Origin: Rhodothermales bacterium
GTDB taxonomy: Bacteria > Bacteroidota > Rhodothermia > Rhodothermales > Bin80
Direction of reading: 5' to 3'
Assembly: GCA_958296045.1 (NCBI GenBank)
Contig: CATQHT010000003.1
Location: 817,246 to 881,245, forward strand
Length of the DNA: 64,000 bases
Part shown: piece by piece, positions 1-64,000 of the stretch
Layout: every line of letters begins with the position of its first letter
Position numbering within the stretch: position 1 is the stretch's first letter
Notes under the pieces: generated by a model
The model's input: the letters and a program-made list of their open reading frames with translations, nothing else
The model's database searches: none
Told to the model about the DNA's origin: nothing
Position numbers and translations under genes: made by a program

Positions 1-1
1 C

Positions 2-1837
2 TTTGCTCAGTCGCTGAATGCAGGCCTGAATGTGAGCTATGATCTGGCGTCCAAGAGCAACATCAGCACCAGCTATTTCGCGAGCCACTACGATGCCTCG
101 CAGGACCGCACGTCTTACCAGCAACAGGTGCTAGGTTCAGGCATTACGGCGCTGTCCAACCTGACGAGCAACCAGAAAAATGAGAATCTCCGGCACACGG
201 CCAACCTGTATGCTAAGCTGAACTTCGGCACAGGCCATGACATGCGGATACGCGGTAATCTGTCTGCTGGCACATCTTCACTTGCACGCAGCTCTTTGGA
301 AAACACTACAGATCCCGCCACCGCCGCCCGTCTAGGTATTGTGTCCGACTTCGGTGAAGACACAGACAACCTGGACGGCAATCTGTCACTGGTATGGCGC
401 AAACGCCTAAGTGAGGATGGTCCCAGCCTAGTGGTTCAAGGGCGTGCCAACGCACGACGTGCGGATGCGCTTGGACAGCTCAACTCGTTGACCAGCCTGC
501 AGTCGTTGGGAGATCTTCAAACCGACGAGGAGTTGATCCAGCGGCAGGAGGAGTTAAGCAACCAGCTCGGGCATTCGCAGCGTCTGGCGTACACGCACCC
601 CTTACGCGGAGGGCTGACGCTTGAAGCCTTCGGCAGCCACTCCACCGCTGGTCGTAGCCGGGAGAAGCTTTTCGAAGATCAGGTTGATAGCGGCTGGGTC
701 CGCAATGACCACCTCAGTGACCATTTTGACCAGTCGGAGCGTAGCCTATCCACCGGAGTCGAGATGAGCTACAACCCGAAGGAGGAGGTCTGGATAACTA
801 GCGGCCTTACGCTGCAACAGTCAAGTATAACTGGGACGATTATGGGCCGGAGCGAGGATGTCTCCGGCTCATACCTGCATCTATTGCCATGGGTACGGTA
901 CAGGCACTCGCTGAGTGATTCTCGACGTATCACCCTTAGCTATCGCAGTCGCATGCGAACCCCATCTGTTACCGAGCTGCAGCCTTTCGAAGATAACTCC
1001 AATCCGGTGCGCATCTATGTGGGCAATCCAGACCTTCGGCCGGAAGCCACCCATTCTGTCAACGGCGCTTTCCATTTCTACGATCAGTTCTCTTTTGTCG
1101 GTTTCAATACGGGATTCACGCTCAGGCTCACCCAAAACGACATCGTCACTACGCGGACGGTCGATGCACAGCTGCGCCAGGTGCGCAGCCGTGTCAACGC
1201 GGATGCGCTGAGCTGGGCCGTCACGCACCGGATCGGATTCGAGACTCCGGTCCGGCCACTTGGCATCGCAATCGACTTGACCAACAGCGTTAACTACCAA
1301 ACCGGATCAGAATTCATCAATCAGGCCGAGAACACCAACCGTCTGCTGCGAAACTCCGTTAGCCTACGTGTACGAAACAGGACGCAGGATTTGGTCGAGG
1401 CCCATGCCAAGATGACCGTCACCTATAACAGCAATCAGTACTCGCTCAACCGGGAGGCGAATCAGCAGTACGTCAATAGCACTATTGATGGAGGGCTGTC
1501 CTGGCATGTGTCGGACGTGTTTTCTTTGGAATCCGACTTGGTGTACCGGATCTTTGATAAGGATGCATTCAGCAGCCAGGCGGTTTCCAGGGATTTTGGC
1601 CGCCAGGAAAACATCTTTTTGTTGAATCTTTCTGCTTCTCACCTAGTGCTCAAGGAGCGCGGGGAGATCCGCCTTGAAGTTCGCGATGTTTTCAACCAGA
1701 ATACAGGCGTAACCTACAACAACGCACCGACGTATGTACAGGCGGAGCGCGTGATTGCTATGGGTCGTTACGTAATGCTGCGATTCATCTATCGTCCGCG
1801 CGGCAAGGCCAAAGGGGGCTTCCTGTTCGGATTCTAG
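2..1837 (+). CDS. Outer-membrane beta-barrel / TonB-dependent receptor, 3' part
   Basis: The reading frame is open from the first bases of the window, so the N-terminus (signal peptide and plug) lies outside. What remains, about 610 residues, is a run of amphipathic strands with aromatic residues at strand ends, alternating polar loops, and a terminal Phe, as expected for a barrel inserted by the BAM machinery. The stretch around residues 310-350 (RSRMRTPSVTELQPF, then GNPDLRPEATHSVNGAF) resembles the conserved late-barrel region of TonB-dependent receptors of the Bacteroidota OMP_b-brl_3 type. Likely role: uptake of a siderophore, glycan or peptide across the outer membrane; the substrate cannot be told. 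The stop codon directly abuts a tRNA gene on the other strand. Confidence 0.8.
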   Translation, partial: FAQSLNAGLNVSYDLASKSNISTSYFASHYDASQDRTSYQQQVLGSGITALSNLTSNQKNENLRHTANLYAKLNFGTGHDMRIRGNLSAGTSSLARSSLENTTDPATAARLGIVSDFGEDTDNLDGNLSLVWRKRLSEDGPSLVVQGRANARRADALGQLNSLTSLQSLGDLQTDEELIQRQEELSNQLGHSQRLAYTHPLRGGLTLEAFGSHSTAGRSREKLFEDQVDSGWVRNDHLSDHFDQSERSLSTGVEMSYNPKEEVWITSGLTLQQSSITGTIMGRSEDVSGSYLHLLPWVRYRHSLSDSRRITLSYRSRMRTPSVTELQPFEDNSNPVRIYVGNPDLRPEATHSVNGAFHFYDQFSFVGFNTGFTLRLTQNDIVTTRTVDAQLRQVRSRVNADALSWAVTHRIGFETPVRPLGIAIDLTNSVNYQTGSEFINQAENTNRLLRNSVSLRVRNRTQDLVEAHAKMTVTYNSNQYSLNREANQQYVNSTIDGGLSWHVSDVFSLESDLVYRIFDKDAFSSQAVSRDFGRQENIFLLNLSASHLVLKERGEIRLEVRDVFNQNTGVTYNNAPTYVQAERVIAMGRYVMLRFIYRPRGKAKGGFLFGF

Positions 1838-1922
1838 TACCGGGAGCGGGACTCGAACCCGCACGGCCGCTTGGGCCAACGGATTTTAAGTCCGTTGCGT
1901 CTACCTATTCCGCCATCCCGGT
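1838..1922 (-). tRNA. tRNA-Leu (anticodon UAA)
   Basis: Read on the minus strand, an 85-nt gene folds as a class II tRNA. The 7-bp acceptor stem is ACCGGGA/TCCCGGT with discriminator A at 1838. The anticodon loop is CTTAAAA (anticodon TAA), the variable arm is long, and the T-arm contains GTTCGAGTC. CCA is not encoded. It lies tail-to-tail directly after the receptor gene stop (1837), with no spacer. Confidence 0.95.
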
Positions 1923-1932
1923 CGGCGCTCTT

Positions 1933-2739
1933 GTGAACGTGAACAGGGAGGGACCCGTTCCTGCAGCCCGTGGCGCTTCCGTCAAAGCCCTGTGCGGCTT
2001 GGCTACTAGGGCGGCTGAGAATTCCTTAACACCCTACTCTGGCCAGCCTCGGGGTGTTGCGCTCCTCCTATCAAGCGGCCATTGGGTGCTCGGGGCACGT
2101 ATTGAGAGTGCCTCGTATTCGCTTACCATGCCGGCGGTGTCGTCAGCGGTAGCGGCAGTCGCAGCCGCTGGTCACCGCGACATCGTGGCGGTGGCCTTCA
2201 GCAACGAAGTGCGGGCTGATGATGCCGCCTATCTGGAGGCGCTTGTCCCGGGGCTGCAGCGGCGAACATCCCGGCTTTTGGCGTACGCCAGCCCGCTTCC
2301 AGAGCTCACGAGCCAACTCAGGTCTGAACCGTGCACGCCTGGACGGCTGGCGCCCTCAACAGGTATCATGCTGGCCCGCGCGGCAGCGCGCCACAGTCAG
2401 GCCCCTTATTCCCGGTTCCCTGTCGGCTGCGTCGTCAGCACGCGATCCGGTCGCCTTGTAGCCGGTGTCAACGTGGAACACCCAGACTGGACGCGAACTA
2501 TCTGCGCGGAGCGTGCTGCCATTTGCATCGCTATATCAAAGGGATTGTCGGATCTGAGTGAATTCTTCGTTAGCTGCGTTTCTGACGAACGTGCCTGGCC
2601 ATGCGGAGCCTGTCTGCAACTTTTGGCCGAACAAGCTGCAGGGGCGACGGTATGGCTCGACCGTGGGGAAGAACAACCTAGCCGATGGTCCGTGTCAACG
2701 CTCCTCCCGAGGGCCTTCACGCAAGAGGGGCTCTCCTAG
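1933..2739 (+). CDS. Cytidine deaminase, two-domain, with degenerate N-terminal half
   Basis: Hydrolytic deamination of cytidine/deoxycytidine in pyrimidine salvage. The C-terminal half (from about residue 140) has the whole catalytic site of the tetrameric-type enzyme: APYSRFPVG, the CAER box (Cys191, catalytic Glu193), and PCGAC (zinc ligands Cys224 and Cys227). The N-terminal half (about 17-120) repeats the fold pattern (TPYSGQPRGVALL) but lacks Cys/Glu in the equivalent place, so it is probably a structural pseudo-domain. E. coli Cdd is also a duplicated fold, but there the N-terminal domain is the active one, so the order is reversed here. The start is uncertain: GTG at 1933 has no convincing ribosome site and lies just past the tRNA; a GGAGGG-like stretch near 1947 could serve a later start. 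Confidence 0.8.
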   Translation: MNVNREGPVPAARGASVKALCGLATRAAENSLTPYSGQPRGVALLLSSGHWVLGARIESASYSLTMPAVSSAVAAVAAAGHRDIVAVAFSNEVRADDAAYLEALVPGLQRRTSRLLAYASPLPELTSQLRSEPCTPGRLAPSTGIMLARAAARHSQAPYSRFPVGCVVSTRSGRLVAGVNVEHPDWTRTICAERAAICIAISKGLSDLSEFFVSCVSDERAWPCGACLQLLAEQAAGATVWLDRGEEQPSRWSVSTLLPRAFTQEGLS

Positions 2740-3071
2740 CGCCCAATGACTCTTAGTCCTGATCCCAAGCCCCTACCCTAATCCGGGCATCGAACATCTA
2801 AATCAGACCTGCAGCACTTGGGTAGTCATTTGGCTACATTCCCGAACGCGTGCAGTTGAGTCTGGGATACGCTTCGAACTAGGAATGTGCTAGCCGGTAT
2901 ATATGCGATGGCGCGGCGCCCCATATGAAGGGCGCCCCTGAGCACTAGATCATAGCATTGGATGAGGCTGTTCGCATGCCAACGAACTTTGGCGCTGGAC
3001 CAACGCCGCTGCATTCTGCCTACCCTTGCGTGTGAACTATGATTCTCAATCACCATCCGTTGATGTGACCC
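2740..3071. other. Intergenic region with one strong hairpin
   Basis: No convincing coding sequence is seen in these 332 bases. The only structure noticed is a 7-bp perfect GC hairpin at 2915-2936 (GGCGCCC / GGGCGCC, 8-nt loop) without a following T-run. It could be a weak terminator or a leader structure for the downstream protease gene. Confidence 0.5.
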
Positions 3072-4769
3072 ATGAAAACCGCTTCTGTACTTACCATCAT
3101 GGTTGTGTGCACGCTGGCGCACGCCGTAAGCGCGCAAGAGAAGATCAAGACGTGGATTTTCCTCCAAGACAAGCTTACTGCCGCAGGCAAGACCACTCAA
3201 GTGGAGTCTAGCCATTTGAGTGCGGACGCATTGGAGCGGCGCAGCCGGCGTGGCAGGCCTGTTGCACCAGTACATGATGCGCCCATCTCGCCGCTGTACC
3301 TAAATGCATTGGCCGCCGAAGGCATCGAAGTCGTTCACCACAGCAGATGGCTTAACGCCGTCACGGCCTACTTGGGCACAGATGAGATTGATGCTGTGCA
3401 GCAGCTGCCATTTGTGCGCAAGACCCAGCCTGTAGCTCGGCTTTCTGCACATGATGTCAAGCCCATACTGATGCCGCAGGTCCTTGCTCAACCCCAGTCA
3501 CGACGGCTGCATTGTGGGCCCTCCTGCACTCAGCTACGATTGGTCAATGCGATCGACGTCATGGATAACGGCATCTACGGCCAAGGGATCAAGGTGGGCT
3601 TTGTCGACACGCGTTTTGACTACAATGGTGTACAATTGGGGCATCCCGCCACGGAACACCTAGCGAACGCAGATCGCGTGAAGTTCATGAACTTCACCGC
3701 CGATGACCCTGGCGTGGGCAGCTCACAGGATTTCAGCTTTCATGGCCTCAATACCACTACGGTAACATTCGGTGCTGCTCCGCATGAGCTTTACGGCCCG
3801 TGTTATGGCGCCGACACGGTATATGCAGCGCAGACGGAGTGGGCCCCTCTTGAGCGCAACGTGGAAGAAGACAACTTTGTCGCCGGCGTTGAATGGATGG
3901 AAGCAAACGGCGTGGACGTAATTAACTCCTCGCTTGGCTACGACACGTTTGACTCGGGAGAACAACGCAACTATACCCAGGCCGATATGGATGGTGACAC
4001 GGGTATCACCACCATCGCGTTCGACATGGCGGCCGAACGTGGTGTCGTACCCGTCGCATCGGCTGGCAACTCCGGCAATAATACTAGCTGGCGCATTATC
4101 AGCACGCCAGCAGATGGGGACTCTGTCATCGCCGCCGGGGGCACGAATTCCACTGGGGTTCATTGGTCTTCTAGCAGCCACGGCAATACCGCAGATGGCC
4201 GCATCAAGCCAGACGTTTCTGCCCAAGGGGCTGGCGTCCGTGTAGGATATTCCAACGGCGGGTATGGCCACGCCAATGGTACCTCCTTTTCTGCGCCGAT
4301 GATAACTGGCATCGTGTGCCAGATATTGCAGGTCAACCCGGATCTCAACCCGAAAGAGGTCTGGGAAGTCCTGACCAATACAGCCAGTCAGGCCACCAGC
4401 CCTGACTCGCTCTTGGGATGGGGCATCGCAAATGCTGGCTTGGCGGTGGATTCTGCGCGGGCACGAATTCCGGTCAGCGTTACGCCAGAGGCGCCGCTTC
4501 CAGGGTCCTTTGTTGTTCGTTCCCCGTACCCGAACCCGTTTCATTCCGAGGCACATCTGGAGCTGGACCTCGCTCAGCCTTCCGCTTCGGTACGGGTCAT
4601 TCTGCGCAACCTTCTCGGCCAGCGGATTCGCGTTCCATTTGCTGGTCCGCTGGGCGCTGGCACGCATACGATCAGCGTTTCAGCTGACGGCCTGCCCGCT
4701 GGCGTATACACCTACGTTGTGGAATCGGACGGCCGCACACATACCGGACTGATGGTACTGGTGCGCTAA
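3072..4769 (+). CDS. Secreted S8 (subtilisin-like) serine peptidase with T9SS sorting domain
   Basis: An N-terminal signal peptide (hydrophobic residues 4-20, ending HAVSAQ) is followed by a propeptide-like region (25-130). The subtilase catalytic triad is complete: Asp179 in VGFVDT, His224 in FHGLNTTT, Ser405 in GTSFSAP, with the oxyanion Asn in ASAGNSGN. The last ~85 residues form a type A type IX secretion sorting domain, with SPYPNPF near residue 482, then a beta-rich tail ending in VYTYVVESDGRTHTGLMVLVR. The protein is therefore expected to cross the outer membrane and be anchored or released extracellularly, acting as a degradative peptidase. The ATG at 3072 is chosen because it gives a clean signal peptide. 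Its family supports a Bacteroidota-type host. Confidence 0.93.
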   Translation: MKTASVLTIMVVCTLAHAVSAQEKIKTWIFLQDKLTAAGKTTQVESSHLSADALERRSRRGRPVAPVHDAPISPLYLNALAAEGIEVVHHSRWLNAVTAYLGTDEIDAVQQLPFVRKTQPVARLSAHDVKPILMPQVLAQPQSRRLHCGPSCTQLRLVNAIDVMDNGIYGQGIKVGFVDTRFDYNGVQLGHPATEHLANADRVKFMNFTADDPGVGSSQDFSFHGLNTTTVTFGAAPHELYGPCYGADTVYAAQTEWAPLERNVEEDNFVAGVEWMEANGVDVINSSLGYDTFDSGEQRNYTQADMDGDTGITTIAFDMAAERGVVPVASAGNSGNNTSWRIISTPADGDSVIAAGGTNSTGVHWSSSSHGNTADGRIKPDVSAQGAGVRVGYSNGGYGHANGTSFSAPMITGIVCQILQVNPDLNPKEVWEVLTNTASQATSPDSLLGWGIANAGLAVDSARARIPVSVTPEAPLPGSFVVRSPYPNPFHSEAHLELDLAQPSASVRVILRNLLGQRIRVPFAGPLGAGTHTISVSADGLPAGVYTYVVESDGRTHTGLMVLVR

Positions 4770-5192
4770 CCGCCGCGCCGGTGCTTGCGCTGTTGATTCC
4801 TTCGTTGATTTAGTCTGGGGAAGCACCCCGCGGGTGCGATCAGCATTTTGCCAAGTATTACTGCCCTGCTCGGAGGAATCTTGGGGTCCGCGTGGCCTAA
4901 GACGCCGGGAAGGGGGCAAGAGCCCGCTTGCCTCTTGGCCACCTATCTCACTTTGTTCCTTCGGGAGAAAGGCGCGTCCGAATCGTCAATCGAGATCGCC
5001 GGGATCGTCGGGATTGCACGAATCCGAGTTAGGATTGAGTGTTCGCTGACGAGATGGGACCGCAATGTAGGCACCCCCTGACAGTAGAATGCACCTTACC
5101 ATAGACTATGTTGGTCCGAATGAGAACATGCACGCTCACATTGTAGACGAATGGCGGGTGGTGGAGCGTTTCCAGAGCCCCCCGGCCCGCCC
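4770..5192. other. Intergenic region at the left edge of the accessory island
   Basis: About 420 bases without a supportable gene. A hairpin at 4823-4837 (GCACCC, CGC, GGGTGC) follows the protease gene and may end its transcript, though no T-run follows. I see no direct repeat or integrase that would mark an attachment site. The promoter of the methyltransferase cassette should lie in the right half. Confidence 0.4.
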
Positions 5193-6317
5193 ATGAATCC
5201 AATCTGTGATCCCACAGCGAATGGCAATGCTGCCCCCAGTCTGAGAGTCAGCGTATTCGACTTCTTTTCCGGCTGCGGTGGAGCAAGCTGCGGTTTCCAG
5301 AAAGCTGGAATGGAGGTGGTGTTCGCCCTCGATTGGGACGCCGACGCAGCAAGGACCTTCAAGCACAACTTTCCGTCCGCTACCTTCGAGCCCAAGGATA
5401 TTCGGCTGGTGGAGGAGGACTCGGTCCAAAAGCTCGTGGCTGCGCAGCGGCCGCAGCCTGTCCTCTTCTGCGGGTGCGCCCCCTGCCAGCCGTTCACAAA
5501 GCAGAACACCACGCGCCCAAACCCTCACGAAGATGACCGGGTACCGCTGCTTCTCGAATTCCTACGTTTCATTCAAAGGTGCAAGCCTGACATCGTATTC
5601 GTGGAGAATGTCCCCGGTATACAGGATTTCAGCCCGCATTCCGAACCCCTCAGCAAGTTTCTTCGGGGGTTGGAGGAGGCTGGCTATGACTGCTCCGACC
5701 GATCGCGCGCTTCAGTGCTCCTGAAGCGGTATGGTGTACCGCAGGGCCGTCGCAGATTTCTCCTTCTTGCCAGTCGCCATGGACCAGTGGAACTCCCTCC
5801 CGCAACCCATGGACCTGGAACTAAAAAACCCAAATTCGCTACAGTGCGAGACTGTATTAGCGATCTTCCTGCAATTCGTGCGGGCGAAACCCACCCCGAG
5901 GACCCCAATCACCGCGCCGCCCGATTGTCTTCCCTCAATTTGACGCGGATCCGTGCGACTCCCGAAGGAGGCGGCAACCGGGATTGGCCGGAGCACCTTC
6001 GGCTTAGGTGCCACAGAGAGACACCGGGATTCACTGATGTCTACGGTCGCATGTCGTGGGATCGGCCTGCTTCGGGACTTACGACGCGGTGTATTAGCTA
6101 TTCCAATGGCCGGTTCGGACATCCCGAGCAGCATCGTGCGATCAGCGTGCGAGAAGCCGCGTGTCTTCAGACCTTCCCGAAGGATTTCGAGTTTTTTGGC
6201 AGCTTGAACTCGATGGCCAGGCAGATCGGAAACGCCGTTCCGGTCAAACTGGCAACCCTCTTTGGACATCATATCCAGCAACATCTGGCCGACGCCGGCT
6301 GGAGGCCACAGCTATGA
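5193..6317 (+). CDS. DNA (cytosine-5-) methyltransferase
   Basis: Transfers methyl from S-adenosylmethionine to C5 of cytosine in a target site. The canonical C5-MTase motifs appear in order: motif I FDFFSGCGGASCGF (22-35), motif IV CAPCQPF with nucleophile Cys98, motif VI FVENVPG, motif VIII QGRRRF, and motif X SMARQIGNAVP near the C-terminus. The length (374 aa) fits a complete single-chain enzyme. ATG 5193 is preferred over an upstream in-frame start at 5151, because the extra 14 residues (Pro/Gly rich) precede the conserved fold. Its stop overlaps the next gene's start by 4 bases (ATGA), so it is translationally coupled to the GHKL protein. Its partners suggest a restriction/defence role rather than a housekeeping or orphan Dcm role. 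Confidence 0.95.
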   Translation: MNPICDPTANGNAAPSLRVSVFDFFSGCGGASCGFQKAGMEVVFALDWDADAARTFKHNFPSATFEPKDIRLVEEDSVQKLVAAQRPQPVLFCGCAPCQPFTKQNTTRPNPHEDDRVPLLLEFLRFIQRCKPDIVFVENVPGIQDFSPHSEPLSKFLRGLEEAGYDCSDRSRASVLLKRYGVPQGRRRFLLLASRHGPVELPPATHGPGTKKPKFATVRDCISDLPAIRAGETHPEDPNHRAARLSSLNLTRIRATPEGGGNRDWPEHLRLRCHRETPGFTDVYGRMSWDRPASGLTTRCISYSNGRFGHPEQHRAISVREAACLQTFPKDFEFFGSLNSMARQIGNAVPVKLATLFGHHIQQHLADAGWRPQL

Positions 6318-9283
6318 AAGTAAGCTTCAAGGCCCGGGCCAGGACGCTGGACATGCTTGGAAGACAGCAGATCGCCGGCATCCCCACGGCTATTAGTGAG
6401 CTGTTCAAAAACGCGCACGACGCTCACGCCATGCGAGTGGAGGTCGACTACTACCGCAGCGACGGGTTGTTTGTGCTCCGGGACGACGGGATTGGGATGG
6501 ATACGCAGGAATTTGTTGACCGATGGCTCACCATCGCAACGGAGACCAGCATGAAGCGCAAGCGCGTGGAATCTCGGCGCACGAAATCGGCCAGGCAGGC
6601 GCGGCCTATCTTAGGAGAAAAGGGCATCGGTCGTCTCGCGATCGCGACCATTGCTCCTCAGGTGCTCGTCCTTACTCGGGCCCTTCGCAACGGCGTACGG
6701 TCCGACTTGACGGCCGCGTTTTTTAACTGGCGCCTCTTCGAGTGTCCAGGACTCAATCTACAGGATATTCAGATCCCACTGCGCACCTTTCCAGGGGGTA
6801 CCATGCCAGACGGTGGAGATGTCGCTGACATCGTCGGCGCCTTTCGCAGCGGAAGCGCTCATCTCCAGGAGCATTTCGATGAGAAGGACTGGAAGCGGGT
6901 CGAGGCCGACCTCGCTAAGTTTGTGTTCAATCCCTGCGAAATAGCCTCGCACCTTGGTGAGCCGACGCTCCTCGGCGAGGGCCACGGTACACATTTCTAC
7001 CTTCTCCCCGTGTCTTCAGACTTGGAGTATGACATCGACGGAGGCCGCGAGGCCAAAGTAGCGCCTCCGCTGCAGAAAGCGTTACTAGGGTTCACCACGC
7101 CGTCGTTTGGGGGTGGTGGAGATCCGGTCATTCACACTGCCTTTCGAGACCACCGAACGGGTGGAAGCTGCGCGGACATCATCGGTGAGAACGAGTTCTT
7201 CACTCGCTACGACTATGACAACGCGGATCACCAGATATCGGGACATTTTGACAAGTACGGTCAATTTAAGGGCAGCATATCCGTATACGGCGAGATTGAG
7301 TCCGACCACGTAATTAACTGGACCGGGGGAAAAGGGCGGCCGACGGATTGTGGACCATTCCATATCCGCTTCGCCGCGGTCGAGGGCGCTTCAAGGAATT
7401 CGACGCTGCCGCCCGCCGAGCATGCTCGCATGCTTGAGAAGACGAAGAGGCTTGGGGGTCTGTACATTTATCGGGACGGAGTGCGCCTTCAACCTTACGG
7501 GAACACGGACTATGACTGGCTGGAAATCGAACTCCGCCGAACAAAGAGCGCTGCGTACTACTATTTCTCTTATCGGCAAATGTTCGGATTCGTCGAAGTT
7601 GACTCCGAAAACAACAAACATCTAAGCGAGAAGGCGGGCCGCGAGGGTTTCCGTGAGAACAAGGCCTATCGTGATCTGCGAGGTATCCTGAAGAATTTTC
7701 TCATCCAAGTAGCCGCCGACTTTTTCCGCGACGAGGGAGTTTACGGCGAGCGGTTTACGAGAGGCAAACGCGAACTGAGTGAGAACGAACGATACCGGCG
7801 GGCGAGGGCTAAGAAGGTTACCGCCAAGCGCAACAAGTTCAGAAAGGACCTGACTGACTTTTTCGATCGAATGGAAAATGAGGAGCCACTCAAGCGGGTC
7901 ATGGCGTTGGGCCTGAAAACCGAGGCGCGTGTGATTGAGGCGGTCCGTGATGCGGATCGCGGAAGAGCCGCCAAGCGCATCATCGAGATCGAAAATGACG
8001 CAAGGAGTTCGCTCAGAGCGTTGGAAGCGGAGTACCGTGTCACGAAGCCGCGGATAGGCATAAGCAAGTCGTTACAAAGGGAGTGGAGCGACTATCAGGA
8101 GGCGTTCGAGAATCTTCAATGTAACATAGGCGACATTCGTGATTCTATCGAGAGCGTCGTGACCAACGAGGCCAAGACGGCTGGCGTGGATGTGAATGTG
8201 AGGACCCGAATGAAAGCGGCTCTAGAAGACATCGCCCAATTGGCTAGGAGACAGACAAAGGAGGTAGGCGGAGTCATCAAGATAGCGGCCCAGAACATCG
8301 GACGCGATGCCCGTGAAGTAGTGACCGAGTGTAGACGGAATGTTGAGGACACGTTTCGTGACGTAATAGCCGAGTATGCTCGGCGTGACTTTTCGGACCT
8401 GAATGACGAGCGCCTGATAGCTGAGCGTTCTGAGTTGGAACAACCGCTCCGGGATGTTCTACAGACGGTCTTGCGGAAGCTCGAATCCGCTCAGTCACAG
8501 TTGGTGGTCATCGACTTGAAGCGCGAGTCCTCCATTGTTGATGAACTCGCAGCAGTTGAGCAGAGCAATATTGCGCTGAAGGAACAGGCATCCGCCGAAA
8601 ACCAGCTTGCCCAACTCGGTATGGCGATCGAAATCATTAGCCACGAGTTCGGTGCCGCCATCAAGTCTGTCCGGTTGGGGCTTCACAGCTTGAAGGCGTG
8701 GGCGGACGTTAACCCCAAACTGATGTCGCTCTATCAGACCATCCGTGGCAGCTTCGACCATCTCGATGGATACCTTACCCTCTTTACGCCACTCCAAAGG
8801 AGGCTCTACCGGAAGGCGGTTAACATTCGAGGCTGGGAAGTTCACGAATTCCTCACCAATCTTTTCGGCCAGCGCTTGGCCAGACACCATGTCACACTGG
8901 TCCGAACCGATGCCTTCGCTGCCGCCACGATGCGGGGCTACCCGTCATCCTACTACCCTGTGTTCATCAACCTCGTGGATAATGCCATATACTGGCTCTC
9001 GGGTCGAAATGAGCGTCTGGAACGGCGCATCCGGCTCGACGCGTCCGGGAATACGTTAAGCGTTTCGGATACGGGGCCGGGAGTCCATGCCCGGGATCTG
9101 GACGCGATCTTCGAAATGGGGTTCACCAGGAAGCCGGACGGTCGCGGCATGGGGCTGTATATCGCGAGACGTACGCTGCGCGAGGTTGGCTATGACCTGA
9201 TACTCGAGGACCAAGGGTCGGATTGGAGTACAACGTTCCTGATCAAGCCAATCAAGGACAAGAACAAGGAGGCCGATGCCTAA
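6314..9283 (+). CDS. Dual-GHKL ATPase: MORC/Hsp90-like N-terminus fused to a histidine-kinase-like C-terminus
   Basis: A 989-residue protein. The N-terminal GHKL ATPase has box N with Glu29, Asn33 and Asp36 (SELFKNAHDAHA), G1 DDGIGMD (57-63) and GEKGIGRLA, as in MORC, MutL and Hsp90 relatives. A long Arg/Lys/Glu-rich helical middle (about 490-750) follows. The C-terminal part looks like a sensor kinase: H-box-like IISHEFGAAI with His777, box N NLVDNAIYWL, VSDTGPGV, then GRGMGLYIARR. No membrane segment or classical sensor is seen, so it is likely cytoplasmic. It overlaps the methyltransferase by 4 bases and the receiver gene by 8. I infer a signalling-ATPase defence component; phosphotransfer from His777 to the next protein is plausible but unproven. 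An in-frame upstream start at 6161 lies deep inside the methyltransferase and is rejected. Confidence 0.88.
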   Translation: MKVSFKARARTLDMLGRQQIAGIPTAISELFKNAHDAHAMRVEVDYYRSDGLFVLRDDGIGMDTQEFVDRWLTIATETSMKRKRVESRRTKSARQARPILGEKGIGRLAIATIAPQVLVLTRALRNGVRSDLTAAFFNWRLFECPGLNLQDIQIPLRTFPGGTMPDGGDVADIVGAFRSGSAHLQEHFDEKDWKRVEADLAKFVFNPCEIASHLGEPTLLGEGHGTHFYLLPVSSDLEYDIDGGREAKVAPPLQKALLGFTTPSFGGGGDPVIHTAFRDHRTGGSCADIIGENEFFTRYDYDNADHQISGHFDKYGQFKGSISVYGEIESDHVINWTGGKGRPTDCGPFHIRFAAVEGASRNSTLPPAEHARMLEKTKRLGGLYIYRDGVRLQPYGNTDYDWLEIELRRTKSAAYYYFSYRQMFGFVEVDSENNKHLSEKAGREGFRENKAYRDLRGILKNFLIQVAADFFRDEGVYGERFTRGKRELSENERYRRARAKKVTAKRNKFRKDLTDFFDRMENEEPLKRVMALGLKTEARVIEAVRDADRGRAAKRIIEIENDARSSLRALEAEYRVTKPRIGISKSLQREWSDYQEAFENLQCNIGDIRDSIESVVTNEAKTAGVDVNVRTRMKAALEDIAQLARRQTKEVGGVIKIAAQNIGRDAREVVTECRRNVEDTFRDVIAEYARRDFSDLNDERLIAERSELEQPLRDVLQTVLRKLESAQSQLVVIDLKRESSIVDELAAVEQSNIALKEQASAENQLAQLGMAIEIISHEFGAAIKSVRLGLHSLKAWADVNPKLMSLYQTIRGSFDHLDGYLTLFTPLQRRLYRKAVNIRGWEVHEFLTNLFGQRLARHHVTLVRTDAFAAATMRGYPSSYYPVFINLVDNAIYWLSGRNERLERRIRLDASGNTLSVSDTGPGVHARDLDAIFEMGFTRKPDGRGMGLYIARRTLREVGYDLILEDQGSDWSTTFLIKPIKDKNKEADA

Positions 9284-10865
9284 CGATGCATACAGGCAAC
9301 GTTGTCGACAGATCGCCCAGGATTTCCTCCTAACAGCGGTGGTCGTTGACGACGAACCATACGTACCGGGGCCGCGCGTCCCCGACCGTCTGATTGAACC
9401 CGATCGGGGTGCCGCGAAGCGCGCGTTGCCATCCGTTGACCAGCCTCCCTCATCCACCCGGCCCCTCCATGTTGTCCCGGTCACATGGTCTTTCGCAAAG
9501 AAAGGTATCGTTTGTGGTGTCTTATCGCCGCAGAGTCCGCAAGAAGATCTTAATACACTCGCTGAGGCCGTAGCTCGTGCAGACATCGTTATTCTCGACT
9601 GGCTGCTGGACAATGCGATCGGTACCACCGCGTTGCCGCTGCTGGAACAGATCCTCTCGAAGGACTCTCAGGACCGCCTACGCTTGATCGCGCTTTATAC
9701 CGGTGAACCCGGTCATGATGCCATTCGCGAAGCAATAGCGGAAAAGCTAAATGGCCTCGAATCACGCTCTCGCGCGGTGCCCGCTAGCGACAGCCACGGC
9801 CCGATCGAGTTCGGTGGCTGTAGGATCGTGGTGTACGCCAAGCAAGGCTCTCGTATTCCCGAATCAAGCGCCATGGTTAAGGAAAAAGACTTAGCCGATC
9901 GGCTCATCGACGACTTCGTCGACATGGTCGAGGGTCTACTGCCAAGCTTGGTACTAACGGCACTTACCGCCGTTAGGGAAAACGTATATCGGGTGCTGGG
10001 GCGCTTCGGGCGGGAACTCGATCCCGCGTTCCTAACACACCGCGCCTGTCTTCCCCAGCCGGCGGATTCCGAGCAGCATATCGGGGAACAGATTGCCAGC
10101 GAGTTGCATGGGATCATCGACGACGCCATCGGTAGGCAAAGTCCGGCAGGAATCGAGGCGATCAAGCAGTGGCTCAAGGGCCGATTCGGGGACGATCCGG
10201 TGAAATTTGGTGACAGCCAGGATAAGCAGATGTGTCAGACAGAGGTCGTCGAGATGTTGACCTGTGGAATCGAGGAGAGACCTGGTCCTCTCAAGGCAGG
10301 TGGTAAGGATTATGGCATCCTCTCCGCCGGGTTTTCGGGCAATACCCAGGCCGTCGGCGCCGAGGTTGACCGTCGTCTCGCGTCAACGATGAGCTTCCGC
10401 CAAGTTCTTACAAAAGCCCGAAGGCAGTTGTCGATGGGAACGGTGATCCGCCAGATCGGGAACGAGGGCACCATGCTTCTATGCGTCACACCGAAATGCG
10501 ATAGTATCCGTTTGGCCAAAGAGTCATCCTTTCTTTTCCTCCCGCTTGTGACGCCGAAGCAGAGAACGCCGCAGGTTGTGGTGCCAGTCAGCGACAACAA
10601 ACATGAACGCCTGACGATTTCCTTGAACCCGTCGAAGTGGTGTAATAAGACATTCACGCCCGACCCTGAGCGGGCGTGTGTGCTCACCATCCAAAACTGC
10701 GGTGACCCAGCACGTCACGTGTTTAAGGCTGTCGACAACGTAAAATACGAGTGGGTAGGGGAGCTGAAATCGGATGCCGCACAATCCATAGCACAGGAAA
10801 TAGCGAAAAGACTGTCCCGAATTCCGCTAAACAGGTCGGAATGGCTCAGGCGCCAGGAAAGGTAG
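9276..10865 (+). CDS. Receiver-domain protein with long uncharacterised C-terminal region
   Basis: The N-terminus resembles a response-regulator receiver: acidic pocket VVVDDEP (Asp25, Asp26), probable phospho-acceptor Asp108 in DIVILDWLLD, a Thr in LIALYTGEPG and a Lys in VVYAKQG. The acceptor comes about 55 residues later than usual because of an insertion after the first strand (Pro/Arg rich, 30-85). The remaining ~330 residues match no output domain I recognise; they contain a helical segment around 215-300 and a beta-rich tail with two Cys-containing motifs (CVTPKCDS, LTIQNCGD). It overlaps the dual-GHKL gene by 8 bases, so the two proteins are made together. I infer that it receives a phosphoryl group from, or otherwise partners, that kinase-like protein. 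Confidence 0.78.
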   Translation: MPNDAYRQRCRQIAQDFLLTAVVVDDEPYVPGPRVPDRLIEPDRGAAKRALPSVDQPPSSTRPLHVVPVTWSFAKKGIVCGVLSPQSPQEDLNTLAEAVARADIVILDWLLDNAIGTTALPLLEQILSKDSQDRLRLIALYTGEPGHDAIREAIAEKLNGLESRSRAVPASDSHGPIEFGGCRIVVYAKQGSRIPESSAMVKEKDLADRLIDDFVDMVEGLLPSLVLTALTAVRENVYRVLGRFGRELDPAFLTHRACLPQPADSEQHIGEQIASELHGIIDDAIGRQSPAGIEAIKQWLKGRFGDDPVKFGDSQDKQMCQTEVVEMLTCGIEERPGPLKAGGKDYGILSAGFSGNTQAVGAEVDRRLASTMSFRQVLTKARRQLSMGTVIRQIGNEGTMLLCVTPKCDSIRLAKESSFLFLPLVTPKQRTPQVVVPVSDNKHERLTISLNPSKWCNKTFTPDPERACVLTIQNCGDPARHVFKAVDNVKYEWVGELKSDAAQSIAQEIAKRLSRIPLNRSEWLRRQER

Positions 10866-11657
10866 CTAACCCTGCAGTGGCGTCTCACTCCCCCGATCCC
10901 CGCACGGCCTCGCGCTTCTAGTGTCCAAGGGTCTTGGCAATCCGTTCCGCGACCGCCTTCGGATCCTTCGCTTCATAATCCCAGCCCGACTTCGTCACTT
11001 TGCTCAGCCTCCTGGCCATAGGCCAGCCTGACTTGCATCCCGCAGGGCCAACATCGGGATATCCCACCTTTTTCATAAGCTGGAGATTCTTGTGGCTGGC
11101 CCGGGGGGACTTCCTACCATTTAAGCAAGGCCATTTGAGAAAACAAGTGGGACTCAGAGGGCAATCGGGTCATCCGTGACCGGGGTCTTGACTTGAGCAC
11201 TCGGGCTGGATGATGGGCGCCTGGTGGAGGCAGTAAAGGCCATATGGAGAAGGGTGAATCGGGAGGCGTAGCGCGTGACCGGGTCGCCCGATTGACGCGC
11301 ACTGTGTGCAGCTGGAAAACTCGGCACAGGTCCACCGCTGGATAACGCTGGAACTCATGTATGCAGAACCAAAACTGTAGACGAGCCCTAACCACCAAGA
11401 CCTGCCTAAGCTCCGAAAGGCGCTTATGGATGCCAGGACCCGACTCCCAAACCCCAAAATTCACTTCTAGCCCTCTTCCCACTAATTTTGGCTCACCTCT
11501 CCCAACAAGCTGCACTCAAGCGGTATGGTCGCCGGTCGGTCTGGGCAAGGGCGCGCATATCGAGGCCTATTAGTGCGCATAACACACTATAGGCACGATG
11601 TAGTATGGCTTTTTGAATTGCGCATATTGGCTGAAACTCTGCGCAATCCCCACTTAT
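10866..11657. other. Long non-coding or degenerate stretch inside the island
   Basis: Nearly 800 bases lie between the convergent receiver gene and AlbA_2 gene. Open frames here are Arg/Pro/Ser rich and look like chance frames. The only candidate I would keep is the small minus-strand frame at 10918-11076, listed separately. No inverted terminal repeats, tRNA or transposase motif was seen. It may be the remains of a third cassette partner. Confidence 0.5.
10918..11076 (-). CDS. Possible small protein (52 aa), unknown
   Basis: A minus-strand frame running from MKKVGYPDVG to AKTLGH. It has protein-like composition (Lys/Ala/Gly, with SGWDYEAKDP and a helical KAVAERIAKTL tail), unlike the Arg/Pro-rich chance frames around it. 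The frame stays open about 40 codons upstream of the Met, including a Cys-rich stretch (CPLSPTCFLKWPC), so this could be the 3' end of a decayed longer gene. I do not recognise a family. It points toward the 3' end of the receiver gene. Confidence 0.3.
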   Translation of the reverse strand: MKKVGYPDVGPAGCKSGWPMARRLSKVTKSGWDYEAKDPKAVAERIAKTLGH

Positions 11658-13334
11658 TCAGTCCAACGAGGCGGCGAATTTGTAGCAGGTGCCACGTCCG
11701 GTGCCACGTCTTGTTACGACCTTAAGGGTCACGAGCTGGCGCAGCTCGCGCAAAGCAGCGTGGCGGTTGATCTGGAACAAGGTCTGGTAGTCGGCATTCT
11801 TGAGAGCGGGCTCGAAGCTGAAAAAAGTGCGTAAACGCGGAATCCGCATTTCGAGAAAACGGGCTTTCATCTCCAGCGCAGGGACGACAGCGTAGGTCGG
11901 GGGTGATCCTTCTTTGCTCGGATGCCGTTCCGCGATGCCCTTTTCGCAGAGGTCCTGCACCTGTTTGGCGGCCTCGCCCTCGCCGGTTCCGTTGACGATC
12001 TGGTAATCCCGAGCAGTGAAGCCGGCGAAACGCGCCAACAGCATCTTCCGCTGACCGCCCGAAATAGGGAGAGCGCCCAGCAGGTGGTTCCACCCAGGCC
12101 TCATGGCTCCAGAGACAGGCTCATTGAAGAGGGTCATACGAAACAAGCCGTCGCAGGACTCGATGTCGGGTTCCCTCAGCAGGCTTGCGGCCATTTCACG
12201 GAACACCCGCGCAACGCCTTCTCCTTCATCCCGCATGATTTTTGCGTCGGTAAGAACTCGAACCAGCATCGGGTTTCGGGTAGCATGGGCGCGCTGGCCT
12301 TCTCGCAGAACCTTGACTGTGATAGGCGGCAGCAGTTCTCCAGGGCTCGTTACCTCCAGTCGGTTATCGAAGAACCAGATCTCCGTTTCTCGCCCCTGCA
12401 TCTCATAGTTGCGGTGTGCTACCGCGTTGATAAGCGCCTCTTGCCAGGCGAATTCGGGATACTCAGGGATATCCTCGAAAAATAGGTCACGAAGCCGTTC
12501 GGATACCTGGACTTGACTCCGCGCCAAGTCACGGACTTCCATGATCGCACGGGCCAGCGGTGGATCGGCGCGCCCGATCTGAGTCACATTGCGGTGGCGC
12601 CCGTATTCGATCTGGGTGCCAGCTACTCGAAATACGCGGAGACCCGCCCGCGGATGCCAATGTAGCGCGGGACGGCGAGCAAAGAGCAAGAGTCCAGCAT
12701 TGGTGACGCGCCAATCCCGGCCGTCCTTCTCTACCAAGCCGTAGTACTGAAGCGCTTCTATGACGGCGCGCCCTCCTACTGGCGCCCCCTTTAGAAAGGA
12801 TCCGGCCAAGTCCAAGTCCAAGTGATCCACGGTGGCATTCGGGCGGAACCGCTGCTCGTATCCAACGCGCCGATACGCCTGCTTTCGGTGATTGATCACC
12901 TCTTGGGGTTCCCGGATGATCTGGGCTCCGACGCGATAGGGAAACCCGTCTCCGATGATCATCACGGCTTCGGGTGCGATGCGAACTTGAAATGCAAGAA
13001 CCTTATAACTGTCAAGAGTAAACGTCGCAATCTGGTAGTCCGGGATGGGGTCAAGACGGCGGCGGGGTACTTTAAAGAATGCTTCCACCTCGTGCTCCCC
13101 GTAGCCGTGGCCGGATGGCGTGCCGTCGTCGTCGACTCCAACTAGCAGGAGACCGCCATCGGCGTTGGCAAAGGCGGCTACGACATCAGCGATTTTATCT
13201 CTCAGCGTGCGACGCCCCAACGTCTTGGGCGGAACTGAGCCGCGATCCCAAGCCGACTTGAATTCAACAAACTGGCCTTCGCCACGCGACAGTATAATGC
13301 GCAGCTCGGAATCGGAAAGGAAGGGAGCCGTCAC
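11658..13334 (-). CDS. AlbA_2 (Schlafen-like) DNA-binding domain protein with RecG-type C-terminal ATPase fold
   Basis: A 558-residue protein. The N-terminus has the AlbA_2 signature: EFVEFKSAW-like FVEFKSAW (about 22-29) and FANADGGLLLVGVDDDG (about 54-70). The middle has the HATPase_c_4 pattern of 'RecG C-terminal-like' proteins, EALINAVAHRNYEMQGRETEIWFFDNRLEVTSPG. The C-terminal ~150 residues look like winged-helix segments. Such proteins are usually annotated as transcriptional regulators or ATP-binding proteins and are common in defence islands. Its start lies 4 bases after the stop of the methyltransferase pseudogene on the same strand, so it is the last gene of that cassette. The frame is intact, unlike its neighbour. 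Confidence 0.87.
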   Translation of the reverse strand: MTAPFLSDSELRIILSRGEGQFVEFKSAWDRGSVPPKTLGRRTLRDKIADVVAAFANADGGLLLVGVDDDGTPSGHGYGEHEVEAFFKVPRRRLDPIPDYQIATFTLDSYKVLAFQVRIAPEAVMIIGDGFPYRVGAQIIREPQEVINHRKQAYRRVGYEQRFRPNATVDHLDLDLAGSFLKGAPVGGRAVIEALQYYGLVEKDGRDWRVTNAGLLLFARRPALHWHPRAGLRVFRVAGTQIEYGRHRNVTQIGRADPPLARAIMEVRDLARSQVQVSERLRDLFFEDIPEYPEFAWQEALINAVAHRNYEMQGRETEIWFFDNRLEVTSPGELLPPITVKVLREGQRAHATRNPMLVRVLTDAKIMRDEGEGVARVFREMAASLLREPDIESCDGLFRMTLFNEPVSGAMRPGWNHLLGALPISGGQRKMLLARFAGFTARDYQIVNGTGEGEAAKQVQDLCEKGIAERHPSKEGSPPTYAVVPALEMKARFLEMRIPRLRTFFSFEPALKNADYQTLFQINRHAALRELRQLVTLKVVTRRGTGRGTCYKFAASLD

Positions 13335-13338
13335 GAGA

Positions 13339-16300
13339 TCACTTAACAGTTGTCTGGGCCTGCCGCGCCTCGCGCGCTTGTTCCTTTTCCGCCCGCGAGG
13401 AATGCAGATCCTTCCGTCGCTTACCGTCGAAGGGGGAGTTCTCTGATGCCACGAAGTCGGTCCGATCTGCTATGCTCCCGCCGCCTTGGAAACCGTAGAA
13501 CCGCGGGAATTTCCTGCGTTGCCTTGGTTCTCTTCGCTCCTGGCCCCGGTCCTTGCCCCACCTAGCGTTGGGCTTGAATCGCAAGATACTCGCACCGACA
13601 CTTCCACCCTCACGCAATTCCGCGCGCATGAAGGGACGGATATTCAGTTGCACGCCATCATTAATGTCAGGCGTCCAGCTCATTGGCTGGGCGCAAAACG
13701 ACTTCCAGCGAACGAAGAGGTCGCACGGAAGCTGACCTTCAAGGATGCGTTCCAGCTGCCGCTGAGCATCCAGAGCGTGCACGAGGCAGCTGTAAGCTCC
13801 TGCCAAACCTTCGCGCTGTTCCGCGCGCCGCCGCCGCTCGATCCAGTCTTTCAAGTAGGCATACGTCAGCCATTTCAGCGTGCACTGGCCAGTTTTGCTG
13901 CATCCAGCAAGGCGATGGTAACTGTCGATGGAATGGAAACCGTCGGGACGACCATCCCAGATGTACCAGATGAAGGGACGATTGTGGAAGAGTTTACAGT
14001 GCTTAGCGAAGAGAGGATCCTGTAACCAGACTTCCAGCGAGTTGGGCACCTGCTTTTCCTGAGCGGTGGCCGCGACCAGCCTCTGCTCAGTGTTGGCAGA
14101 CCACTCTTGCCCGTAGGCTCGGATGAGAAGGCTGCGCCAACGGTCGGCGACGTTGATTTTGCCGCGGACGGGAGAGAGGCAAACGATGCCGTCGGTGTCG
14201 ACGAGATTCCGGTTTATGGCGTAGCCCTCCACGAGGGTGTATTGCTCAGAGGTAAGGCGCATCTCGGGATCGAATTCGGCAGACCAACGGAATCCTAGGG
14301 GCGGGGCGACGGCGACTTGGAAGACGGAGTGGTCGAACCGAGTGGGACCATGTACCGTGACCATCATTTCCTTGTCCCAGAGTACGCTCTGGCAGGAATC
14401 GCCGTGAAAGATCCATTGCGTTCGATCATCAGCGTTGGGCTTGGGAAGGCCATTGGGAAAGCATTCAGCAGCCACCTTGGTCCAATGCTCGAGGCCGAAG
14501 GACACTTTGACGAGCGTTACGTTCGAAGCCTTCAAATTGTGGTCGATTTCGAAAACGGCAGCGGCGTATTCGGGGGAAGAACAGAAGACCCATGCGGCAG
14601 CCAAGTGGTTCCCCGAAACAGGACCGAGGGCTGCCGGATTGCTATCAAACTTCTCTCCTACTATCGCGCAGGACGAGAAGCGCGCCCATCTGGAATATGG
14701 CGATTCTGTCACAATTCCAAAACACCCCGTAATTACGTACCGCTTGGCGGCCACTAGGTACAACATTCCGCTCGGGAGCTTCGGTGATTCCAATGTAGTG
14801 TATGACACGTTCGCGTCCCCCCGCCCCCAAATCTACCGTGTTTTTTGACCGTGCTCTACTGAAATACCCCTGTCTTACCATAAGGTAAGATTTCTCAATG
14901 GGGGATATAGTCGGCGGATGCGATTCCGGGGTGGCCATGAGCCAACTGTTGCAACAACTTTCTGTCTCCCACGGGCCGGAGCAGAACGGCCGAATCTGGA
15001 TTCCTCACCCGCTCTTCCTGCCTCGACTTTGTTACGGCGACAGGTCCTTCCAGCAATACCGTCTTCTGCGCCCCCCAAGCCAGGCGCGGCCCCCTTGGAG
15101 CGGAAACATCCATGCCCACCATTTCCCAGGATCGTACAGGCCCGTTAGCTGAGAGTATTACAAGCGCGGCGAACGCCTTGGCCACCTGACTATCCGCAAT
15201 TGCGTGTTCCCCCAGCCGCGTCACCAAATTCCATGTCTGTCTTATCAGCAGCCGCTTCCAAAGCTTCCGGTACGTGGACAGGAATAGGCAGTCTTGTGGC
15301 GTCACCACTGCCTGCGTGCCGTAATCACCGAGCCACTGAAGTATCCTGGATGCGAAGAGCATCGCGATGCCATACTTCGCATCGCCGTGATGCCTTGCGG
15401 CGCAGCTGCGTATCCCAGAGTTCTGTTTCCCCGGCACTACCAAAAGTACGTTGATGACCACTAGCGTGTAATGGTCCGAGATGATCCTGGCCGCACGCGC
15501 CATCCCCCATAAATATTCCCACCCCCTACTGCCACGTGCCCAACCGTGCCTCGTCCGCATCGTTTTCAGCCTCTTGTCGTACGAACCGCAGGTACGTGAT
15601 GTCATCTTCATTGCCTGCATTAGTCGGATTCGCCACCGTAGCGGTTCCTTGTCCGTGGCCGATGCCGCAAGATCGGGACCATTCGCCAATACCTTGCCAG
15701 CCCTCCACGCACCGATGGAGTTGTGCAGGAAGACCTGGGCGCATCGCTCAGTGAAACGCTGCGTTACCGCAGAAAGCTCGCCAGCACCGATCTTTGTGCC
15801 GCTACTGTTAGTGCGGTCCTTTTCGTCCGCCTGCCGGAACTGATAGGTCCAGCCGAAGAAGTCACCGGCGTTGAAGACGGCTTTAGGCAATAATTCCATA
15901 AGTTACTCCAGTTTCTGGTGGGTCTCGGGCGGGAGCGTAAGCTAGAGCACCGAGTCGCTGGAATTAAATATCCAAAGCGGCATTTCTTGCGCCCACTCGC
16001 CTGCCGGTTGCCATGCATCTCCCCTGGATACTCGGGCCAGGGTCCTGCAGTCTTCAATAGAGACAGGGGCTTCGTGCTCTGGGCCTATGAGCCACTCGTT
16101 TTCAGCCAAGAAACGTACGAATAGCACCCGATGCAAGTGTTTGAAGGCGACCTCTTGGGTGAGGCGATTTATCGGCTGCGTTTCATCTACCAGATCTCGT
16201 CGGTCGCCTGCCAGGCGTCTACGGTTGCATAGGACCTCAGGCAGGCTTGCTGCTCGACCAACATGGTGTTGAACGGTCTGCCACGGTCCACGGCGAGAAA

Positions 16301-16690
16301 TTCAAGTGCCCAGCGGTCACCAGATTCGGCCTTGCATCGGGCTTCAAGGATGGTGGACTCAAGCTTGGCACGGCAGGTAGGCGGACGAGACGAAATCAAG
16401 GCGTGTATAGTCTGATCCTCTGAGAAGTTATTCACAAGCTCCTTCCTCAGGCCGCGCGTATGCAGGTCCCCGCTAACGTCTGCCGAGATGATGCGCAGGT
16501 GTTCGCGGCTGGGCACAACAGCGTGTGCCCGATGCATAAAGAGTTTGCACACTGTGCGGCCATCTTGGGCCAAGGCGGCTCGGGAGGCGCAGACCTGGAC
16601 CGGGCCCACCGCGATCGCGACACTGTAGGCTAAAGCATGGTCATCCTGGCGCGAGCTGAAGCAACGAGTCGAAATGCAGCCGGTTGCCAA
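13339..16690 (-). pseudogene. Eco57I/PglX-like adenine-specific DNA methyltransferase (type IIG, BREX or DISARM-like), frameshifted
   Basis: Fragments of one large R-M methylase appear in order on the minus strand but in different frames. The N-terminal piece (16690-16187) ends ATVDAWQATDEIW. A shifted frame continues VDETQPINRLTQEVAFKHLHRVLFVRFLAENEWLI (to 15942). A middle piece (15899-14895) has FFGWTYQFRQADEKDR, then VTQRFTER, then VTPQDCLFLSTYRKLWKRLL, with the sequence between scrambled across frames. A long intact C-terminal piece (14808-13339, 489 aa) has RPFIWYIWDGRPDGF, QLPCDLFVRWKSF, SWTPDINDGVQLNIRPFM and ILRFKPNARWGKDRG. I could not find the SAM-binding (DPACGSG-like) or NPPY catalytic motif in any frame. 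The gene is therefore dead, although the C-terminal 489-aa frame could still be made. Its original ATG (16644) overlaps the upstream gene's stop but is followed by a stop after four codons. Confidence 0.82.
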
Positions 16691-17207
16691 CCATTCTGTT
16701 CACTGCGATATCGTGATAGCCCTCTGGGGGCAAGACGTGAGGAAGGCGAATGCGTTGTTTTGAGAGCCGCGGCGATACCTTCTCCCCAATGAGGAGATAG
16801 CGCATGGTTACGCTTGCAGAAGGTTGTACCTTGTTCTCGCAATGGATGCTACAGACTGTTCTCAGGTACTGCAGGTATGGCGGCGACCGATGGAGTTGCC
16901 GAAGCCCCTTGCTTCCTTCGGCGATCGTCTTCTTGAGCTCTACGAACACGGCCACATCTGCATTGGCTTTCTGAAACAGGATCAGATAGTCACACCTAGA
17001 CTTGAATTCGCCACGGATGCCACTCAACTCACCGATTTTGTCAATGTTGACCACCGTGACATCTCCTGGAACGCCAATCATGTCCACCTGCATGACCACC
17101 CTTCGCTTCTGTTTCTCTCTAAGTACGACGGTTCCTTCGTTCACGGGCACCTTGGCCTTTTCCTCTAAGACGCATCGCATCCTTTTGGCTAATGACGACG
17201 TACTCAC
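16641..17207 (-). CDS. Putative PD-(D/E)XK-like nuclease partner of an ABC-type ATPase
   Basis: A 188-residue protein starting at a GTG that overlaps the ATPase stop (GTGA), so the two are translationally coupled. Upstream residues in this frame lie inside the ATPase gene and are not part of it. The core reads RCDYLILFQKANADVAVFVELKK: Asp73 ... Glu90-Leu-Lys92, the spacing and strand pattern of the PD-(D/E)XK nuclease fold (beta, D, beta, ExK). The downstream helix with QLHRSPPYLQYLRTVC is consistent. I do not recognise a named family. The assignment is motif-based; a non-catalytic protein with a chance ELK is possible. Its own stop overlaps the start of the dead methyltransferase by ATGA. 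Confidence 0.65.
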   Translation of the reverse strand: MSTSSLAKRMRCVLEEKAKVPVNEGTVVLREKQKRRVVMQVDMIGVPGDVTVVNIDKIGELSGIRGEFKSRCDYLILFQKANADVAVFVELKKTIAEGSKGLRQLHRSPPYLQYLRTVCSIHCENKVQPSASVTMRYLLIGEKVSPRLSKQRIRLPHVLPPEGYHDIAVNRMVGNRLHFDSLLQLAPG

Positions 17208-18625
17208 TGACACGATTCCGACGGCACACGAGAGGATAGCTCGATACTCGCCGCATTGATGTGGTCGATGGTACGGTCGAAAACGGGCATTGCGATGCCA
17301 TAGCAGTCGATGGTACACTCAGTAAGGCTACTGTTTTCCGCCACGTAAGCCCGAACGCTCTCTGGTTGGAGTTCATCTTCGGAGCGATAACCGAACCTTC
17401 GGGTCACATTCTCCTTCTCAGGGAAGTCTCGGCTAAGCATAATGAGGTTGTTCAGTTCCTTCACAATGTAATCACTGTGGGTTGTGATCACCACGCGCAG
17501 CCCCGCACCTACGAACCTAGCCAGAAGTCGCGCGAATTGGACTTGATTAGCCGTGTCCAAGTGGCTCTCTGGCTCGTCGATGATTAGAAGCTGGTTACGA
17601 CTCGCCGAATGGCGCAAGAAGAAATACAAATCGGAAAGACCCCTGGCGGATGAAGAGGCTAGGTGCAGTGGAATATTAAAGTGCCCTCTCTTGCGCGCTT
17701 TGGCGATGAACCGAAGATCATCGTTTGCATTGCTGTAGTATCCCTGCATCATATCTTTGATGCAGTTGGACAGCTTATAATCGGCAAGCGGCGAAAAGTC
17801 GCGCGGAAGATCAGGAATGCTCCGCGTAAAGTCGATGTTATCCTTGATCGGAGTTGCGTAGCGACTGGTGCTGCGATCCACGATCAAGTACGGCGATGGG
17901 CCCTTAGTCGCATTCCCAGCAGCGTGCTTCTGCAGAAGGTCGACAATCTGATTCTTCGTGAAGTCTAACTCCTTGTAGAATAGTGAGATTCCAAACCGTT
18001 CTGAAGATAGGATGAATGGAGTTGGAAAGAGGTCGTGCATAAGCATTCTGCTGTAGGCTATAATGGGAGCCCCAAGACGCTTTGTCGCGGCCAACCGGTT
18101 GTTGCCCTTCAAAAACGCTGATACGGTACCGTCATCGTACTGAACGGCAATTGCGTCCTGACCAATCTGGACCTCCCCGCGCAAAGGTGCTTGAGCATTG
18201 GGAAGGTCCGGTAACTCTACTCGGAGTTGTGCGTTGGTAAAACTGCCCCGAGGTGCGTTAAAAAAACTCTGGAATTGACGGGAGAAGGATTTCCCAAGCC
18301 AGTCTGCGAGAATCCTGCGCTGCTGATCGAGCGTGGACGGCGAAACTGGGACGGAAACCTGTCCATCGGCGCGAAGGCCGTCGCTAATGGCCTTGACCTC
18401 CGGGAAAGTGTCCGATCTTCGCATCATGAAGCCCGGTTCCCATGACCAACGATCCCAAGCTTTTAGGAACCCATAAAGCGAGTAGACGACGTAGGTCTTG
18501 CCTGTGTTGTTGCGCCCTGCGATGACCGTCAGTCGCCCGAGCCCAAGCGTGGCTTCTCTGATCGGTCCGATATTCTGAAACCGGAAGGCAACCGGAGAAG
18601 GTTGCCTTGCTAGTTGATTTCTCAT
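17204..18625 (-). CDS. ABC/OLD-like AAA ATPase
   Basis: A 473-residue RecF/OLD-type ATPase of the AAA_15/AAA_21 kind. Walker A is GRNNTGKT (37-44), the helical insertion spans about 90-300, an ABC signature-like SSSARGLSDL lies near 325, Walker B is LLIIDEPESHLD near 345, and the switch His is in VVITTHSDYIVKELN. Such ATPases pair with a nuclease in several phage-defence systems (Septu, Gabija, PARIS and others). Here the partner is a small protein with a PD-(D/E)XK-like core, not the HNH or TOPRIM proteins of those systems. The C-terminal ~60 residues are unlike the core and may contact the partner. It heads the minus-strand cassette; a 23-base palindrome lies 61 bases upstream. Confidence 0.9.
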   Translation of the reverse strand: MRNQLARQPSPVAFRFQNIGPIREATLGLGRLTVIAGRNNTGKTYVVYSLYGFLKAWDRWSWEPGFMMRRSDTFPEVKAISDGLRADGQVSVPVSPSTLDQQRRILADWLGKSFSRQFQSFFNAPRGSFTNAQLRVELPDLPNAQAPLRGEVQIGQDAIAVQYDDGTVSAFLKGNNRLAATKRLGAPIIAYSRMLMHDLFPTPFILSSERFGISLFYKELDFTKNQIVDLLQKHAAGNATKGPSPYLIVDRSTSRYATPIKDNIDFTRSIPDLPRDFSPLADYKLSNCIKDMMQGYYSNANDDLRFIAKARKRGHFNIPLHLASSSARGLSDLYFFLRHSASRNQLLIIDEPESHLDTANQVQFARLLARFVGAGLRVVITTHSDYIVKELNNLIMLSRDFPEKENVTRRFGYRSEDELQPESVRAYVAENSSLTECTIDCYGIAMPVFDRTIDHINAASIELSSRVPSESCQ

Positions 18626-18685
18626 GGCTTCTCAAATGACCAAGTACCCCCGCGAGCCCGCGCCAAGTAAGGCTGCAAGGGCATA

Positions 18686-18708
18686 GTGTGCCAATAAGTT
18701 TGACACAC
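18686..18708. repeat. 23-bp palindrome upstream of the ATPase gene
   Basis: GTGTGCCAA, TAAGT, TTGACACAC: two 9-base arms with one mismatch around a 5-base centre. It sits 61 bases before the ATPase start and about 60-110 bases past the end of the IS3 relic. It could be an operator for the ATPase cassette or the outer terminal inverted repeat of the insertion sequence. No second copy was seen at the other side of the relic (19400-19948). Confidence 0.6.
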
Positions 18709-18769
18709 TCTTCGGAGTCAGCATAAGGTAGCAATTCGCGTTGGATTACGTTTGGGATTGCGGAAGGTT

Positions 18770-19420
18770 TGCAGCTGATGCCGGCGTGTCGTGGCATTCA
18801 GGGCACACGTTTGATTTATTGATCCAGACGGAATTGGGCGGCATTTTCGGCTGTGGGTGGACCGTTGGCAAATCGTTCGGGTGTATCGTCGTAGGCCTTG
18901 TCCAGCACGGCTTGTTGGACCGCTTTCATGGCCTTGGCAAGTCCGTGGTGAACGATAGCGCAGTGCATGAGCGCCAGCACGATATGGCAGTGGTCGTGAT
19001 TGTACCATTGGAAGACGCGGTCGGCCCATGATCGTGCGTCTTCGGGTGATCCGAAGCGTCGCGTGTATATGGGCCGCCACTTCAGGGTCTTGAATTGTGC
19101 TTCTGAAATGGGATTGTCGTTGGAGGTACACGGTCGTGTTAGGAAGCATTCGGCGCGCAGGTCGTTGAACAGCTGCGCGACGGGCTTCGAGGTCATGGGA
19201 CTTCCTCGATCGCTGTGGATGACCGGTTGTCTGGATTGAATGCCTTAGCAGTGGCAGGCGGTCTTGACCAAAGCATGTGCCAGATTGAGCGAATCGCTGT
19301 CGGCGAGTGTCTACCCCAGATGTATCGGCTGAAGATGTCCATAAAGGCGTAGCTCGCATAGATATAATAGTACGGACACGGCCAAGACGATGGGGTATCT
19401 TGCCGCTTCATCACCGGTCG
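18770..19420 (-). pseudogene. IS3-family transposase relic (rve/DDE integrase C-terminal part)
   Basis: The minus strand carries the last part of a DDE transposase. FMDIFSRYIWG lies near 19340 (with the catalytic region upstream lost or shifted), then PCTSNDNPISEAQFKTLKWRPIYTRRF (third catalytic acid in SEAQFK), WYNHDHCHIVLALM, and a DKAYDDTPERFANGPP tail. The parts fall in at least three frames. No intact orfA or first catalytic Asp region is visible, so the element is inactive and 5'-truncated. It marks past insertion at the right flank of the defence island. Confidence 0.85.
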
Positions 19421-19948
19421 GGCTTCGCCTTCCCTTCAATGGAACGGCCCCTCCCTGCTCCCCTCGCTAACCGGGGTCTCCATTTGCAAGCACACTGACC
19501 TGTTTGCATGCGTTGCGCTTCGAAGTGAAATGGGGAGGGTCATCAGGGGACGCTCCTGATTCGCAAGCACATTTCGTATTCGCGGAACGCGAATCGGGAG
19601 GCGCTCCAAACCGTTGTGGATGGAACCCTGATTCGTACCCCAGTGCTGAAAGCCGATTGTCTTGACCTTCCTACGCGCGCCGCATACGGCTCAAACCTCG
19701 GCCTCCATGACCATTGGGGCGACCACAAGAAGACCGTTACGAAAGTACATAAGAACACTGGACAGACTGGCATAATGCCTTTGCGCAAGCTCCCAAAAGT
19801 CATCCCCATTCGTCGCACAAACTGCAATCCTGCGCGTTTGACGGCAGCGTGAGAAGACCCATACCAAAATGGCCACACAGTCAAACATATAGACGCCGTG
19901 CTGAGCGGCCGCGCTTAACTGCGACTGAGCGATAGCTGAAGTGTCATC
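19421..19948. other. Degenerate spacer with an imperfect inverted repeat
   Basis: Just over 500 bases with no supportable gene. An inverted repeat (CTCCTGATTCGC at 19553-19564 and GCGAATCGGGAG at 19589-19600) forms a 12-base arm hairpin with one G-U type mismatch. It may be a transposon end or an old terminator. Composition suggests decayed insertion-sequence DNA. Confidence 0.45.
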
Positions 19949-22048
19949 ATGATGCAGATTGGCAGTAGCTGGTGGCTTCTGATTCCATGTGCCGTGGTGG
20001 CATTGGGCGGCGCCCTGCTCGCCTATCGGTATAGCGCCCAGCGCCCACCCATGCCATGGCGGGTAGTGCTCCCCGCACTTCGTACTCTGGCACTGTTTCT
20101 GTGCCTAGCCCTGCTGCTGCGACCGGTGTGGACGCGGTATGCCACCGTGCAGCAACCGCCTATCCTGGCTGTTTTGGCGGATGAGAGTCTGAGTCTCGGT
20201 CGTCACGACTCCCTTCTGCAATCAGTCCTCGGGATGCTATCCCAGGTTCGGGCTCAGACGCAGCTGTACGGTTTCAGTGGTACAGCGCGGGCACTCCCAG
20301 CCGCCGAATCCCTCCGTGTCACCGGCATCCGCACCGATATCGCAGCCGCGCTAACTAGCGTACAGACTAACCTCGCCGAGGACAACGTGCGTGCCATGCT
20401 GCTGATCTCAGACGGCCGCTATAATGCGGGTCGCAACCCACTGTATGCGGCCGATGCTTCGGCCATACCGGTCCATACAATCGCGATCGGCGATACCACA
20501 GAACAGCGGGACCTTCAGGTGCGGCAGATGATCACCAGCATGACCGGCTACGCTGGGACAGAGATGCCTGTAGAGGTCTCGGTTATGGCTCACGGCTATG
20601 AAGGGGAGCCCATAGCCGTGACCCTGTTATACGACGGCAACAGAGTGGCAACCACTCGAGCAACGCTTCCCGCCGACGGTATCGTCCTTGGCCTGCCTCT
20701 GACGTTCGTGCCACCCGCCGCAGGACTGTTCCCGCTGACCGCGAGCGTAACACGCCTGCAAGGTGAGGTCACGCACGCCAACAACGAGGCAGTGACGTCG
20801 GTGAAGATCCTGGATCGCCGCCAGCGTGCGCTCCTCGTCGCAGGCGGACCCCATCCAGACTTGTCCAACATGCGCGCCCTCCTGTTGCAAGACCAGGAGC
20901 GGCAGCTCGTGACACGCATCCAGAAGGATGACAACATTTTCTACGAAGGAGTCCTTCCCGATTCCTTGGGAACATTTGACCTGATCATCCTGGCCGGCTA
21001 CCCGGGACCAGAGGCAAACCTAGAGGACATACGCAGGATTGGTGGATCCCACACTCGCATCCTGTTCGTCCTTTCCCAACGGACCAACCTTGACCTCCTG
21101 CGCGAGGCCTTTGTCGACGTGCTTCCGGTATTGCCTACACAGAGTCGGCCGCTATTCGGGGAAGCGTCGTTTGAACTGACTCTGGAAGGACGGACGCATG
21201 CCGCACTGCAAGACCTTCCCGCATTTTCATCGCTACAACTACCCCCGCTCCTGTTTACCGCGTCTCGATGGCAGTCCAGCCCAGATGCCAGAGTGCTTGC
21301 CGAAGCCAGCGTGGGCGGCGTAAATGTGAAAGAACCGCTGCTTGTTGTACGTAGCCGCAACGGCATCAGAACAGCAGCGCTCCTGGGATCGGGGACATGG
21401 CGCTGGAACAACCTTCCAGAAGATCTGGCTGCTGGAGAGTCATGGTGGCCCACGCTCTTTGATAACTTGGTACACTGGCTTCTGGCCCCAGAAAATGAAC
21501 GGCGGGTGCGAATCGCGCCGGTACAACAGTCTTTTGCGGGCAATGAATCGGTGCGTTTTGCTGGGCAGGTGTTCGATGAGAGCATGCAGGGCGTAGACCA
21601 GGCTGCCGTAGTGATTGAGGTTGTGGCGGCGGACGGAACTCGTTATCCACATACGATGGAAGGCCTGGGCAGCGGACGCTATGCCATAGATATAGGAACA
21701 CTTCCAGAAGGCACCTACCAGTACGAGTCCCGGGCCACCCGCGATGATGCCACCCTTGGAGCGGACGCTGGCACCTTTGCAGTCGGAGCCTTTATGCTCG
21801 AATTCCGTGAAACCACGGCAGACGTGCCGCTGATGCGCCAGATCGCCGCAAGGTCGGGCGGCGCCTACCTGCAGGCTGAACAGCCCCAGGATCTGGCTCG
21901 CATATTACTTGAAGACTCCACGTTTGCTGCGCTGACCACTACTCAGACGCGCGAACAAGCACTCTGGCAGTGGCCTGTCATCATGGTCGTCGTGCTGTGC
22001 CTGCTAACGGCCGAATGGGTACTCAGAAAGCGAGCAGGCCTCTCGTAA
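19949..22048 (+). CDS. Membrane-anchored VWA-like / glutamine-amidotransferase-like protein
   Basis: 699 residues. Two N-terminal membrane helices (about 8-28 and 40-60) precede a VWA-like domain, where ILAVLADESLSL has a weak MIDAS-like start and AMLLISDGRYNAGRNPL a typical late VWA strand. A middle class-I-glutamine-amidotransferase-like fold (FDLIILAGYPGP) and beta-sandwich segments (530-620) follow, then a C-terminal membrane helix (about 676-694). Proteins of this layout are found near MoxR/BatA-type genes in Bacteroidota and are thought to act at the envelope; the function is not established. No BatA-like partner is present here. The gene runs convergently to mutS2 with an 8-base gap. 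Confidence 0.75.
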   Translation: MMQIGSSWWLLIPCAVVALGGALLAYRYSAQRPPMPWRVVLPALRTLALFLCLALLLRPVWTRYATVQQPPILAVLADESLSLGRHDSLLQSVLGMLSQVRAQTQLYGFSGTARALPAAESLRVTGIRTDIAAALTSVQTNLAEDNVRAMLLISDGRYNAGRNPLYAADASAIPVHTIAIGDTTEQRDLQVRQMITSMTGYAGTEMPVEVSVMAHGYEGEPIAVTLLYDGNRVATTRATLPADGIVLGLPLTFVPPAAGLFPLTASVTRLQGEVTHANNEAVTSVKILDRRQRALLVAGGPHPDLSNMRALLLQDQERQLVTRIQKDDNIFYEGVLPDSLGTFDLIILAGYPGPEANLEDIRRIGGSHTRILFVLSQRTNLDLLREAFVDVLPVLPTQSRPLFGEASFELTLEGRTHAALQDLPAFSSLQLPPLLFTASRWQSSPDARVLAEASVGGVNVKEPLLVVRSRNGIRTAALLGSGTWRWNNLPEDLAAGESWWPTLFDNLVHWLLAPENERRVRIAPVQQSFAGNESVRFAGQVFDESMQGVDQAAVVIEVVAADGTRYPHTMEGLGSGRYAIDIGTLPEGTYQYESRATRDDATLGADAGTFAVGAFMLEFRETTADVPLMRQIAARSGGAYLQAEQPQDLARILLEDSTFAALTTTQTREQALWQWPVIMVVVLCLLTAEWVLRKRAGLS

Positions 22049-22056
22049 TGATGCCC

Positions 22057-24231
22057 TTACCTGAGGTGCACGAGGGTGACACCCGGGTTTCCAGCCATAA
22101 GAGCGTACTCCTTCACCAGCGTGCTGTCGGCCAAGTACGCGTGGACTGCCTTGTATACGGCACCCGTCCCTAGACCATGCTCGATCTGTACCGTAGCAAG
22201 GTTGGCGCGCACCGCATTGTCGACCAGGGATGCCACGGCAGGGACAGCTTCCCGCACCCTCTTGCCGTGCAGGTCCAGAACGGCACGCGCCCGGAGCACA
22301 GGCAGGACAGAGTGAGGACGTCTCTTGTGCTGCCTGGAGGCGGGTCTGAGGCGGTCCGCTGCTACCTTGACACGCATAGACCCGACTGCTACTGTGACCT
22401 TTGTTCCCTCCACGGCCGTCACCTCCCCTGCTGTGGTGCTGCCTCGTAGTTTGACATGTGCTCCGACCGTCACAAATGATGGCTTCGACGCCTTCTGTGC
22501 CTTTCTAGGCTGCCGCTTTGGGTCCAGCCGCTGCTGCAGACTCTTCTTCGCCTCATGGCTCCTATGGCGTCTTTTCCGGGATTGCTCCTGGTGCTCACCC
22601 TTTGCGCGTACGCGATCTGCCAGCACCTTTTTCTGCTCCTGAAGCTCCATCAGCAGGGACTCTAAGGACAGGTGCGCATCCGATACCAGCTTCTGAGCCC
22701 TTTTCAATACACTCGTGCTCAGATCCAGCCGCTCCGCGATAAGAAACGCATAGGAGGAGCCCGGCATCCCCTGACGAAACCGAAAAGTGGGCTTAAGCGA
22801 TACCTGGTCAAACTCCATGGATGCATTCTGCACATGGTCAGCCTCGTGGGCAAAAGCCTTCAGCGTCCCGTGATGCGTCGTAACAACGCTACGTGCACCC
22901 GCGCGGGTGAATTGCTCCAACGCTGCTTGCGCCAAGGCAGCCCCTTCGGCCGGATCAGTGCCGGTCCCAATCTCATCCACCAGAACCAGTGTGACCGGGC
23001 CAGCTCGATGAATCATCTCGCTGAGCCCCTTCATGCGGGCACTGAAGGTGGATAAGTCGTGCTCAATCGACTGGTTATCGCCGATCTCAATCATGACCTG
23101 ATCAAAAAGGCAAAGATTGCTTGCAGGATGCACCGGCACCGGTATCCCGTAAGCAATCATGATCGACAGTAGCCCCGCCGCCTTCATCGCGACCGTCTTG
23201 CCGCCAGCGTTGGGCCCGGTAATAACCAGCGTCCGAATATAATCGTTCAGCACCATGTCGAAGGGCATCACGGATGCTGCATCACCCAAGTGAAGCAAAA
23301 GGCTAGGACTGCGACCGTGACGGATGTTCATCACACCCCGCCGGTTGAGTTTGGGCGTAACCGCTCCGAGGCGAAGCGCCAGCCTACCAATTGCATGTAG
23401 GAGATCCATCTGGCCCACGCACTCTTGGCTGGCGTAGAGGTCGTCCGCGCACGCGCGCACTTGTGCCGCTGCCGCGCGCAGGATACGCACGACCTCCGTC
23501 TGCTCCTCGTCTTCAAGCAGCCGCACACCGTTGTTCAGCTCTAGGCACGCAGCAGGCTCGACATACACCGTCTGGCCTGTTGCTGAGCTGCCATGAATGA
23601 ACCCCTTAACCTTGCGCTTAGCTTCTGCACGCAATGGAATCACCATTCGTCCACCCCGTACCGTGGCATGCGCGTCGGCAGCCCACCCGCGGCTGCGCGC
23701 GTCATTCAGGATGGCCTGCAGCCGGCTGCGGAGTGCTGCTCGCTGGCGTTTGAGTAAACGGCGCAGCGTAAGGAGCGCAGCCGACGCGCTGCTGCGGACC
23801 TCGCCTGTGGGCTCCAATATCGCGTCAAGGTGGCGTTCCAGTGTGCGCTGGGGAGTGATCTGGAGCGCCACCTTTTTTAGGCGCGAATAATCTGACCCGA
23901 CAAACCACTCGCGCAGCCTTCGCATTGCGCCGCACGCTTTGAGCACATCCACCAGTTCCGCACCCGACGCGTAGGCGCCCGCAGGCGCCAAGTGCGCAAG
24001 GATATCTCGTATGTCGACGAGGTTGCTCAGCGGGACGGCTAGGCGACGCCGTACGATGTCTTGAAACTCCCCAGCGCGACCCAGCCGCTCCTTCACTTCA
24101 GTCACCGACCGCGCATGCCCCATGCGGCGCAGCGCATCGGTACCCATCGCGCTCATAAGCAGCTGGCGCAGATGCTCGCGCACCTGGCCGAAGCCAAGTG
24201 CAACTTCCGCTTGGTCCGGATACGTCTTCAT
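22057..24231 (-). CDS. mutS2: MutS2 family protein with Smr domain
   Basis: 724 residues. After the helical MutS core, the ATPase has Walker A TGPNAGGKT (about 337-345) and Walker B LVLVDEIGTGTDPAEG (near 415). A basic coiled segment (about 540-600) leads into the C-terminal Smr endonuclease domain with LDLHGKRVREA and HGLGTGAVYKA (645-720). MutS2 lacks the mismatch-reading domain of MutS; members suppress recombination, and some split collided ribosomes through the Smr part. The protein is slightly shorter than typical (~780) but all signatures are present. The ATG at 24231 gives the usual N-terminus (YPDQAEVALGFGQVREHL). Confidence 0.95.
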   Translation of the reverse strand: MKTYPDQAEVALGFGQVREHLRQLLMSAMGTDALRRMGHARSVTEVKERLGRAGEFQDIVRRRLAVPLSNLVDIRDILAHLAPAGAYASGAELVDVLKACGAMRRLREWFVGSDYSRLKKVALQITPQRTLERHLDAILEPTGEVRSSASAALLTLRRLLKRQRAALRSRLQAILNDARSRGWAADAHATVRGGRMVIPLRAEAKRKVKGFIHGSSATGQTVYVEPAACLELNNGVRLLEDEEQTEVVRILRAAAAQVRACADDLYASQECVGQMDLLHAIGRLALRLGAVTPKLNRRGVMNIRHGRSPSLLLHLGDAASVMPFDMVLNDYIRTLVITGPNAGGKTVAMKAAGLLSIMIAYGIPVPVHPASNLCLFDQVMIEIGDNQSIEHDLSTFSARMKGLSEMIHRAGPVTLVLVDEIGTGTDPAEGAALAQAALEQFTRAGARSVVTTHHGTLKAFAHEADHVQNASMEFDQVSLKPTFRFRQGMPGSSYAFLIAERLDLSTSVLKRAQKLVSDAHLSLESLLMELQEQKKVLADRVRAKGEHQEQSRKRRHRSHEAKKSLQQRLDPKRQPRKAQKASKPSFVTVGAHVKLRGSTTAGEVTAVEGTKVTVAVGSMRVKVAADRLRPASRQHKRRPHSVLPVLRARAVLDLHGKRVREAVPAVASLVDNAVRANLATVQIEHGLGTGAVYKAVHAYLADSTLVKEYALMAGNPGVTLVHLR

Positions 24232-24756
24232 AGTATGATCCGTACCTGAGCAATGGCATTAGCCATCGCCTTCTTATCACTCATTGTTAGTCTCTCTGTG
24301 CGACCCTTCCAATTGCACCCCCACGCCCCTGCAGCCTTCCTTCTTCCTGCCGTTCCTGCGCCGAACCAGCACTTCGGACCCGAGAACTACGCCGCCGAAC
24401 CACCGAGAAAGTCTTGTTACGCGCCTCTTACGTGCGGAGGCATGGTATGTGTCCAGCCATAATCGGTGACAGCACAGACTGTTGCGCCGCAGCTGTGAAT
24501 GCCCAATGCACGGCGCCGCCATTCTGGTAGCCGGGCGCCTAGACCCGTATAAAGCGCTGCGCAACAGATAAGAAAGCGCTTTGGGGAGACGGCAGGGACT
24601 GAGCTCTAGCCTGCCCAGCACAGCCAGCGTCATTGGGCAGGCGCTACGGCCTGCTTCCCTCTACCCGATCATACCAGTGGCATCCGCTGCCTCAAAATCC
24701 AGTCCCGAACGGATCGTGTGGCACATTATTGTAAATATTGGTTTATTGTATTGAGG
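24232..24756. other. Intergenic region with a 9-bp inverted repeat
   Basis: About 525 bases without a supportable gene, between mutS2 and a lipoprotein gene that diverge from here. A perfect inverted repeat GCCTGCCCA / TGGGCAGGC (24609-24642, 16-base loop) lies in it. The A/T-rich tract at 24725-24755 just before the lipoprotein gene is the likely promoter. Confidence 0.45.
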
Positions 24757-27120
24757 ATGACCACGCTTCCGCTTACCACGAGAACCTATATGCGTTACTT
24801 ACTTCTTACTACCATGCTGTGCGCTGCCGCCAGCACAACCGCAGATGCGCAATACGCCCTCCGATTTGGCGATGCGGTAGCCATCAGTGGAGATCAGGTC
24901 CTGGCTGGCGAAGGCCGCAACCTGCTGCTTCCGGGCACCGTGTTTGCCTTTGACCATCAGGACGGTACGCAGTGGACCCACTCTGCGACGTTAACCCCGA
25001 CATCCGCACCTAACATCGCGCTCGGATTCGGGCGCACTCTGGCAGCTACCCCGCAGATGCTGGCCGTTGGCGCTCCCAAAGAGGGTGCCGTGCATGTGTA
25101 TGTGCGCGACCACGAGGACATGTGGGTGCTCCAGGAGGTCATGCAGTCCGACGCGCCGTCATTCGGGATTGTGCTCGCCCTTAGCGACAATCACCTGCTG
25201 GTAGTTTCAGCCGGCAACGAGGACCAGCCTGGTGCGGTGCACAGCTATCGAATCACTGATGGTAGCACCCAGGGCACCGGCACGCTTGCAATGGATGAGG
25301 GTGTGCGACTCCGTCAGAGTGCCCTCGCGCTAGATGGGGATGTGGCCGTGCTCGGTATACCCCAAAGCGAGACCCGCAAAGGTAGTGCTCTCGCGCTGAC
25401 GTTTGATCCAGACGAGCAGTCCTGGATAGTGAACGGCAGACTGGCGATGCCAGAAGGCGCCGACGGCGATGTATTTGGAACTGCGGTGGCCCTCCGTGGC
25501 AGACTCATGGCTATCGGAGCACCTGGAGCAGGAGCGTCAGGCAAAGTGATGCTCTTCGCTCAGAACGACCAGGGACAGTGGCTTCCAGACACCCACCTAA
25601 TGCCTGCTGAGGGCGCAGAAAGTGAAGATTTTGGAGCGGCTTTGGCTATGGCTGCATCCGGCTTGTGGGTAGGCGCACCAGGCAAAGATGCGGGTACCGG
25701 TACGGCATACTACTTCTCTGACCCAAATGGCAGCCAGCCGCCACTGGAGGTCCGGCCGGAAAGGCTGCAGTTTCGCAGCCGATACGGCAGCCGTTTGGCC
25801 GCGCACGGCCGCCTAGCCGTCATTGGTGCGCAAGGCCATGACAACTTCGAGGGCGTAGCCTTCCCCGCATCGCACTCGGAGGACGGGTGGGCCCTGCACG
25901 AGCCCGTATTTCATGATGCCGAGTTTGCGTCAGTCACTGGAGAACAGGTGTCCTGCGAAGATGGAGAAGCCGCTGCCTTTCCATGCAGCGAAGTAGATAT
26001 GGTGTCGTTTCTTACGCGCCGGGAAATCGGCGCCCGCCGCGGCATCCAGGTCAACGACGTCTGGGGGTGGGAAGACCCGGTCACAGGGCGAGAATATGCG
26101 CTGGTCGGTCGGACCGACGGCACCTCATTTATCGACCTGACCGAGCCGTCAAACCCGCGCTATCTGGGTGACCTGCCCAAAACGGCTACGGCAAACCCCA
26201 GCCTGTGGCGAGACATAAAAGTCTACCAGAACCATGCCTTCGTAGTGGCCGACGGCGCCGGGGCGCACCATATGCAGGTGTTTGACCTGACGCAGCTGCG
26301 CGGCCTGACCGGCGACGAGCCGGTGACGTTTGCAGAAACCGCCCTATACAAAGGGGTATACAGCTCCCACAACCTCATCATCAACGAGGAGACAGGCTTC
26401 GCTTATGCGGTCGGCAGCAGCGCTGGCGGCGAAACGTGCGGCGGCGCACTGCACATGATCAACATCCAGGACCCGGTCAATCCGACGTTCGTGGGCTGCT
26501 TCGCGGATACACGCACCGGGCGCAGCGGATCCGGGGCGACGCACGACGCGCAATGCGTGAACTACATGGGGCCTGACGCGGACTACAGCGGCCGGGAGAT
26601 CTGCCTAAGCTCCAACGGCACCGCGCTCTCAATCGCGGACGTTACCGACAAGGAGAACGCGGTGGCCATCTCTTTGGTGGAATACCCCAACGTGGCGTAC
26701 ACGCACCAGGGCTGGCTCACTGAAGACCACCGCTACTTCTATCTCAATGACGAGGGAGACGAAGCCAGCAACCAGGTGGACGCCACCCGGACCCTGATCT
26801 TCGATTTGGCGGACCTGGACGATCCGCTAGTCGCCAGTGAGTATATGGGTCCCTCCAGTGCCATCGATCATAACCTGTACATCCGTGGCAACACCATGTA
26901 CCAGACGAACTACGTCGAGGGCCTGCGCATCGTGGATATCACCGACCCGGTCAACCCCACCGAGATCGGTCACTTCGATACCGTCCCCTACGGTCCGAAC
27001 GACAATTCGCCGGTCCTTGGCGCATGGAGCAATTACCCGTACTTCAAGAGTGGCATAATTGTTGTGACATCAGGCCGTGAGGGAGTCTTTTTCCTCAAGA
27101 AGAAGTCTATAGACCTGTAA
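24757..27120 (+). CDS. Secreted choice-of-anchor-B protein with FG-GAP repeats
   Basis: A 787-residue exported protein; ATG 24790 is an equally good start and gives a compact signal peptide ending TTADAQ. The first half contains four to five FG-GAP-like repeats of a beta-propeller (FGDAVAISG, FGRTLAATPQ, FGTAVALRG, FGAALAMAA, YGSRLAAHG, each followed by a VGAP-type turn). The second half matches the choice-of-anchor-B family: CSEVDMVSFL, NDVWGWEDPVTGREYALVGRTDGTSFIDLTEPSNPRYLG, then repeated DITDPVNPTEIGHFD units. The latter is a lipid-free, LVIVD-like propeller. It has no T9SS tail, although anchor-B proteins often carry one. Likely an extracellular or surface binding protein; the ligand is unknown. 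Confidence 0.88.
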   Translation: MTTLPLTTRTYMRYLLLTTMLCAAASTTADAQYALRFGDAVAISGDQVLAGEGRNLLLPGTVFAFDHQDGTQWTHSATLTPTSAPNIALGFGRTLAATPQMLAVGAPKEGAVHVYVRDHEDMWVLQEVMQSDAPSFGIVLALSDNHLLVVSAGNEDQPGAVHSYRITDGSTQGTGTLAMDEGVRLRQSALALDGDVAVLGIPQSETRKGSALALTFDPDEQSWIVNGRLAMPEGADGDVFGTAVALRGRLMAIGAPGAGASGKVMLFAQNDQGQWLPDTHLMPAEGAESEDFGAALAMAASGLWVGAPGKDAGTGTAYYFSDPNGSQPPLEVRPERLQFRSRYGSRLAAHGRLAVIGAQGHDNFEGVAFPASHSEDGWALHEPVFHDAEFASVTGEQVSCEDGEAAAFPCSEVDMVSFLTRREIGARRGIQVNDVWGWEDPVTGREYALVGRTDGTSFIDLTEPSNPRYLGDLPKTATANPSLWRDIKVYQNHAFVVADGAGAHHMQVFDLTQLRGLTGDEPVTFAETALYKGVYSSHNLIINEETGFAYAVGSSAGGETCGGALHMINIQDPVNPTFVGCFADTRTGRSGSGATHDAQCVNYMGPDADYSGREICLSSNGTALSIADVTDKENAVAISLVEYPNVAYTHQGWLTEDHRYFYLNDEGDEASNQVDATRTLIFDLADLDDPLVASEYMGPSSAIDHNLYIRGNTMYQTNYVEGLRIVDITDPVNPTEIGHFDTVPYGPNDNSPVLGAWSNYPYFKSGIIVVTSGREGVFFLKKKSIDL

Positions 27121-27321
27121 CATGGCTGTAAACAGCAGGTGCACCCGCATCCGCGTGCGGAACCGCCGAACTGGTGAATCGTTTGCGTCGCGCGTCTGGA
27201 CATGCGCTGAAACCTCTTGCGGATTGCCGCATTAATGCGTTCCTCGACGGCAATGCCTGATTTGCTGGAGTCTTGCAGCCAGCTCCTATCGTAACCCGTG
27301 GTACCAACCGTATAGCTTCCG

Positions 27322-28134
27322 ATGAACACACGTTGTAGAGCGGCCCTGGTTCTGGTCGCACTGCTTTGCTTCGCCCTGCCGGCTCAATCCCAGGAATACA
27401 AGGAGACCTATAACACTGCACTCGAGGCGGCGAACGCCAAAGACTACGCGACTGCGCGCGGTCATTTTGCAGAGGCCGCCGATGGTGCTGACGCAGAAGG
27501 TGACGCAGAGATCGCGCGCCGCGCTCGGTATGCGGCTGCCCAGATGGATAACCGTCTCGGCAATGCCGCCTTGCGGGCGGAGGATGCCGCTACTGCGTTG
27601 GCGCACTATCAGGCCGGCGTGGCCATGTTCCCTAGCTACATCAAGAACGCGTACGGCCACGGTCTGGCGCTAAAGAAGCTGGGCCGCATGGAGGAGGCAC
27701 TTGACATCTGGCAAAGTATTCTGGACAATACACAGGACCGCAAGACCGCGCTAGCGGCCAATGAGGCGATTCGTGACCATTTCAACTATCATGCCGCCTC
27801 TGCGCTGTCAAAACGTAATCCCACCGCCAGCGACGGGGACCGCGCATTAGCAGCACTGGAACAGTCCCTGAAGTACGTCGAAGCCGACTCAGAGTACTAC
27901 TACTTTGTGGCGGTAGCGCAGTTTGCCAAGGGCAACAGTGGGGCAGCGATCGCCGCGGCCGATCAGTCGCTTGCGCTACACCGCGGTAGTCGGACCGATG
28001 CGGCAAAGATCCATTTCATCAAGGGCGAAGCACAGGTGGCCTCAGGTGACAGGGATGGGGCTAAGGCTTCGTTTGAGAATGCCCTGTACGGCTCCTACAA
28101 GTCGTCGGCGGAGCACTACCTGAACACTCTTTAG
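27322..28134 (+). CDS. Exported tetratricopeptide-repeat protein
   Basis: 270 residues. A clear signal peptide (hydrophobic 8-20, cut after PAQSQ) is followed by TPR-like helical pairs: NTALEAANAKDYATARGHFAEAA, ALAHYQAGVAMFPSYIKNAYGHGLALKKLGRMEEALDIW, YYFVAVAQFAKGNSGAAIAAADQSL, and KIHFIKGEAQVASGDRDGAKASFENAL. It probably acts as a periplasmic protein-interaction scaffold; no enzymatic motif was seen. It stands alone, ended by a clear hairpin terminator. Confidence 0.83.
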   Translation: MNTRCRAALVLVALLCFALPAQSQEYKETYNTALEAANAKDYATARGHFAEAADGADAEGDAEIARRARYAAAQMDNRLGNAALRAEDAATALAHYQAGVAMFPSYIKNAYGHGLALKKLGRMEEALDIWQSILDNTQDRKTALAANEAIRDHFNYHAASALSKRNPTASDGDRALAALEQSLKYVEADSEYYYFVAVAQFAKGNSGAAIAAADQSLALHRGSRTDAAKIHFIKGEAQVASGDRDGAKASFENALYGSYKSSAEHYLNTL

Positions 28135-28168
28135 GCGACTAGCGGGCAGGTTCCTGCGCCGCTGGCCG

Positions 28169-28204
28169 AGCCCGCAATCCGCTTGGATCGCGGGCTTTTT
28201 GTTT
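28169..28204 (+). terminator. Rho-independent terminator
   Basis: AGCCCGC, inner ATCC/GGAT pairing, GCGGGCT, followed directly by TTTTTGTTT. It lies 34 bases after the TPR gene stop and immediately before the acyltransferase gene. Strong stem plus T-run. Confidence 0.9.
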
Positions 28205-28220
28205 GCTAACCAACACTTGC

Positions 28221-28967
28221 ATGGCAATCTCATTCGTTGATCCCACAGCATCGATCGGAGACGGCACGGTGCTTGGCCACGGATGCGTCATCGAGGCAGG
28301 TGTCACGATCGGCCGAGGCTGCCGCCTGGGGCACCATGTCGTGGTAGGCGCCGACACGGAGATCGGGAACGAGGTGCTCGTGGGTGACCATACGTCGCTG
28401 GGGAAGACCCCAATGCGTTCACCCAATAGCGCACCGCGGCCAGAAAGCCCCTTGCCGCCGCTGAAGGTTGGCTCTCAGTGCCTGATAGGCACCCATGTAG
28501 TGCTCTACCGGGGGTGCTCGCTGGCAAGGTGTGTGATGGTGGCAGACTTAGCAACAGTCCGAGAAAATGTCACGGTAGGTATGCGCACCATCGTCGGGCG
28601 CGGTGTCGCTATAGAGAACTCCTGTTCGGTGGGTGCTTGGTGCAAGCTCGAAACGAATGCCTATATCACAGCCTATTCGTCGCTGGAAGACCACGTATTT
28701 GTGGCTCCAGGCGTGCTTACCAGCAACGACAACTTTGTCGGTAGAACGCGGGAACGGTTTCGGCATTTTCGGGGCGTGATTGCGCGCTGTGGCGCTAGGC
28801 TTGGCGTGGGCGCGGTAATATTGCCCGGTAAAGAGATTGGCGAAGATGCGCTAGTTGCAGGTGGAAGCGTGGTGACCAAGGATGTGCCTGAGCGCCAGAT
28901 TTGGGCTCGCAACCCGGCCCGCTACTTCAGGGAGGTACCAAAAGCACAGCGCTTGGAGAATCAATAG
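28221..28967 (+). CDS. Left-handed beta-helix acyl/acetyltransferase (WlbB/WbpD-like)
   Basis: 248 residues with tandem hexapeptide repeats ([LIV]-G-x4), for example IGDGTVLGHGCVIEAGVTIGRGC and ARLGVGAVILPGKEIGEDALVAGGSVVTKDVP. Enzymes of this fold transfer acetyl from acetyl-CoA to an amino sugar. Immediately downstream come an aminotransferase and an oxidoreductase. This is the same trio as WlbB/WlbC/WlbA of Bordetella (WbpD/E/B of Pseudomonas), which N-acetylate the 3-amino group on the route to UDP-2,3-diacetamido-2,3-dideoxy-glucuronate. The assignment rests on this context as much as on the fold. ATG 28221 is preferred to a TTG six codons earlier. Confidence 0.85.
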   Translation: MAISFVDPTASIGDGTVLGHGCVIEAGVTIGRGCRLGHHVVVGADTEIGNEVLVGDHTSLGKTPMRSPNSAPRPESPLPPLKVGSQCLIGTHVVLYRGCSLARCVMVADLATVRENVTVGMRTIVGRGVAIENSCSVGAWCKLETNAYITAYSSLEDHVFVAPGVLTSNDNFVGRTRERFRHFRGVIARCGARLGVGAVILPGKEIGEDALVAGGSVVTKDVPERQIWARNPARYFREVPKAQRLENQ

Positions 28968-28977
28968 TGAGGCATCC

Positions 28978-30135
28978 ATGAATATCCAGATGGTGGACCT
29001 AGCGGGCCAGTATCAGCGCCTGCGACGCGAGATTGATGCCGCCATAGGTGAGGTGATGCAGTCCTGCCGCTTCATCCGCGGCCCACTGGTAGACGACTTT
29101 GACCAAGCACTGGCGCGGTATTTGGGCGCCCCCTTTGTGCATGGCGTCGGCAACGGGACCGATGCGCTGCAGGTCGCCTACATGGCTCTGGACATAGGGC
29201 CAGGCAGTGAGATCATCACTCCAGCGTTCACCTTTATCGCCACTGCCGAGGCTGCCGCGCTGCTGGGTGCCACGGTAGTGTTTGCTGACATTGATCCGCA
29301 AACGTTCAACCTGGATCCCGCCTGCCTCGAGCCCCTGATAACGTCGGCAACCAAAGCTATAGTACCCGTACACCTCTATGGGCAGTCCGCCGACATGGAC
29401 CCGATCATGGAGGTCGCCGGTCGGCATGGCATCCCGGTTATAGAAGACAATGCACAAAGCATTGGTGCCACCTATCGGGGCAGAAGAACCGGCACCTTTG
29501 GCGACGCAGCAACCCTATCGTTCTTTCCTTCTAAGAACCTCGGCGCGTTTGGGGATGGTGGCGCCGTCGTGACATGCCATGCCGCCCTTTATGAGCGAGT
29601 CACGATGATCACGAATCACGGTGGGCGTCACAAGTATTACAACGAGGTCGTCGGCATCAACAGCCGCCTCGATGCACTGCAGGCCGCCATTCTTCGCGTC
29701 AAGCTACGCCACCTGGATGCCTTCAACCAGGCACGCCGGGAGGCCGCGGCCCGATACGACACTCTCTTGGCGGATGTAGCAGAGATCGCGGTACCGATAG
29801 AGCGCTCATACGGCACGCATGTCTATCATCAGTACACCGTGCGGGCTAAAGCACGCGATGCGCTGGCCGCGCACCTCAGGACGAATGGCATCCCATGCGG
29901 CATCTATTATCCGGTACCGCTGAGCCGGCAGCCCGTTTTCCGGGAGCGGGGCGCGAGGCAGGGGCCGCTGCCTGCTACAGAGCAAGCGACCCAAGAGGTC
30001 TTATCCTTGCCCATGCATACAGAGCTCACGCTCTCGCAGCAACAACATGTGGCAGTCACGATCCGAGGCTTTTACGCCGGTCGTACAACGGCAGCACCGC
30101 GTAAGGCCGAGAATGTCGCCGCCAGCCATGTCTGA
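28978..30135 (+). CDS. PLP-dependent sugar aminotransferase, DegT/DnrJ/EryC1 family (WbpE/WlbC-like)
   Basis: 385 residues, starting MNIQMVDLAGQYQRLR as usual for the family. PLP-binding features: GNGTDAL (phosphate), EDNAQSIGA (ring Asp) and FFPSKNLGAFGDGG with Schiff-base Lys186. The C-terminal YHQYTVR and GIPCGIYYPVPLSRQPVF are typical. It aminates a 3-keto nucleotide sugar using glutamate. It lies 10 bases after the acyltransferase stop and overlaps the next oxidoreductase gene by 8 bases, a tight operon that fits WbpE-type chemistry. Confidence 0.92.
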   Translation: MNIQMVDLAGQYQRLRREIDAAIGEVMQSCRFIRGPLVDDFDQALARYLGAPFVHGVGNGTDALQVAYMALDIGPGSEIITPAFTFIATAEAAALLGATVVFADIDPQTFNLDPACLEPLITSATKAIVPVHLYGQSADMDPIMEVAGRHGIPVIEDNAQSIGATYRGRRTGTFGDAATLSFFPSKNLGAFGDGGAVVTCHAALYERVTMITNHGGRHKYYNEVVGINSRLDALQAAILRVKLRHLDAFNQARREAAARYDTLLADVAEIAVPIERSYGTHVYHQYTVRAKARDALAAHLRTNGIPCGIYYPVPLSRQPVFRERGARQGPLPATEQATQEVLSLPMHTELTLSQQQHVAVTIRGFYAGRTTAAPRKAENVAASHV

Positions 30136-31156
30136 GCGGCTGGTAACTATCGGCCATGTCGGCATCGGGCACTGGGGCCGCAACGTGCTGCGCAACTTCC
30201 TGTCGCTCCCGGGCGCACACGTAGTTGCAGCATGTGACCAGGCGCCTGCGACCCTGGCGCAGGTGCGGCGCCAGCATCCTTCGGGGCCCGCCCTTACGCG
30301 CCGGTACGAGGATCTGTTAGAAGATCCGGGGATCGACTGCATTACCATCGCCACGGAGACGCAACACCATTACCGGATGGCCAGAGCGGCACTGGAGGCT
30401 GGCAAGCACGTCTTTGTCGAAAAGCCTATGACGCAGACGGTCGCAGAAGCCGAGCATCTGGTGCAGCTTGCCGAAGATGCTGGTCGGCACCTCATGGTGG
30501 GCCACCTGCTGCTGTACCATCCTGCGTTTCGGTATGTGGAATCGCTCATTCGTGACGGTGAGCTGGGGGATGTGCACTACCTCTATAGCGTACGTGTGAA
30601 CCTGGGCGTCATCCGGAGCCACGAAAATGCGTTTGATTCCTTAGGGCCACACGACCTGTCCATCGCGCTGGCCTTCCTGAACCGCAAGCCGATCGCCGTG
30701 GCCGCTAACGGACAAGCCTACCTGCAGAAGTCCATCGAGGACATCGTGTTTGCGACGGTCTATTTTGAAGACAGCCGCCTAGCGCACATGCATACAAGCT
30801 GGCTGGATCCGCACAAGGTGCGTAAAGTCACAGTTGTGGGAAGCCGGAAGATGGCCGTCATCGACGACATGGCCGCCGCAGAAAAGGTCCGTATCTTCGA
30901 CAAGGGGGTCACCGCCCCATCGCGCCCATATCTGAGCTTTACGGAGTCATTGACTATCCGAACGGGCGACATACGGATTCCCAGGATCGCCGTCGTGGAG
31001 CCGCTGCGGGCGGAATGCGAGCACTTTGTGACATGCGTACGGACGGGCACCAAGCCCCGGACAGATGCCCGAAACGGACTAGCCGTGGTGCGCCTATTGG
31101 AGGCGGTCCGCACATCGCTCCGGTGCGGAGGGCAGCGCGTGGCACTGGACGCTTGA
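30128..31156 (+). CDS. Gfo/Idh/MocA oxidoreductase (WbpB/WlbA-like)
   Basis: A 342-residue NAD-dependent sugar oxidoreductase. The Rossmann N-terminus IGHVGIGHWGRNVLRNF is followed by the family motif EKPMTQTVAEAEHLV near residue 100 and GHLLLYHPAF. In the Wlb/Wbp pathway this enzyme oxidises the 3-OH of a UDP-GlcNAc uronate, giving the keto substrate of the preceding aminotransferase. ATG 30128 overlaps that gene by 8 bases; ATG 30113 is an alternative five codons earlier. The order acetyltransferase, aminotransferase, oxidoreductase argues for one biosynthetic unit. Confidence 0.9.
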   Translation: MSERLVTIGHVGIGHWGRNVLRNFLSLPGAHVVAACDQAPATLAQVRRQHPSGPALTRRYEDLLEDPGIDCITIATETQHHYRMARAALEAGKHVFVEKPMTQTVAEAEHLVQLAEDAGRHLMVGHLLLYHPAFRYVESLIRDGELGDVHYLYSVRVNLGVIRSHENAFDSLGPHDLSIALAFLNRKPIAVAANGQAYLQKSIEDIVFATVYFEDSRLAHMHTSWLDPHKVRKVTVVGSRKMAVIDDMAAAEKVRIFDKGVTAPSRPYLSFTESLTIRTGDIRIPRIAVVEPLRAECEHFVTCVRTGTKPRTDARNGLAVVRLLEAVRTSLRCGGQRVALDA

Positions 31157-31198
31157 TGGATACCAGCGGACACGTAGCGTGCGGCGCTGCGGCTTGGG

Positions 31199-32008
31199 AT
31201 GAGTAGAAAGAGGGCCCCAACGCTTAAAGAGCACCTGGACCACCTGGTGGCCTGGTATGAGCGTCCCGCATTTATTGACGATGATCCTGTCGCCGCCTGC
31301 CACGGCTACGGTGACTCGAGAGACCAGGAGGTTATTGGGCTGTATGCCGCGACTTTGGCTTGGGGGCGACGTGCCACGATGCTGGCCAAGTTGGAAGAGC
31401 TTTGCGAACGCATGCGGCACCAGCCCTACGCCTTTGCACGCAACTTTGACCGGGTACGTGACGCGCAGCGGCTGGAAGGATTTAAGCATCGTACCTTTCT
31501 TACGGACGATGCGCTCTGGTTCACTTCGAATCTTGGCCGGCTGCTGAAGAAATACCATACCGTAGAGGCGATCTTTGCGGATGGCTACCAGCAGGGCACC
31601 ACGGGTTTGGCAGGTGCAATCCAGGGATTTAGCGAACGTATGATGCGTGTTGACGCGCACACGCCGCCGCGCCTGCAAAAGCACCTTGCGCGCCCTATGA
31701 GGGGCAGCGCCGCCAAGCGGCTTTGCATGTTTCTACGGTGGATGGTACGCCCTGGTCCTGTAGATTTGGGGTTATGGCAGAGTTTCAGCCCGCGGGAGTT
31801 GGTGTTGCCCCTTGACGTTCATTCTGGACGGCAGGCGCGCGCACTAGGTCTACTGACGCGCCGGACCAACGACTGGAAAGCCGCACAGGAGCTGACCGAC
31901 CGCTGCCGCATCTTCTCACCCACGGACCCTGCGCGCTACGATTTTGCCTTTTTCGGGCTTGGCGCCATGGGCCTTCCGCCACATATTGCCTCCTGGCAGT
32001 CGCAGTAG
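31199..32008 (+). CDS. TIGR02757 / DUF2400 family protein
   Basis: 269 residues with the family's conserved blocks: ACHGYGDSRDQEVIGLYAATLAWG, FKHRTF, SAAKRLCMFLRWMVR, VDLGLW, LPLDVHSGRQARALGLLTRR, DWKAAQELT, and DPARYDFAFFGLGAMG. The fold is helical and resembles HhH-type DNA glycosylases, but no biochemical function is established for it in my knowledge. The family is typical of Bacteroidota and relatives, a taxonomic hint. It lies 42 bases after the oxidoreductase on the same strand and may simply be co-transcribed. Confidence 0.9.
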   Translation: MSRKRAPTLKEHLDHLVAWYERPAFIDDDPVAACHGYGDSRDQEVIGLYAATLAWGRRATMLAKLEELCERMRHQPYAFARNFDRVRDAQRLEGFKHRTFLTDDALWFTSNLGRLLKKYHTVEAIFADGYQQGTTGLAGAIQGFSERMMRVDAHTPPRLQKHLARPMRGSAAKRLCMFLRWMVRPGPVDLGLWQSFSPRELVLPLDVHSGRQARALGLLTRRTNDWKAAQELTDRCRIFSPTDPARYDFAFFGLGAMGLPPHIASWQSQ

Positions 32009-32033
32009 CCGCTGGCGGGCCTGACTACACCAG

Positions 32034-32786
32034 ATGTTTGAGACGTATTATACCACTGAGTTCGAGGATGACGAGACTAACCATTGGTGGTATCGTGCGC
32101 GACGACGAATCCTGAAGTCCGTCATCGGTGGCATCGCGCTTCCCGCGGGCGCGCGCATCCTTGATATCGGCGTCGGTCCCGCTGCCAACCTGTACGCCAT
32201 ATACCCGCAAGGGACCATCCTTTGCGGCGTCGAGCCTACACTGGAGCTAGTGAAGGTGGCCCGCCAACGAGGAAGCATCCCCGTATATGTAGGCACCGCG
32301 GAAGAGCTGCCGCCGCCCGTAAACTCCGAGCACTTCGATGCCATCGCTATGCTCGATGTCTTAGAGCACACCGAAGACGATGTCCAGGTATTGAGAGGGT
32401 TGCGCGAGCGACTCGTCGACGGTGGTGTCCTTATCCTGACCATTCCTGCTTATCGGCTGTTATGGACAGCGCACGACGTGGCCGTAGGCCATTACAGGCG
32501 TTATCGACTGCGCCCGCTGGTCCGGCTCTTGCGCCAAGAGGGGTACGGCATTGAGCGCGCCACGTATTTCAATACGTTGCTGTTGGTGCCGATCCTAGCG
32601 CTTCGGTTGCTCCGGCGCATGTCGGGTGCGGGTGCGAATGACGAAGAGGCCATCAGCGACACGCGTATAGGCAGCCGCAGGTTGGGCCGCCTCCTTTATG
32701 GCATCTTCGCGATGGAGCGACACCTCCTGCGCTGTCTTAACTTCCCGGCTGGTGTATCGCTTCTTGTCATTGCGCGCAAGCGTTAA
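32034..32786 (+). CDS. Class I SAM-dependent methyltransferase
   Basis: 250 residues. An N-terminal WWYRARRRIL segment precedes the Rossmann core: motif I LDIGVGPAAN, the acidic end of strand 2 in GVEPTLELV, AIAMLDVLEHTEDD, then GVLILTIPAY. The LWTAHDVAVGHYRRY segment is typical of methyltransferases next to family 2 glycosyltransferases in polysaccharide or glycolipid loci. The substrate is unknown (possibly a sugar or a lipid-linked sugar). It is followed by such a glycosyltransferase. Confidence 0.85.
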   Translation: MFETYYTTEFEDDETNHWWYRARRRILKSVIGGIALPAGARILDIGVGPAANLYAIYPQGTILCGVEPTLELVKVARQRGSIPVYVGTAEELPPPVNSEHFDAIAMLDVLEHTEDDVQVLRGLRERLVDGGVLILTIPAYRLLWTAHDVAVGHYRRYRLRPLVRLLRQEGYGIERATYFNTLLLVPILALRLLRRMSGAGANDEEAISDTRIGSRRLGRLLYGIFAMERHLLRCLNFPAGVSLLVIARKR

Positions 32787-32917
32787 AGGACGATGCGCCA
32801 CATGCTAAGACAACCTTGCGGATCCCCAAGTGCCACTGGGTGGCGCAGCTCCAGGCGCGGGCCCGGGATGGTGCGCCTGCGCGGCACGGCCCACCCAGAG
32901 AAGCCATCAACAGGCCC

Positions 32918-33877
32918 ATGAGGGAGGTTCCCAAATCTCCGCGCCTCGGGATCATCATCCCTGTCTACAATGAGCAGGAGGTGCTTCCCGCGCTCCTGGA
33001 AAGGCTGAACAGCCTCGTCCTGGGGCTGCCGCTGTCCATACTGTTTGTCGATGACGGGAGCACCGACCGAACGCTGGCCATGCTGCAGGAGGCGTGCAAG
33101 CGGGATGCGCGCCTGGCGTGCCTGAGCTTTTCCCGCAACTTTGGACAACAGGCCGCCCTAGTGGCGGGGCTCCGGTATGTGCGAGGGGATGTGGTGGCCG
33201 TGCTGGATGCGGATCTGCAAGATCCGCCGGAACTGCTCAATGAGTTCCTGGCCAAATGGCGCGAAGGTTATGACGTGGTATATGGCATCAGAAAAAACCG
33301 CAAAGAGCACTGGGCGCTGCGTGCCGCGTACAAATCCTTTTACTGGCTGCTAAGCCGTGTCTCCAGCATACATCTGCCGCGCGATGCTGGAGACTTTGCT
33401 CTTATTGACCGCAAGGTTGTGGACACCCTAAATACGCTCTCGGAACGTAATCGCTTCAATCGGGGGCTACGTGGGTGGGTAGGATTTCGGCAGGTGGGCG
33501 TTCCGTACGACCGTCCGGCTCGCCAGGCTGGCCGCACAAAGTACAACCTCACACGCCTCTGCAACGTCGCCATTGATGGACTACTGTCCTTTTCTGCGGT
33601 GCCGCTGCGCATCTCAGGCTGGCTCGGGGCCGCAGCAGCGTTGCTGGGATTTGGCTTTCTGGTCTACATCCTGGCCTTATTTGTGCTCAGACAGCCCCTG
33701 CCCGACGGTTGGGCCTCAACCATTGTAGTTATCCTGTTTCTGGGCGGCATTCAGCTGATCGTCCTCGGCATCATCGGCGAATACTTGGGGAGAATCTCCG
33801 AGGAGGTAAAACGCCGGCCGCACTTTGTCGCGCAGTCCCGGCTGGGATGGCTATCCGAATCAGAAGACGACGCCTGA
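32918..33877 (+). CDS. Family 2 glycosyltransferase with two C-terminal membrane helices (DPM1/GtrB-like)
   Basis: 319 residues from ATG 32918 (MREVPKSPRLGIIIPVYNEQEV); earlier in-frame starts add low-complexity sequence. The GT-A fold has VDDGSTDRT, the DADLQDPPELL block (metal-binding DxD), and GFRQVGVPYDRPARQAGRTKY. Two hydrophobic helices (about 230-255 and 265-290) anchor it in the inner membrane. Relatives move a sugar from a nucleotide donor to polyprenyl phosphate. Its 3' end overlaps the convergent dehydrogenase gene by 18 bases. Confidence 0.9.
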   Translation: MREVPKSPRLGIIIPVYNEQEVLPALLERLNSLVLGLPLSILFVDDGSTDRTLAMLQEACKRDARLACLSFSRNFGQQAALVAGLRYVRGDVVAVLDADLQDPPELLNEFLAKWREGYDVVYGIRKNRKEHWALRAAYKSFYWLLSRVSSIHLPRDAGDFALIDRKVVDTLNTLSERNRFNRGLRGWVGFRQVGVPYDRPARQAGRTKYNLTRLCNVAIDGLLSFSAVPLRISGWLGAAAALLGFGFLVYILALFVLRQPLPDGWASTIVVILFLGGIQLIVLGIIGEYLGRISEEVKRRPHFVAQSRLGWLSESEDDA

Positions 33878-35215
33878 ACGGCGGTCGGCCCCTCCCTCAC
33901 TTCTGGCAAGACTTAAGGCGCCTGGCTTGAGCGTCGCGCGCGTGTCCACCATCAGGCGCGATGCGCTATGAATCCATTCCCAGTCGTAGCCGGAATGGTC
34001 GGCGGCAATCAGCACGCAGTCTGCGGCTTCGAGCGCCATACCCAGGTCTGGAGCGGATTCCAGTGCAAGGCCGACATGCTCAAAAGCGGGCACATGCAGG
34101 TCGTGATAGGTGATGTGTGCGCCCTTGTCGTGCAGCAGTGAGATGATATCCAGCGCTGGCGCCTCCCTGAGGTCACTGACGTCGCGCTTGTACGCCACGC
34201 CAATAACCAGGATGGTGCTGCCTCTGATGGGCTTGCCGACCTCATTGAGCGCATCCTGCACCTTGCGGACCCAATACCAGGGCATGCTCCGGTTCACGTC
34301 GCTTGCCAGCTCTATGAACCTCGCGGTGTAGCCGAGCGTGCGCATCTTCCAGGACAGATACTGGGGATCGACCGGGATACAGTGCCCGCCCAGGCCGGGA
34401 CCCGGCAGAAACTTCATAAACCCAAAGGGCTTGGTCGCGGCGGCTTCTATCACCTCCCATGCATTCAGGCCGAGCTTGTCACAGATAAGGAGCACCTCGT
34501 TGGCCAGCCCAATGTTGACTGCCCTAAAGGTGTTTTCGAGAAGTTTGGTCATCTCCGCCGCTTCTGGAGACGAGACCTGCACGACGCAATCGATAGCGGC
34601 TCCATACAGCGCCGCCGCAACCTCCTGGCACGCCGGCGTTACGCCTCCCATCACTTTGGGCGTGTTCTTCGTCGTCCAGTCCTTGCGGCCCGGATCAACG
34701 CGTTCGGGCGAGAAACAGAGAAAAAAGTCTTGACCCACCGTCAATCCACCCGCGGCCCTGGTGCAGCGGGGCAGGATAATTTCCGTGGTGGTGCCAGGAA
34801 ACGTGGTGCTCTCCAGCGCTACTAGCATCCCTGGATGCAGATACTGGGCTATAGTCTCTGCCGCACGCACGATGAATGAGATGTCCGGTGCCCGGGTCTT
34901 CCCCAATGGCGTGGGCACGCATATGCTTACCACATCGCACGCGGTGAGCACCGCATAGTCAGCCGAAGCACTAAGCCGTCCGTCCTGCGCCAGCCGGCCC
35001 ACCTTGGCGTCTTCCACATCCTCGATGTATGACCGCCCCTCATTGATGTGGCGCACCTTGTCCGCATCGATGTCAATGCCGACCACCTCAAAGCCAGCTT
35101 CACCGAAGGTGACCGCCAGCGGCAACCCGACGTATCCCAGACCGACCACCGCCACGCGCGCCTGGCGAGCGAAGATCTTGCGTAGCAGCTGCTCCTTTAA
35201 CGCCATGGTGCGCAC
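33860..35215 (-). CDS. Nucleotide-sugar dehydrogenase, WbpA/WecC-like (UDP-GlcNAc or UDP-ManNAc 6-dehydrogenase)
   Basis: 451 residues with three domains: NAD-binding VAVVGLGYVGLPLAVTFGEAGF (20-41), a central dimer domain, and a C-terminal UDP-binding domain. The catalytic Cys279 sits in GPGLGGHCIPVDP. The enzyme oxidises C6 of an N-acetyl hexosamine nucleotide twice to the uronic acid. Sequence details (GHCIPVDP, with LESTTFPGTT) fit the WbpA/WecC branch rather than UDP-glucose dehydrogenase, which also occurs in this window. It would supply UDP-GlcNAcA to the Wbp-like trio at 28221-31156. It points toward that trio, not along it, so it is a separate transcription unit. Confidence 0.9.
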   Translation of the reverse strand: MRTMALKEQLLRKIFARQARVAVVGLGYVGLPLAVTFGEAGFEVVGIDIDADKVRHINEGRSYIEDVEDAKVGRLAQDGRLSASADYAVLTACDVVSICVPTPLGKTRAPDISFIVRAAETIAQYLHPGMLVALESTTFPGTTTEIILPRCTRAAGGLTVGQDFFLCFSPERVDPGRKDWTTKNTPKVMGGVTPACQEVAAALYGAAIDCVVQVSSPEAAEMTKLLENTFRAVNIGLANEVLLICDKLGLNAWEVIEAAATKPFGFMKFLPGPGLGGHCIPVDPQYLSWKMRTLGYTARFIELASDVNRSMPWYWVRKVQDALNEVGKPIRGSTILVIGVAYKRDVSDLREAPALDIISLLHDKGAHITYHDLHVPAFEHVGLALESAPDLGMALEAADCVLIAADHSGYDWEWIHSASRLMVDTRATLKPGALSLARSEGGADRRSGVVF

Positions 35216-35220
35216 TACCC

Positions 35221-36957
35221 TTACGGACCCACCTGGGCACGGCTCAGAAAGCCGGCCTCAACCAAGCAACGGACAACTTTTTCGGTGCTTTCGCGAATTG
35301 TCTCCCGATCCGTGAAGCAGGTGACCTCGGAGCGTACCGGCTTCTCGTACGGGTCATCGATGCCTGTGAAGCCCTTAAGGAGTCCTGCCCGTGCCTTCGC
35401 GTACAGCCCCTTCACGTCACGGCGTTCACAAACCTCGAGGGGCGCGTCTACAAACACCTCGATATACCCTCCTGAGCTCCTGATACGCCTCCGGTTAACG
35501 GAACGGTCCGAACGGTACGGCGCAATCGGCGCACAGATCACGATGCCCCGGTGCTTGACGATCTCCGACGCCACAAAGCCGATACGCTGCACGTTTGCGG
35601 ACCGGTCGGCTTTGGAGAATCCCAGCCCCCGGCTCAGATGCGTACGGACCACATCGCCGTCCAAAAGCGTCACCGGACGCGTAGTGAGTTCCAAGAGCCT
35701 AGCCTGCAACGCGTTGGCGATAGTGGATTTTCCTGAACCAGAGAGTCCTGTCAAGAATATCGCAAACCCCTGGCCGCTGCGCGGCGGATGCGTGTTGCGC
35801 AGCTCACCGATGACATCCGCGTAGGAGAACCAGTCTGGAATCTCTTCGCCCGCAGCCAGACGACGGCGCAATTCGGTACCGGAGATGCGTAACACCTTCT
35901 CATTTGGCTCCACCTCGTCGACTGGTTTGTATGTGCGCGCGGATGGCACGTACACTAGCAACCGAAACGGTACCACCTCGATGCCCGCTTCCTGGCTGCA
36001 CCGGGTCACCAGCTCCAGTGCTTCATACGGCGCATAGAAGGATTTGCCACGAGCATCGCGGCCGGGCCCAGCATGGTCGCGTCCCACGACCAGGTGCGTG
36101 CATCCATAGTTTTTTCGAATCAGGGCATGCCACAGCGCTTCACGGGGCCCTCCCATGCGCATTGCCAGCGGCAACAGGCTGAGTTTGACCGCATTTTCGG
36201 GATAGTATTTCAGAAGGCGCTTGTAGCTGCGCACCCGCGTATAGTGGTCCACATCACCGGGCTTAGTCATGCCTACCACAGGGTGGATGAGCAACTGCCC
36301 GCCGATCCTGCGCGCGGCGCGATCGGTGAGCTCTTTATGGGCGCGATGCATGGGGTTGCGAGTCTGGAATGCCGCAATCCGCTCCCACCGGTGCTCCCTG
36401 AAGTATGCACGTAGCTGCGCCGGCGTCTGCCGTAAATCCAAAAAGTCGTAGTGCTCTGGAAGCTGTACCCCTTCAACGGTGCCCCCTAGATAGTAGTCTC
36501 CCGCCTGATTCATCAGGTAGCCCACCGCGGGATGGTCTGAATCTGTCGTCCCATACGTACCTTCCGCTTCCATGCGCTTGTCGGGCTTCCAGAGGTCTCC
36601 CACATGCAGAATCGCGAGCAGTAGCCCGGTCTGGCCGCGAAGCGCCACCTTCTTTTTGCCTTCCAAGCGCCGGGCATCCGCTTCCGAGATGTCAAGCGTC
36701 ACCGGCATGGGCCAGAGCAAACGGTTCGTCAAACGCATGGAGCCCACGACGCTCTCGTAATCCGCCCGGTTCAGGAAACCCGTTAGCGGCGAGAACCCTC
36801 CGTTAAGGATGAGCTCGATGTCGCAGATCTGACGCGGCGAAAGTCTGAACGATGGAATGTGCACGGCATCCCGAAACAGCTCACGTCCGCGTCGATCGTC
36901 CACCACATTTTCACAGAGGCGCCCACCGTGTGGCGGATTAAGAATAGCCGGACGCAT
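35221..36957 (-). CDS. Bifunctional sulfate adenylyltransferase / adenylylsulfate kinase
   Basis: 578 residues. The N-terminal ATP sulfurylase has a PUA-like start (PSFRLSPRQICDIELILNGGFSPLTGFL), AFQTRNPMHRAH (the QxRNPxHxxH ATP-binding motif), and VVGRDHAGPGRD. The C-terminal APS kinase has Walker A LTGLSGSGKST and FVDAPLEVCERRDVKGLYAKARAG. It makes APS from sulfate and then PAPS. No APS/PAPS reductase is near, while glycan genes and a sulfate-type transporter are, so PAPS is more likely for sulfation here (inference). Transcribed with the dehydrogenase five bases downstream. Confidence 0.95.
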   Translation of the reverse strand: MRPAILNPPHGGRLCENVVDDRRGRELFRDAVHIPSFRLSPRQICDIELILNGGFSPLTGFLNRADYESVVGSMRLTNRLLWPMPVTLDISEADARRLEGKKKVALRGQTGLLLAILHVGDLWKPDKRMEAEGTYGTTDSDHPAVGYLMNQAGDYYLGGTVEGVQLPEHYDFLDLRQTPAQLRAYFREHRWERIAAFQTRNPMHRAHKELTDRAARRIGGQLLIHPVVGMTKPGDVDHYTRVRSYKRLLKYYPENAVKLSLLPLAMRMGGPREALWHALIRKNYGCTHLVVGRDHAGPGRDARGKSFYAPYEALELVTRCSQEAGIEVVPFRLLVYVPSARTYKPVDEVEPNEKVLRISGTELRRRLAAGEEIPDWFSYADVIGELRNTHPPRSGQGFAIFLTGLSGSGKSTIANALQARLLELTTRPVTLLDGDVVRTHLSRGLGFSKADRSANVQRIGFVASEIVKHRGIVICAPIAPYRSDRSVNRRRIRSSGGYIEVFVDAPLEVCERRDVKGLYAKARAGLLKGFTGIDDPYEKPVRSEVTCFTDRETIRESTEKVVRCLVEAGFLSRAQVGP

Positions 36958-37107
36958 CGCTCACACAAATAAAGAGAAATGGGGAGGACATGGTGCATGG
37001 CAGTGGCCTTGTGAAGCACGAGATGTGAAACGCCCTTGCCGCCCCATTCCCCGCAGCCTGCGGTCAGTACTGGATCCTGAGGGCATGATGCAGCCGCAGG
37101 TCAGCGC

Positions 37108-38862
37108 CTAAACCCATTTGAAGAAAATCACCATAACGGTCGCCACCATTACCAGAAGGCTGATAGGCAAACCGACCTTGATGAAGTCCCGCACACGATA
37201 CTTGCCAGCCGCCATCACCATCAGGTTAGTCTGGTAGCCCACTGGCGTCAAGAAGCTGGCTGCGGCCGCCACTGCCACCGTCAAAGCAAAGGCTTTGGGC
37301 TCTATACCCAACTCTATGGCTGTGGTCAATGCTACCGGCAGCATCAGCACAGCGGCTGCTGTATTGGCGATAAGTTCCGTCAGCAGGTTCGTCACGACAT
37401 ATAAGGCGACCAACACCGGTATGACCCCCAGCCCTGACAACCCTACCAGCACGTTGGCCACCTCGTCGGCCAGGCCCGTCTTAGCAACCGCCGTGCCCAG
37501 ACCCAGTGCAGCGGCGATCAGAATTAGGACCTGGAGATCCAGGGCGCGGCGGGCCATCGCTGTCGTAAGGCCCCTGGAGGCTATCATAGCTACAGCCGCC
37601 AAGAAGGCGGCCGTTGATAACGGGAGGACCTTGAATCCCACCAATGCCACCATAGCCACGAGAATCGCCAGTGCCGCATACGCGCGCCCGGGCTGAAACC
37701 GCTTTCTTGGCTGGCCGCGTGGCGCTACATAGTAGAACTCGGCGCTGCTGGCATTCCATCGACCGGTATAGCCGGCGGGCGCACCCAGCAGGAGCAGGTC
37801 TCCGGCCCGAATAGGCACCCTGCGCAATGGACCTTCGATGCGCTCCGCCTTCCGGTTCACAGCCAGCACGACCGCACCGTACCGGTCCTTGAAGTGCGCC
37901 TCACCCAGCGTTCTTCCTATGAGGAAGGAGGTGGCTGACACCACCGCCTCATAGAGCGGCAGCGACTTGCCAGCCTGCATCTGGACGCTGGGCTCAAAAC
38001 CCGGGCGATCCAAAAGCCCTTCCAGCACGGCGACATCCCCACTGAACGCCAGCACATCCCCCCTCCGCAGGCGCACAGTGGGCTCTGGGGCCAACAAATA
38101 GTCGCCGCGTCGGATATGCTCGAGCGTGGCGGACCGCCCACTGGGCAGGTCGGCCTCCTCTATGGTCCTCCCCTCAACCGTAGCGCGCTTCCCTATACGA
38201 ACCTCAAAGTTCCAAGTCGGAAGGGCCTGCCGGGCACCCTCGGACGGCAACCCTCGTGTAGGCAACAGGCGCACACCCAGAAAAGCCAGCACGGCAACCA
38301 CGACGAGGAGGGCAGGCAGACCTGTCCAGGCGAAATCCAAGAGCCCGAACGGCTCATATCCCTGATCAGCTACGAGCCCGGAAACAATGACATTGGTCGA
38401 TGTGCCAACAAGCGTGATCATGCCGCCTGCGATGGCCGCATAGGAGAGCGGAATCAGCACCTTCGAAGGCGCAATGCCGCGCCGCGCGGCCCACTGCTGC
38501 AAAGGCTGCACCAGCATCGCCACTATTGGCGTGTTGTTCATGAAGGCCGAAAGGCCCGCCACGGGCAGCATGAATCGGGGCAGAAGACGAGACAGCTGGT
38601 TCCCCTTGCCAAAGAGCCTGCGGTCGACTATGCGAAACAGTCCAGTCTCTTCGATGCCCGCGGCAACGATAAACAGTGATCCGACCGCAATGACCGCCGC
38701 ATTGGAAAAACCGGCGAATGCTTCCTGGGGCGTTATCACGCCTGCTATCAGCAAGGCACAAAGACCGCCCAAAAAACTCAACTCAGGCAGAACCCAGTCT
38801 CGTAGCAGGGCCAGCGCAATCGCGCAGACTACGACAAGTGTTATCCAGGATTGTACATCCAT
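37108..38862 (-). CDS. SLC13-family anion permease with RCK_C (TrkA-C) domains, likely sulfate
   Basis: 584 residues. The membrane part has the SLC13/DASS hallmark FMNNTPIVAML in the first half and ELIANTAAAVLMLP in the second. About 11 hydrophobic segments are interrupted by a soluble stretch (about 205-370) that looks like two TrkA-C modules (EADLPSGRSATLEHIRRGDYLLAPEPTVRLRRGDVLAFSG and a second copy). Such proteins import sulfate or dicarboxylates with sodium. Its neighbour makes PAPS, which favours sulfate. It overlaps the UDP-sugar dehydrogenase gene by 22 bases at its start. Confidence 0.88.
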   Translation of the reverse strand: MDVQSWITLVVVCAIALALLRDWVLPELSFLGGLCALLIAGVITPQEAFAGFSNAAVIAVGSLFIVAAGIEETGLFRIVDRRLFGKGNQLSRLLPRFMLPVAGLSAFMNNTPIVAMLVQPLQQWAARRGIAPSKVLIPLSYAAIAGGMITLVGTSTNVIVSGLVADQGYEPFGLLDFAWTGLPALLVVVAVLAFLGVRLLPTRGLPSEGARQALPTWNFEVRIGKRATVEGRTIEEADLPSGRSATLEHIRRGDYLLAPEPTVRLRRGDVLAFSGDVAVLEGLLDRPGFEPSVQMQAGKSLPLYEAVVSATSFLIGRTLGEAHFKDRYGAVVLAVNRKAERIEGPLRRVPIRAGDLLLLGAPAGYTGRWNASSAEFYYVAPRGQPRKRFQPGRAYAALAILVAMVALVGFKVLPLSTAAFLAAVAMIASRGLTTAMARRALDLQVLILIAAALGLGTAVAKTGLADEVANVLVGLSGLGVIPVLVALYVVTNLLTELIANTAAAVLMLPVALTTAIELGIEPKAFALTVAVAAAASFLTPVGYQTNLMVMAAGKYRVRDFIKVGLPISLLVMVATVMVIFFKWV

Positions 38863-40208
38863 GACTTGCGGCCACCCTTAGCGGGACGCCCCTCTGGGCG
38901 GCCTATGCTGAAATAGTGAAAACCCCTGCCAGCCATTCGTCGAACGCTGTACAGGTTGCGCCCGTCAAATATAACCCGATTCCGCAGCAACTGCCTAACA
39001 ACGGCAAAATCCGGCCGACGAAATTCGGGCCATTCCGTGCAGATCACCAGCCCGTCCGCCCCTTCGAGCGCCGCATACGCGTCCTTGGCATATCCGACGG
39101 TGTCGCCCAAAACCTGCCGGGTCGTATCCATCGCTTCCGGGTCATAGGCCTGCACGCACGCGCCACCTTTGAGCAGTGCCCCGATGACACGATGCGACGG
39201 TGCCTCCCGCACATCATCCGTGTTGGGCTTGAATGCAAGACCCCATACGGCGAACGTTAGTCCTTCAACGGAGCCGCCAAAGTAGCGCATGACATAGTTA
39301 AGCAGCATCTCGTGCTGATGGCTGTTCACATCGAGCACGGCGGAAAGAATCCTGAAGTCATACCCGCGGCTCATTGACGTGTGCAGCAGCGCGTTGACGT
39401 CTTTCGGAAAGCAGCTGCCGCCAAAGCCGATGCCAGCATACAGAAAGAACCGACCTATACGCTCATCGCTACCAATGCCCTTACGGATATGATCCACGTC
39501 CGCCCCTACTCGGTCACACAGGTTGGCGATCTCATTCATAAAGCTGATCCGCGTCGCCAAAAAGGCGTTGGCCGCATACTTGGTCATCTCAGCGCTGCGC
39601 GGATCCATCACGTAGATGGGATTGCCCTGCCGGACAAACGGTTCGTAGAGGCGGCGCATCACGGATGCCGTCTGCGCGCTCCTGACGCCCAGGATGATTC
39701 TTGAGGGCTTCATAAAGTCATCAACCGCGGCACCCTCCCGCAAGAACTCTGGGTTGCATACCACCTCCACCTGGGAGGCCCCTGCCATTTCCATGATGCG
39801 GGCCACCTTTTCCTCTGTCCCGACAGGAACGGTGCTCTTATTGACCACTATCTTCTTCTTAGACAAATCCTGCTGCGCCAGATGTTCGGCGATCTGTCGC
39901 ACCACCTGGAGCACAATGCTCAAGTCGGCTTCACCCTCAGCGCCTGGTGGCGTCGGTAACGCAAGAAAATAGATTTCACCTTTATCGAGTGCCTTTTGCA
40001 GGCTCGTGGTGAATTGTAACCGCCCTGCGCGCAGGTTGCGATGCAGCAGTACCTTCAGGTCAGGCTCATAGATCGGCAGGCGCCCCTGGCGCAGCATTGC
40101 TACCTTGTCCTCGTCCACATCCACACAAAATACCTCATTGCCCATCTCGGCAAAGCATGTGCCGGTGACAAGACCGACATAGCCGGTACCAATCATTCCA
40201 ATCTTCAT
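38841..40208 (-). CDS. ugd: UDP-glucose 6-dehydrogenase
   Basis: 455 residues. N-terminal MKIGMIGTGYVGLVTGTCFAEMG is the NAD-binding fingerprint of the UDP-glucose/GDP-mannose dehydrogenase family; catalytic Cys266 is in GFGGSCFPKDVNAL; the C-terminal AVWGLAFKPNTDDVREAPS is diagnostic. It yields UDP-glucuronate for surface polysaccharide. It overlaps the permease gene downstream by 22 bases. It lies divergent from the mannose-1-phosphate guanylyltransferase gene across a 155-base gap that should hold both promoters. Confidence 0.95.
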   Translation of the reverse strand: MKIGMIGTGYVGLVTGTCFAEMGNEVFCVDVDEDKVAMLRQGRLPIYEPDLKVLLHRNLRAGRLQFTTSLQKALDKGEIYFLALPTPPGAEGEADLSIVLQVVRQIAEHLAQQDLSKKKIVVNKSTVPVGTEEKVARIMEMAGASQVEVVCNPEFLREGAAVDDFMKPSRIILGVRSAQTASVMRRLYEPFVRQGNPIYVMDPRSAEMTKYAANAFLATRISFMNEIANLCDRVGADVDHIRKGIGSDERIGRFFLYAGIGFGGSCFPKDVNALLHTSMSRGYDFRILSAVLDVNSHQHEMLLNYVMRYFGGSVEGLTFAVWGLAFKPNTDDVREAPSHRVIGALLKGGACVQAYDPEAMDTTRQVLGDTVGYAKDAYAALEGADGLVICTEWPEFRRPDFAVVRQLLRNRVIFDGRNLYSVRRMAGRGFHYFSIGRPEGRPAKGGRKSWMYNPG

Positions 40209-40363
40209 CTGTATCTGGCGCTGTGCAGAGGTTGGTCAACCCGGTTGAACCGCTAAGACGGCGTATTGGTTTGCGTTGCGCCCCTGGCACACGCGCGGTA
40301 GCAGGGTACCCAAATCGCCGCTGAGGCGTAAGAGTACGCGACTGAACCGGTGTAGGTATCACG
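40209..40363. promoter_or_regulatory. Divergent promoter region
   Basis: A 155-base gap between two divergently read nucleotide-sugar genes (ugd and manC), so promoters for both should be here. I see no clear sigma-70 boxes or operator by eye. Confidence 0.5.
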
Positions 40364-41422
40364 ATGACATACAGTGTCCTCATGGCCGGAGGCATCGGGA
40401 GCCGTTTCTGGCCGCGCAGCAGGGAGGCGTTTCCGAAGCAGTTCCTGAGCGTCTTTGGCGAGCGCACCCTGCTGCAGCAGACGCTCAGCCGGATGCTGCC
40501 CCTGATCCCCGCTGAGCGCAGCTATGTGGTGACGCACGAGCGATACACTGGTCTGACCCGGCAGCAGCTGCCAGACGTGCATGTCTTAGCGGAGCCCATC
40601 AGTCGCAACACGGCTCCGTGCATCGCATACGCGGCGATAGTGTTGCGTGCCCTGGACCCGGACGCCATCATGGTGGTGCTGCCTGCAGACCATCAGATCC
40701 AGGACGAGGCAGCCTTTCGCGAAGTATTGCAGGTGGCCATTGAGGCCGCGCAAGCTCCAGGCCGTTTGGTCACTATTGGCATCAAGCCTTCGTTTGCCGC
40801 CACCGGATACGGGTATATCCAGTTTGACGGGCCTTCCGACGGAGGTTTGCGCACCTATCCGGTACGGACCTTTGCGGAAAAGCCCAACTTGGCCACCGCG
40901 GAACGCTTTCTGGATTCCGGGGACTTTCTCTGGAACAGCGGCATCTTTATCTGGCGTGCGGACACGATACTGGAGCAGATGAAGCAGCACCTGCAGAAGA
41001 CGTACCATGCCTTTGAGCAGGCTGCCCTGGCATTGGGCACCTCGGACGAGGTGAAGGCCATCCGTAGCGCCTATCACCGCAGCGCGCGCATCTCAGTAGA
41101 CTATGGTGTCATGGAGCGTGCGTCCAGCGTGCATGTCGTGCCTGGCTCCTTCGGATGGAGCGATATCGGCGACTGGCGCGCAGTCTATGACCTAAGCCGC
41201 AAAAACAGCCACGGGAGTGTCTTAGAAAACCAAGTCATCGTCCACGATGCCAGCCGATCCATGGTTCGCGCCGGTAACCGCCTCGTAGTCTTAGTCGGCG
41301 TGCACGACCTCCTGGTAGTCGATGCCGACGACGCACTCCTGATTTGCCATCGCGACAGCGCTCAGCAGGTCAAAAACGTCGTGGAATACCTGCACGCACA
41401 TCAGCTCACGGATTTCATATAG
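40364..41422 (+). CDS. manC: Mannose-1-phosphate guanylyltransferase
   Basis: 352 residues. The nucleotidyltransferase signature is VLMAGGIGSRFWPRSREAFPKQFL at the N-terminus. FAEKPNLATAERFLDSGDFLWNSGIFIWRAD and the C-terminal ISVDYGVMERASSVHVVPGSFGWSDIGDW block are typical of GDP-mannose pyrophosphorylase. It lacks the C-terminal isomerase domain of bifunctional forms. GDP-mannose feeds polysaccharide or glycolipid synthesis; the family 2 glycosyltransferase upstream may use it. Confidence 0.95.
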   Translation: MTYSVLMAGGIGSRFWPRSREAFPKQFLSVFGERTLLQQTLSRMLPLIPAERSYVVTHERYTGLTRQQLPDVHVLAEPISRNTAPCIAYAAIVLRALDPDAIMVVLPADHQIQDEAAFREVLQVAIEAAQAPGRLVTIGIKPSFAATGYGYIQFDGPSDGGLRTYPVRTFAEKPNLATAERFLDSGDFLWNSGIFIWRADTILEQMKQHLQKTYHAFEQAALALGTSDEVKAIRSAYHRSARISVDYGVMERASSVHVVPGSFGWSDIGDWRAVYDLSRKNSHGSVLENQVIVHDASRSMVRAGNRLVVLVGVHDLLVVDADDALLICHRDSAQQVKNVVEYLHAHQLTDFI

Positions 41423-41598
41423 ACCGAATTCACGGACGATTCACATCTGTGCATCCAGCTTATACGCGCTCGTTACGAAGTTACAGCTCCTGTTTCCTGA
41501 GGTTACGGCTCCAGCCATTCTCCAGCCTTCTGCGGCCAGCCGCGTGCTGGGCCTGGGCTCTAAGTACCTCTCCTGGGCGGACAGCGGACACTGAGCAG

Positions 41599-43221
41599 AT
41601 GCTTCTGCCCGGTCTGCCCGGGCGCGGTGTCCTACTTATCGTCTCGTGCGTTTGGCTGTTGACAGGCCTTTCTGGAACCGCGCCGCTTTATGCGCAGGAG
41701 GCTTCGCAACAGGTGCTAACGCTCACGCTGGAAGAGGCGATACAGATCGCCCTTGTGCACGGCTATGCGGTGCAGTCCGCACGGATGGATGTCGCAGACG
41801 CCAACACGCAGGTGAGCCAGGGCATAGGAACGGTATTGCCCAACGTAGAGCTCTCCAGCGGATATACGCGCAACCTGCAGACGGCCAACCCCTTTGCGGG
41901 AAGCAGCGCTGGCACGCTGTTCAACAGTTTCGGCTTCGTAGGTTGGTTGGCGTACAACGAAGATGCGCGGACCGATGACGACCCGACGACAGGCATTCTC
42001 ACATTTGATGACTACAGCGACCGCGTGGACGAAGGGTACCGGGCTGCGGGGCTGAGCTTGGATGACTCGGACAACCCGTTTGCGGTAGCCAACCAGTTTG
42101 TCAACGGGGTGTCGGTCACGCAGACGCTGGTGGATTTGAGCAAGTTTCGGACGGTATCCGGGCTGCGACACTTGACCCGGTCGCTGCAGGGGGCTTTGGA
42201 CCGCCAGGAGCAGCTGATCGTCGGACAGGTGCGACAGGCATTCTACCTGACGCTGCTGTTGCAGGAGCAGTCGACGGTGGCGGCGCAGAGCGTGGCGCGT
42301 ACGCGCCACACGGTTCAGGAGGCCGCCCGCTTGGTTGCACAGGGCGTGGCGCCCAAAGCACGACGTCTGAGCGCCCAGGTGCAGCTGGCCAACTTGGAGA
42401 CCCAGCATGTTCAGACAAGCAACCAAGCCCTTACGGCGCTCGATAATCTGAAGTTTATTCTTGGCATCCCGGTGGACCAGCCGGTGCGCCTTTCGGGAGA
42501 GCTTGCCGTCGACGAAGAAGCGCTCTTTGCCACGTACGCTGCATCCGGTGCCACAGACCGCGCAGTGGAGCTTCGCCCGGATTTGCAGCAGCTGTACGCC
42601 TTGAGGGATCTGGCCCAGATTAACCTGAGCGCTGGCCGCCTGGAGGCGCTGCCGTCGCTGTCCGCGGTGGCCAACCTTAACTATATCGGCTCGGTACCGT
42701 CGAATCGCACATTCGGGCGTCCGGTCAAGGACGACCCATTTTCGTTCAGGCGCGTCACCGAGGGGTTTTTCAGCAACGCGTACTGGCAGCCATCGGTGAG
42801 TGTGGGCGTCAGCCTGCAGTGGTCCTTGTTCGATGGGTTTGCCCGGCGTGCACGCCGACAGCAGCTGCAGATTCAGCTCAGCCGTGCGGAGCTGCATGTC
42901 CGCCAGGCTACAGAGAGCATCCGGCTCGAGGTGGCCACTGCATTGCGTGACCTGCAAGCGGCCCAATCGAGGATCGCCAGCCAGACCAGCAACGTGGCTA
43001 ATGCGGAGCTCAACTACACGTATGCCCAGACGCGGCTGACCGAGGGCGTCGGCACGCCGCTGGAAGAGCGCGACGCTTCCGCGCAGCTTGACCAAAGCCG
43101 CATCAACTACCTGCAGGCTGTTTATGACTTTTTGCTTGCAAAAAGCACCTTTGAGACTGCTGCGGGCATCCCGCTTGCCAACCAGTCTGACCTGAGACTC
43201 GCCAATGCAACAACCCGATGA
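41599..43221 (+). CDS. TolC-family outer-membrane efflux protein
   Basis: 540 residues from ATG 41599, with a signal peptide (VLLIVSCVWLLTGLSG ... YAQEA). Two internal repeats follow the TolC plan: LTLEEAIQIALVHGYAVQSARMDVADA at the start of the first helix pair and LRPDLQQLYALRDLAQINLSAGR in the second. LQWSLFDGFARRARRQQLQIQLSRAELHVRQATESIRLEV leads to the final coiled helices. It forms the outer channel of the pump encoded next. The in-frame extension upstream of 41599 is Ser/Arg rich and overlaps manC, so I do not include it. Confidence 0.93.
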   Translation: MLLPGLPGRGVLLIVSCVWLLTGLSGTAPLYAQEASQQVLTLTLEEAIQIALVHGYAVQSARMDVADANTQVSQGIGTVLPNVELSSGYTRNLQTANPFAGSSAGTLFNSFGFVGWLAYNEDARTDDDPTTGILTFDDYSDRVDEGYRAAGLSLDDSDNPFAVANQFVNGVSVTQTLVDLSKFRTVSGLRHLTRSLQGALDRQEQLIVGQVRQAFYLTLLLQEQSTVAAQSVARTRHTVQEAARLVAQGVAPKARRLSAQVQLANLETQHVQTSNQALTALDNLKFILGIPVDQPVRLSGELAVDEEALFATYAASGATDRAVELRPDLQQLYALRDLAQINLSAGRLEALPSLSAVANLNYIGSVPSNRTFGRPVKDDPFSFRRVTEGFFSNAYWQPSVSVGVSLQWSLFDGFARRARRQQLQIQLSRAELHVRQATESIRLEVATALRDLQAAQSRIASQTSNVANAELNYTYAQTRLTEGVGTPLEERDASAQLDQSRINYLQAVYDFLLAKSTFETAAGIPLANQSDLRLANATTR

Positions 43222-43237
43222 CGTGCACTAAGGATTT

Positions 43238-44392
43238 GTGATGACTATGAGTTACTGGACTCGGGGCCTCTGGGCCCTCCTATTGCTGTGGGCGGCTGGC
43301 TGCGCCAACACCGGCAGCGACGAGCCTATCATGGATGTCGTCGATGCTGAAGAGGCAGCCCACGCGCCACGCGTTGAGACGCTCGTGCTGGCTGCCGACA
43401 CTTTCGAAGATCGGATCGACATCACCGGACGGGTGGAATCCTCAGACGATGCGATGCTGTCGGCCGAAGGGGCGGGCACCGTCAAGATGCTGGCCCGATT
43501 GGGACAGAAAGTCGCCGTTGGCTCCGTCGTGGCGCGCCTAGACCAAGGCATGGTACAGGCAGTCCTGGACCAGGCTATCGCAGGCATGGACCAGGCCCAG
43601 GCCACCCTGGAGCTGGCTGAAGACAGCTACGGACGCATGGAGCCTCTCTACAAGGATTCCATCATCAGTGCAGCGGAATGGCAGGGGGTGCGCACACAGC
43701 TACAGCAGGCACAGGCCGGTGTACGCGTGGCCGAAGCATTGCGTCAACAGGCACAAGAGCAGTTCGACAACGCAGTGGTGACGGCTCCCTTTAGAGGGAC
43801 AATCGAGGAGCATCGCGTCGTGATTGGTGAGCGTGTGGCCCTCGGCACGCCGGTCGCGCGCATCGTCGACACCCGGCAGGTCAGGATCTCTGTCGGGGTC
43901 CCGGAACGGTATGCCGGCGAGATCGCTGTAGGCACGCTAGTCGAGATCAGCATCCCCGCACTGAGAGACTTCGAACGCACCGGTCGTGTCACCTTCGCTG
44001 GCAACTCGATCAACCCCAGAAACCGCACCTTCAACGTTGAAGCCGAGCTGGATAATGCGGACGGCAGAATGAAGCCGGACATGATCGTCAATGTGGCAGT
44101 GCCTCGACTGCGCCTAGAAGATGTCCTAGTAATCCCGCGCGCCGCAGTACTGAGGGATGAGACCGGCACCAGCGTGTTCACCGTCAGTCGCCTTGAGGAT
44201 GGGCCTGTCGCAATGCGCAAAGACGTACAGCTGGGTGAACGCTATGCTGAGCGCATAGTCGTAGAAGATGGCCTCACGATCGGCGACGAAGTGATCGTTC
44301 TGGGACAAAACATAGTGGCCGAAGGCACAGCCGTGGAAATCGCCATGAAGTATACCCGCCTGGATGCGGAAGGCATCCCGGTCGCCAATTGA
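43238..44392 (+). CDS. RND periplasmic adaptor (membrane fusion) lipoprotein
   Basis: 384 residues with a lipobox LLWAAGC (Cys22). It has a beta-barrel/biotinyl-lipoyl layout: EGAGTVKMLARLGQKVAVGSVVARLD, a helical hairpin (AIAGMDQAQATLELAEDSYGRMEPLYKDSIISAAEWQ...), VTAPFRGTIEEHRVVIGERVALGTPVARIVD and a beta-barrel (VRISVGVPERYAGEIAVGT). It links the inner-membrane pump to the TolC channel. It begins 16 bases after the TolC gene, and the pump gene follows 71 bases later. Confidence 0.94.
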   Translation: MMTMSYWTRGLWALLLLWAAGCANTGSDEPIMDVVDAEEAAHAPRVETLVLAADTFEDRIDITGRVESSDDAMLSAEGAGTVKMLARLGQKVAVGSVVARLDQGMVQAVLDQAIAGMDQAQATLELAEDSYGRMEPLYKDSIISAAEWQGVRTQLQQAQAGVRVAEALRQQAQEQFDNAVVTAPFRGTIEEHRVVIGERVALGTPVARIVDTRQVRISVGVPERYAGEIAVGTLVEISIPALRDFERTGRVTFAGNSINPRNRTFNVEAELDNADGRMKPDMIVNVAVPRLRLEDVLVIPRAAVLRDETGTSVFTVSRLEDGPVAMRKDVQLGERYAERIVVEDGLTIGDEVIVLGQNIVAEGTAVEIAMKYTRLDAEGIPVAN

Positions 44393-44463
44393 ACGCCAAG
44401 TCGCCGAGCGTCCTGTGCGCCTGTAGCGCGTGCACGACAGATGATAGATAACCGCGAGTCGGA

Positions 44464-47400
44464 ATGAAGATTATTGACTTGGCTATCCGGTACCGGCCCA
44501 GCATTGCCGTGCTAACGGTGTTGTTAACACTAGGAGGCCTGATCAGCTATCTGACGATTCCCAAAGAGTCGTATCCCACGATCGAGATCCCCAACATCAT
44601 CGTGACGGGCGTCTATCCGGGCGCAAGCCCGGACGATATAGAGACGCTGGTCACGCAACCCTTAGAACAGGAGATCCAATCCGTCACGGGGATCAAAGAG
44701 ATTCGGTCGACGTCCTTCCAGGGGGTGTCCAGCATCCAGATCGAGTTCAACCCAGACGTGTCGATCGACTTCGCGCTGCAGCGCGTGCGCGACAAAGTCA
44801 ACCTCGCGGAGCTCCCCGAGGATGTGGAAATCCCACTAGTGCAGGAGATTGACCTTCAGGAGTTCCCCATCATGAGCATCAACCTGTCAGCAACCTATTC
44901 GCTGGCGGATCTGAAGGATGTGGCAGAAACCGTAGCGGACGAAATCGAGGCACTCCCGTCGATCCTTGAGGTGGATGTCATCGGAGGGCTGGAGCGCGAG
45001 GTCAAAGTCAATGTGGACATCACCGCGCTACAGGGCTACGGGATCGCTTTTGACGATGTTATCACGACTATAGCAGAAGAAAACCTGAACACGCCGGGCG
45101 GCTCCATCAGCGTGGATCGCCGCAATTACCTCGTCCGAATCGATGGCGAATTTTCGGATCCCGAGACCGAGATCAGCAGCCTAGTCCTGTCAAGCCCCGA
45201 CGATCGTCCCATCTACGTGCGTGACGTGGCTAACGTGGAGTTCGGGTTCCAGGACCGAACATCGTATGCGCGTCTGCGCCTGTTGCAGAAAGAGGAAGGT
45301 AACCGCCTCATTCGGATGCCCGAAGGGTCCTCGGAGACGTTGCCCGTCATCACGCTTAGCATCAAGAAGCGGTCAGGAGAAAACATCCTGGAGGCAGCTT
45401 CTTCTGTCAAAGCGATACTTACCGACTATGACTTTCCGTCCGGCACCCAGCATGAAGTCACAGGGGATCAGAGCGAGATGGTCCAGACCTTTGTCACGGA
45501 CCTGGAGAACAACATCATTAGCGGGCTGATCTTCGTAGTGCTGGTCCTTCTGTTTTTCTTGGGGGTTCGCAACGCGACGCTGGTCGGTATCGCGATTCCA
45601 CTGTCGATGTTCTGCGGCTTTATCGTGTTCCAGGTGCTGGGCGAAGAGCTCAACTTTGTGGTGCTGTTCTCGCTCATCATCGCCTTAGGGATGCTGGTGG
45701 ACAATGCAGTGGTGATCGTCGAAAACATCTACCGCTACCGAGAGATGGGCTATCCACGTTTTGAGGCAGCCCGCCGGGGGAGCGCCGAGGTGGGTGGTGC
45801 CGTCATCGCATCGACGCTCACCACGGTAGTCGCCTTTGCGCCCATGATGTTCTGGCCTGGCATCATCGGTGAATTCATGGGGTACCTGCCCATGACGCTG
45901 ATCATCACGCTGTCGTGCTCCCTATTCGTCGCCATCATCATCAACCCAGTAATTACCGGTTATTTCGTTCGCCTTGATAGCGAAGGAAAGCAGCAGCGCA
46001 CCACCGTCTTCCGGCGATTCTCCCTGATCGCAGTGGGGGTGCTAGCGCTGGTGCTAGCCCTCATGAACTGGAAGTCGCTGGTGGTGCTGGTCGGCGGCGC
46101 CATCGTGTTCACTATCCTGAACCGGCAGGTTCTGACGCCGGTGGCCAACAGGGTGGTGCGCGTGCAGCTGCCCCGCCTGTTGGAGCGGTACCGCGCGCTG
46201 CTCCACTCCATGCTGACGCGCGACTATACCAGCACTGAAACGATCGGAGCCAGGCGCGGCCTGTGGCGTGTGGTCACTGCGCTAAGCCTGATGGGCTGCT
46301 TGGCCTTCTTTGTCGGATCCTACCCCATCACACAGGCGGCGTTGGGGCCTGCAGCCGCCGGGCTAATGCCAATCTCGATGCTGCTTCTGGTGGCCACCAG
46401 CGTCGTAGCGCTCATCGCAGTAGCACGCACGCGCAATGCGTGGCTAAGAAACCTGTTTGCGCTGGTCACCTTCAGTGGCGGCTTCGCCCTGCTGCTCATT
46501 GGCGCCATCCTCACCATGCTCACGGGCCAAGGGCCCGGCCTAGTGCTTCTGGGCCCCGGAACGCTACTGCTCATCGCCGGCGCTTTGGGCATCCTGATGC
46601 ACACCGTAGAATCGTTATTCCTGGGCGGTGCTGCCACCATCCGGGGCGGCGTGGTATTTGGCATCGTGGTCGCAGCAGTGCTGCTCCTTATGGGCCTGAC
46701 GCGCGGCATGCAGGTCGCCACTATGGCCGTCCTTATCACGTTGCCGGCCATGGTGGTGCTTATCGGACTGGCTGGACACCTATGGAATGGCCGTCGCACC
46801 CACCTCATACTTACGGACTATCGGGCGCGGCTGCTGACAACGACGCTGGGCGGATTCTTTGCGATTCTCGCCCTCTTTGTAGCAGCCCAGCCCGGTACCG
46901 AGTTTTTCGGGCAGACCGACCCCACGCAGCTTCTGGTATCTCTCAAAGGCCCGCTCGGCACCAACGTGGAGCAGACCAACCGCGTAGCGCTCGAGGCGCA
47001 GGACCGGATTGATGACTTTCTGGCGACCAATGGTAACGACGGCGCCAACGTCAAGAATATCCTTGTCAATGTGGGCGGTGGCGGAAGCGGCGACGGGTTC
47101 TTCGGAGGCGGTGCCCAAGGCGCGGAGAATGCCGCGCTAACGCTTAACATGGTGGACTATGAGGATCGTCCAGAAACGAGCCGGAACACCATGATCCGCC
47201 TCCGCGAAGAGCTGCAGGGACTGCCCGGCGTAGAAATCACCATCGAACCTGACCAGGTGGGACCGCCCGTAGGAGCGCCTGTAAACATTGAGATTTCCGG
47301 CGACAACTTTGACGAGATCGCCCGGATCACGCGCGAGGTGCGCGACCTGTTGGCCCAGGCCACGCTTTCGGGAGAGATCGTCGGACTGGTGGACTTGGCT

Positions 47401-48456
47401 GATAACCTCAACACTGGGCGCCCGGAGCTGCAAATCTCCATAGATCGCGAACGGGCTGCCCAGTTCGGGCTCAACACGCGCCGGATTTCTCGTACGGTGC
47501 GCAGCGCCATCAACGGCTACGAAGCCAGCAAGTACCGCTCTGGCGAGGATGAGTACCCTATCACCGTCCGCCTGGATGCATCGCAGCGCGAAAGCCTTGA
47601 GGCTATCGAGCGTCTTACCATTATGGACGAGGACATCCAGATTCCCATCACCGCAGTTGCTCGGTTTGATGTCACCGAGGGGGTGGGATCCATCACCCGC
47701 CTGGATTTGGCGCGCGTAGCCACTGTGACCGCCGACGTGGAGCCGGGCATGAACGGAAACGCGGTGCTACAAGAGGTGCAGGAGTACCTCAGTGACTATG
47801 AAGCATCCATGCCCCCCAGCTACCGCCTGGCATACACCGGGGAAAACGAAGAGCAACAGGAAGCCTTCGGTTTTCTATCGACGGCTTTGTTCATTGGCGT
47901 GGTCGGCATCTTCTTCATCATGATCGCGCAATTCAACAGCGTGGCCGTGCCGTTTATCATCATTGTGGCCGTCGGGCTGAGTCTTATGGGCGTGATTTTG
48001 GGCCTTGTCCTGACGCACACGCCGTTCGGGCTTATGACCTTTATCGGCCTTATCAGCCTGGCTGGTATCGTAGTTAACAACAACATCGTGCTCATTGACT
48101 ACATCAAGCAGCTGCGCGACCGGGGGCTGGAGAAGACCAAGGCCATCATCGAGGGAGGAGCGACCCGTCTTCGTCCGGTTGTATTGACGGCGTTGACCAC
48201 GGTCATCGGCCTAGTTCCGCTCACCTTCGGCATCAACATCGACTTTGTGGGACTTATCGCCGACTGGGCGCCTAACTTCCAGTTGGGATCGGAAAATTCC
48301 CAGTTCTGGGGGGCCATGGGCACGGCCATCATCAGCGGTCTTACGTTTGCCACGTTCCTGACGCTGGTGATCGTTCCGGTCATGTACTCCGTCCTTGACT
48401 CGCTTATTGTGCGCCTGAGAATTCAGTTCGGCACGGCCAGCCAGACCGAGTCATGA
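44464..48456 (+). CDS. RND efflux permease (AcrB/HAE1-type) with an unusual ~280-residue membrane insert
   Basis: 1330 residues; usual pumps are about 1030-1050. The first half has N-terminal helix 1, PSDI-type porter motifs (YPGASPDDIETLVTQPLEQEI), SDFA-like helices and the proton-relay GMLVDNAVVIVENIYRYREMG. The second half restarts near residue 785 (LFVAAQPGTEFFGQTDPTQLLVSLKGPLGTNVEQTN) and ends with FIGLISLAGIVVNNNIVLIDYIKQ and GGATRLRPVVLTALTTVIGLVP. Between residues ~505 and 785 lies a long hydrophobic region with about eight extra helix-like stretches in place of the usual ~70-residue linker. The frame is continuous, so this is a real insertion and not a frameshift fusion. It proton-couples export of toxic compounds; the substrate is unknown. 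Confidence 0.93.
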   Translation: MKIIDLAIRYRPSIAVLTVLLTLGGLISYLTIPKESYPTIEIPNIIVTGVYPGASPDDIETLVTQPLEQEIQSVTGIKEIRSTSFQGVSSIQIEFNPDVSIDFALQRVRDKVNLAELPEDVEIPLVQEIDLQEFPIMSINLSATYSLADLKDVAETVADEIEALPSILEVDVIGGLEREVKVNVDITALQGYGIAFDDVITTIAEENLNTPGGSISVDRRNYLVRIDGEFSDPETEISSLVLSSPDDRPIYVRDVANVEFGFQDRTSYARLRLLQKEEGNRLIRMPEGSSETLPVITLSIKKRSGENILEAASSVKAILTDYDFPSGTQHEVTGDQSEMVQTFVTDLENNIISGLIFVVLVLLFFLGVRNATLVGIAIPLSMFCGFIVFQVLGEELNFVVLFSLIIALGMLVDNAVVIVENIYRYREMGYPRFEAARRGSAEVGGAVIASTLTTVVAFAPMMFWPGIIGEFMGYLPMTLIITLSCSLFVAIIINPVITGYFVRLDSEGKQQRTTVFRRFSLIAVGVLALVLALMNWKSLVVLVGGAIVFTILNRQVLTPVANRVVRVQLPRLLERYRALLHSMLTRDYTSTETIGARRGLWRVVTALSLMGCLAFFVGSYPITQAALGPAAAGLMPISMLLLVATSVVALIAVARTRNAWLRNLFALVTFSGGFALLLIGAILTMLTGQGPGLVLLGPGTLLLIAGALGILMHTVESLFLGGAATIRGGVVFGIVVAAVLLLMGLTRGMQVATMAVLITLPAMVVLIGLAGHLWNGRRTHLILTDYRARLLTTTLGGFFAILALFVAAQPGTEFFGQTDPTQLLVSLKGPLGTNVEQTNRVALEAQDRIDDFLATNGNDGANVKNILVNVGGGGSGDGFFGGGAQGAENAALTLNMVDYEDRPETSRNTMIRLREELQGLPGVEITIEPDQVGPPVGAPVNIEISGDNFDEIARITREVRDLLAQATLSGEIVGLVDLADNLNTGRPELQISIDRERAAQFGLNTRRISRTVRSAINGYEASKYRSGEDEYPITVRLDASQRESLEAIERLTIMDEDIQIPITAVARFDVTEGVGSITRLDLARVATVTADVEPGMNGNAVLQEVQEYLSDYEASMPPSYRLAYTGENEEQQEAFGFLSTALFIGVVGIFFIMIAQFNSVAVPFIIIVAVGLSLMGVILGLVLTHTPFGLMTFIGLISLAGIVVNNNIVLIDYIKQLRDRGLEKTKAIIEGGATRLRPVVLTALTTVIGLVPLTFGINIDFVGLIADWAPNFQLGSENSQFWGAMGTAIISGLTFATFLTLVIVPVMYSVLDSLIVRLRIQFGTASQTES

Positions 48457-49922
48457 TTATCAGGCGACCATCAGGGATGTCCGATGTGCATTTGCGCCTC
48501 ATTCAGCGGCCTCCTGCTCCCACCAATGTCCGCCATGTCTATCTGATCGGAATCTGTGGAACAGGGATGGGCTCACTGGCAGGCCTTTTTCGGCAGCGCG
48601 GCTGCCGCGTGCGGGGATCGGACAAGGGGGTATATCCGCCGATGAGCACGCAGCTTGCCGAACTTGATATCGAGGTGTATGAGGGCTTCGATTTCAAGAA
48701 CCTAGATCCCGAACCTGACCTTGTCGTCGTTGGTAATGTCTGCACTCCCCAAAATGCGGAAGCTAGGTCCGCGCAAGCGCGCAAACTTCCGATCATGTCC
48801 TTCCCGGAGACGCTAGAACGCTACTTCCTTCGTTGGCACCATCCGATCGTTGTAGCAGGCACACACGGTAAGACCTCCGTAACAGGGCTTATCGTCCACC
48901 TCTTGCGCAGATGGCAACCGAGCTTTTTGGTGGGTGGCATCCTCAATAATCTGGGCACCAGTTTCGGGCTCAATGATGGGTCCCACTTCATTGTGGAAGG
49001 TGACGAGTATGATTCAGCATTTTTTGACAAGGCTCCCAAATTCCTGCACTACGAGCCGGACGTGGCCATTGTCACATCCATGGAGCTGGACCATACCGAC
49101 ATGTATCGTACCACAGCCGAATACGAGGAGGCTTTTGTGGAGTTTGTCCACAAGGTTAGCCGCACTCTTGTGCTCTGGGGCGACAATCCGCGCGTGGCCG
49201 CTCTTGGAGAGGAGACTGACTGCGAATGCGTCACGTACGGTCTGAATGCCTCGTGCGACGTGTCCGCCGCAGATGTCGTGCACGGACCCGATGGGCAGCG
49301 CTTTGTGCTGGTCGTACATGGTCAACGCAGAGCGGAGCTGCACCTGCCGATGCATGGGAGGCACAACCTGCTTAATGCACTTGGGGCCTGCGCCGTAGCC
49401 ATGGCTGAGCGCGTGCATCCCGATGCTCTTTCCTTTGAGGGGTATCTGGGCATTGCGCGCCGCCTTGAAGTGCTGGGCACGGCAGGCGGTGTAACGGTGG
49501 TGGACGACTTTGCACACCATCCCACGGCGGTCGGCGCGACCATCCAGGCAGCCTGCGAGCGCTGGAAGGACCGGCGTATCATAGCGATCTTTGAGCCGCG
49601 ATCCAACACCAGCCGCAGAAAGATTTTTGAAAAGGCATATATGCGCTCCTTTGACCAGGCCGCGCGCGTGCTGATCTGTGCGCCACCTTTCCGGCACAAC
49701 GACGATCCGAACGACTTTATGGATGCCAAGGCAGTGGTAACCGGCATCCAAGAACGCGGGACGGCGGCTGAGGTGTTTGACGGAGCAGACGCGTTGCTGC
49801 ATACTCTTGAGCGCACCGCCCAGGAAGGCGATGTGATGCTCATCATGAGCAACGGCAGCTTTGACGGCCTGCACCGGCGGCTTTTGGCCCGGCTGGCTGC
49901 CAACAATCACAACCAGCCATAG
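48453..49922 (+). CDS. mpl: UDP-N-acetylmuramate:L-alanyl-gamma-D-glutamyl-meso-diaminopimelate ligase
   Basis: 489 residues. A Mur-ligase start (HVYLIGICGTGMGSLAGLFRQRGCRVRGSDKGVYPPMSTQLAEL) is followed by the ATP loop VVAGTHGKTSVTGLI, FIVEGDEYDSAFFDKAPKFLHYEPDVAIVTSMELDHTDMY (the Mpl-specific EGDEYDSAFFDK) and VVDDFAHHPTAVGATI. It attaches recycled murein tripeptide to UDP-MurNAc in the cytoplasm. ATG 48453 overlaps the pump stop (ATGA), suggesting coupling; an alternative ATG is 24 bases later. Confidence 0.95.
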   Translation: MIIRRPSGMSDVHLRLIQRPPAPTNVRHVYLIGICGTGMGSLAGLFRQRGCRVRGSDKGVYPPMSTQLAELDIEVYEGFDFKNLDPEPDLVVVGNVCTPQNAEARSAQARKLPIMSFPETLERYFLRWHHPIVVAGTHGKTSVTGLIVHLLRRWQPSFLVGGILNNLGTSFGLNDGSHFIVEGDEYDSAFFDKAPKFLHYEPDVAIVTSMELDHTDMYRTTAEYEEAFVEFVHKVSRTLVLWGDNPRVAALGEETDCECVTYGLNASCDVSAADVVHGPDGQRFVLVVHGQRRAELHLPMHGRHNLLNALGACAVAMAERVHPDALSFEGYLGIARRLEVLGTAGGVTVVDDFAHHPTAVGATIQAACERWKDRRIIAIFEPRSNTSRRKIFEKAYMRSFDQAARVLICAPPFRHNDDPNDFMDAKAVVTGIQERGTAAEVFDGADALLHTLERTAQEGDVMLIMSNGSFDGLHRRLLARLAANNHNQP

Positions 49923-49926
49923 CTGC

Positions 49927-52323
49927 ATGGCTGGGTACGCCGGGCACATCCTTATCCTTACGGCGCTGGTCAGTGCGGCCCTAAGCGGGTACGCTTTTCT
50001 TCGGGCGGCGCACTACGACGATCCCATCGACTTTGCGCGCTACGGCCGCATCCTGTGGCGTGTGATGACGGCGAGTCTGGTACTGTCCTGGGCACTGCTT
50101 ATCGTGCTTATCGCGACCCACCAGTTTCAGTACCAATATGTGTGGGCGCATTCGTCGCGAGAGCTGCCGTTTCATTTCCTGTTTTCCGCGTCCTGGGAGG
50201 GGCAGGAAGGGTCTTTCCTTCTGTGGATCATCCTGAACAGCCTAGTGGGCCTCTCACTCATCCGCTGGTCGGACGGGCGCTACACGGCTCCTGTGATGGC
50301 CGTGGTGGCGCTCTGCCAGGTATTCCTGTTGTCCATGATCGCCGGGTTGAAGTTCGGGCCACTAGAGGTCGGGGCTTCGCCGTTCATGACATTGGCGGAG
50401 GCCAACCCTGACGCGCCCGTATTCGCGAACAACCCGGACTTTGTGCCGACCGATGGCACGGGACTCAATGATCTGCTGCAGAACTACTGGATGGTGATCC
50501 ATCCGCCCATGCTGTTTGTAGGGTTTGCTACGATGATTGTGCCGTTCGCATTCGCTATTGCAGCGCTTTGGAAGCGGCAGTATACGCAGTGGGTACGTCC
50601 CGCCCTGCCCTGGACGCTGACCTCTGTGATGTGTCTTGGCGTCGGGATCGCGATGGGTGGCTACTGGGCCTATGAGACGCTGTCGTTTGGCGGTTATTGG
50701 GCGTGGGATCCTGTTGAGAATTCATCGTTCGTGCCATGGATTGTGGGGATCGCCGCCGTGCACATGATGCTGATCCAGCGCAAGGGAGGAATGGGGCACA
50801 AAGCCGCGCTCCTGCTCTGCATATTGGCGTACATGCTGGTCGTGTACTCGACGTTTTTGACACGGAGCGGCATCCTGGGGGAAGCGTCGGTGCATGCTTT
50901 TGTAGACCTTGGGCTATACAATCAGCTGCTGATCTGGATCTTAGCTATGGGTGTCCTTGGCGTGGGGCTCTTCGCCTATCGCTACAAGGAGCTGCCCGGT
51001 CCGGTCCGGGAGGCCGACTACTTTTCGCGAGAGTTTCTAGTGTTCAGCGGCGCGGTGGTGCTTTGCATCATAGCGGCCGTAGTCATCCTGGGCACGAGCG
51101 CACCGATCTTCGGGCGCATCTTCCGGGACAGTCCTGCCACGGTTCCTATCGAATTCTATAATGACTGGACGCTGCCGTTGTCGGTATGTCTGGTGTTTCT
51201 TGCAGGTTTGGGGCAGCTCTTCTGGTGGCGTCGGATGAGCCTTAGCGATGTCAGCCGCACGCTCCTCACTCCTGTGGCGCTAAGCGTGCTGTCTGTCGTT
51301 CTGGTGATCCTGCTCACCCCGTTTGTGAGTTTGTCGGTGCGCGAGGGGGCGGGCTTTTGGAGCCGTTACGGGTTTGGCCTGCAGCTCTTGGTGCTGCTCT
51401 TCACCGCGTTCTTCGCCCTTTACGGTAATTTGGCCGTGCTTTGGCGCATCGCGCGCGGCAATATGAAGTTAGCTGGCGGCGCCCTTGCTCATGTCGGGCT
51501 TGGCATCGCCGTCATCGGCATCATCGCATCGTCCGGCTTCAGCCAGACGATATCCAACGCCCCTCCCCGCTCGGAGCGCGAGAACTTCGTCCTTGAGCGT
51601 GGAAGGCCACTTCAGGTGGAGGGCTACCGCGTCGAGTATGTCGGCACCGAGCCTGGTGTGCGTGGCCATACCCGGTTTCTTCTGAACTTTACGGACCCAC
51701 GCGGCCACGCCTTCACCTTGAAGCCCGTAGCCTACAAGTCTTCGTCGGACCAGTGGATTCAGCACCCGGACCTGAAGCTCTATGTCGAGAAGGACATCTT
51801 TGTCGCCGTGTCTCCGCGCGCTATGGTGAATCCAGAGGGCGCCAACGAGGTGTCACTGGTCAGGGGTGACAGCATTCTACTCGATGCTGGCCGCTACAGT
51901 CTGCGCTTTGACGCATTCGATACCGCTGTTGACACCTACGAAGCACTGGGTGCGGACGAAGCCGCCCGCACGGAGATCGCTGTAGGCGCTATACTGGAGG
52001 TACGTGACCGGCAGACAGGCACCGTAGAGCGGCTTCGCCCGATCTATGCTATCCGGCAGGACCGCACGGTCTATCACCTGCCGGCCGCGGGCACTGCGCT
52101 CACGGTCGCCTTTACGGGCATGGACGTCAACAACGGCGCCATCACGCTGCAGCTGGAGGGCATCGACGGCCCGGACTACGTCGTGGTTCAGGCCTATGAA
52201 AAGCCCGCGATCAGCCTCGTATGGATCGGCCTGATTCTGCTCACGGGCGGTTTCCTTCTGGCTGTAGTGCGCCGCGCCGCCGACAACGCCGCGAGGCACC
52301 GACGCGTCAGTCCGCCACGATAG
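49927..52323 (+). CDS. Cytochrome c assembly protein (CcmF/CcsA-like heme handling)
   Basis: 798 residues from ATG 49927; the upstream frame lies inside mpl. Many membrane helices are seen. The conserved WWD-type heme segment reads GGYWAWDPVENSSFVPWIVG (near 255-275). DLLQNYWMVIHPPMLFVGFA (a His in a membrane helix), AYMLVVYSTFLTRSGILGEASVHAF and the second conserved His region follow. The C-terminal ~220 residues form a periplasmic beta-rich domain, then a last helix. It transfers heme to apocytochrome c, as CcmF/NrfE do. Its 3' end overlaps the convergent metal-permease gene by 17 bases. Confidence 0.92.
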   Translation: MAGYAGHILILTALVSAALSGYAFLRAAHYDDPIDFARYGRILWRVMTASLVLSWALLIVLIATHQFQYQYVWAHSSRELPFHFLFSASWEGQEGSFLLWIILNSLVGLSLIRWSDGRYTAPVMAVVALCQVFLLSMIAGLKFGPLEVGASPFMTLAEANPDAPVFANNPDFVPTDGTGLNDLLQNYWMVIHPPMLFVGFATMIVPFAFAIAALWKRQYTQWVRPALPWTLTSVMCLGVGIAMGGYWAYETLSFGGYWAWDPVENSSFVPWIVGIAAVHMMLIQRKGGMGHKAALLLCILAYMLVVYSTFLTRSGILGEASVHAFVDLGLYNQLLIWILAMGVLGVGLFAYRYKELPGPVREADYFSREFLVFSGAVVLCIIAAVVILGTSAPIFGRIFRDSPATVPIEFYNDWTLPLSVCLVFLAGLGQLFWWRRMSLSDVSRTLLTPVALSVLSVVLVILLTPFVSLSVREGAGFWSRYGFGLQLLVLLFTAFFALYGNLAVLWRIARGNMKLAGGALAHVGLGIAVIGIIASSGFSQTISNAPPRSERENFVLERGRPLQVEGYRVEYVGTEPGVRGHTRFLLNFTDPRGHAFTLKPVAYKSSSDQWIQHPDLKLYVEKDIFVAVSPRAMVNPEGANEVSLVRGDSILLDAGRYSLRFDAFDTAVDTYEALGADEAARTEIAVGAILEVRDRQTGTVERLRPIYAIRQDRTVYHLPAAGTALTVAFTGMDVNNGAITLQLEGIDGPDYVVVQAYEKPAISLVWIGLILLTGGFLLAVVRRAADNAARHRRVSPPR

Positions 52324-53419
52324 CTTCGTTGGCCAGGCTTCGCCCGGCTTGCGTCAGGAGCAACTGCGGACCTTGCCGTGTGATCAGCCCCGCCCGCACT
52401 GCGCGCCGCACGACTTGGTCGGCGAACTCTTTTTCCCAGTGCAGGTGGTCCTGCAGGTGCTCGACATGGCGCTCAAACGGCTGGTCCGGCTGCCGTTCAT
52501 GCTGCGCCAGGTGAATCGTCAGCATCTTATGTGCAAACGTCCACCGTTGCCGTCTGCGCCGACGCCGGATGGCCAGCAAACCGCGCCCAGGCGCCCACAG
52601 CAGGGCTGACAGGAACGTGATCCCGACCACGGCAGCCATAGATCCTGCGATGGACGCATCCAGCGCCCAGGCCAGCCAGTACCCGCCCACGGCGCTTAAG
52701 GCACCGATGCCGACGCTGAGCAGGATCATGCGATCCAGGCGGTCGGTCACCAGGTGCGCTGCAGCGGGCGGCCCAACCATGAGCGCCACCACGAGGATCG
52801 ACCCGACCGCATCAAATGCCGCTACAGCGGTCACCGACACGAGGCCCATCAGCAGGTAATGCAGGAGCGTAGGTCGGAGTCCAAGCGCCGCCGCAAGGCC
52901 CGGGTCAAATGTGGCGAGCTTGAGCTCCTTCTGCAAGAGCGTAACAAACAGAAGAGATACCGCCAGGACCCCACCCATCGCGTACAAAGCCTTGGGGCCC
53001 ATGTCGTAGCCATGGAAGATCCACCTGTCAAAAGGGACCAGCGCCAGTTCGCCCAGTAGCACCGCATCGGTATCCAGGTGTACATCCCCGGCGTAGCGGG
53101 CGATAAGGATGACCCCCAGCGAAAACAGCGCCGGAAAGACGAGCCCTATGGCCGCGTCTTCCCGCACCAGGCGTGTGCGCCGAATGGCCTCCACCAGCGC
53201 CACGGTCCCCACGCCCACGAGCGCGCCCCCGGCCATTAGCCATGGAGACGAGAGGCTCCCGGTAACAAAGAACGCTACCACCAGTCCTGGCAGAATCGCA
53301 TGGCTTATTGCGTCACTCATCATTGCCATGCCGCGCAGCACCAGAAACGTGCCTGGCAGTGCGCTGGCCGCAGCCACGATGATGGCAACGAGCTGAATTT
53401 CCAGCTGGAATGGCGTCAC
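52307..53419 (-). CDS. Metal (Mn/Zn/Fe) ABC transporter permease with C-terminal winged helix, paralogue 1
   Basis: 370 residues. Eight or so membrane helices of the ABC-3 (ZnuB/MntC) type are seen, with FLVLRGMAMMSDAISHAILPGLVVAF (the typical coupling-helix start) and EDAAIGLVFPALFSLG. After a basic linker (RRRRRRQRW) the last ~90 residues look like a winged helix: AHKMLTIHLAQHE, LHWEKEFADQVVRRAVRAGLITRQGPQLLLTQAGRSLAN. Bacteroidota and Deinococcus-type permeases carry such DtxR/MntR-like tails. It is the last gene of the metal operon, overlapping the previous by 4 bases (ATGA). Confidence 0.9.
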   Translation of the reverse strand: MTPFQLEIQLVAIIVAAASALPGTFLVLRGMAMMSDAISHAILPGLVVAFFVTGSLSSPWLMAGGALVGVGTVALVEAIRRTRLVREDAAIGLVFPALFSLGVILIARYAGDVHLDTDAVLLGELALVPFDRWIFHGYDMGPKALYAMGGVLAVSLLFVTLLQKELKLATFDPGLAAALGLRPTLLHYLLMGLVSVTAVAAFDAVGSILVVALMVGPPAAAHLVTDRLDRMILLSVGIGALSAVGGYWLAWALDASIAGSMAAVVGITFLSALLWAPGRGLLAIRRRRRRQRWTFAHKMLTIHLAQHERQPDQPFERHVEHLQDHLHWEKEFADQVVRRAVRAGLITRQGPQLLLTQAGRSLANEAIVAD

Positions 53420-54531
53420 GATCCGTTCTGACCCCGGCGGTTATCCTGACAGGTTTTGACGCCTTCCGGGGTCAGCACCCAGTGGCGCGGGCTATGCGCA
53501 CGTACCAGTCCTTCGTGCTCCAGCTGCCTGAGCTGTGCGTGTAGGCGACCTGCCTGGGGCTTCATTGCCATGAGCGCTCCTTCGGAATGGGGATGCTCGG
53601 TGGCTTCGTGCTGCGCCGCCAGCCGGTACAGATCCATCAGGATGGCTTCCCGCTGCAGCCGCCTGGAGTTCAACCTGCGGCGCACGGCGCGCGCCACCAG
53701 GCCGCGGCGCGGAGCAAACAGCAGGGAAACAGCTACCAGGAGGCTGACGCACAGCACGATGGTGGGCCCGGTAGGGAGATGCGCAGTGCTGGTGCTGACC
53801 AGCGCACCGGCCAGGCCGGACACCGCGCCCACCGCGAGCGCGACAAGCGCCATGGTACCCAGTCGGTCGGTCCACTGGCGCGCAGCAGCGGCGGGAGCCA
53901 CGATCATCGCGCTCATAAGGACTACGCCTACCATCTGCAGTCCGATAACTATCGCGATCACTAGGAGCGTAGTCAGCAGCAGGTCAAGCCTGCGTACAGG
54001 CAGACCCAGCGAGTGGGCAAACTCCTCATTGAAAGCCAGGAGCTTGAACTCCTTCCAGAAGAGGGCACACATCACCAGGGCCATGCCGCCCAGGAGTGCC
54101 ATCGTTACCACATCGCTGGTGACCAAGGCCGCCGCCTGCCCGAATAGGAAGGCATCCAGGCCGGCCTGATTGGCGTTGGGCGTCTTTTGGATGATGGTCA
54201 GCACCACCAGTCCGACGCCAAAAAAGACCGATAGCACCAGGCCCAGTGCGCTGTCGTACTTGACGCGCGTGTGGGTGGTAATCACCATGACCAGTGCGGT
54301 GGCCGCCCACCCTGCCAACGCTGCGCCTACCATGAGGATGAGCGGCACCTTGCTTCCGGTAAGCAGAAAGGCGATGCCAATACCCGGCAGTGCCGCATGA
54401 GATATCGCGTCACCGAGCAGGCTTTGTCTGCGAAGCACCGCAAACGTGCCCAGCGTCCCGCTGGTGGCTCCAAGAAGCGCACTTCCCAGGGCCACCGTGC
54501 GCAGCGTGTAGTCTGTCAGTAGCTGCTCCAT
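53416..54531 (-). CDS. Metal ABC transporter permease with C-terminal winged helix, paralogue 2
   Basis: 371 residues, an ABC-3 permease with the same plan as its neighbour: FAVLRRQSLLGDAISHAALPGIGIAFLL, YDSALGLVLSVFFGVGLVVL, and FNEEFAHSLGLPVRRLDLLLTTLLVIAIVIGLQMVGVVLMSAMIVAPAAAARQWTDRLG. The C-terminal ~85 residues form a winged-helix-like segment, REAILMDLYRLAAQHEATEH, then RLHAQLRQLEHEGLVRAHSPRHWVLTPEG. The two permeases probably form a heterodimer. The ATPase gene lies 9 bases upstream in transcription order. Confidence 0.9.
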   Translation of the reverse strand: MEQLLTDYTLRTVALGSALLGATSGTLGTFAVLRRQSLLGDAISHAALPGIGIAFLLTGSKVPLILMVGAALAGWAATALVMVITTHTRVKYDSALGLVLSVFFGVGLVVLTIIQKTPNANQAGLDAFLFGQAAALVTSDVVTMALLGGMALVMCALFWKEFKLLAFNEEFAHSLGLPVRRLDLLLTTLLVIAIVIGLQMVGVVLMSAMIVAPAAAARQWTDRLGTMALVALAVGAVSGLAGALVSTSTAHLPTGPTIVLCVSLLVAVSLLFAPRRGLVARAVRRRLNSRRLQREAILMDLYRLAAQHEATEHPHSEGALMAMKPQAGRLHAQLRQLEHEGLVRAHSPRHWVLTPEGVKTCQDNRRGQNGS

Positions 54532-54540
54532 GCCGCTCAG

Positions 54541-55281
54541 CTACGATGGCAGCTCAAGAAACGTCAGACGTCCGCCATAGGTGAGGCGAAGGTTTTCGCG
54601 GGTAAACACCTCGGATACGGGTCCGCCCGCGATCCGGCGTACGTTAAGCAGCAGCACTTCATCGAAGTAGGCCGGCACGGTCTGCAGGTCATGGTGCACG
54701 ACGACTACCGTCTTCTGGCGGGATCGAAGCGCTCGCAGAAGGGCTATGATGGCGCGCTCGGTCGTAGCGTCGACGCCTTGCAGCGGCTCATCCATAAAGT
54801 ACAGCCGTGCATCCTGCACCAGCGCGCGTGCAAGAAATACCCGCTGCTGCTGTCCCCCGGAGAGCTGGCTGATCTGCCGGTGCACCAAGTGGTCCATCCC
54901 CACCTCCTGGAGCGCGCGCCGAGCCAGCGCACGCTCCGCTTTGCCGGGTCGCCGGATCCATCCGAGCTTGCCATACAGACCCATCAGCACCACGTCCAGC
55001 ACGTTCGCGGGGAAGTCCCAGTCCACACTGCCGCGCTGTGGCACATAGCCAACCGACGACTTCACGCTCGCATAGGGCCGCCCGAAGATGCGCACATGGC
55101 CAGCCGCCGGTGCGACCAGGTTGAGCATAGCCCGAATAAGGGTCGTCTTGCCGGCACCATTGGGACCCACAATGGCCATCAGCACGCCGGACGGGACCGT
55201 GAGGTCGATGTCCCAAAGTACCGGACGCTCGCGGTAGGCGACCGTCAAGTCACGTACTTCAATGGCCGGCTCCATCCGCAA
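54541..55281 (-). CDS. Metal ABC transporter ATPase
   Basis: 246 residues. Walker [10 protein letters not shown] (39-47), Q-loop [24 protein letters not shown] (typical of Zn/Mn ATPases), signature [15 protein letters not shown], Walker [13 protein letters not shown], switch [19 protein letters not shown]. It powers the two permeases. The start overlaps the end of the substrate-binding-protein gene by 23 bases; Met3 is an alternative start. Confidence 0.94.
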
Positions 55282-56221
55282 GAGCGCTCACAATGGTGTC
55301 CGTGTTGTGTCGGAGCATCCCCAGGTAGGTGCCAGCCGGCGCGTGGGGAGCGTCCAGTGCGTCGCCGAACAGCGTTCCCCCTATCGCCACTTCGAAGCCC
55401 CGCGCGCGCACCGCTTCCCGTACCGCTTCAATGCCGCGTGGCGACACGGAGGATTCGACAAACATCGCCGGAATCCTGCGATCGGCTACCAGGTCCGCTA
55501 CGCGCTGCACGTCCGCTGCGCCGGCTTCAGCAGCCGTGCTGATGCCCTGCAGTCCTTCAACCTCAAACCCGTAGGCATCCCCGTAATAGCCAAACGCATC
55601 ATGCGACGTCACGATAGCGCGATGCGCTGGCGCGATGCGCTCGACCACTTTGTGGACATACGCGTCCAGGGAATCAAGCGCTTCGACAAACGCCTCGTGC
55701 CGCGCCGCGAATGCCGAGGCATGGGCCGGATCGAGGTCCGCCAAGGCCCGCATCACCGCACCCGCCGCCCGCTGCCAGAGCGAAGCATCCAGCCAGATGT
55801 GCGGATCAAAGTTGCCCTGAAACAGCACGGATTCCCGCAGCAGCTCGTGAGGCACTGCCTCCGCCACCGCCAACGTCGGAATCCCCCGCTCCTGCATCTC
55901 GGCGAACACGTCGCCCATCTTGCCCTCCAGGTGCAGGCCGTTGTATATGACCAGGTCTGCCTGAGCCATCCGGGTCACGTCCCGCGCACTGGCCTTGAAC
56001 AGGTGGGGATCCACGCCCGGACCCATAAGGTTGTCCACCACCGCATGCTCACCACCCACGACGCGCACCAGGTCCCCTACCACGGTCGTCGTAGCCACCA
56101 CGCGCAACAGACGCGACGACAAGTCCGGCCCCTCCGCAGTGCCGGAATCCACCCTCGAACAACCCGCAAAAAGACCGAAGTGCACCACGCACAACGCGGC
56201 AATGACTCTCTGCCGTAGCAT
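55259..56221 (-). CDS. Metal ABC transporter substrate-binding lipoprotein (TroA/MntA-like)
   Basis: 320 residues. Signal peptide with lipobox LFAGC (Cys21). The cluster A-I ligands are recognisable: [11 protein letters not shown] (His73), [35 protein letters not shown], and late [18 protein letters not shown]. The metal is likely Mn or Zn by family, but the eye cannot choose. No His-rich loop (a zinc hallmark) was seen, which leans to manganese or iron. It is the first gene of the operon, so the palindrome upstream probably controls it. Confidence 0.94.
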
Positions 56222-56231
56222 ATGCTCACGG

Positions 56232-56252
56232 ATTTTTAGTCAAGGCTAATAA
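56232..56252 (-). promoter_or_regulatory. DtxR/MntR-like palindrome before the metal ABC operon
   Basis: Inside a T/A-rich tract lies TTAGTCAAGGCTAA (56236-56249), arms TTAG/CTAA, 15 bases before the ATG of the binding-protein gene. The shape resembles DtxR-family operators, whose arms also read TTAG/CTAA. A separate inverted repeat, TCAAGGC ... GCCTTGA, spans 56240-56270 with the same left half, so the region may hold two overlapping sites. No metal-sensing regulator gene is in the window. Confidence 0.45.
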
Positions 56253-56631
56253 TCAGTTTAACGCCTTGAAACTTTAAAGATCCGCGGTTGCCTGGGGCCA
56301 CTCCCCGCCGTAGTTAAGTCCCGGCATTGCCTCCTAAAACCACGAAAAGGCCTCCGTCAACGGGGCTTGCGCGTGCCCCTTGGGCAGCCCACCCAACGTC
56401 TGCTGATGACCTCCTGCGTATGAAGAAGGCATGACGATGCGGACTTTCGGCCGGTAACGGCGATGTGGCGTGAGATATGTGCCCCCTGAATGGGTATCTT
56501 AGCGCAGTGCCTTGAAATACATAGGACGCTGCGGGAATCTTGACCGAAGTCCCGGTTGCCGTAGAGCGTCGCGCCGCTGGATGTCCCAGCCGAGATACCC
56601 ACTGTCTAGCCGCCCAGACGGGCATCTTGAT
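56253..56631. other. Intergenic region upstream of the metal operon
   Basis: About 380 bases with no supportable gene. The left edge carries the A/T-rich operator-like tract of the metal operon; the rest looks non-coding on both strands (Arg/Ser-rich chance frames only). The promoter for the Cys-rich peptide cassette probably lies in the right part. Confidence 0.4.
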
Positions 56632-56953
56632 ATGAAAACTGTAACGCACGTTTTGACGCGCGCACACTCGTTATAGTGGCGCTAATCGCGGGCGCATACC
56701 TCGCTGGCGGGGTTGTAGCGCCGTGATCAACCCCGACGACGCACAGGCGACGACAGCGCCCTGTGATGGTGGAAAATGCTATAGTTACCCCTGCGGCAGC
56801 TATGGGGGGGCCGACTGGCTGTGTGGCGTTTGCGCGGTGTTCCCCGAGCATGATCCTGCGCATCGTTGCGGGTATGTTGTAATGGATATCGACGGCGACG
56901 GCGAAGATGAGGTGAAGTGTTTCCACGGCCAATGCGGCAGCAACCAACCTTAG
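56632..56953 (+). CDS. Small secreted-like Cys-rich peptide (8 Cys), possibly frameshifted leader
   Basis: The clear coding part starts at GTG 56723: 76 residues with eight Cys (CDGGKCYSYPC, WLCGVC, HRC, VKC, GQC) and an EF-hand-like DIDGDGEDE. It lacks a signal peptide. Just upstream, other frames encode one: ATG 56632 opens MKTVTHVLTRAH, and a third frame reads LVIVALIAGAYLAGGVVAP ending where the peptide begins. Two single-base shifts would join them into a normal exported pre-peptide. I therefore annotate the whole span, with the caution that either indels/assembly errors exist or only 56723-56953 is real. Short Cys-rich NVEALA-type peptides preceding six-bladed propeller genes are a Bacteroidota pattern that this resembles. 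Confidence 0.55.
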
Positions 56954-58213
56954 ATGAGGCAGACACTGCTGATACCGCTGCTGATGCCACTGCTGTTAAC
57001 GACCTGCCAGAAAGATGGGGGTCGCGGCGGAGAGGGCCCTACGACGCGCGACTACCAGCCGATAGCCCGGTCGGATTTCCCGCATGAATTCAGTATATCA
57101 GGTACCCCAGATGTAGTCGGTAGTGTCCAGTGGTATCCACCTCCTGACAGCATCCCTTCGGTCACAGATCCGCGGTTCATCATTTATGATGAACCGCAGG
57201 ACACACTGCACTGGATGTTGGATGCGCTCCGCGGTGGGCACATGGTTGGCGTAGCAGAGGGAGATCCAGACGAGATGCTTGGCTGGACAGCCGACGTAGC
57301 GGTAGGCGACAGCCTCGTGTACTACCTGGATGGGAGTTACAGTCATGTCCGCGCCTATACTTTTGAGGGCCATCTGGCAGACATCTTCGGTGGTCCTGGG
57401 GCCGGACCGGGCGAAATAGGCGCGTTTCCAAAGCTTGCCGTTACGGGTACAGGCAACAATGTGCATGTGGTGGTTGGATCCGTTCCGCGCAGCGTGTCGG
57501 TGTTCAGGAAGCGCCTAGATGGCAGCCATGTATTCCAGACATCATTCAGGGCTACCGTTGAACTCGGTAGTGGTGAGATGTGCGCGATGCATGGGCACCT
57601 CTACACCACAGGGGATTCCGAAGGACACGAGGGAGTAATCCACAAACACACGCTGGAGGGGAAATACGTCTCATCGTTCGGTGTGGGCTCCAGGCACCCC
57701 CACGTCATCGTTCGAAGGGGTATGTCCGAGAATGGCAGCCTAGAGTGCAATGAGACGCATCGAATTCTTCTGCTTACCCTGCCCAGCGCTCCGATAGCGA
57801 CCGCATTCACCGAGTCGGGAGACATGATTTGGCGAATCAGGTTTGGAGATGCACGAATAGGACCAAGACTAGTGCTGTATGACAAGCAAGGCGATCTGTT
57901 TGGCTTCGTCCCCTCGGCCTATGTTGCTGTTGGTGAATCGTACGATATCGAGATTAAGGGGGGAGCGCGCGGAGACTCGTTCTGGCTGGCTCGCCGTGAA
58001 AACCGGCCCAAAGACGTCCGAGATCGCTGGGCGCACCACTTCTACAAAGTGGATGTGTTATCGGGGCGGGGCGAATATCTGGGGATGCGCCCGGCCAAAT
58101 CAGCTTTCGGGAAAAGGCGTGTGTGGGCCATAGATCAGGAGAATCTGTACACTACCCAACACGACCCGTATCCCCAATTGGGAATCCATCCTATACCGGA
58201 CGCAACACGTTGA
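56954..58213 (+). CDS. Six-bladed beta-propeller lipoprotein
   Basis: 419 residues starting two bases after the Cys-rich peptide's stop. An N-terminal hydrophobic stretch with lipobox-like LLTTC (Cys18) is followed by NHL/6-bladed propeller repeats; the blade motif GGPGAGPGEIGAFPKLAV (near 145) is characteristic. Later blades contain VSVFRKRLDGSHVF, LEGKYVSSFGVGS, GDLFGF and YLGMRPA. Bacteroidota carry such BF3164-like lipoproteins beside small exported peptides; function unknown. The tight spacing suggests co-translation with the peptide. Confidence 0.83.
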   Translation: MRQTLLIPLLMPLLLTTCQKDGGRGGEGPTTRDYQPIARSDFPHEFSISGTPDVVGSVQWYPPPDSIPSVTDPRFIIYDEPQDTLHWMLDALRGGHMVGVAEGDPDEMLGWTADVAVGDSLVYYLDGSYSHVRAYTFEGHLADIFGGPGAGPGEIGAFPKLAVTGTGNNVHVVVGSVPRSVSVFRKRLDGSHVFQTSFRATVELGSGEMCAMHGHLYTTGDSEGHEGVIHKHTLEGKYVSSFGVGSRHPHVIVRRGMSENGSLECNETHRILLLTLPSAPIATAFTESGDMIWRIRFGDARIGPRLVLYDKQGDLFGFVPSAYVAVGESYDIEIKGGARGDSFWLARRENRPKDVRDRWAHHFYKVDVLSGRGEYLGMRPAKSAFGKRRVWAIDQENLYTTQHDPYPQLGIHPIPDATR

Positions 58214-58224
58214 CGGACACGGCG

Positions 58225-58830
58225 GTGGACGGATATCGGGGAGGAAAGGCAAGGAAAGGGAGGGTACTCGTTTTGGTGTTGTCCACGACATTTGTGTTGG
58301 CAGCCTTAGGCGTTCTGCCTTTCCCGGCCATCACGGTCCGGTGGCCGGATGCGCACCACGAAGACTCGACGCACTACACGCCATCATTCACGGGGCCGCT
58401 GGAGCACAAACTCGTCCTGGTGTATTTCGGTTCTGCGGCTTGTGAGTGGTGTAACGATCCTGCTCTGCCTGCCGTGATTGACAGCGCGAAGGTCGCTGTG
58501 CGTGAACTGGCCGCAGTACGCGGTACGTCGTTTTCGGCGGTGGGTATCGCCATAGACTGGGATACAGAAGACGGCGTGGACCACTTGAAAAGCGTCGGTG
58601 ACTTTGATGAGATTGCCACGGGGCGCAGGGAGTTCGGGTTGGGTGCGCGCACGTACTCGCACCTGCTGGATGGGACACCCCAGGTGTCTGTGCTGGAGCG
58701 CATGGCATTGAACTCCGATGCAGGACCCAACCAGCGCTTTACGGAAAAGGAGCTGATTCGCTATACCAGCTTGGCTGGCATCGCTTCCTGGGTCCGGCGG
58801 GTCGCCCCGACGCCTGTGGGAGCGAACTAA
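58225..58830 (+). CDS. Membrane-anchored thioredoxin-like protein with CxxC
   Basis: About 201 residues from GTG 58225; TTG 58210, overlapping the previous stop, is an alternative. A single N-terminal membrane helix (RVLVLVLSTTFVLAALGVLPF) is followed by a thioredoxin-like domain: KLVLVYFGSAACEWCNDPALP (CEWC active-site motif), GIAIDWDTEDGVDHL, and a late GTPQVSVLERMAL containing the cis-Pro-like TPQ. It faces the periplasm. Coming after an 8-Cys peptide and a propeller lipoprotein, it could form or isomerise disulfides in that peptide (inference). Confidence 0.8.
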   Translation: MDGYRGGKARKGRVLVLVLSTTFVLAALGVLPFPAITVRWPDAHHEDSTHYTPSFTGPLEHKLVLVYFGSAACEWCNDPALPAVIDSAKVAVRELAAVRGTSFSAVGIAIDWDTEDGVDHLKSVGDFDEIATGRREFGLGARTYSHLLDGTPQVSVLERMALNSDAGPNQRFTEKELIRYTSLAGIASWVRRVAPTPVGAN

Positions 58831-59483
58831 GGGCTGGCGAGATATTAGGGTAGCCCTGCCCTGTACTCACGCGAGCAACTTAACAACGCGTCATCAAGAT
58901 GCATAGGGCGGGTACAGCTTCGGCACCAGCCATGCGGTTATCCGACAAGTAAAGTATGGCCCTTCGTAGCGGTAGGCCTGGGCTTCACGCTGAAGGCGAC
59001 TTGAGCACTTTTCTCAGTGGTAGGTGCGCAAGGCCAAGTCTGAGCGCGTAGCAGGCGTGGGTCACGGGTGTACGCACCGACCTCGAAAGGCGCGAGCAGT
59101 CCCCTTGCTCTGCGGGTATGCATCTTGTGCAGCGTGCGGTGAGAGAAACAACTGAGATTGCCGAACCGAGGCCATTCGCTATAGTGGCGGGCGCTCCACA
59201 AAGTTGTATATCGCTCCGAGGTCTTCGTAGGCTCTGGCTCGCAGCTGCTGACTTGCGGTACCGTGCTGGATTGATTCGTGCCCAGGCTGCATAATCCTAT
59301 CCAAGCTGGACACTTTTGGGGGGTTGCTTGCGCCTGTCGCGTGGCTGGGTAGGGGCCTTTCTTGCTTTGCGATACTGGCTTGTTGCGGCGGAGCAGTGGC
59401 GGTAGCGGCGGGGATCATTCAGGTGGCTAATATCAGGGACTCATTCACCAACCGAGTTTCTGATACCAAACAAGCGAGCGTCA
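58831..59483. other. Long spacer, partly decayed coding sequence
   Basis: About 650 bases without an intact gene. On the minus strand two frames meet near 59190: one ending YEDLGAIYNFVERPPL and the next continuing YSEWPRFGNLS. This looks like one protein broken by a frameshift, but I do not recognise it. Since an IS21 relic starts at 59484, the stretch is probably insertion-sequence debris. Confidence 0.4.
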
Positions 59484-60260
59484 ATGCGAACGATTAGGGA
59501 CGTGCTTCGGCTGCAATTCCGAGAGCCGTATAGTCTGCGCAAGATTGCGCGGTGTCCGTCCCTGTCGGCCACTACGGTGAGCAGGTACTTGGAGCATGCG
59601 AAGCATGCGGGTCTGCCCTGGCCACTGCCGGAGGATTTGGATGATCATGGTTTGGAGTCACGCCTGTATGCGAAGGCTCCGGTGCGCGACATGTCTGAGC
59701 CAATCTGGGAGGAGGCGCATCGGAAGCTGTCGGGGTCGAGCGTGACGCTTAAGTTAGTCTGGAAGGACTACCGTGCGACGTATCCGGATGGTTACAGCTA
59801 CAGTCGTTTCTGTGCCCTATACCGTGCTTGATGCGACCGCACGCAGGTGACGATGCATCTGCACCACAAGGCGGGTGAGAAGCTCTATGTGGACTTTGCG
59901 GGCATGACGATTAAGGTGCGTGATCGGGAGAAGCCGGCTCAGATCTTTGTGGCCACGATGGGATTTTCCAGATACGTGTACGCGGAGGCCGTGCCGGACC
60001 AGACGCTGAGGAGCTTATTGGCGCGCATCGCCGGGCCTTTGAGTTTTTCGGTGCTGTACCGGCGACGGTGGTGCCTGACAACTTGAAGGCGGCCGTCAAG
60101 AAGGCGCACCGTTTCGATCCAGAATTCAACCCTACCTACCAGGAGATGTGCGAGCATTACGATCTGTGGCTCTGCCGGCTCGCGCGAGAAAGCCAAGGGA
60201 TAAGGCCAAGGTCGAATCGGCGGTCAAAGTAGTGTCACAGTCGATTCTGGCCGCCCTGGA
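59484..60260 (+). pseudogene. istA: IS21-family transposase IstA relic
   Basis: Three frames carry consecutive parts of IstA. The first is the HTH N-terminus MRTIRDVLRLQF, SATTVSRYLEHAKHAGLPWPLPEDLDD. A second frame has the integrase core VTMHLHHKAGEKLYVDFAGMTIKV and [16 protein letters not shown]. After another shift come [35 protein letters not shown] and [17 protein letters not shown]. The last third and istB are missing, so the element is dead. It abuts the 3' end of the TolB-like lipoprotein gene. Confidence 0.88.
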
Positions 60261-60342
60261 TGCTGTCCCTTACCTCACGCTGGACATGCCCAATGAGCGG
60301 ATTGCAGAGGGGATGGTTACCATGGGGCCGTGCGCCTTCGTC

Positions 60343-61482
60343 TTAGTGCACGGACTGAAAAGCGGAATCGACCGCGTGGGGCTCGGCAATCCAGTCGGCC
60401 ACGAAGACGTTGGTGTCGAGACTGGGTGTGCGGCTCACGTTGCGGTTGGAGGCAAAGACCAGGCGTGTACCGTCGAAGGAGAACATAGGAAAGGCATCAA
60501 ACGTGTTGGAGTGCGTGATCTTCTCGGGAGTGCCTCCGTCGAGGGAGATGGAATAGAGGGCAAAGATCGGGCGCCCGCCGCCGTTCGCGCTCTCAAAGTT
60601 GGATGCGAACAAGATATGCTGTCCGTCGGGATGAAAGAACGGGGCCCAGTTGGCTCCTGGCAGGTCCGTCACCTGGCGCACATTGCTGCCGTCATTGTCG
60701 GCCACGTAGATGTTCATGCTGGACGGTTCTACATAGTTGTCCTTCAGCAGCGCCACATACCGGTCGGCTTCCGCTCCTTGGGGCCGGCTCGCACGCCATA
60801 CGATCTGACGGGAGTCTGGAGAAAAGAAGGCTCCACCATCGTAGCCCAGCGTGTTGGTGAGCTGCAGAAGGGCGCCTGTGGCCATCTCATAGCGCCAGAG
60901 CTCCAGGTCTCCAGATCGTGTAGACGTGAACACCACGTAACGGCCATCCGGCGACACGGTGGCTTCGGCATCGTACCCGGGCCCGCTGATCAGCGCGCGC
61001 GGGTGGTCCACGGAGTCCGGCGACGCGACATAGATGTCAAACGACGCATAGATGGGCCACACGTAGGTGTTGCTCTGTGGAAGCGGTGGCGGACACACGG
61101 AGGATGCTGCATGCGTGGACGCGTAAATCATGCGCCCGTCCGGCAGAAAGTACCCGCATGTGGTGCGCCCGCGGCCTGTGGAAACCAGCTCTGGACCTGC
61201 CTGGCCATGGGCATCCATCACAAACTGCTGATCACACCCTTGCGGATTGATGCCTTGCCAGTCCGACTGGAAGATGAGCAGAGCGTCATCGAAGCTCCAG
61301 TACGCTTCCGCGTTGTTGCCGCCGAAGGTGAGCTGACGCACGTTGCGCAGGTGCAGCTCACCGGTGAAGCGCAGCGAATCGGACGATGGATCATACCCAG
61401 CATCCGGCGCGGGCTGCACCCCCTCGCATGCGCTAAGCACCAATAGCAGCGCCACCTTCAGTATTGCAAACATCCTGGTCAT
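60343..61482 (-). CDS. TolB-like PD40 beta-propeller lipoprotein
   Basis: 379 residues from ATG 61482 (an in-frame extension to 61530 lacks a signal). Lipobox LVLSAC with Cys19. Repeated PD40/WD40-like motifs: NAEAYWSFDDALLIFQSD, AEATVSPDGRYVVFTSTRSGDLELW, GGAFFSPDSRQIVWRASRP, WAPFFHPDGQHILFASN and FPMFSFDGTRLVFASNR. The protein probably lies on the periplasmic side of a membrane as a binding scaffold; no TolB-Pal genes are near. It diverges from the thioredoxin gene, with 133 bases between them for two promoters. Confidence 0.88.
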   Translation of the reverse strand: MTRMFAILKVALLLVLSACEGVQPAPDAGYDPSSDSLRFTGELHLRNVRQLTFGGNNAEAYWSFDDALLIFQSDWQGINPQGCDQQFVMDAHGQAGPELVSTGRGRTTCGYFLPDGRMIYASTHAASSVCPPPLPQSNTYVWPIYASFDIYVASPDSVDHPRALISGPGYDAEATVSPDGRYVVFTSTRSGDLELWRYEMATGALLQLTNTLGYDGGAFFSPDSRQIVWRASRPQGAEADRYVALLKDNYVEPSSMNIYVADNDGSNVRQVTDLPGANWAPFFHPDGQHILFASNFESANGGGRPIFALYSISLDGGTPEKITHSNTFDAFPMFSFDGTRLVFASNRNVSRTPSLDTNVFVADWIAEPHAVDSAFQSVH

Positions 61483-61615
61483 TGCAGCTTGACCTGCTTG
61501 TTTTTGCGTGCGATCCCGATTCAACGGCATAGCGGGCAGGAGGTCACACGGCAGCTATCCCTGTGCACGCGCGTATAAGGTGTCGACGCACTGTTCGACA
61601 CTGGCCCGTGGTACC

Positions 61616-62410
61616 ATGCCCTTCGACTTTCCAAAAGATGTCTTGGCCCGAAGCCACCAGGTTCCGGTGCTGGTGGACTTCTGGGCACCGTGGTGCGGCC
61701 CCTGCCGCGTCCTGGGTCCCATCCTGGACAAGGTTGCTGCCGATAACGGGGGAGCCTGGGAGCTCTGCAAAGTTAATACGGACGAGCATCCAAGCATTTC
61801 GCAAGAATACGGCATCCGCGGCATTCCCGCGGTCAAGCTTTTTGTCGATGGCCGCGTCGCGGATGAGTTCACTGGGGCCCTTCCCGAGACCCAGGTGCGT
61901 GCATGGTTGCGCAAGGCGCTGCCTTCGCGCGTCGCCCTTGAGGTGCAGCAATCCGAAGAAGCCATCGTCGCGGGCCAAGGTGGCGCTGCAACGATAAAGG
62001 AGCTGGAAGGGGTCCTGACGGACGAACCGGGCCACAGTCGTGCAAGGATCAGGCTGGCGCAACTATTGGCCCTTTCGGATCTGACGCGCGCATTAACGCT
62101 GCTGAAGGGGACCGACCCCGAAGCGGACCTCTTGCAGGTCGTGGAGGCCATTCGGGCGCTTGACCGCTTTCAACCGGGCAATCCGCTCCCAGACGGCCCG
62201 GGGCAAGGGCCCTTCGGGCGCGCCTGCGCGGCATTTGCCCATGGCGATGCGGACGGAGCAGCAAAGAGCATCATCGAATTGCTGCAGGCGGACCGGTACT
62301 ACCACGATGATGCGGGCCGTAAGTTCGGCGTAGCCATATTCACCATCCTTGGCCCCGGGCACCCGGTGACGAAGGCGCACCGGCGCACCTTCGACATGTG
62401 GCTCTACTGA
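61616..62410 (+). CDS. Thioredoxin with C-terminal TPR-like region (CnoX/YbbN-type)
   Basis: 264 residues from ATG 61616. The thioredoxin domain has VLVDFWAPWCGPCRVLGPIL (active site WCGPC), KVNTDEHPSISQEYGIRGIPAVKLFVDG with cis-Pro, and FTGALPETQVRAWL. The second half (120-264) is helical, fitting TPR-like repeats. E. coli CnoX combines these parts as a redox-active holdase; here the CGPC motif is intact, so reductase activity is expected. A hairpin at 62421-62438 separates it from the convergent arsS. Confidence 0.9.
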   Translation: MPFDFPKDVLARSHQVPVLVDFWAPWCGPCRVLGPILDKVAADNGGAWELCKVNTDEHPSISQEYGIRGIPAVKLFVDGRVADEFTGALPETQVRAWLRKALPSRVALEVQQSEEAIVAGQGGAATIKELEGVLTDEPGHSRARIRLAQLLALSDLTRALTLLKGTDPEADLLQVVEAIRALDRFQPGNPLPDGPGQGPFGRACAAFAHGDADGAAKSIIELLQADRYYHDDAGRKFGVAIFTILGPGHPVTKAHRRTFDMWLY

Positions 62411-62420
62411 AGGCTGCGTA

Positions 62421-62438
62421 CCACCCGCGTGCGGGTGG
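62421..62438. terminator. Hairpin between convergent genes
   Basis: CCACCCGC / GCGGGTGG, a perfect 8-base palindromic stem, sits in the 45-base gap between the thioredoxin gene and arsS, whose stops face each other. There is no T-run, so it is a plausible but unproven two-way terminator. Confidence 0.55.
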
Positions 62439-62455
62439 CCGGATGTACATCAGCG

Positions 62456-63580
62456 TCACGAAATCGCCCCGCCGCAGCTGCTGCCGGCCCCGGCAGTGCA
62501 TCCGTAGCAGTGTCGTCCGGTACGGATAGTATGCTGACGCCATGCCTGAAGGTCAAAGTCCCCCACATGGGCGTTGCGCCCATTCAGGTCCATAACCATG
62601 TCAAGCTGCTGATTGAAGTCACAATCATAGAGATAGCCGTCCCATGACACCGACAGCGTGCTGCGGCACATCAGCCCCGCGATGGTTGCCGGGTTAAAGG
62701 CAGCCAACAGCCTGTCAAGGTAGGAGGTCACCTGGCCCGTCTCGAGCAGCCATTCCAGAAACCTTGACATCGGGATATTATTCAGCGTCAGCAGGCGATC
62801 AAAGCGCACGCTATGGTTGGACAGGAGCGCTGCCTTCCATTCGCGTTCCAGCGAGCTCTGCCGGCCGGACAGGTATGCACCCACAGGGTTGGTCACCAGC
62901 GTCAGCACACGGCGCGGGTCACCAAACCCGTAGCCGGCCTCGTTGAGGCGCGTAAGCGCCAAGAGTGATTTGCGGTAAGCGCCGGTGCCCCGCTGGGCGT
63001 CGGTCTTCAGTTGCCGATAGTGCGGCAGGGAGCACACTACTTCGACGCCCCGCTCGGCAAACCACTGCGGCAGGTGCGTGAACCGCCGTGCCAGAAGGAT
63101 GGTAAGGTTACAGCGGTCCATGACGTGGATGCCGCGTGCCACACACTCTTCTATGAGGTATTCAAAATGCGGATTGAGCTCCGGCGCGCCGCCTGTCAGG
63201 TCCACCACGCGTGGGCGGGTACGAATGATAAGATCAAGGCAGGCTTCCGCTGTGGCCTGGTCCATATTCTCTTCTGTGCGGTCCGGCCCTGCATCCACGT
63301 GGCAATGCCTGCAGGTCATGTTGCAGAGCTTGCCCAGGTTGAGCTGCACCACCTCTAGCGTTTCGGGCCGCAGCGCTGGCCAGCCGGATGCGGCCAGGTC
63401 GCTGTCAAAGTGGCCTGTCCCGGTGGGGCCCCCGCGAGTCTCTGCAGCGTTGAGGACACGGAACTGCTCGCGCGGCTCCACCAGGGGCGTTCCTCGCCAT
63501 GCCATCGACGAGGTGGCTCGCGGGCCATTCGCCGCGGGGGCAAGCGTATCCAGCGCGATAAAGTCGGTAGCAACCGTCAT
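62456..63580 (-). CDS. arsS: Arsenosugar biosynthesis radical SAM protein ArsS
   Basis: 374 residues from ATG 63580; an in-frame upstream extension overlaps the next gene and is not used. Radical-SAM cluster LNLGKLCNMTCRHCHVDAGPDR (CxxxCxxC), VVDLTGGAPELNPHF, and the C-terminal HCYGCTAGAGSSCGGA characteristic of ArsS. Some homologues are selenoproteins; the site here reads Cys and no in-frame TGA precedes the final stop. The enzyme adds the 5'-deoxyadenosyl group to dimethylarsinous acid to build arsenosugars. It is translated 5 bases after its peroxidase-like partner. Confidence 0.95.
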   Translation of the reverse strand: MTVATDFIALDTLAPAANGPRATSSMAWRGTPLVEPREQFRVLNAAETRGGPTGTGHFDSDLAASGWPALRPETLEVVQLNLGKLCNMTCRHCHVDAGPDRTEENMDQATAEACLDLIIRTRPRVVDLTGGAPELNPHFEYLIEECVARGIHVMDRCNLTILLARRFTHLPQWFAERGVEVVCSLPHYRQLKTDAQRGTGAYRKSLLALTRLNEAGYGFGDPRRVLTLVTNPVGAYLSGRQSSLEREWKAALLSNHSVRFDRLLTLNNIPMSRFLEWLLETGQVTSYLDRLLAAFNPATIAGLMCRSTLSVSWDGYLYDCDFNQQLDMVMDLNGRNAHVGDFDLQAWRQHTIRTGRHCYGCTAGAGSSCGGAIS

Positions 63581-63585
63581 CACAC

Positions 63586-63918
63586 CTACATAGAAAGGCG
63601 CTTGGCCTGATCGGCCATCTGGATGCCATGCACCAGTGAGGCGCCTCCGCGCAGGGCGCACGCCACGTGCACGGCTTCGGTCATCTGCTCCAGGTCGGAT
63701 CCGTGCTCGAGAGCGCTTGTGGTGTGCGCATCAATGCAGTACGGGCATTGCAGTGCGTGCGCCACCGCGAGCGCGATGAGCGCTTTCTCCCGTGCGGACA
63801 GCGCACCGTCTTCGAAGACCTTGTTGTAGTACGCAAAAAAGGCGTCCGCCAGCTCCTTGCCGCCCTCGCCTATCTCACCGAAGCGCGGCAGGTGGTTTCT
63901 GTGGTAATAGTGGTCCAT
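63586..63918 (-). CDS. Arsenosugar-associated peroxidase-like (carboxymuconolactone decarboxylase family) protein
   Basis: 110 residues, with CPYCIDAHTTSALEHG (the AhpD/CMD CxxC motif and nearby His) and a helix-rich plan. Such small proteins accompany arsS in many genomes, which supports both annotations. It probably handles thiol or peroxide chemistry in arsenic metabolism. It forms a two-gene operon with arsS, whose start follows 5 bases after its stop. Confidence 0.92.
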   Translation of the reverse strand: MDHYYHRNHLPRFGEIGEGGKELADAFFAYYNKVFEDGALSAREKALIALAVAHALQCPYCIDAHTTSALEHGSDLEQMTEAVHVACALRGGASLVHGIQMADQAKRLSM

Positions 63919-64000
63919 ACCCTCAACAGGTGCGTATTATACCCGGGCGCTAACGGCTGTTCCGGCCACGGCCGCGGACCTGGTCCATCAGGACCAGGCG

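Follow-up and report, generated by a model that had tools for sequence, protein, structure and literature searches.

The DNA analysed here, referred to below as the window, is a 64,000-nt stretch of the forward strand of contig CATQHT010000003.1 from a Rhodothermales bacterium, and all coordinates are positions in it. Positions 5193-10865 hold three genes, all on the + strand: a C5-cytosine DNA methyltransferase of the Dcm type (374 aa; 5193..6317), a 989-aa fusion of a paraMORC-type GHKL ATPase with a soluble histidine kinase, HEF_HK (6314..9283), and a Response_reg_2 receiver protein (529 aa; 9276..10865). The kinase was assigned from Pfam, an AF2 model and Foldseek, and the receiver from Pfam and AF2. 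The start of the kinase gene lies inside the stop of the dcm gene, with an overlap of 4 bases (ATGA, 6314-6317), and the kinase and receiver genes overlap by 8 bases (9276-9283); the original prediction had placed all three reading frames and both overlaps correctly. A promoter scan revealed nothing above chance.

The cassette is intact and belongs among the methylase-linked phosphorelays of the paraMORC type that make up the HEF_HK/Response_reg_2 family. The HEF_HK (PF19191) and Response_reg_2 (PF19192) domains were defined by Bellieny-Rabelo et al. in 2021 as "two-component-like" (PMC8011034), in a catalogue that treats the set as defence-like. According to that study, HK-like and RR-like genes are 91.6% linked in 644 regions, C5 methylases are their dominant neighbour, and restriction-modification (R-M) genes are enriched around the family. 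The kinase was found to be related to paraMORC ATPases, the receiver proteins were reported to lack any other known domain, and the authors suggested a signalling system that regulates R-M or the methylase gene. Because the combination was published in that work, the statement in the original prediction that such a mix of genes is unusual is out of date. No functional test of HEF_HK/Response_reg_2 systems was found in the open-licence literature, later work included.

Domain architecture of the three proteins

The methyltransferase contains C5-MTase motifs I (FxGCGG), IV (PCQ), VI (ENV), VIII (QGRRR) and X (GNAVP) and matches Pfam PF00145 (5e-53) as well as NCBIfam TIGR00675, in keeping with its earlier description as a complete enzyme. 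An in-frame alternative ATG at 5151 would extend it to 388 aa. No Vsr gene adjoins the cassette; elsewhere in the genome Vsr is matched just once, by a split copy on a different contig.

The kinase contains three Pfam domains, all above the curated cut-offs: HATPase_c_3 (aa 25-126), HEF_HK (aa 767-833) and HATPase_c (aa 881-968). The first of these is the N-terminal GHKL ATPase domain (6386..6691), in which E29/N33/D36, the DxGxG motif at 57-61 and the G101-K103-GIGR loop are invariant. It is followed by an S5/middle, transducer-like domain delimited from the model (aa ~151-470; 6764..7723), with invariant R409, R421, K440, R443 and E444, and by a long coiled-coil stalk (aa ~478-760; 7745..8593), modelled as long helices over residues 478-760. 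The HEF_HK dimerisation/phosphoacceptor domain (8612..8812) carries His777-Glu778 in 67 of the 67 kinases compared, and the C-terminal HATPase_c kinase domain (8954..9217) has intact N- and G-boxes. Across these 67 kinases E29, N33, D36, DxGxG, the GKGIGR loop, K440, H777, E778, N886, N890 and the G-boxes are invariant, and position 919 is either D or N. By their conserved residues, both of the GHKL modules that had been recognised in the 989-aa protein are intact.

In the AF2 model of the kinase (pLDDT 81) a long coiled coil separates a GHKL and S5-like half from the kinase half. In Foldseek the model aligns with Hsp90 over ~500 columns, assumed to include the S5 domain, and with HK853-type kinases; the output carries no query ranges, and the Hsp90-like N-terminal half and HK853-like C-terminal half were assigned by alignment length and domain order. 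The features of MORC/paraMORC ATPases are found in the protein as intact GHKL motifs and an S5-type domain in the Hsp90-like half of the model. No transmembrane segments are present, and the maximum 19-residue hydropathy of 1.29 indicates a soluble protein. The NCBIfam family of BbrUII/HgiDII restriction enzymes (NF050001) matches residues 10-122 at 1.8e-21, with 76 bits against a 550-bit cut-off, and also matches the E. coli homologue (2.2e-18), while the REase_II model of PADLOC gives a weaker match to residues 15-116 (3.9e-6). At the level of sequence similarity, the BbrUII/HgiDII match ties the ATPase half to restriction, through a hit that is limited to the N-terminal GHKL domain and falls below the cut-off.

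The AF2 model of the receiver protein (pLDDT 90.9) shows a receiver (REC) domain at residues 1-190, a helical domain at 200-375 and a barrel at 385-529. The REC domain (aa 17-191; 9324..9848) matches Response_reg_2 at 4e-33 (115.6 bits) and includes D25/D26, the phospho-acceptor D108, T142 and K189. All of the 74 receivers compared carry D25, D103, D108 and K189, and 95% carry D26 and T142. The choice of His777 and Asp108 as the phospho-residues is therefore borne out by H777 in 67/67 kinases and D108 in 74/74 receivers. Residue conservation in the two proteins indicates that the double-ATPase and His-Asp relay chemistry has been preserved, and phosphate may actually pass from His777 to Asp108. 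The all-helical middle domain (aa ~200-375; 9873..10400), for which Pfam holds no model, has an invariant D249 and highly conserved H255/R256. Neither a DNA-binding output domain nor a nucleosidase domain was found in the receiver protein with Pfam or NCBIfam; because no DNA-binding domain is present, a classical transcriptional two-component system is disfavoured. Comparison with a viral structure library gave weak receiver-domain matches only.

The C-terminal domain of the receiver protein (aa 375-529; 10398..10862) is a predicted beta-barrel with the signature G388-T-V...C403-x4-C408-D409-x2-R412. It has no model in Pfam or NCBIfam, and its delineation as a conserved domain is new here. G388, C403, C408 and W493 are essentially invariant, D409 is present in 95%, and divergent receivers show variations of the pattern G-x-[IVL]...[TN]-[PA]-x-C-D. 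Cys408-Asp409 is kept in receivers from E. coli, Pantoea, Rhizobium, Flavobacteria, Campylobacter, Fusobacterium, Hymenobacter, Enterobacter mori and Allorhizobium and in a paralogue from genome G003, several of which have a substitution at Cys403. A search of 399 Pseudomonadota genomes for other architectures found the domain in receiver-type proteins only.

In Foldseek the receiver model finds its best PDB matches among MazF toxins (probability 1.00, TM ~0.6 to the target, E 0.009-0.015). The top 20 include five MazF-family chains (probability 0.91-1.00, best E 0.009), two of them at ranks 19-20. Profile comparison with 12 PemK sequences detected no sequence-profile similarity between the C-terminal domain and MazF/PemK; since membership of that family is not supported, a MazF-like predicted fold is all that is claimed. 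We propose this domain as the candidate effector because, apart from the helical middle, no other output domain is left unassigned. The original prediction had named the same region as one of two possibilities, and on its conservation, position and model it is the best candidate; the case for an effector step draws on position, conservation and a fold resemblance at E ~0.01 that sequence profiles do not support.

Pfam, PADLOC, NCBIfam and PDB folds gave no hidden nuclease motif or fold in any of the cassette proteins, and neither a helicase nor an RE-fold nuclease was found in the cassette with Pfam or PADLOC. The earlier observation that no nuclease is recognisable thus holds in Pfam, PADLOC and NCBIfam. 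In terms of a Type II R-M system, the DNA methyltransferase is present and a recognisable cognate restriction endonuclease is absent.

Conservation, exchange and genomic neighbourhoods

In a scan of 84,980 genomes with an alignment of kinases, the best 80 loci, used here for comparison, span many bacterial phyla as well as archaea. In 76 of these 80 loci a C5 methylase gene is found no more than 5 kb from the kinase gene, and the remaining four end at contig edges. Of the 76 methylase genes, 67 are upstream on the same strand, seven are downstream and convergent, and two (L046 and L060) were placed downstream on the same strand by the script; the methylases of L046 and L047, which lie behind antisense open reading frames, were located by tblastn. 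The same gene order recurs in most of the best 80 loci, in bacteria and archaea alike, far beyond chance. Vsr is present in 44 of them. The junction between kinase and receiver genes ranges from a 28-base gap to a 26-base overlap in 71 of 73 loci, and 8 bases is the value seen most often. The identical combination of 4- and 8-base overlaps is found in E. coli CE0026f and Pantoea; Pseudoalteromonas and E. coli SE15 share the overlap of 8 bases. This co-conservation and the tight junctions among relatives support the proposal that the three genes act as one unit. The co-conservation of the methylase among the 80 nearest relatives is newly described here.

The 80 loci are the nearest relatives of the window cassette, and the figure of 76 is consequently not valid for the whole family. 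For the kinase-receiver pair of Enterobacter mori, ~11 kb of sequence gave no C5 methylase, and in Allorhizobium an N6/N4-type methylase takes the place of the C5 enzyme. The search for homologues that lack the methylase, proposed with the original prediction, thus favours a joint system in the near relatives and goes against it in distant cousins such as the Enterobacter mori pair. Kinase-receiver pairs without an adjacent methylase, as seen in distant cousins, also speak against a reading of the system as methylation-keyed defence.

Evolutionary distances are correlated between the proteins (kinase-receiver rho 0.64, methylase-kinase rho 0.40), and Mantel tests were positive for all three gene pairs (0 of 300 permutations as high as the value observed). 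The methylase of locus L066 is 72-76% identical to those of L113 and L117, while the kinases share 41% and the receivers 28% identity, as would be expected if methylases had been exchanged between otherwise divergent kinase/receiver pairs. The combination of such similar methylases with divergent pairs means that the pair is not visibly tracking the methylase target as a cognate nuclease would. The closest relatives found for the window kinase are in Gemmatimonadota and Thermoanaerobaculia metagenome-assembled genomes (~70% identity), with ~60-63% in its own family. That these are nearer than the relatives in its own family points to horizontal transfer.

The window locus adjoins defence genes and remnants, including PD-T4-4-like genes, an AlbA_2/Schlafen ATPase and PglX fragments, the last of which mark a visibly decayed downstream neighbourhood. 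In E. coli CE0026f the trio is flanked on both sides by the mobile-element genes of insertion sequences, and the 18-kb stretch around it contains no annotated nuclease gene or other R-M genes; three genes may therefore suffice. In E. coli SE15 the trio adjoins a phosphorothioation-dependent restriction gene, ArdC and the MobH relaxase. A distant version is found in E. coli more widely, with a kinase relative in 212 of 5,426 complete genomes by a short DNA match to the kinase gene. A shorter variant, in which the dcm gene is convergent, occurs on conjugative plasmids of Campylobacter. In Hymenobacter, DUF3883, ATP-binding, Z1 and PD-(D/E)XK genes follow the set immediately downstream, so that there it might regulate a separate restriction machine. 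Among phage genomes, two short unannotated records match the kinase and none match the receiver.

Proposed mechanism and alternative explanations

The reading that we favour, with somewhat less than even confidence, is defence keyed to methylation: a MORC/Hsp90-like ATPase would detect foreign DNA, and phosphate passed through His777 to Asp108 would release an effector domain. What is sensed, the phosphotransfer, the effector role of the C-terminal domain and an anti-phage outcome are all inferences. The Dcm enzyme, judging from its family, would methylate a short site in the host genome, and the Vsr protein found in about half of the relatives would repair T:G mismatches arising from deamination of the methylated site. 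The soluble kinase would act as a dimer whose GHKL-S5 module forms an ATP-driven clamp like that of Hsp90, MutL or MORC, and the clamp together with the coiled coil could detect DNA that is foreign or unmethylated, or a phage process acting on it. Movement of the clamp, relayed through the coiled coil, would activate the C-terminal kinase, leading to phosphorylation of His777 and then of Asp108 in the receiver. Receiver phosphorylation could release or assemble the C-terminal barrel with its Cys-Asp motif, which may act on nucleic acid or on an essential cell process so that the invader or the cell is stopped. A bolder version, which we regard as doubtful, would be restriction-like immunity without a restriction nuclease, in which the clamp would read the methylation state of DNA, the His-Asp relay would lead to a new MazF-fold effector with a catalytic Cys-Asp, and signalling rather than cleavage at the recognised site would trigger the response.

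The link of the ATPase half with restriction could also indicate something closer to Type II R-M, with the GHKL-S5 protein as an ATP-driven restriction engine, an unrecognised nuclease site in the receiver or coiled coil that cuts unmethylated DNA, and phosphotransfer as a safety lock. The matches of the GHKL domain to BbrUII/HgiDII and to REase_II argue for this, as do the near-obligatory methylase among the nearest relatives and the linkage of MORC/paraMORC ATPases with R-M genes (Iyer, Abhiman and Aravind 2008, PMC2292703). We nevertheless consider it unlikely. Nuclease motifs and folds are absent from all of the cassette proteins, and the restriction-enzyme match is confined to the ATPase domain and far short of its cut-off. 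The pairing of similar methylases with divergent kinases and receivers also speaks against it and is not decisive, as unrelated enzymes can share a site. A more improbable explanation is that a cytoplasmic two-component system senses the nucleotide or stress state and adjusts the expression or activity of the methylase or of an R-M system, along the lines put forward by Bellieny-Rabelo et al. (PMC8011034). The canonical kinase and receiver residues are intact, the methylase gene lies in the same operon, and the Hymenobacter set stands upstream of other R-M-like genes. However, neither Pfam nor NCBIfam gives a DNA-binding domain for the receiver, the supposed regulators are transcribed together with the methylase (and in 7 of 76 loci it lies convergent and downstream), the CE0026f trio occurs without other R-M genes, and the elaborate Hsp90-like ATPase half would be left unexplained.

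It is very improbable that chance brought an orphan methylase together with a two-component pair unrelated to it in a decaying defence island. The decayed neighbourhood downstream of the cassette would fit such an origin, as would the lower co-variation of the methylase with the kinase than of the receiver with the kinase. For close relatives, chance is refuted by the methylase beside the kinase in 76 of 80 loci and by the Mantel tests; in addition, the catalytic residues are all intact and the reading frames overlap.

If the methylation-keyed defence that we favour is correct, self and non-self DNA would be told apart by methylation through two-component signalling, and the system would reveal, in a bacterial setting, the signal sensed by a MORC-like ATPase. 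The family is widespread, in E. coli as well as in archaea, and, with its Cys-Asp domain and compact cassettes in E. coli, it is amenable to ordinary phage assays.

Relation to known systems

The cassette resembles a canonical two-component system in its phospho-His kinase and Asp receiver, both with conserved active sites, and differs in having a receiver without a DNA-binding output domain. Detocs is an anti-phage two-component phosphorelay with a nucleosidase effector fused to the receiver and is not known to include a methylase; the phosphorelay is shared with the cassette, which in contrast includes a methylase and a receiver lacking a nucleosidase domain. The predicted barrel of the receiver C-terminal domain may resemble the SH3-like barrel of the MazF/PemK toxins, although the domain is characterized by a different invariant motif, Cys-x4-Cys-Asp. 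The Type II enzymes BbrUII/HgiDII (NF050001) contain a related N-terminal GHKL ATPase domain, but the match covers ~110 residues, and the C-terminal part of the protein described here is a kinase module without a recognisable nuclease.

The R-M operons with MORC/paraMORC proteins (PMC2292703) combine a GHKL + S5-type ATPase with adjoining DNA methylases and Vsr, whereas the cassette has no helicase, Z1 protein or RE-fold nuclease and carries a histidine-kinase module and a receiver instead. In the type I-D Shedu protein VcSduA, which is paraMORC3-like, an N-terminal GHKL ATPase is proposed to control an anti-phage effector (PMC12137116); the effector there is a fused PD-(D/E)XK nuclease, whereas the cassette has a separate receiver output and a methylase. 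With the HEF_HK/Response_reg_2 elements (PMC8011034) the cassette shares the kinase architecture, the adjacent receiver family and the upstream C5 methylase, and it differs in the absence from the window of Vsr, a frequent but not obligatory neighbour of these elements.

Cysteines of the receiver protein

Three cysteines of the 529-aa receiver protein, C80 in strand 2 of the REC domain and C403 and C408 in the C-terminal domain, are each invariant in the 74 aligned near relatives (74/74). C80 is absent from distant relatives. Together, the three residues are a possible metal-binding or redox centre spanning the domains.

Surroundings of the cassette in its own genome

Downstream of the cassette lies a minus-strand defence island (11658–19359). 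It includes an AlbA_2/Schlafen-HATPase_c_4 protein (11658–13334), three PglX fragments, each in a separate reading frame (13339–14808, 14895–15899 and 16190–16690), and a PD-T4-4_B/PDC-M47B-like piece (16641–17318) accompanied by a PD-T4-4_A-like ATPase (17204–18625), all on the minus strand. Elsewhere in the genome, a further C5 methylase, recovered as a split match, adjoins a split Vsr on another contig (C1:536897–538538), and one more C5 methylase is found at C3:2200747.

Relatives with other gene neighbourhoods

In one related locus (L029), the contig with the main trio also carries, some 5 kb upstream of those three genes, a second pair (655–4052) consisting of a 738-aa GHKL-kinase, shorter than the main one, and its own 393-aa receiver-like partner, which retains the Cys-Asp motif. 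A variant on an Allorhizobium plasmid (L028, 6796–11482) has an N6/N4-type methylase in place of the C5 methylase, adjoining a GHKL-kinase and a receiver-like protein. On a Hymenobacter sp. NBH84 plasmid (L179, 215–11469), Vsr, Dcm, kinase and receiver-like genes lie immediately 5′ of DUF3883, ATP-binding, Z1 and PD-(D/E)XK genes, a gene order that links the HEF_HK/Response_reg_2 family with a MORC/Z1-type restriction operon.
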